Assembly: GCA_037447655.1 (NCBI GenBank)
Contig: JBBHKE010000775.1
Location: 473,692 to 537,691, forward strand
Reading direction: 5' to 3'
DNA: 64,000 nucleotides
From: Zygnema cylindricum
Taxonomy: Eukaryota; Streptophyta; Zygnematophyceae; Zygnematales; Zygnemataceae
Shown here: piece by piece, positions 1 to 64,000 of the stretch
Numbering within the stretch: position 1 is the stretch's first letter
Layout of the letters: each line of letters opens with the position of its first letter
Position numbers and translations under genes: made by a program
Notes under the pieces: generated by a model
The model's database searches: none
What the model was told of the DNA's origin: nothing
Seen by the model: the letters and a program-made list of their open reading frames with translations, nothing else

Positions 1-2733
1 TTCTGTTTGGGGATAATGAAATGATGGATGATTGTAGTGGTTGTGCTAAAGTTAAGGCTCACAGACTTCCCTTTCCCAAAGCCGTCACATATAAAGGTGA
101 GAAAGCTTTAGATTTGGTCCACAAAGATATTTGGGGACCTGCAAAAGTATCTACAGTTGGAGGAAAGAGGTTAATGATGACAATAATCAATGACTGGTCT
201 AGATACCTTAGAGTTTATTATCTGAAAACAAAGTCTGAAGCATCAACTTACTTCAAAGACAATAAAGCTTGGAGTGAGAAGTTGCATGAAACCCCCATTA
301 AGGGGATAAGGAATGATAATGGGGGGGAATATACCTCTAACCAGTTTGAGGAATATCTAAGAGATGAGGGAGTACAGCACCAGAAAACTGTACCATATAA
401 CCCGGAACAAAAAGGGGTAGCTGAGAGGTTGAATCGAACACTAAGAGATAGTGTATGCAGTATGTTGGCAGACAAGAAAATAGGAAAGAGATTTTGGGCA
501 TAAGCAATGAACTGTGCCTACTACATTAAGAATAGAGTCCTTACCTCAGCTGTTAAGGGAGTGACACCTTATGATAGATGGGTTGGAAAGAAACCAGATA
601 TCTCACACCTTAAAGTATTTGGTAGCCTTGTTTAGAGTCTTGACACGGATAGGAAAAACTGGAAACTAGATGTTAAAGGAAAACCTAGATACTTTGTGGG
701 CTATGATGAGGATGTTAAGGGATATAGAGTTTATGACTTAACAAAGAAATATATCATTCTGGTCAAGCAATTAGTTATCATGGATGAAGGGAAGTCATTT
801 GACCCTTTCAAATATACAAAGAAGATAAGAATTATATTTGAGTCCGAAAGTGAGGAGAACTCAGTCGTTCCCGAAAGGGACATAAGTGAAACCGTGATTT
901 CACATTCAAGGGAGATTCGAGATAAAAAAGACTCACCGAAAACCTCACATACCCCTATGGACTTCGAGGAGATAGAAGACGTGGGACAAGAACAGACTTC
1001 TATGGACAAGGGAGCCGATGAGACAGTGAGGAGAAATCCAAGACTTCCATCCATTCCAGCTTCGAAGTTTGAGGGAGGGAGAAGGAGCAGAAAAAGGATA
1101 CACAAAAAATAGGCCGCTCATAAAGTAACTAAGCTATCTCACCCAGATGAGCCTCACTCTTACTCGAAGGCGGTGATAAGTCCGGAGAAAGAAAGATGGA
1201 TTAGAGCCATAAATGATGAGATGGTCTCTATCATGGAAGCAAATACTTGAGAACTAGAAGATTGTCCTCCAGACAAAAAAAACCTATTGGGTGTAAATGG
1301 GTATTTAAACTAAAACTGAACCTAGATAATACCATTGAGAGATTTAAGGCTCGATTAGCAGCGAAAGGGTTCACCTAAAAGGAGGGGATTGACTATGAGG
1401 AGAACTTTGCTCAAGTTGTTCGGTTCCCATCAATAAAGATACTCCTCAGTCTGGCAGCAGCGGATGACATAGAAATACACTGGATGGACATTAAGACTGC
1501 ATTTCTTAATGGTGAGTTAGAGGAAGAAATTTTCATGAGGCAACCCGAGGGGTTTGTGGAAGAAGGAGAAGAGAGCAGAGTCTGCAAGCTCATAAAGTTC
1601 TTATATAGACTGAAGCAGGCTGACAGTGGAATTTGAAAATAGATGAGTTTCTCACCGGTCTCGGATATATCCAGATCAGCTCTGACAAATCTATCTATAT
1701 GTTTGAAGATGAGAATGGTGTCATTTTTATAACAATTTATGTGGATGATCTGCTTGTGTTGAGTAAATCTTTGGAAATAAGCAATAAGTTAAAAAAAGAT
1801 CTTACAAGCATATTTGATATCAAGGATTTAGGGGAGGCAAGATATATTATGGGGATTTAAATGGAGAGAGATAGGGAAAAAAAGATTATCAGACTAACTC
1901 AGAAAGATGCAATAGGTAACATGTTGAGAAATTCCAGATGGAAAATGCTAACAGTTAGTACCACTCCCATGGACTTGAAAAAAGTAAGTGATGGGAGTGT
2001 AGAAGGAGTGATGATCTTAGATGATCAGATGAGTCTAGAGGAGAGAGAGTTTATGAAGTCTATCCCTTATAGAGAGGTCCTAGGAAGTTTAATTTATTTC
2101 ATGAACTGTACCAGGCGGGACATAGCAGCAGTAGTTAGAGTACCTTGTAAGAGTCTTAATGATCTTATGAACAGGGACTGGGAGGTAGCCAAGAGAGTCA
2201 TGAGATATCTGGTGGGAACCAAAGAGTTATGGTTGCATTTGGGAGGGGAGCACAATGACATCACTACTTCGAGTGATAATAGTTATGGGGATGCACCAAT
2301 GAGAAAATGCACTTCTGGGTATGTGTTGTATGTTGGGAAAGGTGCTTGCTGTTGGAGCAGTAAGCAACAAAAGGTGGTTGCTCAGTCTACTATCGAGGCT
2401 AAGTACATGGCCTCTTGTCTGCTGTGAAAGAGTTGATGTGGGTGAAGTCCTTGCTGCAAGAACTGGGGTATAAGAAAGAGGGAGTGCATGAACTGTTTTT
2501 TGATAATCAAGCTGCCATTGCAATTGCAGCTAATCCAAAACATCATTTAAAGGCTAAACATATGGACATACAATTGAGTTTTGTAAGAGAAAAAGTTGAG
2601 ATTAAGATCGTGAATTTTGTATATAGATCAGATGAGGAAATAGTAGCTGATATGATGACAAAACCGGTGCCTTCTCCCAAGTTAAAATATTGCAGAGTAA
2701 AGTGTGGATTAAAATTGAAATTAAAATTTGACT
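1..2733 (+). pseudogene. Copia-A pol remnant (integrase, RT, RNase H)
   Basis: Remnant of a copia polyprotein that would integrate and reverse-transcribe the element. From 21 the frame reads the zinc-binding CSGC of the integrase, then DIWGPAKV, RNDNGGEY and PEQKGVAERLNRT, which carry the DDE-type acidic residues. A TAA at 501-503 replaces the sense codon seen in the related copies. The linker continues at 696-1112, the RT at about 1130-1860 with YVDDLLVLSK near 1740, and the connection and RNase H at 1861-2733 with a CCWSSKQQKVVAQST motif. At least five stops or frame changes separate the pieces. The last codons, ending MMTKPVPSPK and a Lys-rich tail, stop just before the LTR, as is usual for copia. 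Confidence 0.9.
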
Positions 2734-2736
2734 AAG

Positions 2737-3418
2737 TGTTGAAATTAATAGTTTTATATGGTGTTTTCGAGGTCTAAATTTAGTACAAATAGGAAAAGAA
2801 AAGGCGGACAACCTGCCTCAGCCTCCTCTCTCTACCCACCATACTTGTTGCAGTCACTGAGGGATAGAGAAGGTGGCTGAGCCATGGCTGTCCTAGCTTA
2901 AAGAGACAGGGCTAAAGAGTGACTTATGTCACTCTCAACAAAAAGTTGAGTTCGGCAAGACTCGAACCTCTGACAAGCAGAGAGCGGCGTAGCTGTTAGC
3001 TCTAACCACTCTATCGTAGAAGTCCGTTAGGATACATTAGGTTTGATAATTATATAAACACTGTTGAAACCATGATTTCGATTAACGGGATGACGAATGG
3101 AAAAACATACAACTAATGCTATATTGTGCGAACATTATCTCGCACGAAAACAAATGAATCGGACATTGTTTTTGACGGCGGACATTTAATGTCGGATTTA
3201 ATCCGACAGTGTGTATAAATGTCGAGATCCCGGAATGGTCACTTTGGCGTTTATGGACGTGGCATGACGTGGCGCCACGTGGAGATATGACATATGGTCG
3301 TAGGAACTTCGGGGAACATAACGACAAGCTAAAAGCGGACACGCGTCCACTCAATGGTGTTGCCGTACATAGGCTGTACAAAACGTACATCGGCCATAGT
3401 ACTTTTTTTTACCCTACA
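2737..3418 (+). repeat. 3' LTR of Copia-A (truncated)
   Basis: Begins with TGTTGAAATT directly after the pol stop. It is similar along its length to the LTR at 55500, including the block with the antisense tRNA-like segment and the ACGTGG motifs around 3255-3285. It breaks at 3418 where an LTR in the opposite orientation begins. The rest of this LTR is not seen in the window. Confidence 0.85.
2940..3016 (-). other. Antisense tRNA-like segment in Copia-A LTR
   Basis: Read on the minus strand this shows an A-box-like stretch (CGATAGAGTGGTTAGAGC, 2999-3016). About 30 bases further comes a B-box-like GGTTCGAGTCT (2959-2969), and shortly after that a run of five T (2940-2944). The spacing is that of a short-variable-arm tRNA. 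The acceptor stem does not pair convincingly, so it is called tRNA-like and not a tRNA gene. The same layout recurs in the LTRs at 10.6 kb and 55.7 kb. Confidence 0.5.
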
Positions 3419-3577
3419 TGCAATTCTGTGTCCTCCATAGGACAACATATTGCAGGAAGCCTCTAAATAGTATTTAACTAACCCACTTCAATCCACAACC
3501 ACTGCTGCCCAAGAAGAGAAACTGACAATTTGACTCCACCCATATGCAGCTTGGACTCCCCTGAGTCCGTTGCAAAA
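3419..3577 (-). repeat. Minus-strand copia LTR, distal piece
   Basis: The reverse complement matches the last part of the LTR ending at 56516, including the gag start region (ATGGAGGACACAGAATTGCA on the minus strand). The plus-strand TG at 3419 is the CA end of this LTR. It joins to 10024 onward once Copia-B is removed. It sits inside the Copia-A LTR, so it inserted after Copia-A. Confidence 0.8.
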
Positions 3578-4625
3578 TGTAGAAACTAATGGTTTTAAAG
3601 TAATTTCTAGGTCTGAAAAGAAATAAAGAAGCCGAGGCAATCTACCTCTAACTTCTCTCTCCAACTCTCAAACTTGTCGCAGTCACTGAGAAATTGGAGA
3701 GGATGCTAGAGCCATGGCTACCTAGGCTATCCTGAGGTTTACGGGAAATTTATATTAGTTAGGGTTTATTTATTTAAAAGGTATGTGCCGGCGGCAGGAA
3801 TTGATCCTTGTACCTACCGGCCGGCAGACAGGAAATAGCCGGTAGCCTTAGGCGTTATGCCTAGCGGTAGTATTACGTAGCATATAGATTGATATTTATT
3901 TAAATGATTATACGTGCGATAAATCATTTAACTGCAATGGATTACGGGATACATAGATCCTGTAATATATAATGTACGAATTACGGTACGGACAAAAATC
4001 AATACCGCGCATTTGTTTCGTAATTGAAACAAATACCGCGCATGTATTTATTACGGCTACGATTAAATCCGAATTTAATCGGACGGCCGGGATTAGCGCC
4101 GAGATCGCGGAGGAAGATTTCGGCGGTTTGTGGCCATCGCCACATCGGATGACGCGTGGCGAAATTACGTTGGATCGTGGAATCTCCGGAGATTATGGCA
4201 CCGAATCCAGATATGACATGTGTCGACATTTAGGCCATGTCGTACAATGTCCGTACATAAAGTACACCGGCAGCTGTACTTTTGCGTACGGAACTCAATT
4301 CTGATTGGTTCCGTACATCAGTAGATAGAGTCTGTGAGAGAGATAGGAATTAGAAAAATTAGAAGATAGGACCCCCTCTCCCAAAGAGCTTCTGTACAAA
4401 AGGTCAACTTTGACCCTCCATAACTTACTGCTCAGGGGAGCAAATTCAGAGATTCTTTTTGCTACCGACTCAGGGGAGTCTTCCCTTCACAGGGGTGCAG
4501 GTGGTCAGTGTTTTTGTCTGCCAAGGTGGCAGTTATTTTTGCTGAAACACAAAGGGGTCAGGATTATCCTAGAGGCTCCTTGGAAGTTGTCTACTCTGAG
4601 GACTTATGGAGGTCTCAGAGTTTCA
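3578..4625 (+). repeat. 5' LTR of Copia-B
   Basis: Starts TGTAGAAACT and ends GAGTTTCA, giving the canonical TG...CA ends, and pairs with 8977-10023. The last 20 bases already contain the gag start codon (4606). An ORF of about 110 codons at 3972-4304 lies wholly inside the LTR, resembles nothing I know and is not called a gene. Confidence 0.95.
3776..3860 (-). other. Antisense tRNA-like segment in Copia-B 5' LTR
   Basis: On the minus strand, GGATCAATTCC (3797-3807) agrees with most of the B-box consensus, and a run of four T follows the module (3776-3779). An A box is not clear. It occupies the same relative place as the better-preserved tRNA-like segment of the other copia LTRs. The matching copy in the 3' LTR has its B box at 9196-9206. 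Confidence 0.35.
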
Positions 4626-5406
4626 GGTTATGGGCCCACCCTCTAGGGTACAAATCTTTAATGGAACTGCCTTCATATACTGGGAAAGTATGATGATAGG
4701 AGCTCTATGCAAAAAAAGGTTTTGGGGGATAGTGAGTGGACGGTTGGGGCGTCCATCAAGTCTTGGAATTCCTCCAGGGTTTGGAGGAACCAGATTCACC
4801 AGGAAAGAGGATCCACCTTCAACGGAGGAAACAAAAGAAGGAGAGGTGGTAGACAAAGGAAAGGAGAAGGAGACGACCACACCAATAGCAACTGGTTCCA
4901 CATTCATGTCACCTATTCCGAGGAATGAGGAGAATGATACTGAAACTTGGGACTTCAACAATATGGCGGCAAAGCACTTCATCTTACGCCATCTCACTCA
5001 AGGACTTGCATGTCCTCATTTGCAGGTAGAAAGGGCATCCGATCTTTGGATGGCTCTCATAGAGAAGTACCGAAGTGGTACGATTCAACAAGAACAGTTT
5101 GCTGATCAGAAAGTTAAGGAGTATGTATACAAAGGGGGAAATATGTTGGATTTTTGCAATGAGCTTGCTACACTCTTCATGGAGCTACACAGTACGGGAA
5201 AAGATTTTAGTTAAAAAAAAAAGGTTAACTGTTTACTGATGAAGTTACCTAATGAGTTCGTGAACATAGTTTACCGTGTGCAGGAATTGCCTGACTCAAG
5301 GTGGATATGTCACTCAATGGTAGGGATGATTCTCGTTGAAGAGAATACAATTGAGATCCGAAGAGGAGGAAAGACTGGCCAAGCCTTGGCAACAGCGACT
5401 GATTAG
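4606..5406 (+). pseudogene. Copia-B gag (capsid part)
   Basis: Capsid-forming Gag of a copia element. The ATG at 4606 lies 20 bases inside the 5' LTR, and codons 7-12 (QVMGPP) are written by the primer-binding site. The homologous gag at 56497 has the same start, which supports it. The body carries the copia Gag core with FNGTAFIYW near the start. An A-rich run at about 5213-5223 causes a frameshift and a TAA at 5212. The homologous sequence continues in another frame (NEFVNIVYRVQELPDS, then ENTIEIRRGGK) to an in-frame TAG at 5404-5406, ahead of the zinc knuckle. Probably one or two lesions from functional. Confidence 0.85.
4626..4640 (+). promoter_or_regulatory. Primer-binding site, half-tRNA type (initiator Met)
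   Basis: GGTTATGGGCCCACC directly follows the LTR terminal CA. As I recall plant initiator tRNA-Met, these 15 bases are the exact complement of its anticodon stem-loop, not of its 3' acceptor end. Priming from an internally cleaved initiator tRNA is established for Drosophila copia and yeast Ty5. The site is also coding sequence for Gag. Which primer is really used is inference. Confidence 0.75.
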
Positions 5407-6255
5407 AGGAACAGGGTTTCCCGAAAACCGGTCGGAAACTATGGGGGTATGGAGCAGAAAAAACAGGCCGATGAGTTCGAACCAAGGGCTCCCAAAGGTC
5501 TATGTCATTTTTGTAAGAAACCGGGGCACTATATGGCAGAGTGCACTAAGCTAACCGAGCTTCAGTTAAAGGAGGGGCAGACCGGTGGTACCCCGAGAGG
5601 AAAGAAAAAGGCCATTGTCACACAGGTACTTGAGGCTGAATCCGAGGACGACGACGATGAGCTCCTTTTGGATGAGGAGTTGGAGGCGAAAAATGAGGTC
5701 GAAATTCCACGAAGGCAGAAATGTGCTTACGGTGGATTGAAAGGTGAAGCAGGCTGGATCATAGATTCAGGTGCCTCCATGCACATGTGTAAGGATAGGC
5801 ACCTGTTCACTAAGATAAGAAAGATTCCCACCGTAGAGATAGAGTACGGGGATGGGAGGATAGTCACCACTACTCTTGTAGGATCGGTAGATCTGAAAGT
5901 GTTAGTAGAAGGAAAGACATCCATATTAACATTCTCCGATGTATTGTTTATTCCGGAGCTGAACAAAAATATTATCTCTACATCAGTATTAGATGATAAG
6001 GGTTTTTTCACTAGCACTAGGGAAGGAGTCTTTACTGCTAGTTTTGAGGAGGATGTCTATTTCATTGCTGAAAAAGGTAGCCATGGGATGTTTAGGCTTA
6101 TCTTAAGTAATGAAAAGAAGAAACTTTATTATGCTGGTGTTCATGATATTATGATGTGGCATAAGAGGCTCGGGCATGTGAATCTAGATAAGTTAAGAGA
6201 GATGAAAAGATGGGAGTGGTGGAAGGGATTCAGTTCAGTGAAAGTGATGATATAA
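5407..6255 (+). CDS. Copia-B nucleocapsid, protease and GAG-pre-integrase
   Basis: This frame continues directly from the gag frame after the TAG at 5404. It encodes a CCHC zinc knuckle, CHFCKKPGHYMAEC (5503-5544), for binding genomic RNA. An acidic linker (EDDDDELLLDEEL) follows, then a retroviral-type aspartic protease with the active site IIDSGAS (5761-5778). The GAG-pre-integrase region has MMWHKRLGHVNLDKLREMK, giving the HH of the integrase zinc domain. The frame is lost just after this, near 6210, where the next frame takes over with CSGC. No internal methionine start needs to be assumed, because this part is expected to be translated as part of a Gag-Pol polyprotein. Confidence 0.9.
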   Translation, partial: RNRVSRKPVGNYGGMEQKKQADEFEPRAPKGLCHFCKKPGHYMAECTKLTELQLKEGQTGGTPRGKKKAIVTQVLEAESEDDDDELLLDEELEAKNEVEIPRRQKCAYGGLKGEAGWIIDSGASMHMCKDRHLFTKIRKIPTVEIEYGDGRIVTTTLVGSVDLKVLVEGKTSILTFSDVLFIPELNKNIISTSVLDDKGFFTSTREGVFTASFEEDVYFIAEKGSHGMFRLILSNEKKKLYYAGVHDIMMWHKRLGHVNLDKLREMKRWEWWKGFSSVKVMI

Positions 6256-6866
6256 GCGATTGTAGTGGATGTGCTCAAGCTAAAGCACACAGATTACCCT
6301 TTCCTAAATCAGCCACCTATAAGGTAGAAAAAATTCTAGATCTAGTAAACACAGATATTTGGGGACCGGCTAAAGTGCCCTCACTTGGGGGGAAGAGATT
6401 TATGATGACTATAACTGATGATTGGTCTCGGTATTCCCGGGTATATTTTTTGAAAAACAAGTCCAAAGCTGAGGATTGTTTTAGACAATATAAAGCATGG
6501 AGCGAAAAACTCCATAAAACTCCAATCAAGAGAGTAAGGAGTGACAATGGTGGAGAGTATACTTCTAACCAGTTTGAGGATTTTCTGAGGGAAGATGGGG
6601 TTCAACACCAAAAGACAGTTCGAGAAAATCCGGAACAGAATGGGGTAGCTGAAAGGTTAAATAGAACACTAAGTGATAGTGCTAGAAGTATGTTGTCGGA
6701 TAAAAAGATAGGAAAAAGGTTTTGGGCAGAAGCAATGAACTGTGCTAATTACCTCAAAAATAGAATTCTTACTTCGGCTATAAAAGATCAAACACCTTAT
6801 GAGAGATGGACAGGTCGGAAACCAGACATATCTCACTTAAAGGTTTTTCGACAGTTAAGTATTTAG
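6210..6866 (+). CDS. Copia-B integrase core
   Basis: Integrase that inserts the DNA copy into the chromosome. It shows the CC of the HHCC zinc domain (CSGCAQAK, near 6260), then the rve core. DIWGPAKV holds the first acidic residue, RSDNGGEY the second, and PEQNGVAERLNRT the third (Glu), so all three catalytic residues are present. The C-terminal part (KRFWAEAMNCANYLKNR) is typical of plant copia. It is out of frame with the preceding protease frame because of a frame change in an A/G-rich stretch near 6205, and it is closed by a TAG at 6864-6866 through a second frame change. Confidence 0.9.
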   Translation: MGVVEGIQFSESDDISDCSGCAQAKAHRLPFPKSATYKVEKILDLVNTDIWGPAKVPSLGGKRFMMTITDDWSRYSRVYFLKNKSKAEDCFRQYKAWSEKLHKTPIKRVRSDNGGEYTSNQFEDFLREDGVQHQKTVRENPEQNGVAERLNRTLSDSARSMLSDKKIGKRFWAEAMNCANYLKNRILTSAIKDQTPYERWTGRKPDISHLKVFRQLSI

Positions 6867-8963
6867 TCTAGAAACAGATTGGTCTAATTGGAAGCTAGAT
6901 CCTAAAGGAAAACCGGGATACTTATTAGGATATGATGAGGATGTTAAAGGATATAGAGTTTATGATCTAAAAAGGGAAAATATAATCTTAGTAAAGCATC
7001 TAGTAGTTACGGATGAAGGAAAGTTTGTGGATCCCTTCAAGTATACAAAGTCAATAAAAATCAGATTTGAGTCAGAAAATTCCGATGACTTTGAGCTTCC
7101 TAACTATCCAAGTTTTAGAGAAGATGACATTCTTGCAGGTACAAATCAGACCGGAAAGGACTCGGCTGTGGAAACTCCAGTGAAAACTCTACCCGAAGCG
7201 AAAGACGTGGTCGAAATTGATTCTGAAACAAGGGATAGGGGAGAAGCTGAGTTTGTTCGAAAGAATCCACGAGAACCATCTATTCCGGCCTCAGATTTTG
7301 AGGGGGGGAGGAGAAGTAGCAAAAGACTGCAAGAAAAACAGGTTAATAACAAGGTAGCTAAACTATCTCATCAAGATGAACCTCAAACTTATGGAGAGGC
7401 GATGACTTGTCCTGAAAGAAACCGGTGGAAGACAGCCATGAATGAGGAGATGGCTTCAATCATGGCAGCCGATACTTGGGAGCTAGTGGACTGCCCACCT
7501 AACCGAAAACCAATCGGTTGTAAGTGGGTATTCAAATTAAAACTGAACCCAGATAACACAGTCGAGCGCTACAAGACCAGATTAGTGGCAAAGGGATTTA
7601 CACAAAAGGAAGGAATTGACTACGAGGAAACCTTTGCCCCGGTGGTCAGATTTCCCTCCGTCCGCATACTTCTCAGTTTAGCAGCGGCGGAGGACATGGA
7701 AGTGCATCAGATGGACATCAAGACAGCCTTTTTGCATGGAGAATTGGAAGAGGAGATCTTCATGCGACAACCCGAAGGTTTTGTGGAGGAAGGAGAGGAG
7801 AGTAAGGTATGCCGGCTGATTAAATCTCTTTATGGTTTGAAACAGGCACCTCGACAATGGAATAAGAAGCTTGATGAGTTTCTTACCGGTCTGGGATATA
7901 TTCGGATCAGCTCAGATCACTCAATCTATGTTTTCGAAGATGAGGAAGGTTTTATATTTATTGCAATTTATGTTGATGATTTTCTTCTATTAAGTAAATC
8001 AATTGAAAAAATTAACAAACTGAAAACCGATCTTAAGGGGAGATTTGAAATGAAGGATACGGGAGAAGTAAGATATATTTTGGGAATTCAAGTAGAGAGA
8101 GACCGAAAAAGGAAAATTATAAAACTGACTCAAAAGAAAGCAATAGGGAACATGCTTGAAAAATTTCAAATGGATAAAGCTAATAGTTGTACAACTCCAA
8201 TGGAGTTGAAGAAGGGAAGTGAGGGGAGTGAGGAAGAAGGAGTCATAGTCTTAGACGAGGAATTATCTCCTGATGAACAGAAGTTCATGCAGACTATTCC
8301 TTATAAGCAAGTAGTGGGAAGTCTAATCTATTTTATGAATTGTACCCGGCCGGATTTAGCTGCAGCTGTAGGAGTGCTGAGTAGAAGTCTAAATGCTCCC
8401 ACTAAGAAGGATTGGGAGGCAGCTAAGAGAGTCCTTAGATATTTGGTAGGAACTAGGGATCTGTGGTTGCATTTGGGTGGGGAGAATACTGACATCACTA
8501 CTTGGAGTGATGCCAGTTATGGTGATGCTCCGATGAGGAGATGCACTTCTGGATATGTATTATATGTGGGTGATGGGGCTTGCTGTTGGAGTAGCAAACC
8601 GCAAAATGTTATTGCTCAGTCCACCATGGAGGCTGAGTATATGGCCTCTTGCTCTGGTGTAAAAGAATTGATGTGGGTCAAGTCTTTGCTTGGTGAACTT
8701 GGTCACCTTAAGAGTGGTGTGCAGAAAATATTTTGTGATAATCAGGGAGCAATCGCTATTTCTGCCAATCCTAAACATCATTTTAAAGCCAAACACATGG
8801 ACATCAGACTCAGCTTTGTTATAGAGAAATAGAAAACAAAATAATCAATTTAGAGTACAGACCAGATAGTGAGATGGTAGCAGATATGATGACCAAACCT
8901 GTGCCTTCCCCTAAGCTAATTTTCTGCAGGGAGAAGTGTGGTCTGAAATTAAAGATTGACTAG
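6867..8963 (+). CDS. Copia-B reverse transcriptase and RNase H
   Basis: Open from about 6867 to 8832. It begins with the linker GYDEDVKGYRVYDL, then an acidic spacer and the RT. KPIGCKWVFKLK, ARLVAKGF-like (here TRLVAKGFTQKEGIDYEETF), YGLKQAPRQWNKKL and the catalytic YVDD (7969-7980) are in family order. RNase H follows with WSDASYGDAP and a CCWSS...QSTMEAEY stretch near 8580, then FCDNQGAIAISANPKHH. A frame change near 8830 places the last codons (VADMMTKPVPSPK) out of frame, and the terminal stop is TAG at 8961-8963. This is the best-preserved RT in the window. Confidence 0.92.
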
Positions 8964-8976
8964 AAAATAAAGGGAG
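8964..8976 (+). promoter_or_regulatory. Polypurine tract of Copia-B
   Basis: An all-purine A/G stretch apart from one T, ending AAAGGGAG immediately before the 3' LTR at 8977. In position and content this is the plus-strand primer of reverse transcription. Confidence 0.8.
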
Positions 8977-10023
8977 TGTAGAAACTAACGGTTTTAAAGT
9001 ATTTTCTAGGTCTGAAAAGAAATAAAGAAGTCGAGGCAGTCTACCTCTAACTTCTCTCTCCAACTCTCAAACTTTTCGCAGTCACTGAAAAATTGGAGAG
9101 GATGCTAAAGCCATAGCTACCTAGGCTATCCTGAGGTTTACGAGAAATTTATATTAGTTAGGGTTTATTTATTTAAAAGGTATGTGCCGGCGGCAGGAAT
9201 TGATCCTTGTACCTACCGGCCGGCAGACAGGAAATAGCCGGTAGCCTTAGGCGTTATGCCTAGCGGTAGTATTACGTAGCATATAGATTGATATTTATTT
9301 AAATGATTATACGTGCGATAAATCATTTAACTGCAATGGATTACGGGATACATAGATCCTGTAATATATAATGTACGAATTACGGTACGGACAAAAATCA
9401 ATACCGCGCATTTGTTTCGTAATTGAAACAAATACCGCGCATGTAATTATTACGGCTACGATTAAATCCGAATTTAATCGGACGGCCGGGATTAGCGCCG
9501 AGATCGCGGAGGAAGATTTCGGCGGTTTGTGGCCATCGCCACATCGGATGACGCGTGGCGAAATTACGTTGGATCGTGGAATCTCCGGAGATTATGGCAC
9601 CGAATCTGGATATGACATGTGTCGACATTTAGGCCATGTTGTACAATGTCCGTACATAAAGTACATCGGCAACTGTACTTTGCGTACGGAACTCAATTCT
9701 GATTGGTTCCGTACATCAGTAGATAGAGTCTGTGAGAGAGATAGGACTTAGAAAAATTAGAAGATAGGACCCCCTCTCCCAAAGAGCTTCTGTACAAAAG
9801 GTCAATTTTGACCCTCCATAACTTACTGCTCAGGGGAGCAAATTCAGAGATTCTTTTTGCTACCGACTCAGGGGAGTCTTCCCTTCACAGCGGTGCAGGT
9901 GGTCAGGGTTTTATTCTGCCAAGGTGGAAAATATTTTTGCTGAAACACAAAGGGGTCAGGATTATCCTAGAGGCTCCTTGGAAGCTGTCTACTTTGAGGA
10001 CTTATGGAGGTCTCAGAGTTTCA
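8977..10023 (+). repeat. 3' LTR of Copia-B
   Basis: Partner of 3578-4625 with the same TG...CA ends. It too ends with the gag ATG and 17 following bases, which shows that the start codon belongs to the LTR. An ORF at 9371-9751 matches the LTR-internal ORF of the 5' LTR and is not called a gene. Confidence 0.95.
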
Positions 10024-10785
10024 CAGAAAAAATCATTGAAAACGGCTAACCAGCCGATAAGTTATGAGTTGGCAAAAATGCCAAGTTTATACAAACTCTC
10101 AAAGGGAGAGAGGTACCTATCTACCAAATTCTCTAAGTCCTAAATCCCTCTCTCACAACCCTTATCTATTGAAGTACGAACCAATCAGATCACTGAAGGG
10201 TACGTAAAAGTACTATGGCTGATGTAATTTTTGTACAGCCTATGTATGGCAACGCCATTGAGTGGACGCGTGTCCACTTTTAACTTGTCCTTTTGTTCGC
10301 CGAAATTCCTGCGACCAAATGTCATCCCTCCGCGTGGCGCCACGTCATGCCACGTCCATAAATGCCAAAGTGACCATTCTGCGATCCCAGCAGTGATATA
10401 CGCTGTCGGATTAAATCCTTCATTAAATGTACGCCGTTGGAACAAATGTCCGATTCATTTGTTATCGTGCGAGATAATGTTTTGCACTATATAATAATTT
10501 GTTCTAAGTTTCTTCATTTGTCATTTCGTTAAAAGAATTCATTGTCGTAACACTGTTTAAATATATTTCAAACCTAATGTATCCTAACGGACTTCTACAA
10601 CTGACTCGATAGAGCTAACGGCTACTCCGCGCTCTGCCGGTCGGAGGTTCGAGTCCTGCAGGACTCAACCTTTTGTTGAGAGTGACATAAGTCACTCTTT
10701 AGCCGTGCCTGCTTAAGCTAAGACAGCTATGGCTCAGCCACCCTCTCTAACCCTCAGTGACTACGACAAGTATGGTGGGTTGAGA
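10024..10785 (-). repeat. Minus-strand copia LTR, proximal piece
   Basis: The reverse complement follows the LTR at 55500 block by block: the tRNA-like module, the ACGTGG motifs around 10338-10362 and the U5-like part. It continues across Copia-B into 3419-3577. Similarity is lost near 10785, before the expected TG start, so the head is truncated. ORFs at 10185-10494 on both strands are shadows of this LTR. Confidence 0.8.
10595..10675 (+). other. tRNA-like segment (antisense to its LTR)
   Basis: A perfect B box GGTTCGAGTCC (10646-10656) is followed by TTTT (10671-10674). A degenerate A-box-like stretch lies about 30 bases upstream of the B box. It has the same orientation relative to its LTR as at 2940 and 55707. 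Confidence 0.5.
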
Positions 10786-11872
10786 GAGTTCACCATAAAA
10801 GGAGGTCAGACTGCGGAGTTAGTGCGGTGCAAAGGTGGCGGCTCCATTACATGGCATCCGTTCTATGTAGCTCTAGAGGAAGGGTACATTATGGAACGGC
10901 ACGCAGTCTTTAAGATTGTCCCGAAGATTTTGCTGTTTATGACACGGGTCAAAGTTAGATGTTTCACGTCAAATCAAAACTTTGTTGCTTACTAGTGTAC
11001 CATAGGGGGACCTTTGGCTGTCAATTCAGTCGGAGCCATTCGCCTAACCTTTTGCCCTGAGTGTAGTACAGCCTGGTTTGTCTTGTGTCCGTACGATAAC
11101 AATTGTTAGCCGCTGATTAGCTTTGAGCATTGCTTTGACTTTGGTTGATGCAATAAGACAAACTTTTGTTGTATAAGACACTTGGGGCCGAAGAAGAGAG
11201 GTTGCTTTTTCAAGACTGTCTCGTGAGAAAACCCCTAGAGAATTGAATCAACCTTTCAGTTGGAGAAACTATTCCATTGCGTCGTTGACTCTATTGCCAT
11301 CTTTGTTTTGGATTGTCTTTTGTGGAGACCGTAGCTCAGGTGGGTGGTTGGCACTATCCTCCATTTGGGCGGTTTGGATTTTCGCTGTTTGAAACTTAGA
11401 AGAGTCTTGTCAAATTTGTACGGCGGAACCAAGGGGTGAGGGAGACTCATACCTGTCTTCGGAGCCATTGGGAGAGTTTCCTTCTTCTCAGTTTGGCCAT
11501 CGTTGCACTCCGGGGTATGTTCGCTCTCTTCACCATTATCATTGACTTATATCTTTATTTCCATTCTCTGGGACAAGGTGATATTGTTCTATCTAAAAGA
11601 GCCGATTTTTATTGTTTTTATATTTTTGCGTGGGAGCTTTTTGCGAACTCTTGTGGTTTATTTTGGTTTCTGTCCAGAGTTTTGGTGGGCCAAATCGGAC
11701 AATTATCAATTCCTTTGTATTCTTTGGAGAGTGGTCAAGCAAGTAGCATTTAGTAGGCTTCCGGTGGATAAGCATAGTACTAAAAAAGCAACTTCCTCTT
11801 TTAGTTAAAGATGATAGCTGGTTAGGGTAGTGTACTCTTATAAGATATTTTTCTCCTCTGTTCAGGTCAGTC
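10786..11872. other. Unassigned stretch before the gypsy coding region
   Basis: No convincing gene. Small ORFs (10729-10995, 11436-11808) have no family features. By position it should hold the gypsy 5' LTR, primer site and leader, but I could not find a matching copy after 21340, so no LTR is called. The T-rich part around 11530-11700 may be leader. Confidence 0.4.
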
Positions 11873-13863
11873 ATGGGCGCAGGGGATGATCAAGATCGAG
11901 ACCTTACAGGTGTCTGTCAGGAAGAGCGAGAGAGGCAGCAAGCAGTGGCCCGAGAGGAAGAGTCGCAGGTGCCCGAGGAAGCAGTCCCCTTTGCTTCCAC
12001 TTTAAACATGGAGCAGTTTCTCGAGGGAATGATGTCTACGCTTGTTATAGTTGAGACGCCTCCCAAACAGCCAGGGAACAACCATCTCCCCCACCTCCGC
12101 CGGTCTTTTCCCCCGAGAACTCCCCTACATTGTCTAAAGCCACCAAGGCTAGGGCCATGGAGAAGGAGGAACGATAGGCTGGAGCTCCTTAATCCCGCAG
12201 GAAGGTTTTGGCACATAAGGAAACGATTCTTAGACCACTTCCTCAAGTGGTACGGTATACCAGGTCTAAAGCTCCATTAGTGGAGACATACGTGGATCCT
12301 GAAATCTTGTTAGATCCTACTCAGGCAGGTCGCAAGGAAATTTTAGCTCTGCACTATATCCATGAGTTGAAAGTAAAGAAGGAGTTTGTGCAGCGGGTTG
12401 CCAGGAGTGACAAAGCCCAGATCATACGCCCAGTAGGAGGTGTAGTTGAAATCCTAAGCAGTTCGTCTGAGAGCGGTTCTTCAACCTCAGTCAAGGAGCA
12501 ACAGGGGAGAACAACGACTTCGCGTCAACAGCCCACCCTATCTCAAGACACAGCCACCTGTAAACATTCTAGAGGTCGGGTAACATCTCAGGCCCGGGCA
12601 GGTGAAGAAACCACCAAGCGAAAATTGCCTGAAACCAAGAGAGATTTCCAGTTCAACCATAGGGATAGCAAAGGCCAATTTGCTCCCCTAGCGAAAGAGG
12701 AGCCTTTCTTTCCTTCCACCTCAGTTTCGCCCACCATTTCTCCCTCAGCGTCGGTGGTTTGACCATCCAAAGGATTATGGCGTTCAAGATCTAGGACCTG
12801 AGCCCAGTTTAGGATTGCTGATCTCTCGGGTGTGGTGAGCAGTACCCAAAAACTGGTGGATATCCTGAGATCTCAGAGTCAGGCTATGACCGGGGCCGGA
12901 CCCGTCACGATAGACTGGGATGCTTTGGAAGAAGAAAGGAAGAAAGCATTGGAACAGGATCTTCTCCTAATACGGGAGGCTAAACGGAGATCAAGGGGGA
13001 TCCTTAGGGGACAGGTATCTCCTTCTCTTAGGACAAGTACATCGGTAGAAGGACAACCTCCGGCACAGGCCACCCCTCCTGCCACGGGAGATCTCAGGGC
13101 CTCACCGGAACCCGGACAAAAATCTCCTCTTCAGCGGGAAGGGGAGGACACAACAAGAGCTAACAAAAAAGGGATGGGTGCAGATCCACCGAGTAATCAG
13201 GTAGCCGCGTCCACTGAGCTTCCTACTTTTGTCTCGGTGGCGCGATCTTATACAGTGGAGGCCGTGGTTCAACTACAACCCGACAGGAGACTCCACATTT
13301 CCCTCGGAGTGAACACTCCTCCTTGATCACCACCTCACACTTCCTCTCCTTCCCTTTCCTTCTCCCCAGATGCAGCACTTCGCGGGTCTTTGGATCCGCC
13401 TATTTTGCCTTACAAATACACCACATACTCACCTCCTCACCGACGATCCCCATCCTCTAGTGCCCGAACTCCTCCTCCCGAGGATATTCAAAGGCGGCAC
13501 AGGAGACAGACACCATTCAGCAGACAAACACCCTCTTCTCGAAGCTTCCAGCCGTCCCCTTCTACGCCGCGAGCCACCTCCCGGGGGCCTCGATCTCGCC
13601 TGCACCTTTCATTGGTGGAGACAGTGTTAAGGGGAAAACAAGCCTCTCCTGAAAGTAGAGGAACCGACGATCTACCATCTTCTTTGAGGGTATGACCAGT
13701 TGGAGATGGAATCACTGCTGCCACTACCGCCCTTCCTATTGGAGGAAGAACTAGTTCGGATCCCGTCATTCAAGACCCCGGAGCAGTCTCACCGGCTCAG
13801 TTTGTCGGTCCCACCGGACAGGCTTCACCCCGGTTCATCAGTTCTACGGAGGAGGAAAAGAAA
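11873..13863 (+). pseudogene. Gypsy-M N-terminal Gag region (Pro/Ser/Gln-rich)
   Basis: A chain of overlapping open stretches (11873-12280, 12208-12762, 12832-13326, 13390-13695, 13700-13863) with low-complexity composition rich in Pro, Ser, Thr, Glu and Gln. The ATG at 11876 opens MGAGDDQDRDLTG. It lies upstream of the capsid on the same strand and has no domain I recognise. An extended, probably disordered Gag N-terminus broken by frameshifts is the simplest reading. Some of it could be non-coding leader. Confidence 0.5.
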
Positions 13864-14891
13864 ATGGGGGACGTCCGGATCTTCACAGGGGATAACTCTA
13901 GGATTGCTTTTTGTGATTTCGAACAATTGTGGAAATCTTTCAAACAATCCGAAATTAACAAATACAAGGGGGGATCCATACCACCGGATTTCGAAACAAC
14001 TCTTTTTCCAATGATGGTCAATTATTTAGCCAGAGGGGCATAGGCCGATTATAAGGAGCGTCAACCCTTATTGATGGCCCCTAGTATCAAAATATCATAT
14101 CCAGACTTGGACGCCGATGCCCTTCAGGTAGCCGCCGAATTGGCCGCCGCCGCCGTAGCTCCTATCACAGCCACATTGACTATGGACATGAAGCTGCAAG
14201 CCCACGGTAGGGCCTATGTCAATCATCTCCAAGTCGTACAAGCAGCCGAGGCCGCCATTCAGATGATTGTCCACCCCACTCCCTACACGACTATCCTGGA
14301 CGCCTTGAGACTCCTTTATACAGAAAGGAACGAAACAGCAATCAAGGAGTTCACTGACTTCCGATGTTTCAAGAGTGAAACTCCTCAGACTCTGTTCAAC
14401 CGCCTCTCTAGCCTCTGTCAGAAGAACAATTGTCCACCATTGATACGCCAGCAATGGCCACCAAATACTATGTGGTTGTTCAAAATTCATTCGGGCCAAC
14501 AGGGCAGGCAGCTTTGGACAATTCGAGTGCCAGTCAGGCTATACACGACAAGAATCCTATAGCGCAAGAAATTTCAATGGCGGCAATGAAGTTATATGAT
14601 CATTTTTTCAACAGCAAGGCGAGAGAAAAGGCTTTTACCGGAAAAGCAAGAGACAACTTTGCAACTTTTGCGGGGGAATCACCTCTCAGCCAAGAGGAAA
14701 AAACTGAACTTCAAGCTTTGCGGAAGCTTAGAGAGAAACAAGAAGCTGAAACTAAATTCAAACCCGCAATGGGGGCAGATGAAAAAGTTTTTCTGTACAA
14801 TTGCTTGAACTGGAACCAAACTGGTCACGAGTGGAAAAGATGCCTCCGGAAACTCAACCAAGAACTCTCGATCAAGCAAAAAGAGTTTTAG
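13864..14891 (+). pseudogene. Gypsy-M Gag capsid
   Basis: Capsid protein that forms the virus-like particle. The frame begins at ATG 13864 with MGDVRIFTGDNSRIAFCDFE and a TAG at 14041-14043 interrupts it. It resumes through an Ala-rich helical region and ETPQTLFNRLSSLCQ, which resembles the major homology region of gypsy capsids. A frame change near 14430-14560 leads into the C-terminal part, which is rich in Lys and Glu. That part ends with a zinc-knuckle relative, CLNWNQTGHEWKRC (about 14802-14843), in which the second Cys is Trp. Confidence 0.7.
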
Positions 14892-15104
14892 AAGGAACTT
14901 GCAGAAAGAACCCGGAGGCAACAGGAATGAAGGCAAGGAGGCGGAGGAGGGGACCGCACGTCGGTCACTAGAGAGAGCTATAAACCTACTCCCCTCTCTG
15001 AAACGACAAAAATGTCTCAATCCCAGTTGGACAAATCCAACTTCCTCAATTTGATGATGTTCTGATCTCAAGTGAGCTAAGGGGGAAGTATACAACTGAG
15101 GGTT

Positions 15105-15152
15105 CGAAATGTGAGGCTTGTGGTTTATTGGGGCACAAAGAAGGGTAGTGTT
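15105..15152 (+). other. Second zinc knuckle of Gypsy-M with internal stop
   Basis: Read in frame this gives CEACGLLGHKEG, stop, CF, a CCHC knuckle (C-x2-C-x4-H-x4-C) in which a TAG occupies the residue just before the last Cys. With the variant knuckle at 14802 it suggests a two-knuckle nucleocapsid. Confidence 0.6.
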
Positions 15153-15178
15153 TCCGAAAGAACTGGGTCCCAAAAGAA

Positions 15179-16227
15179 ATGGTGCAATATGCGCTGTTCA
15201 CAGGCGATGGGGAAACAGCCGTTAATCCTCCGCCACTGCAAGTTTTGTACCTACGGGAACGCCGATCTCTCGGTGAACGAAGACCCGGTACGATGACACA
15301 GGAACATATCATCCAGCAACAGAGCACACAATTGGCTGCCTTGGCAGCAGAAATGGCTGCTCTCCGCATGGGATCAAATGCTCGCACCCCCCGACCTCTG
15401 ACGCCGGCTAAGAAACTGCAGAAACAAAAGCAAGAGCTGTTGCAAAAGCTAGCAGAGCTGGAACAGCAAACCACGGTGGGTGGTGATTATGATGACCTAA
15501 TGGGATCAGATATGGAGCCTCCAAAAGCTCATCATGGTCAAACATTTCTGTCCGGAGCTTGGAACCTTGGAGTAGGGGACAATCGTAGGCAACTGCGCCC
15601 TACAACGTCCTCTCTGAGAAATGACAAACAGCCGATGGAACGAAGTGACCACATCCGCAAAGCCACCAGTCCTTTATCCTTCAAACCGAAGGCGGTCCTC
15701 CTAAATAGTGACATTGGGCTAGGCCTAAAGCCGACTCATCCGCCTCCCTCAGCTCCAAAGAAACATCCTCCTGGTTTTGAAGATTTTAAGAAACCCCAGC
15801 CGAAAAAAGATCCTTTGACCACTGCGACAAATCAGGAATGGTTCGACCGATACCTGGCTGAGAGACCAACCACTGATCCGCCAATGACACCTCCAACAAG
15901 GAATTTTGACGAAGAAAGTGAGGAAACAATGGGAGGGGAACAGGAGAAATCAAAAGACGACGATTCACCCATTTCATCGCCCAAAGCTCTCCCTCCTTGT
16001 TCCAAGCTGGCAACAATGTTAGTGCAACACCTGATGCCCTACGCTCTAACTCACATCAAAACGCTAGCCTCCTCTCACAATTTGCCCAAAGAAACACTAA
16101 TACATGCATTAGGGGAAGAGATTCACAGCAGGAGGGAAAGGGTCGCGTTGGCAGAACCACCCAAGACAAGCTTCCAGGCGGCGGAACTAAAAACTTCTTT
16201 GGCGGATGAGATTATAAAGCCCTGTCG
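15179..16227 (+). pseudogene. Gypsy-M linker between nucleocapsid and protease
   Basis: An open frame from 15179 (MVQYALFTGDGETAV) to 16300 follows the second knuckle. It contains a Gln/Glu/Leu-rich coiled-coil-like stretch (QEHIIQQQSTQLAALAAEMA and on, near 15300-15470). A Pro-rich region (KPTHPPPSAPKKHPPGFEDF, near 15730) and acidic segments come next. No catalytic motif is visible. It is likely a spacer of the polyprotein. The protease takes over in an overlapping frame at 16228, so a frame change lies between 16228 and 16300. Confidence 0.6.
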
Positions 16228-16761
16228 GTGGCTCTTATTCTTAACACGACGGGAAAATTTAAACTCAATGGATACGGGGGGTATCAAGATGCCGTGGTAG
16301 ACACCGGAGCTCTCCCGAATCTCATAACCACATCAGCATTACAGCAAACGCCCGAGGAACTCCGGCCGAAAATCAGTTCAAGTGACATCTGCCTGAGTAC
16401 GGTCACCAGTGGGAGCAAACCAGTATACGGCATCATCAAGGTAATGGAAATCGAATTTGCTGATGATGCGGGCCAATACGTACTAATTCAACTCCCCTTC
16501 CTAGTGGTGGAAGGTAAGCAGTTTGAAATTTTGGTGGGTATGGCTACCTGGACCAGGTTGAACATGGAATTGAGCGTGTGGAAGGAACAAATTACAGTTT
16601 CAGACCCGGAGGACCCAAAGGGCACCAAAGTGGTGGTCCCCCTGGATTTATGGAACCGGGGAAAAATAACTATTCCGGTATCTAGATGTTATCCCGTATA
16701 CTCTGCATCAACACCTTCGAAGTTGTTCGGAGACTCCACAGATATTGCTTACTCCATATAG
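16228..16761 (+). pseudogene. Gypsy-M aspartic protease
   Basis: Retropepsin-type protease that would cut the polyprotein. The active site is VVDTGALPNLIT (near 16294-16330), with the D-T-G-A signature after a hydrophobic strand. Further down, LPFLVVEGKQFEILVGMATW (near 16491) gives the second conserved strand and the ILVG turn. Length and motif spacing fit gypsy proteases. The frame ends at TAG 16759-16761 but the same frame continues downstream into the methyltransferase motif I, which implies one fused polyprotein before decay. Confidence 0.8.
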
Positions 16762-16962
16762 CAATTCCCTATTTCTAAGCGGTGGGAAAAGGAGTATTAT
16801 AATAAATTGGTACTAATGGGCACACTTCGGCGGGAAGTGGAAAGAAGCTTTGCCGCCATATAGCACGGAAGAGCAAACGTTCTCAGGTCAAAACTTTCGA
16901 GAGTTTGTAAAAAAGGGAAAGACTTCGATCGACAAGTGGTGTCATAGGAGATCCCGCCCTCG

Positions 16963-17960
16963 GGACTCAAGATTGTAACATTATTTTCCGGTGTCAGTTC
17001 CGACCTGGAAGCCGTCTTGGAAAGCTGGATACAAAGTAGAAACATACTCGGCAGTCGAGATTGACCCGGACGCCGGTGCATTCAGTGAGTATAGACTACA
17101 ACAGCTTCACCAACTTTACCCACAGCAACTCCCGGTATTTGCCATGTCTAACTCTCACCGCAAGCTTCCCCAGAATGTTGATAACATCACAAATTCGCAT
17201 TTGGAAAAGCTAGGAAGAGTGTGGATAACATCACAAATTCGCATTTGGAAAAGCTGGGAAGAGTAGATCTGGTGGTCGCTGGATGGCCATGCCAAGCGTA
17301 TTCATTAGCACGACAGGGCAGGGGACACCATGATGTCCGTAGCAAAACATTCTTCCAGATGATGCGACTGATAATAGAGATATAGAAACGTGAGGACACG
17401 CCAGTGGGGTACGTCTTGTAAAATGTTTACCCCACAGGTGATAAAAGAAAACAGGTGGTCAGCAGCTAGAACCAAGTAACTCAAGTTCTGGGGACTCCCA
17501 TAGTTTTTGACGCAGCTCAGATCAGATCAAAGGCCCACAGAGTTCGAGCTTATTGGACCTACTTGGTTCCTCTTTCCATCCTCCAACAGTTGTTGAAAAC
17601 ACAAGTTCCAGATCCTAGCATCACAGTTCAGCAGATTCTCGGACAAGAGAGAATGGCCACTCCCGTGACCAAAGCCGACCGAGCACCCTTCTTCTGTTGC
17701 AATCATCTCGGGAATCCACGGAAAGCCCTTCCAACCCTGGTATCATTCCCTAATAGCCATGCTTACCGAAAAGGTGCACCAAGAATGATATTTGACAAAA
17801 CAGCCGCTACGTGGACAACACCAAGTATTGAAGATCGGGAACAAGCAATGGGATTTCAGCGGTCTCAATCTCAAAAAGGTGTCGTTTGATCGGGCAAAGT
17901 ATAGATTTGAATGCAATTTCTTGGGTGCTGCAACATTCTCTGGCATTCTCCAGCCTACAA
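16963..17960 (+). pseudogene. C5 cytosine DNA methyltransferase domain in Gypsy-M
   Basis: A DNA (cytosine-5) methyltransferase of the non-permuted type. Motif I is LKIVTLFSGV (S-adenosylmethionine binding, 16966-16995) and motif II is SAVEIDPDA (about 17048-17074). Motif IV is VAGWPCQAYSLA with the catalytic Cys (PCQ at 17287-17295). The motif V region is RSKTFFQMMRLI. Motif VI is YVL-stop-NV (TAA 17419-17421 where ENV is expected). Motif VIII is FDAAQIRSKAHRVRAYW (from 17506), the motif IX region is EDREQAMGF, and motif X is RLIGQSIDLNAISWVLQ (from 17883). The motif VIII-IX wording looks closer to DNMT3-type than to the permuted plant DRM enzymes; this is inference. Lesions are a frameshift near 17010, a 44-bp duplication, TAG 17383, TAA 17419, TAG 17467 and a frameshift near 17870. 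Confidence 0.87.
17180..17267 (+). repeat. 44-bp tandem duplication inside the methyltransferase
   Basis: The stretch beginning GATAACATCACAAATTCGCA at 17180 is repeated from 17224 with two or three changes. Because 44 is not a multiple of three, it accounts exactly for the frame difference between the motif II and motif IV segments. Confidence 0.9.
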
Positions 17961-18249
17961 TCTCCAAAGTCACGGACAACATACCTTCAAGCTCCACAAT
18001 TGTAGGCCATGCAAGCTACTCTACAGCTTGAGGGGGGGAGAAAGGCAAGAAGAGAAAAATTCACAAAATTACATTCAGATAGCACACTGAACCTAGGAGT
18101 TTCCTCAGTGGGGGGGAGCGGAGGCTTAGAACACGAAATTGTCAGTAGCAACGTTTTTGCGGCCGAGCAAGGGACAGATCCACAAGTAGAGCTTAAATTC
18201 GACATCTCCCTCTCGATCGACGGTCGGAAACATGACCTGTAGTTGAACC

Positions 18250-19090
18250 CGGAAAGATGTATTGGATTCTAGAGGAACAGCTAGATCCACATCAGTAGGC
18301 TTGGCTCTCGAAGGTGTTAGAGGAGAATGGGCAGGTGTTCTCTTGGTCTGACACAGACATAGGAATCTATAAGGGGACCCATTTTCGAATAGATCTGACA
18401 GATGAGACGTCAACTGTTTGGCAGAAACAGTACTCTCTCAGATTCAAGGAGAAGGAATTCATCACCGCAAAGGTGCAGACTTTGGTAGACGCAGGGCTAG
18501 TGCAGGAGAGTACCAGGCTACATGAGTTTGCCTCTCCAGCAGTGCTCCAACCAAAGAAAGACTCCTCCAGGAAAACTGTAGATTACCGGATGTGTGGAGA
18601 CTATCGGATGCTCAACACAGCAACTATTTTCGATAGTGATCCCATGCCCACCACGGAAGAGGTCTTCGATTCTCTTGTTGGGGCCACCATTTATTCCACG
18701 TTGGATATGAAAAATGGATTCCACCAGATTGCAATGGAGCCAAAGCACCGAGAGGGAACCGCTTTTTGGGCACGATCCACGTTGTATGAGTGGCTGTACA
18801 TGCCATTTGGTCTCAAAATGCACTTGCAAAATTCCAACGGGTTGTGGACGAGGCCCTCCGAGGAATTGATTGCGCACGTTGTTACATTGACGATGTGATC
18901 ATTTTCTCCTAGACATTTGAAGAACACTTGGAGCATATATAGATCGTTTTTCGGGCTCTCCAAGCAACGGGCTTGGAGTGCCATCCGGGGAAGGGAATAT
19001 TTGGGGTAGAGAAAATTATTTATCTGGGTCATGAATTGGCTTCGGGACAGTGGGTCCCCAAATGGTTAAGGTGGCAACTCTCGACGCACT
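18250..19090 (+). pseudogene. Gypsy-M reverse transcriptase
   Basis: Ty3/gypsy RT. The open frame 18314-18898 reads YKGTHFRIDLTDE, then FASPAVLQPKKD, CGDYRMLN and IYSTLDMKNGFHQI, followed by YMPFGLK. These are the fingers and palm motifs in family order. A frame change near 18815 moves the catalytic motif CYIDDVIIFS into the next frame (YIDD at 18883-18894). In-frame TAG codons follow it at 18910 and again soon after. The tail shows YLGHELASG. Sequence between 17990 and 18250 is a degenerate linker on the same strand. Confidence 0.88.
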
Positions 19091-19700
19091 TCCACCCGCG
19101 CAGGACATTTCTGCCCGCCGTACTTTCCTAGGTCTGGCCAACTATTACTGGAGGTTTATTCTCAAATTCAACAGCCACGCCCTGCCATTGAATCAATTAT
19201 TGCGAAATGACCAGGAGTGGCAATAGGTAGAAGAACATGAGATCACTTTCCAGTTCTTCAAAGAATCCCCTGAAGCAGCATCTGGTGCTCCGGATGCCGA
19301 TCACCAACGACCAAACCTCTTTTATACTGATTGGAGCAAATTCGGATTGGGAGTAGTGCTGGCTCAATTGGATGATGCACGGGCGGAATACGTAGTGGCT
19401 TACGCCAGCCGGAGCAATAACAGGGCCGAGGGGAATTAGTGTAGTTACCACGAAGAATTACACGTCGTCGTATGGGCCATCCAGCACTTCAAGCCTTACC
19501 TCTATGGAGTACACTTCACCTTTATTTCATATCACCAGCCCCTCAAAAGGATAATGGAGAACAGTAAGTTGACTGGCAAGCATGTCAGATGGGTTCTCAT
19601 TTTGCAGGAATACGATTTCAGCATCATCCACCTTGCAGGGGAGATTCATGGGAATACAGACGGACTTAGCAGGAATCCAGACCCTTCCACTAAAGACTCT
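19091..19700 (+). pseudogene. Gypsy-M RNase H
   Basis: The RNase H follows RT as in gypsy elements. The RT thumb FLGLANYYWRFI lies near 19130. LFYTDWSKFGLGVVLAQ (near 19320) holds the first catalytic Asp. YHEELHVVVWAIQHFKPYL carries the Glu, and GNTDGLSRNP closes the domain near 19660. The usual TDH of the third strand reads SYH here, so an active-site acid may be lost. In-frame stops occur near 19225 and 19440. Confidence 0.85.
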
Positions 19701-21061
19701 ATTGGGGCTCGGTACGATGAAGACCCGAAGCTTAGGTTAGGACTTATCCGAGCTTCCTCCGCCTTTATTTGGCTGCCTCGGACTAAAGGAGAACTGTCGA
19801 CTTTTGCTGCAAACGTCGAGGGGCATGCTCCCATTGGAGCCGGCCGCAAAGATATTTGGAATGACACGGATTCCCTCCAGTCAATCCAGAATGGCTCCCC
19901 TCTTCCTCACCTGGTCGGGAGTCATTTTTCTCGTGTTTAGACCCGGATGGCGGCCTATTAATGGAACCGAGGCATTTCTCTCAAAAAATGGGCCGATGGG
20001 ACGAGGAAACTTGTTCCTCCTCCTACAAATCGGAAAACCCTCATTGTTCGACTTCACTAGTAATGCGAGCACTTCGGACAGAATCGAACAAGCTCACTGG
20101 TTACCAGGTCGTACTCGTGGCATGGGTTGCGGGCCCAGGTCAACCGTGTGGTGCAGACGTGCCCTTCCTGTGACCGGGTGAGAGCCGCCTTTGACAAAAA
20201 GGGTGAAGGAATTCATTCTCTCCCATCCAGGATGTTTATAGGTGGTCATGATCTCAGGACTACTTCCAACCAGGGGAAAGCCGTTTTGGTAGTAATGATT
20301 GAACACTTCTCTAAATGGATCAAACTGGTGGTTCTTCCCCGAAAGGAGTCAAAATCAATCGCGGACACATTCATGCAAAGAGTGTTGTCCCAATTTGGAG
20401 CACCAGCCGAAGTTCTCACGGATCAGGGGTCCGAGTTTGCCAAAGAATTTTCTAACCTTCTAGAAAAGTGCCTCATTGAACACAGGTTGACCAGCCGAGA
20501 CCACCCCCAAGCCGACGGTTTGGTTGAGAGGTGCGTACAGACAGCGAAGCGGTCGTTACCAAAATATGCAGTTGAAGAGGATTTGGGGGAATAGGACAGT
20601 CGGGTACCTTGGATTGCGATGGGATACAGGTTTAGTTGACATGCTTCCCTCCACTCCTTTAGCCCTTACTTCATTCTCTCCGGCCGACATCCCATCCTAC
20701 CAGGAGCTGCCTCAGCTTAAGCGGTTGTGTTTCCGGAAATGGAGAACCGAGGACTGTCGCGAAACTCATTGCCGACCGGGCCAAAGTATTTCATTGAGAA
20801 ACACCTCTGGTTATGGGCAATTTATAGGTTGCTCAGCAAAAGGATCAGCTTTGGTATTCCATCGTCGGAGCGAAAATTATGTCCCACGACAACGGCGATT
20901 CCTACCCGGAGATATGCAATAGAAGAAGGATACTTTGGACATTTCGGACGGACGAATGATACTGAAAGTAGTGGAGGTCTCGAACAAAGGGGTTTTACCT
21001 TGGAGGTGAAAGTAGCCGCAAAATTAAAGAAAATCAAATCAATGTGGCTCCTTGCCACCTG
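19701..21061 (+). pseudogene. Gypsy-M integrase
   Basis: Integrase domain in Ty3 position. The zinc-domain CC pair is CPSCDRV (about 20160-20180). The catalytic core has MIEHFSKWIKLVVLP, where the first Asp is replaced by Glu-His. LTDQGSEFAKEF holds the second acid and HPQADGLVERCVQT the third (Glu). The C-terminal part is broken by frame changes after 20590 (SFSPADIPSYQELPQ at about 20680). No chromodomain could be recognised. It is preceded by a poorly preserved stretch at 19701-20080. Confidence 0.85.
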
Positions 21062-21888
21062 AGAGGGTTAAAAGACGAACCCACTTTCCACCTCACCTAT
21101 TTTGCGGAACCACCCTTTGTTCCTCTGCTTGCAATGGGTCCTTTGTGCCCGACCTCCTGTTAATGTGTGAACAGAGTCACCAGGGGTGGCATGACGGTTG
21201 CCAATCACTAAATTGGGAGTCGCGCTCTCAACCCGCAAATCCATGGTTCTATGGGGACTGCAAATTTGGCGCCTAATTTGTCTAATCCTCTTAGTCATAC
21301 AGGACTCAGAGAAGGGGGGGAATCTAAAGGGGGGTACGGGGTACTTTTTCTTTTTCACTCAATTTCTTATTATTACCTATGCATATCCCTGGGGGGGGAA
21401 GACAGAGAACGGCATGGTCACAGGTCCACGAAATCATCAGCATTTGGGGTGGATGGCAGGTTTCTCATGCACACCTCATAGGACATCCTACATGATCCTC
21501 ACGGTCCCCAAGCACGCTCGACGGTTCAACAGTTATAATTAGACGGTATACCTCTACTCAACGCATTGTAACTCCTATATTGTTTTTGTAAACTCCTTAA
21601 TTAACTTCTGGTTGCACGTAACTCTTCTTATTTTTGGAAACGGCTGAACATTCGTTGATTTTTTTTCTCATTCAATCTGACTTTCGAATCTGGTTCAGTT
21701 GTTATATATAATGATTCTTTATATTATGCCGTGCTCCCACTAAACTTCTCTATTTTAAGTCTTTCAACAATGGTTATACTTTTTGTTAAATCCCACCCTA
21801 GAAGAATCATTAGCTTTTCAACACATTGCAAATTTTTGAGACAACGGCTCCACTTCTTCTTCTTTCCCTTTTCCCATTCTATGAATTT
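21062..21888. other. Region after the gypsy coding sequence
   Basis: The frame GLKDEPTFHLTYFAEPPFV (21067 on) may be the last of the integrase. Purine runs at 21313-21338 are polypurine-like. The remainder to 21888 is AT-rich with no supported gene. A 3' LTR is expected here but no 5' partner was found. Confidence 0.4.
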
Positions 21889-22865
21889 TCATCCTTTTTT
21901 GGTTTTATATTTGTCTGTTTCAGTTGCATCAAATAACAACTTTATAAGAGGGTGGCCATTCAATCCATAACGATACTCGTTGAATATAAATTCCACGTTG
22001 ACATCACACTCGTGGCTTTGTAGGGTGTATCCTTGCCAATTGGCCCAATCTATAGTAAATGCATCAAGTTTGACATAAGTTGGGGTAAGAATCCGTGTGG
22101 AATGAGGAGGAAGAGAGGCATCGGAAAAGTAAAATTTTGTGAAGGAGATGTTGTGAAATTAATATAGGGGAAGGGGACACTAGTATATGTAAAACGTTGA
22201 GGAAAGAAAGGTGTTGGTTGGGTAGAAGACATGGGTGCAAAAGGGGGAACTGAAAAAGGTGGTAGATTTCTAGATGAAGAGGGAGGAGGAGGGGGAGAAG
22301 TAGGACAAGGGGAACGGGAAAAGGTAGGTTGTGAAGAAAAAGAAAATGATTGCATTGAAGGTTGTGTCAAGCCTAAAAATATTGACTCGATCCTCGATAA
22401 TCCAACGTCAAGTTGGCGTTGTGTTGTCGTGAGCCTTGTGTTAATCTTCACAATACACGTTTCTAACTTTTTGCCCATATTTTCCACAATAGTTTTGAGT
22501 TCACGTATTCTTCCTGTGAGAGGTGGAATAGAGTAAACCCTGAGTCTCAACTCGCGGAGTTCATCTTTCGCTTCCGCTGGAATTGGAATGTCAACAATAG
22601 GGGACCTTTCGTCTTTCTTCTCGTCCATTCGATGCACCGCTTCAGCAAAAGTTTTCCCCTCTGTACAGTATTCTTCTAGTATAGTCAAAAATAATGAATT
22701 GGTGAAGTATTCATGATTTGGGAAATCTTTTTGCATAAGTGCAAGATTTTGCCATATGGTTCGCCGAACGGTGCTTATTAGTAACTCGAGAAATTTATGG
22801 GCCAAAATATCTCGAGTTTTGTCACTTCTGCGTAAATTCTTTTGCATTTCAAAACATTTTAACAT
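21889..22865 (-). pseudogene. Unrecognised minus-strand gene-like ORF with Pro-rich C-terminus
   Basis: I do not recognise this protein. The main frame (22865 down to 22050, 271 codons) starts MLKCFEMQKNLRRSDKTR. It has a helical N-terminal half (FLELLISTVRRTIWQNLALM), a coiled-coil-like segment (ELRELRLRVYSIPPLTGRIR and following) and a Pro/Ser/Phe-rich tail. Near 22100 a second frame overlaps and stays open to a TGA at 21889. It reads YVKLDAFTIDWANWQGYTLQ and later GLNGHPLIKLLFDATE, which looks like a folded domain. A frameshifted gene or an unspotted intron would explain both. It may be a host gene or a second ORF of a DNA transposon. Confidence 0.5.
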
Positions 22866-23395
22866 ACAATAAGAATATAATTAAAATACCTCATGATTTG
22901 TGAACACAATGTTTTGAAGATTTGCGAGAATCAATATTTGCAAAAAGAGAGTAAAACAAAACAATTTCATTAAAAATAAAGTGTAATTTCATGTTGGATA
23001 AGCTCTCTCTCCCTCCATTTTGAAGGTAATTCACAAAGCAAATCAATCTTGAAAGCACCAAAAAGAATGCAACAAAAAGGGGCTTTTATTACATCACAAC
23101 CACAAATGTGGTAAAAGGGTGGTAGTCACAATAAAGCTAGTTGAAACAATCTACTATACCCATATTTCTCTAACCTCTACAAACTACCTACGGGATCTCC
23201 ACAATTTTACCCTCTTTCCTGAATATAAACTAAGTTATAATCTACGGTATGAAGTTTACTAAAATTTTCAAGTTATATCTATTCTAACAACTTGAATACT
23301 AAAGTCATTTTACTCCCTTTTTTTCTCCCTGTCGCTCTCTCTCTTTATATATATTTTTTTTAATTTACTCCTTTCATCCTTTGGGGACGAATCAG
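22866..23395. other. AT-rich stretch without a gene
   Basis: No coding frame or structured repeat supported. It is the presumed upstream flank of the minus-strand ORF ending at 22865. Confidence 0.5.
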
Positions 23396-24060
23396 TAGTG
23401 AGGTGGCGACAACGTCAAATTGGCAGTGAGGTGGCGATGGTGTCGATTCGACAGTAATGTGGCGACGACGTCGAATCGGTCGAGAGGTGGCAGCGACGGA
23501 GTCGAATTCGCAGTGAGGTGGCAACGACGCCGTCGAATTGGCAGAGATGTGGTAGCGAGAGTGTCGATCGGCAGTGCGGTGGCGGCGATGGCGTCGAATC
23601 GGGAGTGAGATGGCGACAACGTCGCATTGGCAATGTGGTGGCGACGGCATCAAATCGGCACTGAGGTGGCGACGGTGTCGAATCTACAATAATGTGGCTA
23701 CGACGTAGAATTGGCAGTGTGGTGGAGAAAGCATCAAATCAGCAGAGAAGGCATCAAATCAGCACTGAGGCGGCCATGGCAGCGATGGCGTCGAACGGCA
23801 GTGAGGTGGCAGCGATGGCGTCGAATCGGCAGTGAGGTGGCAGCGATGGCGTCGAATCGGCAGTGAGGTGGCAGCAATGGCGTCGAATCGGCAGTGAGGT
23901 GGCAGCAATGGCGTCGAATCGGCAGTGAGGTGGCAGCAATGGCGTCGAATCGGCAGTGAGGTGGCAGCAATGGCGTCGAATCGGCAGTGAGGTGGCAGCG
24001 ATGGCGTCGAATCGGCAGTGAGGTGGCGACGGCGTCGAACCTGCAGTGTGGTGGCGACGG
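23396..24060. repeat. 31-bp minisatellite
   Basis: About twenty tandem units built on TCGAATCGGCAGTGAGGTGG plus eleven further bases. The period is exactly 31 bp in the clean part (unit starts at 23821, 23852, 23883, 23914) and more diverged toward 23400. Long ORFs on both strands come from the repeat: 31 is not a multiple of three, so the frame cycles every three units. Confidence 0.95.
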
Positions 24061-24620
24061 TGTCAAGCCGGAGGTAAACGGGCGGGTTGTTTTTTGCCCT
24101 CCTTCCAAACTATCTCCCTCACTCATGCTCCCTCCCTCAATTTCTTACTAACTCCCTCACTCACGTTCTCTCCTTCATTTTTTTCTTCCCCTCTCGCTTC
24201 CTCTCTTTCAAATAATATGCACCTTCCTCCGTCCCTCTTTCCCCCCAATCTGCCATCATGTCCCACCAATTCCCCCCTCCCCTCAACCCAAATTCCCCCC
24301 TCTCATCTCCTAATTTTTTTCACCCTCCCCCCAATTTTGTTCCCCTCCCTCCGTCCCTCTTTCTCCCCAATTTGCCCCTATTTCCCACCAATTTCCTTCT
24401 TCCCTCAACCCATCTATCTCCCTCCCTCTCCTAATTTTTTTCCTCGTCCCTCCAATTTTTTTCCCCAATCTGCCCCTATGTCCCACCCATTCCCTCCTCC
24501 CCTCAACCCATCTATCCCCCTCTATCTCCTAATTTTTCCCCCCCTCCCTCCAAATTTTTTTTTCTCTCTCTCCGTCCCTTTTTTTTACATATCTGCCACT
24601 GTTTCCCTCTGAAGGCTATA
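24061..24620. repeat. Pyrimidine-rich block with three irregular repeats
   Basis: C/T-rich sequence in which a unit containing CCAATCTGCC...TCCCACC recurs near 24245, 24367 and 24465, so units are about 100-120 bp. The 188-codon ORF on the plus strand is a low-complexity Pro/Ser/Phe artefact. Confidence 0.75.
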
Positions 24621-24624
24621 AAAG

Positions 24625-24705
24625 GCGAAAAGAGAGGGAGAGGGGAGGGAAGAGAGAGAGAGAGAGGGAGAGAGAGGGAGAGAGAGAGAGAGAGAACTAC
24701 TAACA
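24625..24705. repeat. GA-rich microsatellite
   Basis: Near-pure purine run of GAGAGG/GAGAGA units. Confidence 0.9.
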
Positions 24706-25146
24706 GACAGATAGGGGAAAAAATACCGCCGCCAAAAGGGAAAAAACGGGTCAACAATAACAATGAAAACTAGGGAAAAGGCAGTAAAGGGCAAAAAAGA
24801 AAAGAAATGGGTTGGTTCAAAGATGGGGGGTGGCGTGTGTGAGGGAAAGAGTAGGCGACATGAATGATTAAATAATTTTTAGGTTTTAAAAAGCCGATAA
24901 TAGATGAATGAAAAAATGTTTAAGGTTTCGTTAGAAGTGTTTCAGTTGCGCGCTTGCACGGTTGAGAATTTTGAAAAATCAAGGGCACTTCAAATGTTTT
25001 GCGTTTCGTCTGCCGTCAGTTTGGGTGGAAAAACGTCCGCGCGGCGCGGCGCGTCGTAAAAAGAAAGGGAAGGGGGGCGACGTGGCCGCGTGTGGTGGAT
25101 AGTCCCACACGGCCACAATGGCCGAAAATCGCAAGGTTTAGTACAG
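24706..25146. other. Intergenic, no gene seen
   Basis: AT-rich with a short GC-rich patch near 25035-25110 (CGCGCGGCGCGGCGCG). No feature supported. Confidence 0.5.
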
Positions 25147-25366
25147 TACACCGTGAATCGCTATTAGAGTTAATGATATTTTTGCCAACTTAATACATCT
25201 TTTTCGTACACAGTTGTCTTCTTCTGGATCTGACGGTGGCGATTGAAAGAAAATATTCTCACCTTCCGATTAGCGGTCTCAAATTGAAAATTGGACGAGT
25301 GTGTACGGAGAAAAAAAAAATTAAGCGGCAGAAATTTTTTTAACACTTATAGCGGTACATGGTGTA
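25147..25366. mobile_element. Small inverted-repeat element (MITE), copy 1
   Basis: A 220-bp foldback. The left end reads TACACCGTGAATCGCTATTA and the right end is its imperfect reverse complement finishing ATGGTGTA. The arms extend about 65 bp and share a CGCTTAAT...CTCCGTACACA segment. TA occurs at each end, consistent with either a TA target duplication or part of the repeat. It encodes nothing. Confidence 0.75.
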
Positions 25367-25452
25367 TTATACCCTTTTTGAGATTTTTTGGACTTTACTG
25401 TAGCAGGTGGGGCTGCTCACTGCCTGAATTAACAGTACACCGTGCATCGATG

Positions 25453-25939
25453 CACCGCGAATCGTTATTACTGTTCTATCTCTAATTTTGGTTCTTAAAA
25501 TTTTGATTTTTTTTTTCAAATAGGATACATGATATTAATTCTTCCTTAGACGTTAATTAAAGTAGCGTACAAAATAGCGTACAGCCCGAAAGTACAGTAA
25601 AATCTAAATAGTGTGGTTTATTGTCAATGTCATATCGTAGATAAATGTACCTTTTCAAGTGAAAATTTACAAAAAATGAGTTAAACCAGACGTGCATGCA
25701 TAGAAACGTGCGCTAAAAAAAACGAAATCAGCCTGACACGTTAATTAGCATGGCATGTACGGCGTTTGATTTTTTATATTTTGTACGAATGCATACTGTT
25801 TTTGCTGTTCCCAAATTATCATTAACCCCGAAATTAGAATACACCTTTTTTTTGAAAAAAATCAAATTCTAAATTAGCATCAAGTGTGGTTAATTTTCTT
25901 TTACTATTTAAACTTTGACACTAATAACGATTCGCGGTG
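25453..25939. mobile_element. Small inverted-repeat element (MITE), copy 2
   Basis: Perfect 18-bp terminal inverted repeats, CACCGCGAATCGTTATTA at 25453-25470 and its complement at 25922-25939, bound 487 bp of non-coding DNA. Same end motif as copy 1. Confidence 0.75.
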
Positions 25940-26153
25940 TACAGTTTTAGTGTTAAATTTGTTTTCGCCACTTAAAACATCTTTTCTCCGTACATACTTG
26001 CCTGCCTTTTCATATGGAGACCGCCGATGGGAAGGTGAGAATCTCGGATTTCAATCGCAATCATCAGATCTGTAATCCGACAAGCATGTACGGAGAAAAA
26101 GATGTTTTAAGCGGCAAAAAAAACATTAACCTTGCAGTAATAGTGATACACGC
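25940..26153. mobile_element. Decayed MITE, copy 3
   Basis: Inner arms (CTTAAAACATC...CTCCGTACAT near 25970, complement near 26084-26119) align with those of copy 1. The right end CACGCTGTA is a mutated form of the family end and the left end is lost against copy 2. Confidence 0.55.
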
Positions 26154-26192
26154 TGTAGCAATTTTCTTTTGTGTATCGTACCGAAAAACCAC

Positions 26193-26220
26193 TACACCGT
26201 GAATCGCTATTAGCGTTAAC
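26193..26220 (+). repeat. Isolated MITE end
   Basis: TACACCGTGAATCGCTATTA followed by GCGTTAAC matches the left end of copy 1. No convincing partner end was found close by. A similar isolated end is at about 27487. Confidence 0.5.
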
Positions 26221-26306
26221 AAATATTTAGTGTTTAATAACAATTAGTGTGATTAACGCTAATTTGGAAATTGGGGATTTTCAAAGGAAATCAGTCAGGC
26301 CTCTAC

Positions 26307-26700
26307 TCCATTAGAGGAAAAGAGGGGTTGTTTACTGGAAGCCGTACGATTTCGTACAAATTTGTACCAATTTTTTTTTTTGTCAGATGAAACATGTTAA
26401 CAAGATGATTCCAATAAAATAGGCGTAATATTTGACCGTTGGATGTAAGCAATCGCGCACATCGTCCAGTGTGAAGAAACTCTCCTCGCGAGGAGAGTTT
26501 CCTCACACTGGACGATGTGCGTGATTGCTTCGCGAATCTAAAATAGTGAGACATCCAACGGTCGATGCTTACGCCAATAATATTGGAGCCATCCTGAAAA
26601 CATGCTTCGTCATGTTTCGTCTGACGAAAAAAAAAAATGGTACGAATTTGTACGAAATCGTACGACTTCCAGTAAACAACCCCACTTTTCTTCTAATGGA
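26307..26700. repeat. Long palindrome (foldback), about 390 bp
   Basis: Two arms of roughly 165-195 bp around the centre CCTCGCGAGG (26484-26493). Outer ends are TCCATTAG... and ...CTAATGGA, with GGGGTTGTTTACTGG and its complement just inside. The arms differ by small indels, mainly on the right side. ORFs at 26303-26554 and 26525-26860 are shadows of the arms. Confidence 0.9.
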
Positions 26701-26744
26701 AGTTCACCCTAAGGATAAAATCTGTAGTGTTGTGTATCGGCAAG

Positions 26745-26862
26745 GACTTGCCGATAGCCGATATGGGCCTTTTTTCATGTTACCGATGATCGATTTATTG
26801 GCTCGATCTATCGACATCGGTGTTATCGCCGATAAACAATCAGTTGTTTATCGGCGATAATT
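26745..26862. repeat. Cluster of short ATCGGCGAT-type inverted repeats
   Basis: TTATCGCCGATAAAC (from about 26823) and its complement GTTTATCGGCGATAA form a 15-bp hairpin with an 8-base loop. Related CGATA-rich sequence recurs at 27330-27410, 28640-28700 and inside 29172-29643. Confidence 0.6.
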
Positions 26863-28780
26863 GTACGGACCATACAGCTAAATGTACGGCTCGTACACTC
26901 AACTGTACGGGTTCTTCTTCGGACGCGCCGCGGACCCCCTTCTCCCCGATTTCGGGAAAAATCGCGATATTTGCTTGATTATTTCTAATTTAAGGAGGTT
27001 TTACATGAGTTCCACGCTCCTATACCCTTCCAAAATTCAGTCTGACAGATTTGTTCGTCTGTTCGTTTGGTTTTCGAAAAAGTTTAATTTTACAAATTTA
27101 CAATGTAATGTATTTTTTTCGTTTCGGTACTATAGTTTTAGGACTATAAACTATTGTTTTAAATTTGTTAGCGTTTATGTGCTGCGCTGTCCGTAATAAA
27201 CTTAAGCTAAACAAAATACAGAACATATTTTTATGCGCGGCATGCCACGCTATATAAAGTCAATAAATAATTCAGAATATTATAGAGTACTATTGTATGC
27301 GTACTATATTTTTTTGAAGTTATCGCCGATATGGAATTTGATGGTCTCGGACCGATATATCGAGACCGTTCGATATCCGATAGCTATCGGTATCCGTGTT
27401 ATCGCGATAATATTTTTGTTGATACACAAGACAAATAAAATGTATGGATAGGTTGTACTACAAATTTCAAAAAGAGTGTTGAAAGTATACCGTGAATCGG
27501 TAATAGAGTGAAAAAAAAATTAGTCTAAAGAAAAAATTAATATTATCAACTCTATTTAGGTTCAACAGCCTAACACCAACAAAAAATAACGCAATCTATA
27601 CACCTAACACAAATTTGGATATACATTCCCATTTTTAAGCCGCGATAGTCTGTTTTCACATATTCGACGCTTGAACACGTGAGAACAAGTTCTCGAGATT
27701 TTCCCTCGTCTTTATGACTTGGAATCAAATTTGCGTACGATTTTCCGTGCGACGCACTAAATTTCCCTGTCGGCGTCTTTATCTGACACTTATTTTGTAT
27801 AGACGTACAATATAAGTGTCATATAAATTAATTTTAGTACGGACTGGCACATTTCGTATGTTACACTATTTAAAAATATTTGAAACTAGAGTAATAAATG
27901 TTAATTAAACAGTACAAATATTAAGGCAAAAAAACATTGAGTTAAATTTGATTAACTGCAAATTCTTTTCCGTACATGCGCGTGACGAGCAATGAAAAAA
28001 ATAGTGAGCATACTACCTCGTGCTAAAACTTCCCAGCTCGCGTGGTGCTTGCGTGGACATTTTTCATTCGTTGTGAGAGTGATACTTTAACTAAAATCAC
28101 ATTGCGCGGTGATTTTCGATAATTTTTTTTGTTGAGCTGGATTCGCATGCTAGTGGATCGAAATTTTGAAATCGCCAAAATGAGATTTTCTCGTTTGGGA
28201 CTGAATTTTAGATCCAAACGACAAAAAAAAAACAGCACTTTAATACATAGGGATATACCCTAAGTTGTAGCATTATTTTTGATTAAATGTTTTCCTTTTT
28301 TATTTTATATTGAAGTCAAAGTCGGTCAACGTATTTTATAAACGTTTGAATTTTATTCTGTGCAAATATTCATTATTTTTTGGGAGTTTCATGCGTGCGC
28401 ATAGTACGAATAAAACCTCTATAGAAATATCCGACGCCCCCTCTCGATTACCTTGTCCAATTCGTTTTTATGAATATTCGTAATTACAACCAAACAATAT
28501 TTTTGGGTGTAAACTATTTCCGTCTTTTTTTTTTCTTTTGTTAATTCCCATTTTCCTACGTGTTTGCGCGCGGCGGTCTTTTGAAGCTAGAGGACTTGTT
28601 AGTAGTGTTGTTTATCAAGCAAAAACTTATCGCAATAAATTCGATATGTCGAATATCGAAAGGTTAGATGGCTCAATATGTCGGTCCTGGACCAACAATA
28701 ATTTTTGCTATATATTTAGTGGGAGGTATATTTAGTAAAGAAACAAAGTACCGTTAAATCGTATGCAAGAAACCCCTCCC
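26863..28780. other. AT-rich intergenic stretch
   Basis: No supported gene. It holds an isolated MITE-like end at 27487 and CGATAT-rich fragments at 27330-27410 and 28640-28740, related to the 29172 element. Confidence 0.5.
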
Positions 28781-28807
28781 CTGCGTAAGGTTGGGGACGC
28801 GCCACGG

Positions 28808-28840
28808 GAAGGGGAGGGGGGGGGGGGGGGGGGGGGGGCT
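28808..28840 (+). repeat. Poly-G tract
   Basis: A nearly uninterrupted run of about thirty G (one A near the start), flanked by CCACGGGAAG and CTTTTGG. A sister sequence with C- and G-runs lies at 29370-29410. Confidence 0.9.
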
Positions 28841-28984
28841 TTTGGAAAAAAAAATGAAACCCAACTTATCTTCGATATATCACGAAATAAATTTACCGGC
28901 ATATCCAGACGATATATGGGCAAAACATCGTAAAATTGAGTTTCTCGATATATCAACAAGATTTACAGATTACCGGGTACCCAA

Positions 28985-29171
28985 AATCTACCCCCCAGTC
29001 TATAAACCCATGGGATACGGAGGGTTATAATTCGGCGGTGGACAGACGGTATGAGAATCATTGAACCTTACGATTGAGTTTTGACACCATCCTCTCTCTT
29101 TTCCTCTCCCTCTACCCCGAGGACATAAGCCACACAATATATAACTTGTTATTTTGGCTTTCTAAGACTTC
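28985..29171 (+). repeat. Dispersed repeat R1, copy A left part
   Basis: Matches 39925-40090 (TATGGG...GGTTATAA, GTATGAGAATCATTG, CCGAGGACA, TTTGGCTTTCTAAGACT). The alignment resumes at 29644 after an inserted element. Confidence 0.8.
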
Positions 29172-29444
29172 TAAGTAATGTTGGGTATCGGGTAAAATCA
29201 TATCGTCATAACTTCGATATTCGATATATTAATTATCGATCGGTCTCGATCGGTCAGAGGCCTCGATATGTCGCACCGGGACCAACATAAAATATTACGA
29301 TATATTTAGTAAAAGGTGGGTGTCCGTATAGATCTCGCACGGAATATCGTACGGAAAATTGTACAGAAACCACCCCCCCCGCGCCACGGGGGAGCCGGGG
29401 GGCTTTTGGAAATAAAATTTAGAGAAATAAATAAATAAATAAAT

Positions 29445-29524
<80 letters not shown>

Positions 29525-29643
29525 CAAAAGTATCGCGATATTACGATCCTCAATATATCGAAGCGATATATCGATTATCGGGTACCCAAATTTTGTTACA
29601 TATCGAATATCGGCAAAAGGCCCTCGATATCCAACATTACTTA
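29172..29643. mobile_element. 472-bp inverted-repeat insertion in repeat R1
   Basis: Thirteen-base terminal inverted repeats, TAAGTAATGTTGG and its complement, bound CGATAT-rich sequence, G/C runs and an (AT)n tract. The paralogous repeat at 40080-40100 lacks it, which shows it is an insertion. No coding capacity. Confidence 0.8.
29445..29522. repeat. (AT)n microsatellite
   Basis: About 75 bases of uninterrupted AT alternation, giving spurious Tyr/Ile ORFs. Confidence 0.95.
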
Positions 29644-30370
29644 TAAAGATTCAAGGTATACGGGTTTTGTGAAGGTCTTGTATCATTATTAGGGTTTAAA
29701 ACTTTTATCCAATTCTTTTGGTTTGAAGTTTTTTTGTACGTGTTAGGTTTTTTGTGCCTTTAAAGTTTCAGTTTTAAACAAATTTTTCAGTTTTCATTGG
29801 GCATTAAGGTTTTTGAGGGCTTTTAAATTTTTTGACATTTTTCAAGTTTTTGAGGTTCGTAGTGGTGTTAAAGTTCTTCAGTGATGTTTCCTGTCTTCTA
29901 CTGCAAGGTTAGCTTAGTACGAATTGGTGCCTAGCCCCATGTGCTACGCTTTGCACAACTAGATACAGATTGCACGCAATCAAAAACCTTTGTGAGGACA
30001 CATTGGAGCCCACAAATGCCAAGAAACGATCGAGAATTTTGAGCAACGGAAGCAAATAAAGCTCTTCTTAAAGCCCTCCAATAGGATACAGTGTCCTTAT
30101 GCAAGAATAATGTTTGGGATTTTTGTTTGTTGTCGGTGCTAAATTTGCGAAAGAGTCTACGAACTGCAATATTCAAAAATGAGATTATAAAAAACAATGT
30201 GCAATGTTGATTAATGTCAATTGTTCAATGTCCAACAGCCAATGGCAAAAAATCAATTTCAAAAAATGTCCGACTTCGAAAAGTCTTCAATGCACAATAA
30301 CCAATGCCCTAAGTCCAATGTTAAACAACCCCAATGACAAACAACATCTAATGTGTAAGAATGTCCAATG
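29644..30370. other. Repeat R1 copy A, middle, and unassigned DNA
   Basis: 29644-29700 continues R1. An 88-codon minus-strand ORF at 29931-30197 ends CAKRSTWG and has no family features; I do not call it. From 30190 to 30365 short CAATG-rich phrases recur. Confidence 0.4.
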
Positions 30371-30374
30371 TTGT

Positions 30375-30560
30375 CCTTAGGATGGAGAGAGGGAGAGAGA
30401 GGGGGGAGGGAGGGAAAGAGGGGAGCGAGAGAGGGAGAGAGAGGGGGCAGGGAGGTAGGGGGAAGACGGAGGAAGGGAGGGAGGGAGGGAGGGAGAGAAA
30501 GGAGGAAGGGAGGAAGGAAAGAAAGGAGGAAAGAAGCGAAGGAGGGAGGGGAGGGGAATT
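30375..30560. repeat. Purine tract (GGGA/GGAA-rich)
   Basis: Polypurine sequence with GAGAGGGAG and GGAAGGGA units. ORFs on both strands are composition artefacts. Confidence 0.9.
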
Positions 30561-31690
30561 TTCAAATTTAAAGGGTTTTTCAAGTTCAACAGTTTTAAAG
30601 GTGTTTCATGTTTTTCAGTTTATTAATTTTCAAAATTTTCAGGCTTTATGTGAATTTAAAGTTTTAGGGTTTGCAGAGTTTTAAGGTTTTTGAGGGAATT
30701 TCAGGCTTTTAATGTTTTAATATTTTGAATGCTATCATCTTTTTGGAGTTTTCTCCGTGATTAAAGTTTTTAGGGTTATTAGGGTTTAGAGTTTTAGTGA
30801 TTAGGTTTTTCAAGGTTATTAGGAATAATGATTATAAAGGTTTAGGTTATAAAGATTTTTCAGTTTTTAGAGTTTTACTGTTTTTTGGGTTTTTATACCC
30901 AATGGGTTCTTAAAGTTTTCAAGGTTTCTAAGGTTTTTCAGGTCTTTATGATTTTTTAGGTTTTCAGAGTTCAAGAGATTTTTGGCTTTTTTGTGTTTTC
31001 TGTTTTAGCGTTTAGGGTTTTGGGGTTTTTGAGGTTTTTACCTTGTTAATGGTCTTTTGAATTTCAAATGCCTACGCCGTCATTAGGGTTTTAACGTGTT
31101 GAGAACAACTAATTTTTTAAGTACTTCGATTTTTTGGGGTATTTAAGGTTTTCCAAACTATCTACAGTTTTTCAAGTCAGAAGGTTTTGAAAGTTTTTAA
31201 GGCTTTAAAAGTTTTCGAGGTTTATAGGTTTTGAGGACTATTAGGATGTTCATAATTTTTAGAATTCGCAAGGTTTAAGAGAAATTTTACGGTTCGTAGA
31301 AGTTAAAGAGTTTTTAGAGTTTTTAAAGTTGTTCGAATTTTTAGTGTTTAGGTCTTTTAGGGTTGCTAGAAATTTTCGGATTTCTAGGGTTTTAAGAGTC
31401 TTCCGGATATTCACCATTTTTAGCACGACTTTTCAGGGTTCCAATGCTTTTAGAGTTTTAGAGGTTTTCAAAATTTTTACAATTTTTAAGATTTCGTACA
31501 TTTTACGTTATTAAGGCATTTAGGATTTCAAAGTTTTCAAATTTTTGAGGGCTTTGGGGGGTTTTTTAGAGAAAAAAGAATGCTTAGGACTTTCAACGTT
31601 ATAAGGGTTAGAGGGTTTTTAGCAGTTTAAACGGATTTTAGGGTTTTCAGAGCTTGTAGAGATTCGGAGCTTCTCAGGATTGCCTTTTTT
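30560..31690 (+). repeat. T/G-rich degenerate TTTAGGG-like tract
   Basis: About 1.1 kb of strand-asymmetric sequence made of loosely repeated TTTTAGGGTTTT and TTTTCAGG phrases, with no clean array. 30985-31690 aligns with 40170-40880, including GTCTTTTAGGGTTGCTA and TATTCACCATTTTTA. A related tract is at 36530-37010. Confidence 0.75.
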
Positions 31691-31969
31691 GTTATTTGTT
31701 ATTTGTTTCTTTGTTATTTGTTTTTTCCCTTTTTTTTTCTAATTGAATTGATTCTCTTGATCATTCAACAAATTGTTATTATTATTATTGTTATTGTTAT
31801 ATCTTTTGTAAATTAAGCTAATACCCTTGACAAAATTCTCTCAGATTTCAAGCCATAATATTATCGAGAATCATAATTCTTCTCGGTTCCGCGTTTTTAC
31901 CGAATCTTTTTTTGAAATCGGGAGAAAAAAGTCCCAATTTTCTTATTTTGACCTCTATTATAATCGCAT

Positions 31970-32040
31970 ATTCTGGAGCTGCGTGGCATTCGACACTTAA
32001 CGACGAAACAAATGACGAATTAATGGATAATAATTACGAA
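31970..32040 (+). repeat. 70-bp repeat R2, copy 1
   Basis: Almost identical to 36452-36520 (CGTGGCATTCGACACTTAA..., AATTAATGGATAATAATTAC). It lies in an 84-codon ORF at 31912-32166 and encodes GAAWHSTLNDETNDELMDNN there. Confidence 0.8.
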
Positions 32041-32169
32041 ATAGTGGATAATAATCTTTCTTTAGGATTTCAAAATGGGTTTAAAAAGGCTCAAAATCAA
32101 TTTATTTTGGAATCCTCGACATTGAAAACTCCTCTTCTAGGAGTTTCTTTAAGAATGGAAGTTTAGTGA

Positions 32170-34470
32170 AAGGGAAAAAAAAAATAGTGAAAATTCAAGG
32201 AAAATAGTACAAGGGAAGGAAAATAGTAAAAGGGAAGGGAGATAGTGAAAAGTGAAGAAAAATTACAAATAAATAAACGGAGAAAAAGTGAAAAAATGAG
32301 AAAAGTGTCTGCCTTTTTTAGAAATAAAAGACACTAACCGATACTAAATTTAGTGTAGGCATCAATTTAGTTAAGTTTAGTTCTTTTTTGTACAACTCTT
32401 TTCTCTCTTTCGCTTCTTTTTTTCTTTTTTTTCTTGTGAGATTGTTTTTTCTAGAGTTTTTGACGAAAATGTTAATAGTTAAAGCTAACTTTTTTTAAAC
32501 TTTTTATCTTTTAAGATAAAAAACCGCTAGAAAATGAAAAAGAGTTCATATTTTTGATGATATACGGAGTCAAAAGACAAAAATTTGTTGTTTTAGTATC
32601 TACGAAGATGGTCAATTCTTTCTTTTTTTAGATACTTTCATGTGTATTTAAAAGTTATTTTGAATATTTTAGCGATATATGGTTTTCTTTTTTCATTGAA
32701 ATTATTGCTGACATCAAAGTTATGTAAGATTTAATTGTCTCCTTTTTTGGATTACATTCTTTAGCTGAAAAAGAATATCAAAAATTATGAGAAAATATAA
32801 AAATGAAACAATAAACAGTACATTATAGTCCATATGTAAGAGGATTGCGTGACGTTTTTAATAAAACTTTTAATAATATTTTTAATAATATTTTTAAGAA
32901 TGTTTTTAATAATATTTAACACCAATAAAGACAATTGTAATTTATAATTGTCTCATTTTTTCTGGCTTAAATTTATAAAGCTGAAAAAGAAAGGCATAAA
33001 AAATGTAAAGATAGAAAAATAGATATTACATAATAATCCAATGTGTGAGAGTATTTAGTGAGATTTTTAACAATACTAACACCCATAAACATAAAACCTA
33101 TTATTAAAAGTCAAAATTGTCTTCAACAAAAATGTTAGAAACTACATCCAAGACTTTGACTTTTGAACAATAATCTCTTCATTATTAATATTTTAGTTCT
33201 TTACATGTCAAGAAGCAAATCTTTTTTCCTATACTTTTTTTTTTTAATGTAAGTATATTGCTAAATGATTTGCCCACAATTGATGTTTACTTTTGTGGGA
33301 ATATCGATAATCGATGTTTGAAGTCAACTGCTATTGTCGTTGATTGATAATTGCAATACATCAACAATAGTATTATACTATCATCAATATCTTTATATTA
33401 ATTCCATACTATTCAACATTCTTTTCCTCAAGCTGTCGAGGCTAAAAAGTTTTCTCAGTACGGTATGCAAACGTGTATATATGCATACATATATACATGT
33501 ATACATGTTTCCCTGCGGAAAATTTTTACGGTAAGTTTATATATATGTATATATACATACATATATATAACCAAATGTTTGACTTCTTACCTGTATTTTG
33601 AATTTTCTTATTTTGTAAATAGAATTTACCTCCAATCAAGTATTTGGTCGAGGTTTGGTCAAATAGGTAGTCATTTTATTCTACGATTACATATTAATTT
33701 CTGTATTAAGTTCCGTACACTTATCAGTTTACTTTAGCTCGCCAATAATACGATAAACGGAAATAACAATATTATCGATTGTGATCTGACCCATACACTA
33801 CTTTTCACGAAAGTTTCTCATTGTAAGTCTTGAAAACCTCTCAAGTTCTCTATGGATATCCATGCCCGAACTTCCGTAAATTTTCATCATTTCCCATGCT
33901 AATCGAAGTAAATGATAATAATAATATCAATAATTGTAAGTTTGAAACCATCGACACCATCGAAAAATTCCAAAATTTCCAAAATTATAGAACAAAGAAG
34001 AAACAGAGATAAGGGAATGTCGAAGTACATGTGAAATTTTGTTGTCCACATACTGTGCTCTAAAACGTTTACCGTATTCTACACTTATTTATGTAAAAAA
34101 CAAAAGGGGAAAAAGAAAAAGGAAACACTGTACCTACAATTAGGTTCTTCGTTCAATAACCACAGTGAATGCTGCACAGAAAAAGACAAAAACTTTCAGA
34201 GAGTTTTTTGTCTTTCGTTCAAATTCTCCTCCACCAACTCCTCCAACAATATACCTGTAGGAGTCGAAAGAAAACTGTTCAAAAAAACTTCAAAAAGAAA
34301 TAATAACATTAAAATAATATACACAAAAATGTTGAAACGACAAATCAGTTTCTCATTTTTATGGAAAATTTATGCAAAGAAAGAGATAAGGAAACCTTCT
34401 CAAGGTGGAAATTGATAATCTGAGCACTTCCAAAACACACAACAACATTTACTACAATTTGAATAGGGAG
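32170..34470. other. AT-rich intergenic stretch
   Basis: No gene supported. It contains TTTTTAATAATA repeats at 32860-32930 and TATATATGCATACA-type alternating tracts at 33465-33575. Confidence 0.5.
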
Positions 34471-34474
34471 AAAG

Positions 34475-34600
34475 AGAGGGAGAGGAATCTATTTCATCGC
34501 TTTTTCTAGGGAGAGGAGAGGGAAAGGGAGAGGAATCTATTTCGTCGCTTTTTCTAGGGAGAGGGGGAGGGAGAGGAATCTAGTTCACCACTTTTTACAA
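34475..34600 (+). repeat. Three tandem units of about 45 bp
   Basis: GAGAGGAATCTATTTC...TTTTTCTAGG recurs near 34480, 34528 and 34571 with purine spacers. Confidence 0.8.
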
Positions 34601-34775
34601 CAAATTAGACAAATTTGTTTGGAACAAAACGTGTGTTTTACTTGAGAATATCTAGCTAATGAAAATCGAACCAAAATTAGTGTGGAACATTGACAAACCA
34701 ATTTGAAACTTGTCAACAAATCCCACTCTCACGAGAATTGTAAAAATGGGAAAAGTTAAGAATATTAATAAAACA

Positions 34776-34912
34776 GAGGAGGAGGAGAGGAGGGGGGGAG
34801 GGAGGGAGGGGAGGAGGAGGAGGGAGGAGGAGGAGGAGGAGGAGGAGGAGGGAGGAGGGAAAGGAGGGAGGGAAGGGAAGAGAGGGAGGAGGAGGGAAAG
34901 GAGAAAAACCGA
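34776..34912. repeat. GGA-rich purine tract
   Basis: (GGA)n and GGGA units. The Glu/Arg and Pro/Ser ORFs on the two strands are artefacts. Confidence 0.9.
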
Positions 34913-35099
34913 ACCTATGTCCAAAATGAAGAAATGAGGATGGAATGGAAGATCCTGGAAAAAACAAAAAACACAAAAAAAAAAAAAAAAACAATGGGAA
35001 AAAAAGAAGTGAAAAAAAAAAAATCTACTTAAAAAAATCTACTTAAAAAAATTGTGTTGTAAAGGGACAAAACAAACTTTGACATCAAGAACTGACAAA

Positions 35100-35707
35100 A
35101 ACAAAAGAAAAAAAAATATATATATATATATACATATAAATATATATATAGCTTATTTGATTAGAACCATGAAGTGTTGTCAACCGTCGTTATTTTAAAA
35201 ATTAACATTTTTATTTTAAATATTTCTATATACCAAAGGTGAATTTTAATAAAAAAAAACGATTGTATCCAACTTCAAAAACGATTGTATCCAACTTCAA
35301 AATCGGACAACCATTAATATCAAGAATGTTCATAGTTCACGTGAATTAGTGTAAAAACAGTTTTGTTTTTTCAAAAGGAAATTAAACACCCGAAATGTTA
35401 AACAATTTTGTATAAACAAGATGTTCCTTGTTATAATTATGTCTCCAAAAACCTTCCAGTCTCAAAAAATATTTTTCCCTTTTTGTAATCCACGCTAAAA
35501 ACTTCCAAACTTTGTTTATCAAATTGAGATTCAAATCTGATCCATCAAAATTCAAATTTAAATTCAAATTTCAAATTTATATTCCAATTCAAATTCAAAT
35601 CCAAATCAAATTCAAATCCAAATTGGAAATTGAATCAAACCTCGTGTCTATTAAAAGTCAAACCATAATTCGATTCTTTAAACTTTTTAAACTCTTCGAT
35701 TGTAGTT
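35100..35707. other. AT-rich DNA with an AAATTC/AAATCC microsatellite
   Basis: TATATA tract at 35115-35150 and a degenerate hexamer run (ATTCAA/ATCCAA) at 35540-35640. A direct repeat AACGATTGTATCCAACTTCAAAA occurs twice around 35259-35300. On the minus strand this is downstream of the ORF ending at 35708. Confidence 0.5.
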
Positions 35708-36470
35708 TTAAAAAGAATTGTGTAAACTTACCAACATCGATTCCGGCAACTCTTGAACCCATTCAGTTTCCTCTTTCGTCGTCTTCTCTTCCAAAACATC
35801 TCTCGTCTCTGGTTTTTCTCGCTTCTTCTTTTCTGTTCCTTTTCCTTTTCCTTTTCGATTTCCAATCACGTTCGTTTTTTCATTTTCATAAAATTCTCTC
35901 CAATGTCGTCGTAAACCAGCCAAATCTGGTTTCTTTGTAAATGGAGCTTTTTTACATTTCCATCCCTCACAAAAATAATAATCTTTTCCACAAAATTCCC
36001 CTCCTAATAATGGTCCGTGAATATTACCTTTCCTTTGTGAACAAAACCTCGATCTTAAATCTCTCGATTCCTCAACTTTACTGTTATCTCCCGATTTTTT
36101 TTTCTTCCATTGACTTTTTTTTCTTTTTTTCGAGGTTCCTTTTCTTGAAAAAGACTCAATTTCTTCTCCCTCCAATTCCCCATCCTCACTTTGGCTTAAT
36201 TTTTCCGAACTTTCCGCTTCTTGATTAGACTTGTCCTTTCCCAAACTTTCAACTTCTTCTTTATTCTTGAAAACTTTTACTTTTACTCTTTTTCGCTTTG
36301 AATTTTGCTCTTCCCCTTCGTCCTCCACTGCTTCCTCGTCCTCCTCGTCCTCCTCTTCTTCCTCCTCCTCCTCCTCTTCCTCCTCCTCGTCCTCCTCCTC
36401 CTTCTCCTCTTTTTCCTCCTCCTTTCCCTCTTCACTATTTGCCTTACCTCCTGGAGTTGCGTGGCATTCG
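35708..36470 (-). CDS. Putative spliced minus-strand gene, charged nuclear-type protein
   Basis: An open minus-strand frame from about 36470 to 35708. The N-terminal part is a very acidic Glu/Asp run (about 36450-36320), followed by SKRKRVKVKVFKNKEE and KKRKKSQWKKKKS, both basic and resembling nuclear localisation signals. A central segment, YFCEGWKCKKAPFTKKPDLA and then RRHWREFY, looks like a C2H2-type finger with the last His replaced by Tyr. The C-terminal part is Lys/Glu-rich and reads ETEWVQELPESML before GTAAGT, a strong splice donor (minus strand, near 35732), so the last codons to the TGA at 35708 may be intronic. A possible donor-like GAGGTAAGG lies at the upstream end. Function unknown; could be host or transposon-derived. 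Confidence 0.5.
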
Positions 36471-36520
36471 ACACTTAATGACGAAACAAGTGACGAATTA
36501 ATGGATAATAATTACGAAAT
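36452..36520 (+). repeat. 70-bp repeat R2, copy 2
   Basis: Second copy of 31970-32040. The differences include one silent and two conservative codon changes in the frame reading AWHSTLNDET, which may hint at past coding, or may be chance in so short a segment. Confidence 0.8.
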
Positions 36521-36529
36521 TTTGGTTTT

Positions 36530-37015
36530 TTTCATGTTTCCAATTTTTATGTCTAGGGTTTTGGAGATTTTAAGGATTTTGAAGTTTTTTATGGTTTTTG
36601 GGGTTTTAAAGGTCTTCGGAGTTTTTAGGGATTTAGAGTTTTAGAGTTTTCGAGATAAATAGGGATTTCAGGAGTTTCGGGATTTAAAGGTTATAAGTAT
36701 TTTGAGGTTTTTGTTGATTTTCGAGTTCTAAGGATTTTAGAGTCTTTAGGGTTCATGAAGCTTTTCAAGTTCTGAATGTTTAAGGGTTTGAAGGGCTTTC
36801 AATAAGTTTGGATTTTCAGGATTTTTAGGGTTTGTAGAGTTTCTAGTGTTTTTTAGGTTTTCTTGGTTTTGGGGATCTTTTTGGTTTTCGAGGTTTTTAA
36901 GGTTTCTTAGGTTTTCACGTTGTTTATAACTTTTAAGGTTTTAGAGGCCTTTGGGGTTTTAAGGGTTCCAAGGTTTTGACAATATTCGGGGATTTTCAGT
37001 TTCACGGATTTTTAA
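36530..37015 (+). repeat. T/G-rich degenerate TTTAGGG-like tract, second block
   Basis: Loosely repeated TTTTAGGG, TTTTGAGG and TTTCAGG phrases on the plus strand, as at 30560 and 40140. It follows directly on repeat R2, as the R2 copy at 31970 follows the tract ending at 31690. Confidence 0.75.
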
Positions 37016-38316
37016 CTTCGCAATCCCTCTTTAGTCTTGTTCTCTGAGTAAATGTTTCAAACGGGGGGGGGGGGGAGGGAGAGGGGAAGACAGAAAAAGA
37101 GAAAAGTAGGGTGCAAGAGGAAAAAGGACAGGGAGAGAGAGCGAGGAATCGAAAGAGAAGGATGTAAAAAAGACGGGCGGATATCGAGAGAAGGGAAGCG
37201 AGAGAGAGAGAAAAATACACTTCGCATTCAGTAAAGGAATTATTGCATAAGTAAGCCCTTGGTAGAACCCTCAAAATCACTCAAACTGTACTCCTCCAAA
37301 ACTTCTTCAACCAAAGTAAGTTCGTAAAATTGAGTAGAAATTCACAATTCCTCAGAAAATTTCCTCGCCATACCATTTACTCTTTCTTGACCAAAGGGAG
37401 TAAGAGCCCTGAAAACCCTAAAAACTGAACATAAGAGTTGTACCTCACAAATAAGGAGCACAATTTTGCAATGCCATAGATCCTCCAGGGAAGAGCTTCT
37501 CCATGACGTCAGCAGTGAGGAGGAAGAGCATCCCTCGACGGGTAGAGAAGAGAAGAGCGGGAGTGTAGAGAGGCGCCATGATCCGAAAAAAGGAAAGGAC
37601 ACCCGCAGGTGCAATTTGAGACTGCCCGAGCAGCGAAAAGATCAAATATGGAGGAGCATCGGTCAGGGAAAGAAGGGAAGGGAGCGCCAGTTAGACAAGA
37701 CACGACAAAGAGAGAGAAGAAAAGGAGGAGAGGTCTAGAAGAGAAAAGGGAGAATCGAGTGAGAAGATGCTTCAGTACATGGTGCAGAATAGTATAGTCA
37801 ACTGCGACGTAAGTAGGTGACGTCGTCGTCTGCTGATGTGGCGGATTGGTGAAGTGGCAGTTTGCGGCCACGTCATAGAATATTGTGAAGTGACATAATT
37901 GGTGAAATATGAGATACACGAATTTAAATCGGTCGACTTGATTAAGGAGCTTAGAATCTTAGATGCTGGTTGGTTCGCGCTTGTGCGGTCTCTGACCAAG
38001 ACAGCACGACTCCCAAACTCCCTCATATCGCCACGTAAAGTTTTATGCGGATCGACACACCATATAATATTCGATAATTTGTTGACTTGGCAGATTGCTT
38101 TCGTGGATGCCCATTGATGTGTGCTTGCAAACATGGCATCCAGATGGGGTGTCAAAATTTATGACAAGGCCGATGTGCTGACATGGAAAGCACATCATGA
38201 TTGGCTGACGTGGCAATTACTGCTGACGTCAAAATTAGCTGACATAACGACTGGTTGACGGGGATATCATTATAAGCTATAGTGTTGCACAGTAATACTT
38301 CGTGCACGTAATACTG
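37016..38316. other. Intergenic stretch with purine tract
   Basis: Purine-rich sequence at 37062-37220 and 37640-37770. Overlapping ORFs at 37342-38155 on both strands show no domain and are not called. From 37800 to 38260 short GACGT/TGACGTGGCA-like phrases recur. Confidence 0.4.
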
Positions 38317-38821
38317 TACACCGCGAATCGTAATTAGAGTAAATTACTCTAATTCGGTCGCTCGAAATTTCGACTCTATTACATCAAATAGAGTAAATGA
38401 TTCTAATTTTTTCATTATTCTATTTAAGGTAATGTTTAATTAGCGTTTTTAATTCTAATATATGTTCGTTTTAAATAGTGTGGAATACGGACGACGTCCG
38501 ACCGTGCAAAATTGTACCTTTATAAGTAAAAAAGTACAAATAATGATTTAATACAGGCCATTATCATGTAACTGCGTTTTAACAAACCGCGTAGTGCAAA
38601 CGTCATAGTGACGATAAACTGTACGTTTTGTCAGATTCTGTACGATTACCTTATTTACAGTAGAGGATATTAGCTTGCCAAATTAGAGTACACCGCATAA
38701 ATTAGAGTAAATTCCTTTTTGAAACAGTTCTATCACATAAATTAGAGTAAATTACTCTAATTATTTTTTTCTCTTTTTTTAATCTAATTTTTTCATTACT
38801 CTAATTACGATGCGCGGTGTA
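38317..38821. mobile_element. Small inverted-repeat element (MITE), copy 4
   Basis: 505 bp bounded by 26-bp terminal inverted repeats that differ at one position. The left begins TACACCGCGAATCGTAATTA and the right ends CGCGGTGTA. TA at both ends may be the target duplication. Internal AATTAGAGTAAATT repeats. Non-coding. The best-defined member of the family also seen at 25147, 25453 and 48802. Confidence 0.85.
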
Positions 38822-39013
38822 GTTGTGCACGGTATTGGTGGTGCACGATAATAGAGGTTCGGTACGGTAGGAAACGCTAATAGGGGTGCCAAATTATAGG
38901 TAACGGTAACAGCGGCGCCGAACCAACTGTAACACCGCTTCCGCTGTTTTTTGAATTTTTTCCCCTGTTACGGTACCACAACTAAACGCCATTCCGTACA
39001 CAAATCTGTACTT

Positions 39014-39250
39014 TCATTCTGTACTCCATAGTACAATACCATTATTAATGTACCTTTTTGCAGTTACGTGGCGCCACAGTTCATACTCCACGATTTTACG
39101 GAACTGGATCAAATCTCCCCCATGGGAGCAACGAAGCAAATGGACACCATCGGGCCCCAAGACACGACCACATGCACAAACAAGAGAGCCAAGTAAAGGA
39201 GGATGGGGGAGGCCGAGGCGAAACCGAAGGGTAGGACAACTATATTCCAC
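39014..39250 (-). pseudogene. 3' fragment of a non-LTR retrotransposon ORF (LINE-type tail)
   Basis: The minus frame reads RFRLGLPHPPLLGSLVCACG, then GVHLLRCSHGGDLIQFR and VEYELWRHV. The CxCG...GVHLLxC..GG spacing is the cysteine-rich tail commonly found after the RT of LINE-like elements and related reverse-transcriptase genes, where the final His is usually RH rather than FR. No RT motifs are present nearby, so it is an isolated fragment. Confidence 0.55.
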
Positions 39251-39590
39251 TGGAAATGTCTTTCTCGCCTAACAAGATTAGGTTTCCTGTTCCCTCTTAG
39301 GCCTTATAATCAAACTAAAAGTAGAACAAAACTTAAATGAGCCTTTACGTTTGTCGGAGGTAATAAAATAGGTGATGCACCTATCGTTTCTCCTATTGGT
39401 AGTCAGGTACAATAATGTTGTGACCATGAACGCTCGGTCCAAACCCCTATATTGGGATATTATGCGAGACATCACTAACGTACACCGCCTATCGTTGTCA
39501 TTAAACATTAATACACACCCTTATATAATATCGAATATACACTAAATCCTACAATACATTTTTTTACCTTTATATTCTACTATAGAGCAT
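39251..39590. other. Intergenic, no gene seen
   Basis: Nothing supported between the LINE-like fragment and the pyrimidine tract. Confidence 0.4.
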
Positions 39591-39599
39591 GTGCGAAAG

Positions 39600-39885
39600 T
39601 TGCACACTCTCTCTCCCTCCCTTAATCTCCCCCTCCCTTTCCCTCTCCCTCGCTCTCCCTCTCTCTCCCTCCCTCTCCCTCACACTTATCCCTCTCCCTC
39701 TCCCTCACACTACCAATCCCTCTCCCTCTCCCTCCCCCTCCCACCCCCTCCTTCCCTCTCCTTCTCTCCCTCCGTCTCCCTCTCTCCCTCCGTCTCCCTC
39801 CCTCCCCCTCTCCTTCGCCTTCTCCCTCTCCCTCTCATTCCCTCTCTCTCTTCCTCACCCTCTCCCCCTCCCCCCCAAGCCATAA
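39600..39885. repeat. Pyrimidine tract (CTCCCT)n
   Basis: About 285 bp of CTCCCT/CTCTCC units. The two overlapping Pro/Ser/Leu ORFs are artefacts of the repeat. Confidence 0.95.
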
Positions 39886-39924
39886 ACGCTTACATGAAAG
39901 GGGGTAAAAGCTTTGTGGTGGACA

Positions 39925-40880
39925 TTTACCCCCTAGTCCGTAAGCCTATGGGCTATGGGGGGTTATAACTCGGTAGTGGTCAGATGGTATGAGAATCATT
40001 GTTTCACCATCCTCTCTCTTTTGTTATCCCTCTAACCCCGAGGACACATGCTAAATAATATGTGATTTGTTACTTTGGCTTTCTAAGACTACAGGATTCA
40101 AGGTGTACGGGTTTTGTGTCATGAAGGCCTTATGTCATTATTAGGGTTCAAAATTTTCAACCAATATTTTTAGGCTTTTTAGTGTTTTCCGTTTTAGCGT
40201 TTAGAGTTTCGAGTTTTTGAGGTTTCTATTTTGTTTATGCTCTTTGAAATTTCAATTGCCTTTTGCATTCTTTAGGGCTTTAAGTTGTTGAAAAAAATTA
40301 AATTTTTTAAGTACTAATAGGCTTAGTTTCGTTTTTTTGCGGTTTTTAAGGTTTTACATACTATCTAAGGTTTTTCAGGTATTAAGGTTTTGAAAGTTTT
40401 CAAGGTTTTAAAGGTTTTCGAGGTTTATAGGTTTTGAGGACTATTGGGATGTATATAGTTTTTAGAATTCGCAAGGTTTTAAGACAAATTTTAGAGTTAT
40501 TGGGATTAAAAGAGTTTTTAGGGTTTTTAAAGTTGTTCAAAATTTTTAGTGTTTTAGGTCTTTTAGGGTTGCTAAGGATTTTCGAATTTTTAGGGTTTTA
40601 GAGTCTTCCGAATATTCACCATTTTTAACATAGCTTTTCAAGGTTTTAATGCTTTTAGGGTTTTTGAGGTTTTCAAAGTTTTTACAGTTTTTGAGGTTTC
40701 GTACTTTTTAAGTTTTTAAAGCGTATAGAGTTTCGGAGTTTTCAAAGATTCTAGGGTTTCGGGGGGTTTTAAAAAGAAAAAAAATTGCTTACAACGTTTT
40801 TAGGGTTAGAGGGTTTTTAGCAACTTAAACGGATTTAAGGGTTTTCAGAGTATGTAGGGTTTCAGAGCTTCTCAGGATTG
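39925..40880 (+). repeat. Dispersed repeat R1, copy B, with T/G-rich tract
   Basis: Aligns with 28985-29171 plus 29644-29700 and then, after skipping about 1.3 kb of copy A, with 30985-31690. It preserves the state without the 472-bp insertion. It ends in an A-run at 40891-40914. Confidence 0.8.
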
Positions 40881-40914
40881 CACTGTAATAAAAAAAAAAA
40901 AAAAAAAAAAAAAA

Positions 40915-41690
40915 ATCAAATAATTAATTAAATTTTTTTTTCCCGATATGTGCTCAGAATCGGGTAAAGATCGGAATAACTTTGGTAACATTATGTAATC
41001 TTCAAAGATTCGCTGAATCTTTTAGAGATTCGATAATTCCTCGACAAATAATAATAATATTATAATACAGGAGTGGAGATTGAGACACGTGGGGCGCCCA
41101 CGAAGGAATTACAGGTTAAGTGCCAGAATTTTTATAATCCTTGCGTTTCTTTCAGTTGTATTCTGCCCGAGTCCGCGGGTAGATTATAACTTTAGAAAGC
41201 GCTTTGTCTTTCTAATTTTCATTGGCCAGTTTCTTTTCCTTTCTGCATTGTTTTTATTCGTATTTTTTGTTTTTTCAAGACCGATTAGGGTGTGTCCTCA
41301 TGTACTTGTAACTTAGCGAGCTTACTTTGTGTTTTAGCGCAGATCCGGCGGACCGGGATTTCAGGTGTCCCTATATGTACCAATCGAAGTTGTCACTTAA
41401 GCTTGTGACGACTGTATACGTCGACAATGCCCGTGATGACTATTAACTGTACAATCTGAGATAACGCACCAAGTTGTTAAAAAATGTTGTGGACGTTGCA
41501 TAACGTTGTGTGACATTTGTAGACGTGCAGCTATTTCAGCAAACTTTCCTGTACGGTACCCTCGTTGGCAATTTCCACGCGCGTTAAATCCTTGTTTAAC
41601 CTCATCCGCAGGCTGCATATTGAGGTAAGAAGCTAACGTGGCAATTCTCTCTCCGATTCCACTTTGGCATCAATACTTCACAATCTTGTT
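40915..41690. other. Intergenic stretch with one unassigned short ORF
   Basis: A minus ORF at 41397-41618 reads QGFNARGNCQRGYRTGKFAE and then IAARLQMSHN. It has a helix-turn-helix flavour but no family I can name, so it is not called. Nothing else supported. Confidence 0.4.
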
Positions 41691-41691
41691 A

Positions 41692-41845
41692 TCCTCTCTC
41701 ACTGTCTCATCTTTCCTCCCTCACTGTCTCATCTTTCTTCCCTCACTATCTCATCTTTCTTCCCTCACTACCTCATCTTCCTCCCTCACAATCTCATCTT
41801 TCTTCCTCACAATCTCACCTTTCATCCTCACTATCTCAACTTCCT
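41692..41845 (+). repeat. 22-bp pyrimidine-rich minisatellite
   Basis: About seven units of CTCACTGTCTCATCTTTCTT-type sequence, period 22 bp. Confidence 0.85.
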
Positions 41846-42645
41846 CTGAGAGAATACAAGCTCTGCCTTTAGTTGACTCTGAGTGGCTCTTGGAGAAATT
41901 TCAGGTGGTCCCTGGAGGAGGAGCGGTACAGGTGGCACTTTTAGTCCATTAGGAGCAATTAGAGACAACTTTGGGGTCTCGACAACATTTGGCCAAAATA
42001 GAAGCTTTACTGGCCATTCCGAAGGTGAGTTATTTTTTCCTATTAATTTGGTTTTTTGTGTTTTTAATCCCTGCTTCCTGTCAGTTATTTTTCATTTTTA
42101 GAGTTTTAGAAATGAATTCGACAGTTTATCAAATTTAAAACTAAATTTGAATAGAACAATTCATCCAATTAGAGAGAATTGCACGATGATTAGTTAGTAG
42201 AGATTACACTGCCCACCCTTTTTTAAAATTAGTAACTCTAATTCAAGTAAGGGATTTATGACCCAAAGGAGGCAACCGAGATTTTTATGGGTTTTTTGAG
42301 GTTTTTGAAGGCAAAACTAGCATCAAATGAACGTTATTCTTTCGTCTGTCGTGAACAGGTTTTAGCCGTGATCGCAGCAAAGGATGCGACAGGGCTTGTG
42401 GCGAAATAGAGATCTTACTACCATTCTGCCCAAGTGAAGCCCAACAAACAACATTCAACACGATATGTAAAGAAGTGACAATCTCCATAAACCATTTCAA
42501 ATTACTTTTGTAAAACTGCACATATGTATGCATAAATAATTGTATATATATGCATACAAACATACATTCATGCAAGCATACATATATATGTATGCATACT
42601 TGTATATATATATATGAATTCCGAACGAAGCACTATAATATTTTG
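41846..42645. other. Intergenic stretch
   Basis: No gene supported. ATGCATACAT-type alternating tract at 42530-42615. Confidence 0.5.
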
Positions 42646-42647
42646 CT

Positions 42648-43440
42648 GAAATGTGGGCTGAACTTGTAACTGACCTAGAATATACTGTTGAATTGTGGGC
42701 TGAACTTGTAACTCAACCAGAATTATTTGCTAAAATGTGGGCTAAACTTGTAACTAACCTAGAATATTTTGCTGAATTGTGGGCTAAACTTGTAACTGAC
42801 CAAGAATATACTGCTGAAATGTGGGCAGGACTTCTAACTGAACTATAATGAAATTGTAACTAACCTAGAATTTACTGCTGAAATGTGGGCTGGACTTCTA
42901 ATTGATGTGGGCTGAACTTGTAATTGACCTAGAATATACTGTTGAAATGTGGGCTGAACTTGTAATTAGATTAGAATATTCTGCTGAAATGTAATTGAAC
43001 TAGAATATTCTTCTGAAATGGGGGCTGAACTTGTAACTGACCTATAATATACTGTTGAAATGTGGGCTGAAAAAGTAACTGACCTTGAATTTTCAGCTGA
43101 AATTTGGGCAGAACTTGTAACTCAACCAGAATTTTCTGGTGAAATGCGGGCTAAACTAGTATCTAACCTACAATATTCTGCTGAAATGTGGGCTTAACTT
43201 GTAACTAACCTAGACTATACTGTTGAAATGTGGGTTGGACTTCTAATTGAATTAGAATATTCTGCTAAAATGCGGGCTGATCTTGCAATTGACCTATAAT
43301 ATACTGTTGAAATGTTGGTTGAACTTGTAACTGACCTAAGAATTTTCTGCTGAAATGTGAGCCGAACTTGTAAATGAACCAGAATATTTTGCTGAAATGT
43401 GGGCTGAACTTGTAAGTGAACTAGAATATACTACAGAAAA
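42648..43440 (+). repeat. 42-bp tandem repeat, in-frame 14-residue unit
   Basis: Roughly nineteen units of GCTGAAATGTGGGCTGAACT...TTGTAACTGACCTAGAATA-type sequence with a basic period of 42 bp. The first five units are open (42651-42848) and encode MWAELVTDLEYTVE-type 14-residue repeats. Later units carry stops and small indels. Diverged GAACTGAA phrases persist to about 43950. Confidence 0.85.
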
Positions 43441-44166
43441 TCAAACCAATTATAACATTCTACCGAAAACCAAGCCAAATATAACAAGGGTCATTGAACT
43501 GAACACGATTACGTATATATTCAAACGGAATCTGAGCTTGTAACTGAACTAGAAAAAACTACAGAAAACCAAACCAAATATTACATTCGACAAAAACCAA
43601 GCCAAATATAACAGTGGACACTGGACACTGAACTGAACACGATTACCTATATATTCAAACAAATATAGACAAGAACTCTTAACTCCATACTGAAGTGAAT
43701 ACTAATAGGAAATTGAGCTGAAGACTAAACTAAGCACTGAACTGAATTCCAAACAAGTTACTAAACTAAATCTTTGTTTGAACTCGTAACAGAAAAACAA
43801 TATTTTACTGAAAATAGACCTAAAATAAAAACTTAAAATATCCAACAGACCTAAAATAAAAACTTAAAAGATCCAAAATAAAAACTTACTGGAATATTGA
43901 ACTGAATTATGTACTAAATTCTGAACTCAATAAAATACTAGATCCTCAACTCAACTGGGATATCTGAAATTATTTATTTTAGAGCATTCGGATGAAAACG
44001 CAAATAACTTGTTACTTAAAAAAGTGACTTACGTAGACGTGTACAAAACAATGTGACAGATGAAGTGGTACACAAAATGAGGCGAAACTTACAGTCGGCT
44101 TCAATTTGAGGCGTCTCTCTGCTTGCCGTACAATTTTTGTGACTTCGTAGTGTCCGTGCTCTCCAT
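43441..44166. other. Decayed repeat tail and intergenic DNA
   Basis: Scattered AACTGAACT-like phrases to 43950 derive from the 42-bp repeat. No gene supported before the transposase fragment. Confidence 0.4.
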
Positions 44167-44751
44167 TCCAACCTCATTGTACCTTACCCCGGTTTGAAAC
44201 TATCTACTTCTCAAAAAAAAAAAAAAATCCAACATTCTGTAGCAAGAATGGTGGTAGAAAGAGCCTTCGGGAAATTGAAAGCACAGTGGAGGCATCTTTT
44301 AAAAATCTACCGTCCGAAAAAAAAGTCATTGGTGGTGTGTATTCCTGCTGAGTGTATTCTCCATAATATTTCTATTGCGAGAGGTGAACTAGACATCGAT
44401 TGGGAATTAGAGTTCAAAATAGAGCAAGCTAATGTTTTGAAAGGCGTTTGCGAAAGGGCTTGTCGTTCGTCTCGAGATGGACAAACACGAGAAAGTGGGG
44501 ATGTTGAAAAACGATCGGAAGCTTGTCATTTTTCTAAAATCCAAGGGGCTAGAATAAGGGATGTGTTATGTTGTTACGTCTCCCATGGAGGTAATAATGC
44601 TCTAAACGAAAACTCAACCTATGGTACCACAATGGAAGAAGAACGATAAGAAGAAAGGTTGACGGGGGAAAGCGATGGAAACGAAGATTCTGATGATGAT
44701 GGGAGTGACGAAGATATGAGCGATGGAATGGATATCGATTTTCATGAGTAA
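44167..44751 (+). pseudogene. PIF/Harbinger transposase, C-terminal fragment
   Basis: DDE-type Harbinger transposase (HARBI1-like) lacking its N-terminal half. In frame from 44167 it reads SNLIVPYPGLKLSTSQ, a Lys run from a poly-A stretch, then SVARMVVERAFGKLKAQWRH. That is the family's conserved R..VERAFG.LK block with the third catalytic acid. CILHNISIARGELD and IRDVLCCYVSHGG follow. TAA at 44647-44649 interrupts it, and the same frame continues 34 codons through an acidic tail (ESDGNEDSDDDGSDEDMSDG) to TAA 44749-44751. The Myb/SANT gene at 46254-47696 faces it on the other strand, a pairing typical of the superfamily. Confidence 0.85.
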
Positions 44752-46253
44752 TATAGTCGATGATGTTTGTGTTAGGGCATTTGTGGAATCGGGAGTTAGG
44801 CTATTTATTCTTCTGTTCGATTTCGTTTCTAAGTCTTGTGTATTGGTTCGCATCAAGTTTCATTTGTTTGTTCGGTACGGTCAGATGTTTGTTATACGTG
44901 TGTTTTGGTTCGTAGTGTTGAGTGGTACCGAGTGTGCCGACCAACACACCGTGTCAATCTTGCTGCCAGATTTTGGTTTTCAGTTGTGTGTTTGAGAAGC
45001 ACGTTTTTTGTGCCGTGTATTCTAAAGTCTGTTTTGTGTTCTTTAGAATAATGTACTAGTCAGATTGGGTTTCAGTAAGTAAGATATTAAGAGTGAGAGA
45101 TTATGTGCTAAAAAACTTTGGTGTAGTAAAAATGTGTATTGGCTGATATAATCAGTGAATGTTTTTTGTTCTATGCGATTAATGGTGAATGCTTGTTGTT
45201 CTATGCGATTAATGGTGAATGCTGCCGCTGTGCGATAAAGTTTCATCTGAGTGGATAGTAGTGATCCTTTACAATTTGTTTTAGGGGTTTAGCTATTTTT
45301 TGTTTGTATTTTCTTCAAGCTGTGCGATGAAGTTTAATCTGAGTGGATAGTAGTGATCCTTTACAATTTGCTTTAGGGGTTTAGCTATTTTTTGTTTTTA
45401 TTTTCTTCACTTTCTTTTGTTCATCGAATTCAAAACATGAATATTTTATCGAAGATGTTACATTGGGATTTGATATTGATTGATATATCCGCTTTTTCAA
45501 GGTTTTCCATTTTAAGCAATTAAGTTACCCAACATATTCATTCATGACCATTCCCTTATGCAATCTTTGCATGTCGTCTTTATGTGCTATATGTATGCTC
45601 AAACAATGATTTTTGGCCTTATAAGATACTTAAGGCTTTGACGTATAAATTCAATATTTGTGTGTTTAGAACGCCAATCTCGAAAATGAAATTAACATTC
45701 AAATATTAATTCAACAATTGATATGTCTACGTCTTAAAACAATTGAAGCCATCAATATTTAAGTCCTTCAAGTACAGCGATATCATATAACAAAGCGAAC
45801 GCAAAGTCAGAGTTTTGATAAACACCTTCGAACATTTGACCATGTGCTAAAGTTGGGACTGCCAAACGTTAAAAATAAAAATAAAACATTCATTTAAAAA
45901 AAATCTTAAGGATCAAATACTTAAAAAACAAATACAAGTTTGCACACGATGACATATATGTATACAAAATAAAATATTTACATTAATGGGCAAAACTTTT
46001 AATAGCTTCATGAACGGATATATGGTTCAACTTTCAACAATCCATTATCTTTCCATGTAAAGTTTTTTAATAATGACCATCTAATCCATGTATCACTTTC
46101 TACACCTCAAAAAACTAGAAGATGCTTTTACTAATTACAAAAGCGGCACAAAACATTATAAATTGAGCTTCGACCCTTGAACCTTAACTAATCATGGTAG
46201 GCATTTTTTTGTATAATCACTAAAAAATCTTACACATCCAAATCTATCAAAAA
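44752..46253. other. Interval between the Harbinger genes
   Basis: No gene supported. At 45228-45411 a unit of about 91 bp (GCTGTGCGATAAAGTTTCAT...) is present twice in tandem, with a shorter GTTCTATGCGATTAATGGTG pair just before it at 45165-45220. Confidence 0.6.
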
Positions 46254-47696
46254 TCATCCGTTCATAATTTTTTCGGTGTTTGCCGCAATTGTTGATATCA
46301 CTTCATTGAACATCTTCCCAATAGCTCCAACTATTTCTTCATTCTGTTGAAATTGTTTATCAAGCAATTTATTTTGGTTCTCAAATTGCTCCTTGTTGGA
46401 TTCTTTTTGTTGTTGAAATTGTTGGTTGTTGGATTTCTCAATAGTTTTGTCCATCTTTTCAACAATTTCTCGAGCGATAAATGCAGGGTTGTCATGCTTA
46501 CCATGTCTTCCGGCTCTTTTTCTTTTCCTCCCGGTCATAAACTCATCTCCACGGGGTGGGGACCCAACACTTGCTCCTTTTTTTTCACTTCCTTCCTCTT
46601 CTCCCACTTCCTCTCCTTTTTCAAATGTAGCCTCTTCGGAAGGTCTCTCTCCCACATTGGTTCCATTTTCGTTTACTCCATGACTTTTTGGGTTACTATC
46701 CAAAATAACTGTATCTTCTTCGTCTTCATACTCCGTGTTAACCCTTGGAAATAAATCACCGGTGTCCCATGTAACTTTTGGGTTTATAACATCTCTTTTT
46801 TACATCCAACTATCCATCTTTTCAAACAAAAATTGGGAAAAAGAAGTCGCCAAGCCGTTTTCTGATCTCTCTTTTTTGGTCATTGAGAAATAGAAAGCAA
46901 CTCCTGATTTAGAACCGTAGTCCCTAATTTTTTTATAATCATTATTCAAATTGTTCCACTTTTTTTCACATGAGCTCCAATCCCTTTGAACCCCTCTCTC
47001 TTTTAATGCTTCCGAGATGTATTCCCACTTTTCCACTTTCGACCCAAATTTTGCCTTAGCGCTTTTCTCGGGGCTTTGCAAAAATTCTTCGTGTTTGGCA
47101 TCGTTCAAAATCCCCATTTCATATAGCTCCCAGTTTCCGTTTCTGGTTCTTGGGTTTGAGTTTTCTTTCTCTGGTGATAACCCCTTATCAATTACTTTGC
47201 TCCCTGTTGTTTTTTTTCTTTTTGGTGGACTCATGACGTTTTTTTGGGGTAAGGAAACCGTTTGAGTGGGAGATGATACAAAACTACCGGCAACTATTGG
47301 CTGATTAGGTGAGGCAGCTATGAGGTTGTTGGACAAAGGTGGGAATGACAATCTCAATGTGTTTAGAAACGGATCTAGGTTCTTGAAAACTTGAGTAGGA
47401 ATAGGGGAGATACGTTGAATAACTTCAATGTTTTGAGTTTGGTGAGAAGATAAGGCGAACGTAGGTAGTACAGTAGGCGAGGAGATTGTAGGAGGTGTTT
47501 TTGAGGTAGGGTATGGATATGTGGGGGTAAGAGAATAGTTGGAATTATTTAGGGGAGAAATTGGAGGAAGAGATACAGAAGATGATGGTAAATGCAATAA
47601 AGATGGTGATGTAGGAAGGGGTTTTGTGTTCACGAAATGAACATTTGTTTCATTTGTGTGCATATTCGTTGTGTTTTCCATCGTATTTCCAGACAT
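46254..47696 (-). pseudogene. Myb/SANT-like protein of a Harbinger element
   Basis: Probable DNA-binding partner of the Harbinger transposase. The chosen start is the ATG at 47696 (MSGNTMENTTNMHTNETN), because just upstream on the minus strand lies a pyrimidine run and CAG that looks like a splice acceptor. A Pro/Ser-rich N-terminal third is followed by a basic SPPKRKKTTGS. The trihelix-type Myb/SANT domain (NWELYEMGILNDA to RGVQRDWSSCEKKWNNLNND, about 47080-46930) comes next. TAA at 46800-46802 interrupts the frame. The same frame continues KRDVINPKVTWDTG, a basic GRKRKRAGRHGK and a Gln/Asn-rich coiled coil to 46254. It is one gene with a single nonsense codon, unless that codon lies in an intron. 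Confidence 0.75.
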
Positions 47697-47699
47697 ATT

Positions 47700-48190
47700 T
47701 CCTGTGAGGGAAAGAAGAGTGAGTGACAAGGGAAAAAAAATGTAAAGGTTAATGAGGAAGGAAAAGAAAACAAAAGGAAAACTCTCTTCCTCCCTCTCTC
47801 TCTCTCCCTCTCTTTCCCTTCTTCTCCCTCCCTCTCCCTCTCCCTCTTCTTCTCCCTCTCCTCTCTCTATAGAGTTTTATATGCAACTAAACATGTACTG
47901 TCACATTTTTTCTATTTTTTCCTGTTCTATTATTATATAACCATTTTTTACTTTTTATCACTTTTTCGTTCCATGTAGGAACGGAAAGCATTTCATCAAA
48001 CACTTGTGCCTTATTTTTGACTATTTTTCTCACCTCAAAAAGCACACAGACACACTAACAAAGGTGGTGTGTACAGAAAATAAATTAAAATAGTAGTAAC
48101 ATACCTTTCTCGAGAAAATTCTATGCTTTTCTTTCTCAAAACTTTAAATTATTCGCCTATGTTTTACCGATTCAAAATGGTAAATTTTGT
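47700..48190. other. Upstream flank of the Myb/SANT gene
   Basis: Contains a CTCCCT-type pyrimidine tract at 47785-47870. The acceptor-like sequence next to 47700 implies a 5' untranslated exon further right. No other gene seen. Confidence 0.45.
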
Positions 48191-48801
48191 TTTCAAGCGG
48201 TGACAGAAGAGTCCACCGAAACTAGACAGATTGCGAATATTTTCTCTCCAACCTTACCTGCGATAAAAACGATAGCCGTAGAAATGTTAGTTTTACACTT
48301 TTATTTACCCCGTGACGGATTATATATTGTTATTCCTCCGGTGAAATGGTCATCTATTTCGTTTTTACCATCTTTCATAATCGCTGTAGTAAGTATTTTT
48401 TATCATTATTTTCATGTGCTGCCAAAAGTGATTTTTTGCAGATCTTACATATTTGTCATAGTAAGTAATCTTTTGTTTTTCTGGTTTTATGTGTTGTTGA
48501 GGTCAGATAAGAGGTCAAAATCAAGAGTTCCATATCAAAAGTTTCAAATTTAAAATTACCAAAATAGCAAATTGTAACAGTTTCCATGTGAGTCCAATTA
48601 ATTAGAATGAATTCATTCAATTCGTGGGCCGATGGCACCCGTAAAAAACAGTCAAGCTTATAGGTCACCACGAGTATATCGATACAAGTACACCGATCAA
48701 TTCTAACTGAATTAGACTTAATAATACTAATATAAAGCACACGCTAATGTTTTTTCTATTCTGATAGCAATTCACGGTGTGCAATTGTAATACAGATGTA
48801 T
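48191..48801. other. Intergenic stretch ending in a MITE end
   Basis: A 117-codon plus-strand ORF at 48200-48553 is hydrophobic and lacks family features, so it is not called. A right-hand MITE end, GATAGCAATTCACGGTGT, is at 48763-48780. Confidence 0.4.
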
Positions 48802-49028
48802 TACACTGTGAATTGCTATTAGTGTTAATAACACTATTTCAATGCCGGTTACTTTTGCCGTCTTACCACAAAAAATTGTTACTGATTCTAATTGATTTTT
48901 TGTTTGTAATGCCAATTCTTTAAACGGCTCAAAATCGGCAGCGTTTTTCAGAACTGAAAAAGACTTAAAAACAATAATATAAACCACACGCTAAAAAATT
49001 ATTTGTTTTGATAGCAATTCACGGTGTA
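48802..49028. mobile_element. Small inverted-repeat element (MITE), copy 5
   Basis: 227 bp between TACACTGTGAATTGCTAT and its complement with one mismatch (ATAGCAATTCACGGTGTA). TA at both ends. Non-coding. Confidence 0.75.
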
Positions 49029-49049
49029 CCATAATTAATAAAGATGTAT

Positions 49050-49152
49050 TACGCCGTGAATCGCTTATTAGCGTTAATAACTCTGATTGCATGTTGGTTT
49101 TCTTTGACCTCTGGACATAAAATAACGTTAAAGATTAGCGATTTACGGGGTA
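49050..49152. mobile_element. Small inverted-repeat element (MITE), copy 6
   Basis: 103 bp from TACGCCGTGAATCGCTTATT to a decayed complement (GATTAGCGATTTACGGGGTA). It sits 21 bp from copy 5, and a GATGTATTA phrase precedes both copies. Confidence 0.6.
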
Positions 49153-49871
49153 ATGATATAAGTTTTTAGGACATGAAAATTCATGGATAAAATGACGTAT
49201 TTTATGATACTTAAAAACCAATCAATTGAAATAGGCGTCGCTTACGTTAAAAGTGAGTCATTGTAACTGTTTACAGCTTTTAAACACAGAGGGTGCGGGA
49301 AGAGGCAGAGCGAGAGGGCGAGGGAGAGGGGAGGGAAGGGAGGGAGAAGGGAGAGGGGAGAGGCAGAGTGAGAGGACGAGGGAGAGGGAGAGGGAGCAGA
49401 AATATTTTCTCTTTCAGGTGTTGTTTGTATTGATTTGACCAGATTTGCTTCGCTTAACAAGTTTGGAGCATAGCAGTTCTGTCATTTTTGGTATCAATTT
49501 GGTATTAATTTTTTACAGGGAGGAATCACCAGACATCTTCTCAAATGTGTGTGTGCTACCCTTTTTTCTCGCAGGTTGGTGGTAGGTTTATTATATCTTT
49601 ATCTACCTCTTAGTATTATAGGCTTTTTAACTGTTATTTGTTCTTTCTTTGTATCACCATTTTGCCTTGATTATATCCAATATACGGTTTTATAATTACA
49701 GTCTCGGGCTTGTGATGTTGCATCCTTTTTTCGATAAATTAAATAATAAGTAGAAGATAGGCATCTTTGAACAAGGATTCTTTTCACAAAATCAACTAAA
49801 CTGTTGTACCTGATATAAAAGTGAAAGAGGAGGAGGGGGAAGTAGGGCTGAAGAAGTTGTCGTGTTAGATA
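49153..49871. other. Intergenic stretch with purine tract
   Basis: GAGGGAGAGGGGAG-type purines at 49290-49400. No gene supported. Confidence 0.5.
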
Positions 49872-49876
49872 GGTAT

Positions 49877-51245
49877 TGTTATTTTTGAAAAGTTAGTTTC
49901 GTGCGAACACGGCGTTTCGTGCGTACGCGATGTTTCGTGCGTACACATTTACGCGATATACTGTGGAGGTTCGAAAGGATTTGCGGATTGGGGGAATTAA
50001 ATGTACGAGTAAATTTAATGGAGTAATTGAGTGGCACGAAATGTGAGAGGAAATGGACGGCGGATCGCGAAGCGATCCGACGTGAGATAATCGACGAAGA
50101 TAAAATGGTACGTCGCACGTACGAAACATAATGCGACAGGTGTACTTTAAATTTGGCGCGCGAGATTTATGGAAAGTACGCCATGGTACATAAAATCTAT
50201 ATTGGACAGGTGTACTATTAGGTGTACTTTATTTACGACATACATTTATCGAAAATGACGTGTACCTTAAATGCGACAAGGCACATTTATGACGAAGTAC
50301 GTGATTTCGGTACGGACAGGATTTGGATCGTACGAATTGATTTAGGCAAGTTGGTCATGGTACACGTGGAGGGCGAACGGCGTCTGCCAATATTTTTAAG
50401 AGACCACATTGTTTTTTATGACACATTATCTAGTGGACCGTACATATGCGATGTCGGTTCACTATGTGGATCTATCTACAAGTGACTAAGCGAGTTGTCG
50501 CTTATGACGCGTATTTTGCGGACGCGTCGGTGAAAATATTTGAAATATCATTGTTTTGTCGTATGTGTAATAATAATTTAGTATTGATTATGACAGTTTT
50601 TATTTAGATGATCATTTAGGGTTTCGGCAGTTTAATTTGTGTGTTGTCGTACTTGCCGACAAGTGTACGCTTATGATTGGTTGACTTTCAGGTGTACACT
50701 TATAGTTAGGATTATTTGTCGTAATAGGTTCTCATGATGTAATACTACTTAGTGGAAGGTACGTTGGCTATTTTGACATGTAGCAATTCATTGACAGCTC
50801 ACAAGTGTATATATAGGAATGAGCTTTGTTAGGAATTAATCATCAATGCTGGTTAGTAAAGTGGGGACCAAAGATGTAGTATTTTAGGGTTGTCGATTAG
50901 GTCATGCACTTTGAATGATATAATGATTATTTGATTATACTTTTTTTTATGTGTGATGCATTTGTTTGTTATTATTTATTTATGTTATTTTACATATGTT
51001 TGATATGCATTGTTTATGCATTTGTCCTAGGGTTTGTTTATGTCGATTATTCCATCACACCTTAGATGTTGACATAGGGTTTATTTATGTTGATTATTCC
51101 ATGAAACCCTAAATGTTGTTTGTTGCATCTGTGTACGCATATGGAGGATGCATTTCATATGATTGTTCGTCGACCTATTTTTGCTTAGCTTCTTGCATGA
51201 TAGTTTGGGTCGCTTCTGCGGTCTATTTTAGACCAAAGAACAACA
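49877..51245 (+). mobile_element. Solo LTR, family S, copy 1
   Basis: 1,369 bp beginning TGTTATTTTTG and ending GAACAACA, flanked by a perfect 5-bp duplication GGTAT (49872-49876 and 51246-51250). It aligns over its length with 61066-62438. A TATATATA box at 50808-50815 in a conserved CACAAGTG context is the likely LTR promoter. ORFs inside, for example 50222-50485, are not conserved in frame in the second copy, so none is called. No internal retrotransposon sequence adjoins it. Confidence 0.93.
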
Positions 51246-51250
51246 GGTAT

Positions 51251-52330
51251 ATGCTATTCCAAAGAAATAGCAACATCTTATTGTAAGTACAGGTTATAAA
51301 CATGTGACATTATAGGCATACCGACAAGAACCTACAACTAACTATGGCCGCCCTCCACTATTAGCGTAACAAAGACTAATTCAGTTGCGAGTTTTTCTGC
51401 TTGAAAATCATAAAATAGTAGTATTAACGAAACACTTTAAGGGGTCGGAGTATAATCCACTACAATACACCAATAAGTAGGTACCATTCTAACTCCACCA
51501 TTTTTTTTCCGCTTTTGAATTAGTAAATTTTTTACAGTAAGTATAATGAGAAGTGTACCTCTGTGGACTTCAGAGAAGGCTTTTTAATCGTATAGGGGAG
51601 ATCACAGTTAACAATTGAAGAAGAGGTGACGGGAAAGAAAAGTGAGTTACATACAATTATATTTATGGGACAACATACAAAACAAGAGCACATTCAATTT
51701 AATAAAATTCAGGTTAGACACAAAAATCTCTTCCTCTCCCCTTCTCCCTCCCCCTCTCCCTCTCCCTCTCCCATCTCTCTCCCCCTCCCCCACTCCCTCT
51801 CCCATCTATAGGAGAAGGATTATTGGACGCCATAGTAAAAGACAAAAGAGACAAAGCATTTGGGAATTGTGTGATCGAGTGATGATTTCATTATGAAACG
51901 AGATCCTTTATACAAAGTGACAAATTGCTAATTACTGTTGATAGTATTATACTACGCTACACAAAGTAGATTTGGGTGGATACACAAAGACCAAATAAAT
52001 TAGACAAAGTTGACCAACGAAAAGAAAAAGGAAGTATAAGACCAAAAGTACAATTACGAGACCGCACTTGAATAAGTGGAGTACGGTCATGTGGACTTAG
52101 GACGAAAAAGACTAAAGTGGACGACGCACTAATAAGTGGAGTATAGTCAAGTTGACTTAGGACAAAAACGTTAAAGTGGACGTACGTATTCAGGAGAGAA
52201 AAACAGTACGGGAGATTACCTTTAAAACCCCCGCTCAAGTTAAAACTACAAAGGAGAATTTAGATGAAAAATAAAAGGTAATTTGAAGAATTATGAGGAA
52301 AATGGAGGACGAAGGCCGGAGGAGAAACAA
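51251..52330. other. Flank between solo LTR and Copia-D
   Basis: A CTCCCT-type tract at 51735-51810. The part next to Copia-D (about 51950-52330) probably includes its 3' untranslated region and LTR; a G-run TTGAGCGGGGG on the minus strand near 52225-52235 is polypurine-like. LTR limits not resolved. Confidence 0.45.
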
Positions 52331-54479
52331 TGCTACTCAAAATGGGGACGATAAAGAGCTTTGGTGAGAAAGTCAGCTACTTCATCCGTGGATTTCACAT
52401 AGAGAAATTGAAGGGTGCCATCCTCCACACGCTCCCGAGAATAGTGGTATTGAATGTCGAGGTGCTTGGTGCGCTTGTGGTGAACTGGATTCTTGATCAA
52501 AGCGAGGGCGCCTTGGGAGTCGGAGTAGATGGGAGTGGGACCGGAGGGAGGAAAACCAAGATTGGCAAGAAGGGTTCGAAGCTAAACAGCTTCCTTGGCG
52601 GCATGGCAGGAGCAAGCTGTAGTAGGTTGTTTCCTGCAAGACAAAGAGATAAGCCCATTTCCTAAGAAAAAACACGAGCCAGTAGTAGAACGTCGAGATA
52701 GCTCATCAAGGGCCCAATCGGAATCAACAAAGCCCAAGAGGGTAGTAGAACCAGATGAGGAGTAAGAGAGGCACAAGGATTTAGTGCCCTGTAGATACCT
52801 AAAGACCCGTTTAGCAACTGCAAGATTATCAGGAGAAGGTTGCTAAAGAAATTGACTAAGTTACGTAATCGCGGTAGCAATATCTGGCGGAGTCCCTTGC
52901 TTAGCATACATAAGAGCACCCACCGTAGAGCGGTAAGTATCATGGAGGGGAGGTGAGAGGAGGGTGCTAGTGGAGGGGACAAGAGGAGAATTGGCATCTA
53001 ATGGGGTGGAGATAGGAGAGCAATCGGTCATACCAAAACTGTCAAGGAGATCAGAGATAAAGTATTCCTGGGAGAGACAAATAGTTTTAGCGGAACGATT
53101 ACGGAGGACTTCGATTCCAAGGTAGTAGGTGAGTTCACCTAGGTCACTCATGTTAAAATGACGCTGAAAAAAGAGTTTAACGGTGGAAATTTCAGAAAGA
53201 GATGGACCAACAAGGAGGAGGTCATCAACAAAAATAGCAAAGATGATTCAGGAAGCACACGAGCCACGGGAATAGATTCTAAAGTCAGCGTCAATACGAG
53301 TGAAGCCTTCTTTTTTCATAGTGGCATCGACAGTATGGTTCCAAACACGAGGGGATTGTTTCAAACCGTAGATTATTTTGATAAGATGACAAACCAAGTG
53401 TTAAGAACCAAGGGAAACATACCCTTCAGGTTGTTGCATATAAAATTTTTCTGAGAGGACACCGTTTAAAAATGCATTTTTCACATCCATTTGATAAACA
53501 TGGAAATCATGTTCAGCAGCCAATGCAAAGAGAGCTCGAATCGACGTGAGACAAGCAACTGGAGCATAAGTTTCGGTAAAATCTATACCTTCAATTTGGG
53601 AGAATCCTTTGGCTACCAAGCGGGTTTTGTATTTGTTGACCAATCCGTCAGCTTTTTGTTTAACAAGGAAAACCCACTTGGAACCGATGGCTTTGCAACC
53701 TGAAGGAAGATGAACAAGTTTCCAATTGTTGTTGGATAGGAGGGCAGAATAATCGGCGTCAACTACACTTTCCAAAGGTGAGAATCAGGGCCTTTGAGAG
53801 CGACTTTGGGAGAGAGGGGAGTGGAGATGAGAGAGGAAAAAGAGCCAGCTGAATAAGCGCAAGTAAGGGATGCATGACCCATGGTTTCAATAAGGCGGGA
53901 CACAGGGCCACGAGATCAGGTCGGGTATCGACGAGAAGTATCAGAGGGGAGAGTTGTGGGGGATAGAGGAGCATGGGGATCTGAAAGGAGGGAAGGGGGA
54001 GAGAGTATAGTGGCTGGAAAAGAGGAAAGGAGAGGATCATCGTCAACGGTAAGAGGAGAGGATTAAGGTAGGGGGAGAGAAGGATCAGTTGAGATGATAG
54101 GGGCATTGATAAGAGGGGTGGGATTATGAGACGCGAGTGGAGGTGGGGAAAGTGAGGGAATTGAGAGAGAAATAAAGTCGGATAGGGATTGGATGGGGTC
54201 ACGAAAATCACAAAGAGAGGGATAAAAGGAAAGGTCAACGCGAGAGGACGGAAGGGGAGGACGGGAGAGAGTTTGGAGAAGGGGGGATTCGTTGAAGGCA
54301 ACGTCGCGTGTGGTGATCACACGACAACGGGAAGGGCACCAAATGCAATAAGCTTTTGAGTTAGGGGCATACCCTACAAACATTCCACGAAGTGCAGGAG
54401 CGCCCCATTTCCAGGTAGAGTGAGTGAGGTCTTTGTAACATGCTTTGCAACCGAAGGTGCGAAGGTGGCAAACATCAAG
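52331..54479 (-). pseudogene. Copia-D linker, RT and RNase H
   Basis: The Pro/Ser/Leu-rich linker covers about 54300-53780. RT starts with WKLVHLPSGCKAIGSKWVF and TRLVAKGFSQIEGIDFTETY (53775-53401). YGLKQSPRVWN and the catalytic FVDDLLLVG follow in other frames (near 53360 and 53225). MSDLGELTYYLGIEVL opens the connection at 53151. RNase H shows LLGFVDSDWALDELSRRSTT (near 52735) and SCRKQPTTACSCHAAKEAV (ending 52582). The NPVHHKRTKHLDIQYH and STDEVADFLTKAL blocks run to a stop near 52334. Several frame changes and stops show that it is dead. Confidence 0.88.
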
Positions 54480-55499
54480 TTTTATAGAATACCACGCTTC
54501 CATCTGGGTAATATGAGGCGCAGCACTTGTCGGGCACAAGTTACAAAGATCATTAGCGCATATGGTTGCCTTTGCCTAAAAGGAAAAAGGCAAATTTGCA
54601 AAATACAACATAGATCGAGCCATTTCCGCTAAAGTACGATTGTACCTTTTGACAACGCCGTTCTGCTGAGGAGTGTATGGTGCACTCAACTGGTGTGAGA
54701 TGCCATGGTGAGCGAGGAAGGGGGAGAATTGGTGAGACATAAACTCGCCACCGTTGTCAGTGCGTAAAGCCTCGATGCGCTTGTTGTGAAAATTTTCTGC
54801 AAGCGCTTTAAATTCTTGGAAACGTGCAAAAACGTCAGATTTATGACATAAATTGTACACATGGGAAAAGCGGGTGGCATGATCGATGAAAGAAACAAAG
54901 TACAAGGAGCCACCAAAACTGCGTGTGCGCATGGGACCGCATACGTCGACGTGAATGAAAGCAAGTGTTTCCGTGATAATGGTAGTACTGATAGGGAAAG
55001 ATTGACGTGGCTTTTTGCCTTGAATGCACCCATGACAAAAATCCAATTTTTTGTAAGAAAAAGAGTTGATTCCGGTTACAAGATTTGGCAAAAAACTTAA
55101 ACTAGCGCTATTTAAATGCCCATAGCGTAAATGCCAAAGCGAAAAATCGTCTACACATGAATTTAAAGAAAAAGGGACGCTAACACTTGATGCAGAAAGA
55201 TTTTTAGGATAGTAGGATTGTAAAAAATACGTAGAATCTTTTGCAATTCCAAAACCTACACTCATTTTGTCCTTTTTCCTTAGAAATTGAACGTTATCTT
55301 CATCAAACTCGGCCTAAACGCCATCATTCATAGCGACCGAACAGAAAATAAATTACGAGCTAAGCCAAGGACTAAAAGGACATTCTCAATGTGAATCAAA
55401 GAATTTAAAACGCAGACGTGGCCAGAGTGAGTGGCCAATAGTATTCGGTCATCCCCTAAACGAATCTGGATAGGGGAGAGTACAGGAGTTAAATGAGTA
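54480..55499 (-). pseudogene. Copia-D protease tail and integrase
   Basis: From 55499 leftward the translation reads SPIQIRLGDDRILLATHSGH, the region after the copia protease, with a stop near 55315. The frame 55265-54576 carries the HHCC zinc domain (LWHLRYGHLN, FCHGCIQGK), VDVCGPM with the first Asp and RTDNGGEFMSHQF with the second. In PQQNGVVKRYNRT, Lys replaces the third catalytic Glu. A frame change near 54576 leads to the downstream part (MEAWYSIKLDVCHLRTFGC at about 54500), the C-terminal integrase region. Confidence 0.88.
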
Positions 55500-56516
55500 T
55501 GTAGAAATTATTACATTTTTAAGGTATTTTCTAGGTCTGAATTTATTAGTAAAAACATGAAAAGTAAAAGCGTAGGCATCCAGCCTCCACCTCTTCACTC
55601 TACCCACCATACTTGTTGTAGTCACTAAAGGATAGAGAGGTTGGTGGAGCTATGGTTGCCTCAGCTCCGTATGCACAACTTAAGAGTGACCTAAGTCACT
55701 CTCAACAAAAGGTTGAGTCCGGCAGGACTCGAACCTCCGACCGGCAACGCGTGGCGTAGCCGTCATCTCTAATCGGTTTATCGTAGAAGTTCGTTGCATT
55801 ACACATGGTATGATATTTATTTAAACAGTGAACAAAACATTAATTCGATTAACATAACTGCGAAAATGAAACATAGAGACATAGCAGATTCAGTGCGTAC
55901 ACCAAATCCGCCACACAAAATAAATGAGTCGGGCATTTATTTCAACGACGTTCATTAAACGTCGGTCTTCATCCAACAACGTTAATCGTCGCCGAGGACT
56001 TGGAATGGTCACTTTGGCGGTTTTTGGTCGTGGCGTAACGTGGTGTGACCTAGCGATACGTGGCAGGATTGAATTGAGTAGCGGGGATCCCGGACGACAT
56101 ACGGACGAGTCATACGATGACACGCGTCTACTCCGTGGCCTTGTCGTACAGAGGCCGTGTATAAAGTACATCGGCCACAGTACTTTTTGGTACTTTACAG
56201 TATTCTGATTGGAGCGTACTTTAGTAGATAGGGTTTGTGAGAGGGATGTAGGACTTATAATATTTTTAGACAGTCGCCTCTCCCTTGGGAGCTTTGTATA
56301 AATTGGCATCTTTGTCGGCTCATAACTATCCCCCTGGTTTGGCATTTTCAAATTTTCTTTTTTCTACGGACTCAGTGGAGTCCAAGCTGAACATGGGTAC
56401 AGTCAGATTGTCTGCTTGTTTGCTTAGGTAGCAGTGGTTGCCACTGAAAGTGGGCTAATTAATAACTTTTAGAGGCTTCCTGTATTCTGTAGTCCGATGG
56501 AGGACACAGAATTTCA
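55500..56516 (+). repeat. 5' LTR of Copia-C
   Basis: 1,017 bp, TGTAGAAATT...GAATTTCA. It resembles the LTRs at 2737 and 3419/10024. It contains ACGTGG motifs (56038-56083) and the antisense tRNA-like module. Its last 20 bases hold the gag start codon. Confidence 0.9.
55707..55786 (-). other. Antisense tRNA-like segment in Copia-C LTR
   Basis: Minus-strand B box GGTTCGAGTCC (55725-55735) matches the consensus fully and is followed by TTTT (55707-55710). The A-box region (CGATAAACCGATTAGAG, near 55770-55786) is degenerate. Confidence 0.5.
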
Positions 56517-57297
56517 GGTTATGGACCCACCCTCTAGGGTGCCCACCTTCAATGGATCTGGGTTCATCTATTGGGAAGCCATAATGATGGGAGTTTTGTG
56601 CGAAAAACGATATTGGGGTATCGTCAGTGGTCAAGCGAAACGTCCACCTTCGGGAACTCCACCTGGATTTAGAGGAGTAAGGTTTCTTGCAGCCACGACT
56701 GCCTCAGCAGAGCAGGCAGATGATGGGGACAGCAGTGTGTCTGAAAAGGGGAAAGGGAAGGAGACACCCCTCACTCCTATTGCCACACTATTGGGAGTGG
56801 CGACCGTGAAGACCGCGGAGAACGATACTCAAATATGGGAGGATGTAAACATGGCTACCAAGAACTTCATTCTGAGGCACCTCACTCAAGCTTTGGCCAC
56901 CCCTCATCTTCACAATTACAAGGCCGAGGAATTTTGGGTGAGATTGGTGGAGATTTATAGAGCTGGAACTATTCAGGAGCTCCAGTTGGTTGAGCCAAAG
57001 CTAGTGAGTTACACTTACAAAGGAGGAAAGATGTTAGATTACTCTAATGATCTTTCTTGTTTTTATATTGAGATGGAGAGTGCCGGGTGGACTCGTACAA
57101 TGAAAATGAAAGTTAACACTCTTATCATGAAGTTAACAGATGAGTTCGAGAACATAGTGTACCGAGTACGTGAAATGCCTGATAATTCATGGAAATGGAA
57201 CACAATGGTCAGGATGATACTTGTGCAGGAAAACACAATGGAGATTAGGAGAGGGGGAAAGAGCATCCAAGCTCTAGTAGCAGGAGGGGACCAATAG
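56497..57297 (+). CDS. Copia-C gag (capsid part)
   Basis: A 266-codon open frame, the most complete copia gag here. The ATG at 56497 is inside the LTR. QVMDPPSRV is written across the primer site, then FNGSGFIYWEAIMMGVLCEK and the copia Gag core up to YRVREMPDNSWKW and QENTMEIRRGGKS. It ends at TAG 57295-57297, within one codon of where Copia-B has its TAG when the two are aligned. The zinc knuckle that should follow lies in another frame after this stop. The close match to Copia-B gag over the full length supports the start and the family assignment. Confidence 0.9.
   Translation: MEDTEFQVMDPPSRVPTFNGSGFIYWEAIMMGVLCEKRYWGIVSGQAKRPPSGTPPGFRGVRFLAATTASAEQADDGDSSVSEKGKGKETPLTPIATLLGVATVKTAENDTQIWEDVNMATKNFILRHLTQALATPHLHNYKAEEFWVRLVEIYRAGTIQELQLVEPKLVSYTYKGGKMLDYSNDLSCFYIEMESAGWTRTMKMKVNTLIMKLTDEFENIVYRVREMPDNSWKWNTMVRMILVQENTMEIRRGGKSIQALVAGGDQ
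56517..56531 (+). promoter_or_regulatory. Primer-binding site of Copia-C
   Basis: GGTTATGGACCCACC directly after the LTR CA. It differs at one base from the Copia-B site and so has one mismatch to the plant initiator tRNA-Met anticodon arm. It is also gag coding sequence. Confidence 0.7.
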
Positions 57298-57723
57298 GGG
57301 AAGACGCGAAGAAACTGTATAAAGGGGAAAGAGATCATTGCAAAAAAACGGGACACTTCATCGCAGATTGTGTTAAGCTGTCGGAGCTGAGGCTCCAAGA
57401 GAACCGTGGAGGGGGTTCTTTCGGAGGGAAAAAAAGGAATTTGTGGTTACAAAAGTGACAGAAGAAACCGAGGATGAGTCTTCAGAGGAGGATGGTGAGC
57501 TTCTTCTTGACGAGAGTCTGGAGGAGAAGGAGATCCCTCGGAGACAAAAGTGTGCCCTTGGAGAAATTCGGGAAGCACCATAGGAAGGATGGATCATCGA
57601 CTTAGGTGCATCCTTAGTGGGATCAGTAGATCTGAAAGTCTTAGTGGAGGGTAAGACTTCTATACTTACATTCTCAGATGTACTCTTTATTCCTCAGCTG
57701 AGTAAATCCTTGTCTCTACGTCT
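57298..57723 (+). pseudogene. Copia-C nucleocapsid and deleted protease
   Basis: The zinc knuckle reads DHCKKTGHFIADC (near 57337), with the first Cys lost. An acidic linker follows, then GWIIDLGAS where DSGAS is expected, so the Ser of the protease active site is Leu. Immediately after GAS the sequence jumps to LVGSVDLKVL. Compared with Copia-B this removes about 100 bases. The protease is therefore inactive on two counts. Confidence 0.85.
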
Positions 57724-58963
57724 GTGTTAGATGACAAAGAGTTTGATACCTTCACTAGAAAGGGAGTCTTTACAGCTAAGTATATGGATGAAGTTTACTT
57801 CACAACAGATAAGGGTAGCCAAGGAATTTTTAGGCTTAACTTGAGTAATGAAAAGAATAATGTTTACTATGTTGGTGTTCCTAAGTTGATGATTTGGCAT
57901 AAGCGGTTGGGGCATGTGTATTTTGATAGGTTGAGGGAAATGAAAAAGCTTGGGGTAGTAGAAGGCATTCAGTTTGGGGATAATGAAATGATGGATGATT
58001 GTAGTGGCCGTGCTCAAGGTAAGGCTCACAGACTCCCCTTTCCCAAAGTCGCCACATACAGAGGAGAGAAAGTACTAGATTTGGTCCACACAGATATTTG
58101 GGGACCTGCAAAAGTACCTTCTGTTGGGGAAAAGAGGTTTATGTTGACAATAATCGATGACTGGTCTAGATACTCTAGAGTCTACTTCCTAAAAACAAAG
58201 TCTGAAACACCAACTTACTTCAAAGAATATGAAGCCTAGAGTAAGAAGTTGCATGGAACTCCCATGAAGAGAATAGGGAGTGATAATGGGGGGGAATATA
58301 CCTCTAACCAGTTTAAGGAATACTTAAGAGATGAGAGAGTTCATCCAGAAAATCGTACCATATAACCCGGAACAAAATGGGGTAGCTGAGAGGTTGAACC
58401 GAACACTAGGAGATAGTGCATGCAGTATGTTGGCCGACAAGAAAATAAGGAAGAGATTTTGGGCAGAAGCCATGAACTATGCCAACTACATTAAGAATAG
58501 AGTCCTTAGCTCAGCTATAAAGGGAATGACACCTTATGAGAGATGGGTTGGAAGGAAACGAGATATCTTACACCTTAAAGCATTCGGTAGCCAAGGTTAC
58601 ATTCTTGACACGTATAGGAAAAATTGGAAACTAGATGCTAAGGAAAAACCTGGATACTTTGTAGAATATGATGAGGATGGCAAGGGATATAGAGTCTATG
58701 ACTTAGCAAAGAGAGATCTCATTTTGGTCAAGCACCTAGTTGTCATGGATGAAGGGAAGTCATTAGACCCTTTTAAATTTACAAAGAAGATAAGAATCAG
58801 ATTTGAGTCCGAAGGTGAGGAGGACTCCATATTTCTCGAAAGGGACATGAGTGAAACATGGACAAGGGAGATCCAAGATACAAGATCCACTGGAAACATC
58901 ACATATTCCTACGAAATTCGAGGACACAGAAGTGGAGGAACCGGAATTGGCTACCATGGATAG
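57724..58963 (+). pseudogene. Copia-C integrase, first unit
   Basis: MIWHKRLGHVYFDRLREMKK gives the zinc-domain histidines, but the CSGC pair reads CSGR, losing one Cys. DIWGPAKVPS, SDNGGEY and PEQNGVAERLNRT retain the three acidic positions, across a TAG at 58237-58239 and a frame change near 58330. The linker after the integrase (YDEDGKGYRVYDLAKRDLIL) runs to 58963. 57794-58229 is nearly identical to 60465-60900. Confidence 0.88.
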
Positions 58964-60464
58964 GGGATCAAATAAGACACTAAGGAGAAATCCAAGACTT
59001 CCCTCCATCCCAAATTCATAGTTTGAGGGATGGAGAAGGAGCAGCAAAAGGATCTAGAAAAAACAGGCCGCTTACAAGGTAACTAAGCTATCTCACCCAA
59101 ATAAGCCTCAGTCATACTCGGAGGCAGTAAACAGTCCGGAGAAAGACATATGGATTAGAGCCATAAATGATGAGATTGCCTCTATCATGGAAGAAAATAC
59201 TTGGGAACTAGCGGACTGTCCTCCGGACAGAAAACCAATTGGTTGTAAATGGGTGTTTAAACTAAAATTGAACCCAGATAATACCATTGAAAGATATAAG
59301 GCTTGATTGGTCGCAAAGGGGTTACCCAAAAAGAGGGAATTGACTATGAGGAGACTTTTGCTCCAGTTGTTTGGTTCCCATCAGTAAGGATTCTCCTTAG
59401 TCTGGCAGCAACGAGAGACATGGAAATACACCTGATGGATATAAAGATTGCCTGTCTTAATAGTGAGTTCGAGGAAGAAATTTTCATGAGGCAACCAGAG
59501 GGGTTCGTGGAGGATGGAGACAAGAGCAAAGTCCGCAGGCTTATAAAGTCTTTACATGGATTGAAGCATGCTCCCCGAAAATGGAATAAGAAACTAGATG
59601 AGTTTCTCACTGGTATGGGATTTATCTGGATCAACTCTAATCATTCTATTTATATGTTTGAGGATAAGAATGGTGTGAATTTTATTGCAATTTATGTGGA
59701 TGATCCGCTTGTGTTAAGTAAGTCTTTCGAAAAGATGAATAAGTTAAAGAAAGATCTTAGAAGCAGATTTAATATGAATGATTTAGGGGAGGCAAGATAT
59801 ATTTTGGGGATCTAAATGGAGAGAGATAGGGAGAAAATGATTATCATACTTACTAAAAAAAAAACAATATGTAATATGCTTGAGAAATTTTAGATGGAAA
59901 ATGCAAACAGTTGTGCCACTCCCATGAACTTAAAGAAAGTAAGTGATGGGAGTGTAAAAGGAGGACTGATAATTTTAGATGATCAGTTGAGTCCAGAAGA
60001 GACAAAGTTTATAAATTACATTCCTTATAGACAGGTCGTAGGAAGTTTGATCTACTTTATGAACTGTACAAGTTCAGACATAGCGGACATAGCGGCAGCA
60101 GCAGGAGTCATCAGTAGGAGTCTTAACGATCTTAGGAAGAGAGATTCGGAGGCAGCCAAGAGAGTCATGAGATATCTGGTAGGAACCAGAGAGTTATGGT
60201 TGCATTTGGGAGGGGAGCACACTGATATCACTACTTGGAATGATGCTATGTATGGGGATGCACCTATGCGAAGATGTAATTCTGGGTATGTGTTTTATCT
60301 GGGGGAAGGTGCTTGTTGTTGGAGCAGCAAGCAACAAAAGGTGGTTGCTCAGTCTACTATGGAGGCTGAGTACATTGCCTCTTGCTCTGCTGTTAAAGAG
60401 TTGATGTGGGTCAAGTCCTTGTTGCAATAATTGGAGTATATGAAAGAGGGAGTGCATGAAGTGT
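58964..60464 (+). pseudogene. Copia-C RT and RNase H, first unit
   Basis: RT pieces are KPIGCKWVFKLKLNPDNTIE (near 59230), the open frame 59303-59815 with YEETFAPVVWFPSVRILLSL, and YVDDPLVLSK near 59695, where the residue after DD is Pro. RNase H is in 59894-60430 with WNDAMYGDAPMRRCNSGYVF, which has Asn where Ser-Asp is usual, and SSKQQKVVAQSTMEAEY. The frame ends at TAA 60428-60430. The sequence leaves RNase H at about 60464 in the middle of the domain. Confidence 0.88.
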
Positions 60465-61065
60465 TTTACTTCACAACAGATAAGGGTAGCCAAGGAATTT
60501 TTAGGCTTAACTTGAGTAATGAAAAGAATAATGTTTACTATGTTGGTGTTCCTAAGTTGATGATTTGGCATAAGCGGTTGGGGCATGTGTATTTTGATAG
60601 GTTGAGGGAAATGAAAAAGCTTGGGGTAGTAGAAGGCATTCAGTTTGGGGATAATGAAATGATGGATGATTGTAGTGGCCGTGCTCAAGGTAAGGCTCAC
60701 AGACTCCCCTTTCCCAAAGTCGCCACATACAGAGGAGAGAAAGTACTAGATTTGGTCCACACAGATATTTGGGGACCTGCAAAAGTACCTTCTGTTGGGG
60801 AAAAGAGGTTTATGTTGACAATAATCGATGACTGGTCTAGATACTCTAGAGTCTACTTCCTAAAAACAAAGTCTGAAACATCAACTTACTTTAAAGAATA
60901 TAAAGCATGGAGTGAGAAGTTGCATGAAACCCCCATTAAGAGGATAAGGAATGATAATGGGGGGGAATATACCTCTAACCAGTTTGAGGAATATCTGAGA
61001 GATGAGGGAGTGCAGACCAAAAAACTGTACCATATAAGCCGGAACAAAATGGGGTAGCTGAGAGG
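60465..61065 (+). pseudogene. Copia-C integrase, second unit, left half
   Basis: Restarts at the GAG-pre-integrase (YFTTDKGSQGIFRLNLSNEK) and follows 57794 onward at an offset of 2,671 bp. About 435 bp are nearly identical. After 60900 it becomes more like Copia-A than like the first unit. A frameshift near 61015 (VQTKKLYHISRN) disrupts the core just before the solo LTR insertion. Confidence 0.85.
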
Positions 61066-62438
61066 TGTTGTTTTGGAAGATTCAGTTTCGTACTTGCGTG
61101 CGCGTGTTTTCGTGCGTACGCATTTATCGAAATTAATGTGGTGGCACGAATGCATTTTCGGGTTAAGGGAGAAGTGAAATTAATTGAAGTTCGACGTATG
61201 GAAGTACGAATTGAGTGACGCGAACAAACATATGTAAAAGTACGGTTCGCGTAAGTGAAATGGACGGCGGATCGCGAAGCGATCCGATGTATGATATTTG
61301 AAGTATGTAAAATCGTAAAATTGTACGTCGCACGTACGAAACATAATGCGACAGGTGACATTTATTACATGGGACGCCGCCGGTACGGAGCGTCGTATTT
61401 CACAGGTGTACTTTAAGGTGTACTTTATTTGCGACATGCATTTATCGAAAATGACGTGTACCTTAAATGCGACAAGGCGCATTTATGACAAAGTACGTGT
61501 TTTCGGTACGGACAGAATTGGATCGTACGAATTGATTTCGGCAAGTTGGTCATGGTACACGTGGAGGGCGAATGTCGTCTACCGATATTTTCAAGGGATC
61601 TCATTATTTTTAATGACGCATTATCTAGTGGACCGTACATATGCGATGTCGGTTCACTACGTGGACTTATCGACAAGTGACTAAGCAAGTTGTCACTTAT
61701 GACGCGGATTTGTGGATGCGTCGGTGTAAATATTTGAAGCATCAATGTTTTGTCTTATTTGAATTAATGATTTAGTGTTGATTAAAATAGTTATATTTTA
61801 GGTGATCAATGAGGATATCGACAATTTAATTGTGTGTCTTTATGTGTCGTATTTGCAGACAAGTGTACGCTTACGATTGCTTGACTTTCAGGTGTACGAT
61901 TACGATTAGTTTACTCTTACTAAAAGGTTATTATGCGTAAATAGGATTTAATGACAGTTACGTAATTTACGTTGGTTATTTTGACACTTAGTGATTTTTT
62001 AACAGCTCACAAGTGTATATATAGATTTGAGCTTCATTAGAATAATCATCAATGCTGGTTAGTAAAGTGGGGACCAAAGATGTAGTGTTTTAGGGTTGTC
62101 GATTAGGTCATGCACTTTGAATGATATAATGATTATTTGATTATACTTTTGTTTATGTGTGATGCATTTGTGTGTTATTATTTATTTATGTTTTTATATA
62201 TGTTTGATATGCATTGTTTATGCATTTGTCCTAGGGTTTGTTTATGTCGATTATTCCATCAAACCTTAGATGTTGTCATAGGGTTTATTTATGTTGATTA
62301 TTCCATGAAACCCTAAATGTTGTTGTATGTTAAATGGAGGATGCATTTCAAATGATTATTCGTCGACCTATTTTTGCTTAGCTTTTTGCATGATAGTTTG
62401 GGTCGCTTTTGCGGTCTATTTTAGACCAAAGAACAACA
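61066..62438 (+). mobile_element. Solo LTR, family S, copy 2
   Basis: 1,373 bp, TGTTGTTTTGG...GAACAACA, flanked by a perfect AGAGG duplication (61061-61065 and 62439-62443). It interrupts the copia integrase between GTAGCTGAGAGG and AGGTTGAATCGAAC. Same family as 49877-51245. TATATATA box at 62016-62023. Confidence 0.95.
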
Positions 62439-64000
62439 AGAGGTTGAATCGAACACTAGGTGATAGTGCATACAGTATGTTGGCTGATAAGAAAATAGGA
62501 AAGAGATTTTGGGCAGAAGCAATGAACTGTGCCAACTACATTAAGAATAGAGTCTTTACCTCAAGTGTAAAGGGAGTGACACCTTATGAGAGATGGGTTG
62601 GAAGGAAACGATATATCTCACACCTTAAAGTATTCGCTAGCCAAGTTTACAGTCTTGACACGTATAGGAAAAACTAGAAACTAGATGTTAAAGGAAAACA
62701 ATGATACTTTGTGGGATATGATGAGGATATTAAGGGATACAAAGTCTATGACGTAGCAAAGAAAGATATAATTCTGGCCAAATACCTAGTTGACATGAAT
62801 GAAGGGAAGTCATTTGACCCCTTCAAATATATAAAGAAGATAAGGATCAGATTTGGGTCCGAAAGTGAGGAGAACTCGGTCGTTCCTGAAAGGGACATGA
62901 GAGAAACTTGAATTGTAGATTTAGGAGGATCCGAGATACACGAGACTCACCGGAAACCTCATATATTTTTATGGACTTTGAGGAGATAAAAGACGTGGGA
63001 CTAGAACCGACTTCCATGGAAAGGGGAGCCAATGAGACATTGAAGAGAAATCTAAGACTTCCATCCATTCCAGCTTCAGAGTTTGAGGGAGGGAGAAGGA
63101 GCAGCAACAGGATACAGGAAAAACATGCCGCTCATAAGGTAACTAAGCTATCTCACCCAAATGAGCCTCAGTCTTACTCGAAGGCAGTGAATAGTCCGGA
63201 GAAAGAAAGATGGATAAGAGCCATAAATGATGAGATGGCATCAATCATGGAAGCAAATACTTGGGAACTAGCGGATTGTCTTTCAAACAGAAAACCTATT
63301 GGGTGTAAATGGGTATTTAAACTAAAACTGAACCCAGATAATACCATTGAGAGATATAAGGCTCGACTGGTAGCGAAGGGGTTCACTCAAAAGGAGGGGA
63401 TTGATTATGAGGAGACCTTTGCTCTAGTTGTTCGGTTCCCATCAGTAAGGATTCTCCTAAGTCTGGCAGCAGCGGAAAACATGGAAATTCACCAGATGGA
63501 TATTAAGACTGCCTTTCAAATGGTGAGTTAGAAGAGGAGATATTCATGAGGCAGCCAAAGGGATTTGTGGAGAAAGGAGAAGAGAGCAAAGTGTGCAGGC
63601 TCATCAAGTCCTTATATGGACTGAAGCAGGCTACGGAACAGTGGAATAAAAAACTAGATGAGTTTCTCACCTGTCTAGGGTATATCCGGATCAGTTCTGA
63701 CCATTCTATCTATATGTTTGAGGATGAGAATGGTATCAGTTTTATTGCAATTTATGTGGATGATATGCTTGTGTTGAGTAAATCTTTGGAAAAGATAAAT
63801 AAGTTGAAGAAAGATCTTCGAAGAAGATTTGATATGAAGGATTCAAGGGAGGCAAAATATATTTTAGGGATTCAGATGGAGAGAGATAGGGGAAGAAGAT
63901 TATCATAATACTCAGAAAGAAGCAATAGGTAATATGCTTGAAAAATTCCAGATGGAAAATGCTAACAGTTGTACCACTCCCATGGACTTGAAAAAAATAA
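62439..64000 (+). pseudogene. Copia-C second unit: integrase end and RT
   Basis: Resumes with RLNRTLGDSAYSMLADKKIG at about 62442 and the integrase C-terminus, with a TAG near 62676. The linker is at 62711-63107. RT follows with RKPIGCKWVFKLKLNPDN (near 63290), YKARLVAKGFTQKEGIDYEE, YGLKQATEQWNKKL and YVDDMLVLSK (near 63750). Frame changes are near 63530 and 63895. It leaves the window in the connection region (MENANSCTTPMDLKK). Confidence 0.88.

What the first reader, a model, noticed from the sequence alone, without database searches (positions are those of the whole stretch)
16963..17960. A cytosine-5 DNA methyltransferase embedded in a Ty3/gypsy polyprotein
Seen: between the DTGA protease and the YIDD reverse transcriptase lies a domain with LKIVTLFSGV, SAVEIDPDA, AGWPCQAYS, a YVL-stop-NV in place of ENV, FDAAQIRSKAHRVRAYW, EDREQAMGF and RLIGQSIDLN. 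These are C5-methyltransferase motifs I, II, IV, VI, VIII, IX and X in order. Motif I is in the same frame as the protease, so it was part of the polyprotein. Known: retrotransposons with captured methyltransferases have been described in charophyte algae (gypsy) and dinoflagellates, with the suggestion that they methylate their own DNA copies. Inference: this belongs to, or is a relative of, the charophyte type, and the motif VIII-IX wording looks DNMT3-like rather than like the circularly permuted DRM.
Basis: partly seen in the sequence, partly recalled or inferred. Interest (0 to 1): 0.93.

Follow-up and report, generated by a model that had tools for sequence, protein, structure and literature searches.

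The report
Decayed retrotransposon carrying a DNA methyltransferase
This is a dead copy of a virus-like jumping gene whose own protein once included an enzyme that puts methyl marks on DNA, the kind of mark cells use to silence jumping genes; relatives with open reading frames show that the enzyme is an inherited part of the element rather than an accident of this copy.

Summary
Between the protease and reverse transcriptase of a broken Ty3/gypsy Pol lies a C5-cytosine methyltransferase relic (16963-~17960), motifs in normal order. One piece passes Pfam's PF00145 cut-off; the X-joined domain is closest to DNMT3A among solved structures. The copy is dead: frame changes, stops (one at the motif VI glutamate), a 44-bp internal duplication. 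It is not a later insertion: six relatives, four with open frames over 1400 residues, carry the domain. In P0001-P0003 it precedes RT; P0002 and P0003 align collinearly to the window; P0004 has protease-methyltransferase. In P0005/P0006 it lies between RNase H and integrase. P0005 ends in a clear PHD finger; P0002 and the window have sub-threshold PHD-like tails. DNMT3-bearing gypsy elements are published for the alga Klebsormidium nitens (PMC5890265), so the kind is known; the second Pol position and the PHD tail are additions that I did not meet in the parts of that paper I saw (word search for PHD: none). Host, copies in the same genome and relation to the published element are untested: the genome search did not complete. 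Self-methylation of the element's DNA copy is the likeliest role, unproven.

The parts
11873..15748 (+). Gag-like region, broken, with remains that resemble two CCHC zinc knuckles (14802-14843, W where the second Cys is expected; 15110-15151, with an in-frame stop). The Gag start at 11873 is a guess from a Met codon
   Evidence: sequence; P0003 residues 140-463, which include its own two CCHC knuckles at 149 and 229, align to 14834-15748 at 25%, E 4e-13
16210..16758 (+). Aspartic protease, DTGALP at 16300-16317
   Evidence: Asp_protease_2 E 2.7e-4, 22 bits, just under the cut-off 24.3; 35% to the P0003 protease over 150 residues, E 2e-24
16759..16962 (+). Protease-methyltransferase linker with three in-frame stops
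   Evidence: translation; an open linker is present in P0003
16963..17960 (+). C5-cytosine methyltransferase domain, DNMT3-like, broken; motif I 16966-16995, II 17048-17074, IV 17266-17304, VI 17404-17433 (stop at the Glu position), VIII 17506-17559, family block ALPTLVSFPNS 17725-17757, IX 17830-17856, X 17883-17927
   Evidence: PF00145; DNMT3A E 3.9e-10; P0001 and P0002 at 41-43% along the main frame, 49-50% over joined pieces; motif positions
17172..17259 (+). 44-bp tandem duplication inside the methyltransferase (two copies, 93% identical), where frame 2 gives way to frame 1
   Evidence: the repeat finder; frames of flanking motifs
18299..19062 (+). Reverse transcriptase, with a frame change near 18815; YIDD 18883-18894
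   Evidence: RVT_1 E 3.5e-9 on 18299-18895; 67% to P0002 over 171 residues; profile of three related RTs best to Ty3 RT, 5.9e-99
19326..19673 (+). RNase H domain
   Evidence: RT_RNaseH E 1.5e-12 on 19440-19937; alignment to P0002 over 19044-20750
20064..20591 (+). Integrase: H2C2 zinc-binding and rve core
   Evidence: rve E 1.3e-12, Integrase_H2C2 1.4e-9; 64% to P0002 over 180 columns
21118..21261 (+). PHD-finger-like remains at the Pol C-terminus
   Evidence: PHD is the only Pfam family listed for 21049-21273, E 0.048, 14.1 bits, below the cut-off 24; aligns to the P0002 tail, whose best family is also PHD at E 0.048; clear PHD at the same end of P0005, 8.6e-14

Best explanation
A dead copy of a Ty3/gypsy LTR retrotransposon whose Gag-Pol polyprotein carried a DNMT3-type C5-cytosine methyltransferase as a regular Pol domain between protease and reverse transcriptase, and probably a PHD finger after the integrase. 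Proposed working of intact relatives: the methyltransferase is made with Pol, is packaged, is released by the protease or stays joined to RT, and methylates cytosines (probably CG) in the element's own newly made double-stranded DNA before or at integration; the PHD tail reads the histone H3 tail and helps choose the integration site. The pre-marked copy would look like host DNA and would not be met as foreign or damaged. Shown: domain identity, order, conservation of catalytic residues in six relatives, shared position in separate copies. Inferred: every biochemical step. My confidence is about 0.95 for what it is and 0.4-0.5 for the self-methylation role.
Against: The published gypsy DNMT (K. 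nitens) showed no activity in yeast, which its authors call inconclusive. This copy cannot make an enzyme. Three of four methyltransferase pieces give no methyltransferase match alone, so the reading of the whole domain leans on the relatives. No LTR pair was found. CpG observed/expected of the element (0.67) is about that of a young copia (0.70), above three older copia stretches (0.30-0.42) and below a fourth (0.78), so there is no sign of extra methylation-driven decay. The window and P0002 PHD matches are below the cut-off. In the methyltransferase tree the PR-MTase-RT group is one side of a branch in only 44% of bootstraps. No gypsy element without a methyltransferase, other than Ty3, could be compared. 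Activity, site preference, processing and packaging are untested.
Confidence: 0.6

Rival explanations
1. A host DNMT3 gene piece or retrocopy inserted by chance into this one gypsy copy.
For: The copy is broken, and motifs II and X lie in other frames than the rest; own-genome copies could not be checked.
Against: A homologous methyltransferase stands before RT in P0001, P0002 and P0003, whose RT is 54-73% identical to this one, and next to the protease in P0004, of which no RT was seen. All seven domains share a block (ALPTLVS-F/Y-P) that does not appear in the DNMT3A/3C stretches printed.
Confidence: 0.03
2. Methyltransferase captured more than once: once by elements with PR-MTase-RT order and again by elements with RNase H-MTase-integrase order, from the same kind of donor.
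For: Two different Pol positions; RTs of the two orders separate (A 91/89, B 99/97); no stand-alone DNMT3 from the hosts was available to break up the group.
Against: All seven element domains group apart from DNMT3A/3C with 100/100, and track the RT divergence. The six relatives share G-S-x-A-x-R-x-R-x-x-W-T-N; the window keeps it except for the first and last letters. The tree has only two outgroup rows, both DNMT3 pieces.
Confidence: 0.25
3. The enzyme's real target is not the element's cDNA: it methylates element RNA, or host chromatin near the insertion (silencing rivals or slowing the element's own spread), with the PHD as a chromatin anchor.
For: DNMT3-like sequence with a histone-reader-type finger at the integrase end; de Mendoza et al. 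discuss RNA targets (for the LINE type) and slowed transposition as options (section 11).
Against: Place inside Pol, next to RT or integrase, fits the reverse-transcription and integration complex better; the profile scores DNMT3 far above the RNA-type DNMT2 (1.8e-24 against 4.4e-5).
Confidence: 0.3
4. A passenger domain with a structural role only (spacer or DNA binding) and no catalysis.
For: The window copy lacks the motif VI glutamate; the K. nitens enzyme was inactive in yeast; the window domain is 49% identical to P0002 against 66% for RT-RNase H.
Against: Catalytic residues of motifs IV, VI and VIII kept in 6 of 6 relatives, five of which are 38-77% identical to the sixth, P0001; purifying selection (Ka/Ks under 0.2) reported for K. 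nitens copies (section 9).
Confidence: 0.1

Closest known systems
KnitGypsy-Dnmt3 of Klebsormidium nitens (de Mendoza et al. 2018, PMC5890265)
   Same: DNMT3-related, non-permuted methyltransferase inside the Pol polyprotein of a Ty3/gypsy element (section 9)
   Different: Its Pol position, sequence and tail were not available to me (figure not held, supplements not read); its repeats are described as DIRS-like, none were found here; a word search of the main text gives no PHD; the window's host is unknown
SymbioDIRS-Dnmt3 of Symbiodinium (same paper)
   Same: DNMT3 in Pol; two different domain orders coexist
   Different: DIRS with tyrosine recombinase; here DDE integrase (rve) and Ty3-type RT
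Animal DNMT3A/3B/3C catalytic domain
   Same: best sequence and fold match, motif order I to X
   Different: 28.5-28.6% identity over 196-221 aligned residues to the window domain; AGWPC instead of GGSPC; a conserved ALPTLVSFPNS block not seen in the printed DNMT3 stretches; a PHD finger at the far end of Pol in P0005, where animal DNMT3 has (recalled) PWWP and ADD before its catalytic domain
Plant DRM2
   Same: DNMT3-related (recalled)
   Different: domains permuted (recalled); chains named DRM2 match only profile positions 69-126, near the C-terminal end of the chain, and more weakly
Retroviral dUTPase (recalled, no call)
   Same: a captured enzyme that in different retrovirus groups sits near the protease or between RNase H and integrase, like the two positions here
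   Different: unrelated enzyme, acts on nucleotides

Membership tests
C5-cytosine DNA methyltransferase (PF00145) | significant profile match | tested here: met
   36.6 bits on 17185-17382, 32.7 bits on the X-joined domain, cut-off 22
C5-cytosine DNA methyltransferase (PF00145) | motif I, catalytic PC of motif IV, motif VIII | tested here: met
   LFSGV, GWPCQ, AHRVRAYW
C5-cytosine DNA methyltransferase (PF00145) | motif VI glutamate (ENV) | tested here: not met
   stop at that position in this copy; EN in 6 of 6 relatives. The copy is a pseudogene
DNMT3 class | closest class by sequence, motifs not permuted | tested here: met
   DNMT3 1.8e-24 to 7.9e-17; next 4onj (recalled as DRM) 9.7e-11, HaeIII 3.2e-10, HhaI 1.2e-9, named DRM2 9.9e-8, DNMT2 4.4e-5, among 57 listed sequences
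DNMT3 class | nested within DNMT3 in a tree with all DNMT classes | not testable with these tools
   no plant, algal, DNMT1 or CMT sequences were at hand; the tree has only DNMT3A/3C pieces as outgroup
Ty3/gypsy retrotransposon | protease, RT, RNase H, integrase in that order with Ty3-type RT | tested here: met
   RT profile and P0002 RT best to Ty3
Ty3/gypsy retrotransposon | pair of long terminal repeats | tested here: inconclusive
   none found by blastn of the window on itself or of 10000-13700 against 21000-26000; the element is old or cut
KnitGypsy-Dnmt3 | DNMT3 in gypsy Pol | tested here: met
   definition from PMC5890265 section 9
KnitGypsy-Dnmt3 | sequence clade with the K. nitens copies; charophyte host | not testable with these tools
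   no K. nitens sequence at hand; the genome search did not complete
PHD finger (PF00628) at the Pol C-terminus | profile match above cut-off | tested here: not met
   window 14.1 bits and P0002 tail 14.1 bits against cut-off 24; P0005 tail 51.7 bits. Hence only 'PHD-like' for the window

The most novel reading that the evidence does not exclude
One old capture gave rise to a widespread clade of Ty3/gypsy elements that carry both a DNMT3-type DNA methylation writer and a histone H3 reader (PHD finger) in one polyprotein; the writer module has moved between the two Pol processing junctions (protease/RT and RNase H/integrase). The element would build its own writer-reader pair, as host DNMT3 does with its ADD finger, to methylate its cDNA and to enter chromatin with a chosen H3 state.
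Probability: 0.3. Interest if true: 0.85.

Novelty: new variant of a known kind. Interest (0 to 1): 0.6.

Why it matters
Cytosine methylation is a main weapon of hosts against retrotransposons, so elements that carry the enzyme themselves ask what they gain. The relatives found here keep the catalytic residues across wide divergence, have two places for the module in Pol and, in one clear case, a histone-reader-type tail. P0002-like and P0005-like proteins would be direct material for testing whether such elements methylate their own cDNA.

Tried and rejected
Later chance insertion: rejected through the relatives. DRM-like permuted domain: rejected (motif order). CpG depletion as a trace of self-methylation: no support. 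LTR, primer-site and split-repeat searches: nothing convincing (a purine run at about 21310-21334, seen, looks like a polypurine tract but was not tested). Relatives in viral contigs: none confirmed in five scans. Prokaryote genomes: of 43 pattern matches only two Saccharothrix loci were confirmed, at 30% over 69 residues, which I take for ordinary bacterial methyltransferases. The first protein search, without length padding, gave none of 1182 candidates at E 1e-3 or better, probably because only proteins of similar length are considered. Host identity: not settled. A Saccharothrix row was dropped from the methyltransferase tree because the frame I took was evidently wrong (its identities are meaningless). 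In one search (structure comparison) DNMT1 and CMT are not among the 50 rows shown, nor among the 57 rows; that does not exclude them.

Full report
What is there. The window is transposon-rich DNA of a eukaryote (GC 40.6%; copia-type elements). A broken Ty3/gypsy element runs from a Gag-like region (from about 11873, a guess) to about 21.27 kb on the + strand. Piecewise Pfam scans gave, in order: aspartic protease (16210-16758, just under the cut-off), DNA_methylase (17185-17382, E 4.6e-9, above the cut-off), RVT_1 (18299-18895), RT_RNaseH (19440-19937) and H2C2 plus rve integrase (20064-20591). Three other methyltransferase pieces (16948-17061, 16979-17263, 17470-17886) had no methyltransferase match by themselves in Pfam, and the longest, 17470-17886, none among solved structures; they are recognised through the relatives.

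Is the methyltransferase real. Joined with X at stops and frame changes, the domain matches DNMT3A (3.9e-10), DNMT3C (3.5e-8), DNMT3B (9.6e-7) and M.HhaI (5.8e-4) among 46 solved sequences listed. Translated relatives reach 224 bits on 16900-18100, whereas 500 block-shuffled versions of this stretch gave at most 26.2 bits with the same six queries.

State of this copy. Motif I is in frame 1, motif II in frame 2, motifs IV to IX in frame 1, motif X in frame 3. A 44-bp tandem duplication (17172-17259) lies where frame 2 gives way to frame 1. A stop stands at the motif VI glutamate, and three stops lie between protease and motif I. Each of the seven stretches that align to P0002 holds at least one stop, while the protease stretch aligned to P0003 holds none. 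This copy makes no enzyme.

Relatives. With the query lengthened by X so that long proteins were considered, 6 of 3974 candidates scored E 0.1 or better, all six at 1.3e-32 or better, and all six carry PF00145 above its cut-off. Order A: P0001 methyltransferase-RT; P0002 methyltransferase-RT-RNase H-H2C2-rve; P0003 protease-methyltransferase-RT behind two CCHC knuckles; P0004 protease-methyltransferase. Order B: P0005 and P0006 have RT-RNase H-methyltransferase-H2C2-rve. The protease matches in P0003 are below Pfam's cut-offs. tblastn places P0002 collinearly on 16963-21261 and P0003 on 14834-18915. RT of P0002 is 67% and its integrase 64% identical to the window's. So the domain is an inherited part of the element, not a later insertion in this copy. 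The relatives come from records that the search does not name, so their hosts are unknown.

History. The seven element domains stand apart from DNMT3A/3C with 100/100 support; order B groups at 63/91; order A is one side of a branch in only 44% of bootstraps. In the RT tree with Ty3, order A has 91/89 and order B 99/97 (P0001 and P0003 fill 40% of columns; P0004 has no RT and is absent). Identities of methyltransferase and RT-RNase H go together over 6 elements (Pearson 0.91, Spearman 0.74; 7 of 720 relabellings as high, the true one included). I read this as one capture followed by a move within Pol, though two captures from similar donors are not excluded, and no gypsy element without the domain, other than Ty3, was at hand. 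The methyltransferase changes faster than RT (window to P0002: 49% against 66%).

PHD tail. P0005 has a PHD finger after the integrase (8.6e-14 on the tail). The tails of P0002 and of the window (21049-21273) each have PHD as best family at E 0.048, below the cut-off; P0002's tail aligns with the window's and with P0005's (E 4e-5 and 6e-5 for single comparisons). P0005's finger matches 90 solved sequences at 1e-4 or better, the listed 60 including KMT2C/D, PHF12, CHD4, BAZ2A, ATXR5, KDM5, AIRE, PHF21A and UHRF1; that several of these bind H3 unmethylated at K4 is recalled. P0001 and P0003 end in RT and P0004 before any RT; P0006 ends soon after its integrase core and was not tested for a tail.

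Mechanism. Likely: the enzyme acts in the particle or the integration complex on the element's own DNA. Both positions in Pol are junctions where a protease cut is expected (recalled), so the module may be freed as a separate enzyme. CG as target is by analogy with SymbioDIRS; the K. nitens gypsy enzyme was inactive in yeast, which its authors call inconclusive (section 10).

Literature. Of PMC5890265 I read part 1 of 7 of the text, sections 9, 10 and 11, and passages; of PMC12344493, PMC6453930 and PMC11540031 only passages. PMC12344493 says that DNMT3s occur in LTR Copia and DIRS elements as reported in 2018, whereas the 2018 text says Gypsy. In the listings of the five answered paper searches (one search listed 20 of 61) I saw no title or abstract start reporting another DNMT-bearing gypsy element; searches on PHD fingers in gypsy elements failed, so I make no claim that the tail is unreported.

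Verdict. Kind already known; this is a decayed member with a likely PHD tail, and its relatives show a second Pol position. I rate it a new variant of a known kind, interest 0.6.

Noticed in passing
P0005 (about residues 568-895) and P0006 (about 736-1065): The same methyltransferase sits between RNase H and integrase instead of between protease and RT.
   Followed up: yes
window 3578-10023: Copia-type element with direct repeats 3578-4625 and 8977-10023, 97.4% identical, and an open 657-aa Pol frame with RVT_2: probably the youngest element in the window.
   Followed up: partly
window 1-2900, 56473-60430, 62439-64000: Copia copies 84-87% alike over long stretches, with CpG observed/expected 0.30-0.42 against 0.70 in the young copy, as expected if CpG methylation decays them; a further copia stretch at 52600-55313 has 0.78.
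   Followed up: partly
window 22053-22880 (-): 276-aa open frame just past the gypsy element with a weak NDC10_II match (E 2.1e-4, below the cut-off), perhaps a Crypton-like recombinase relic (recalled link).
   Followed up: no
window 44143-44646 (+) and 46800-47873 (-): DDE_Tnp_4 transposase piece and a Myb/SANT-like protein, like the two genes of a Harbinger-type transposon (recalled link).
   Followed up: no
window 23382-24064 and 42632-43439: Minisatellite-like repeat arrays.
   Followed up: no
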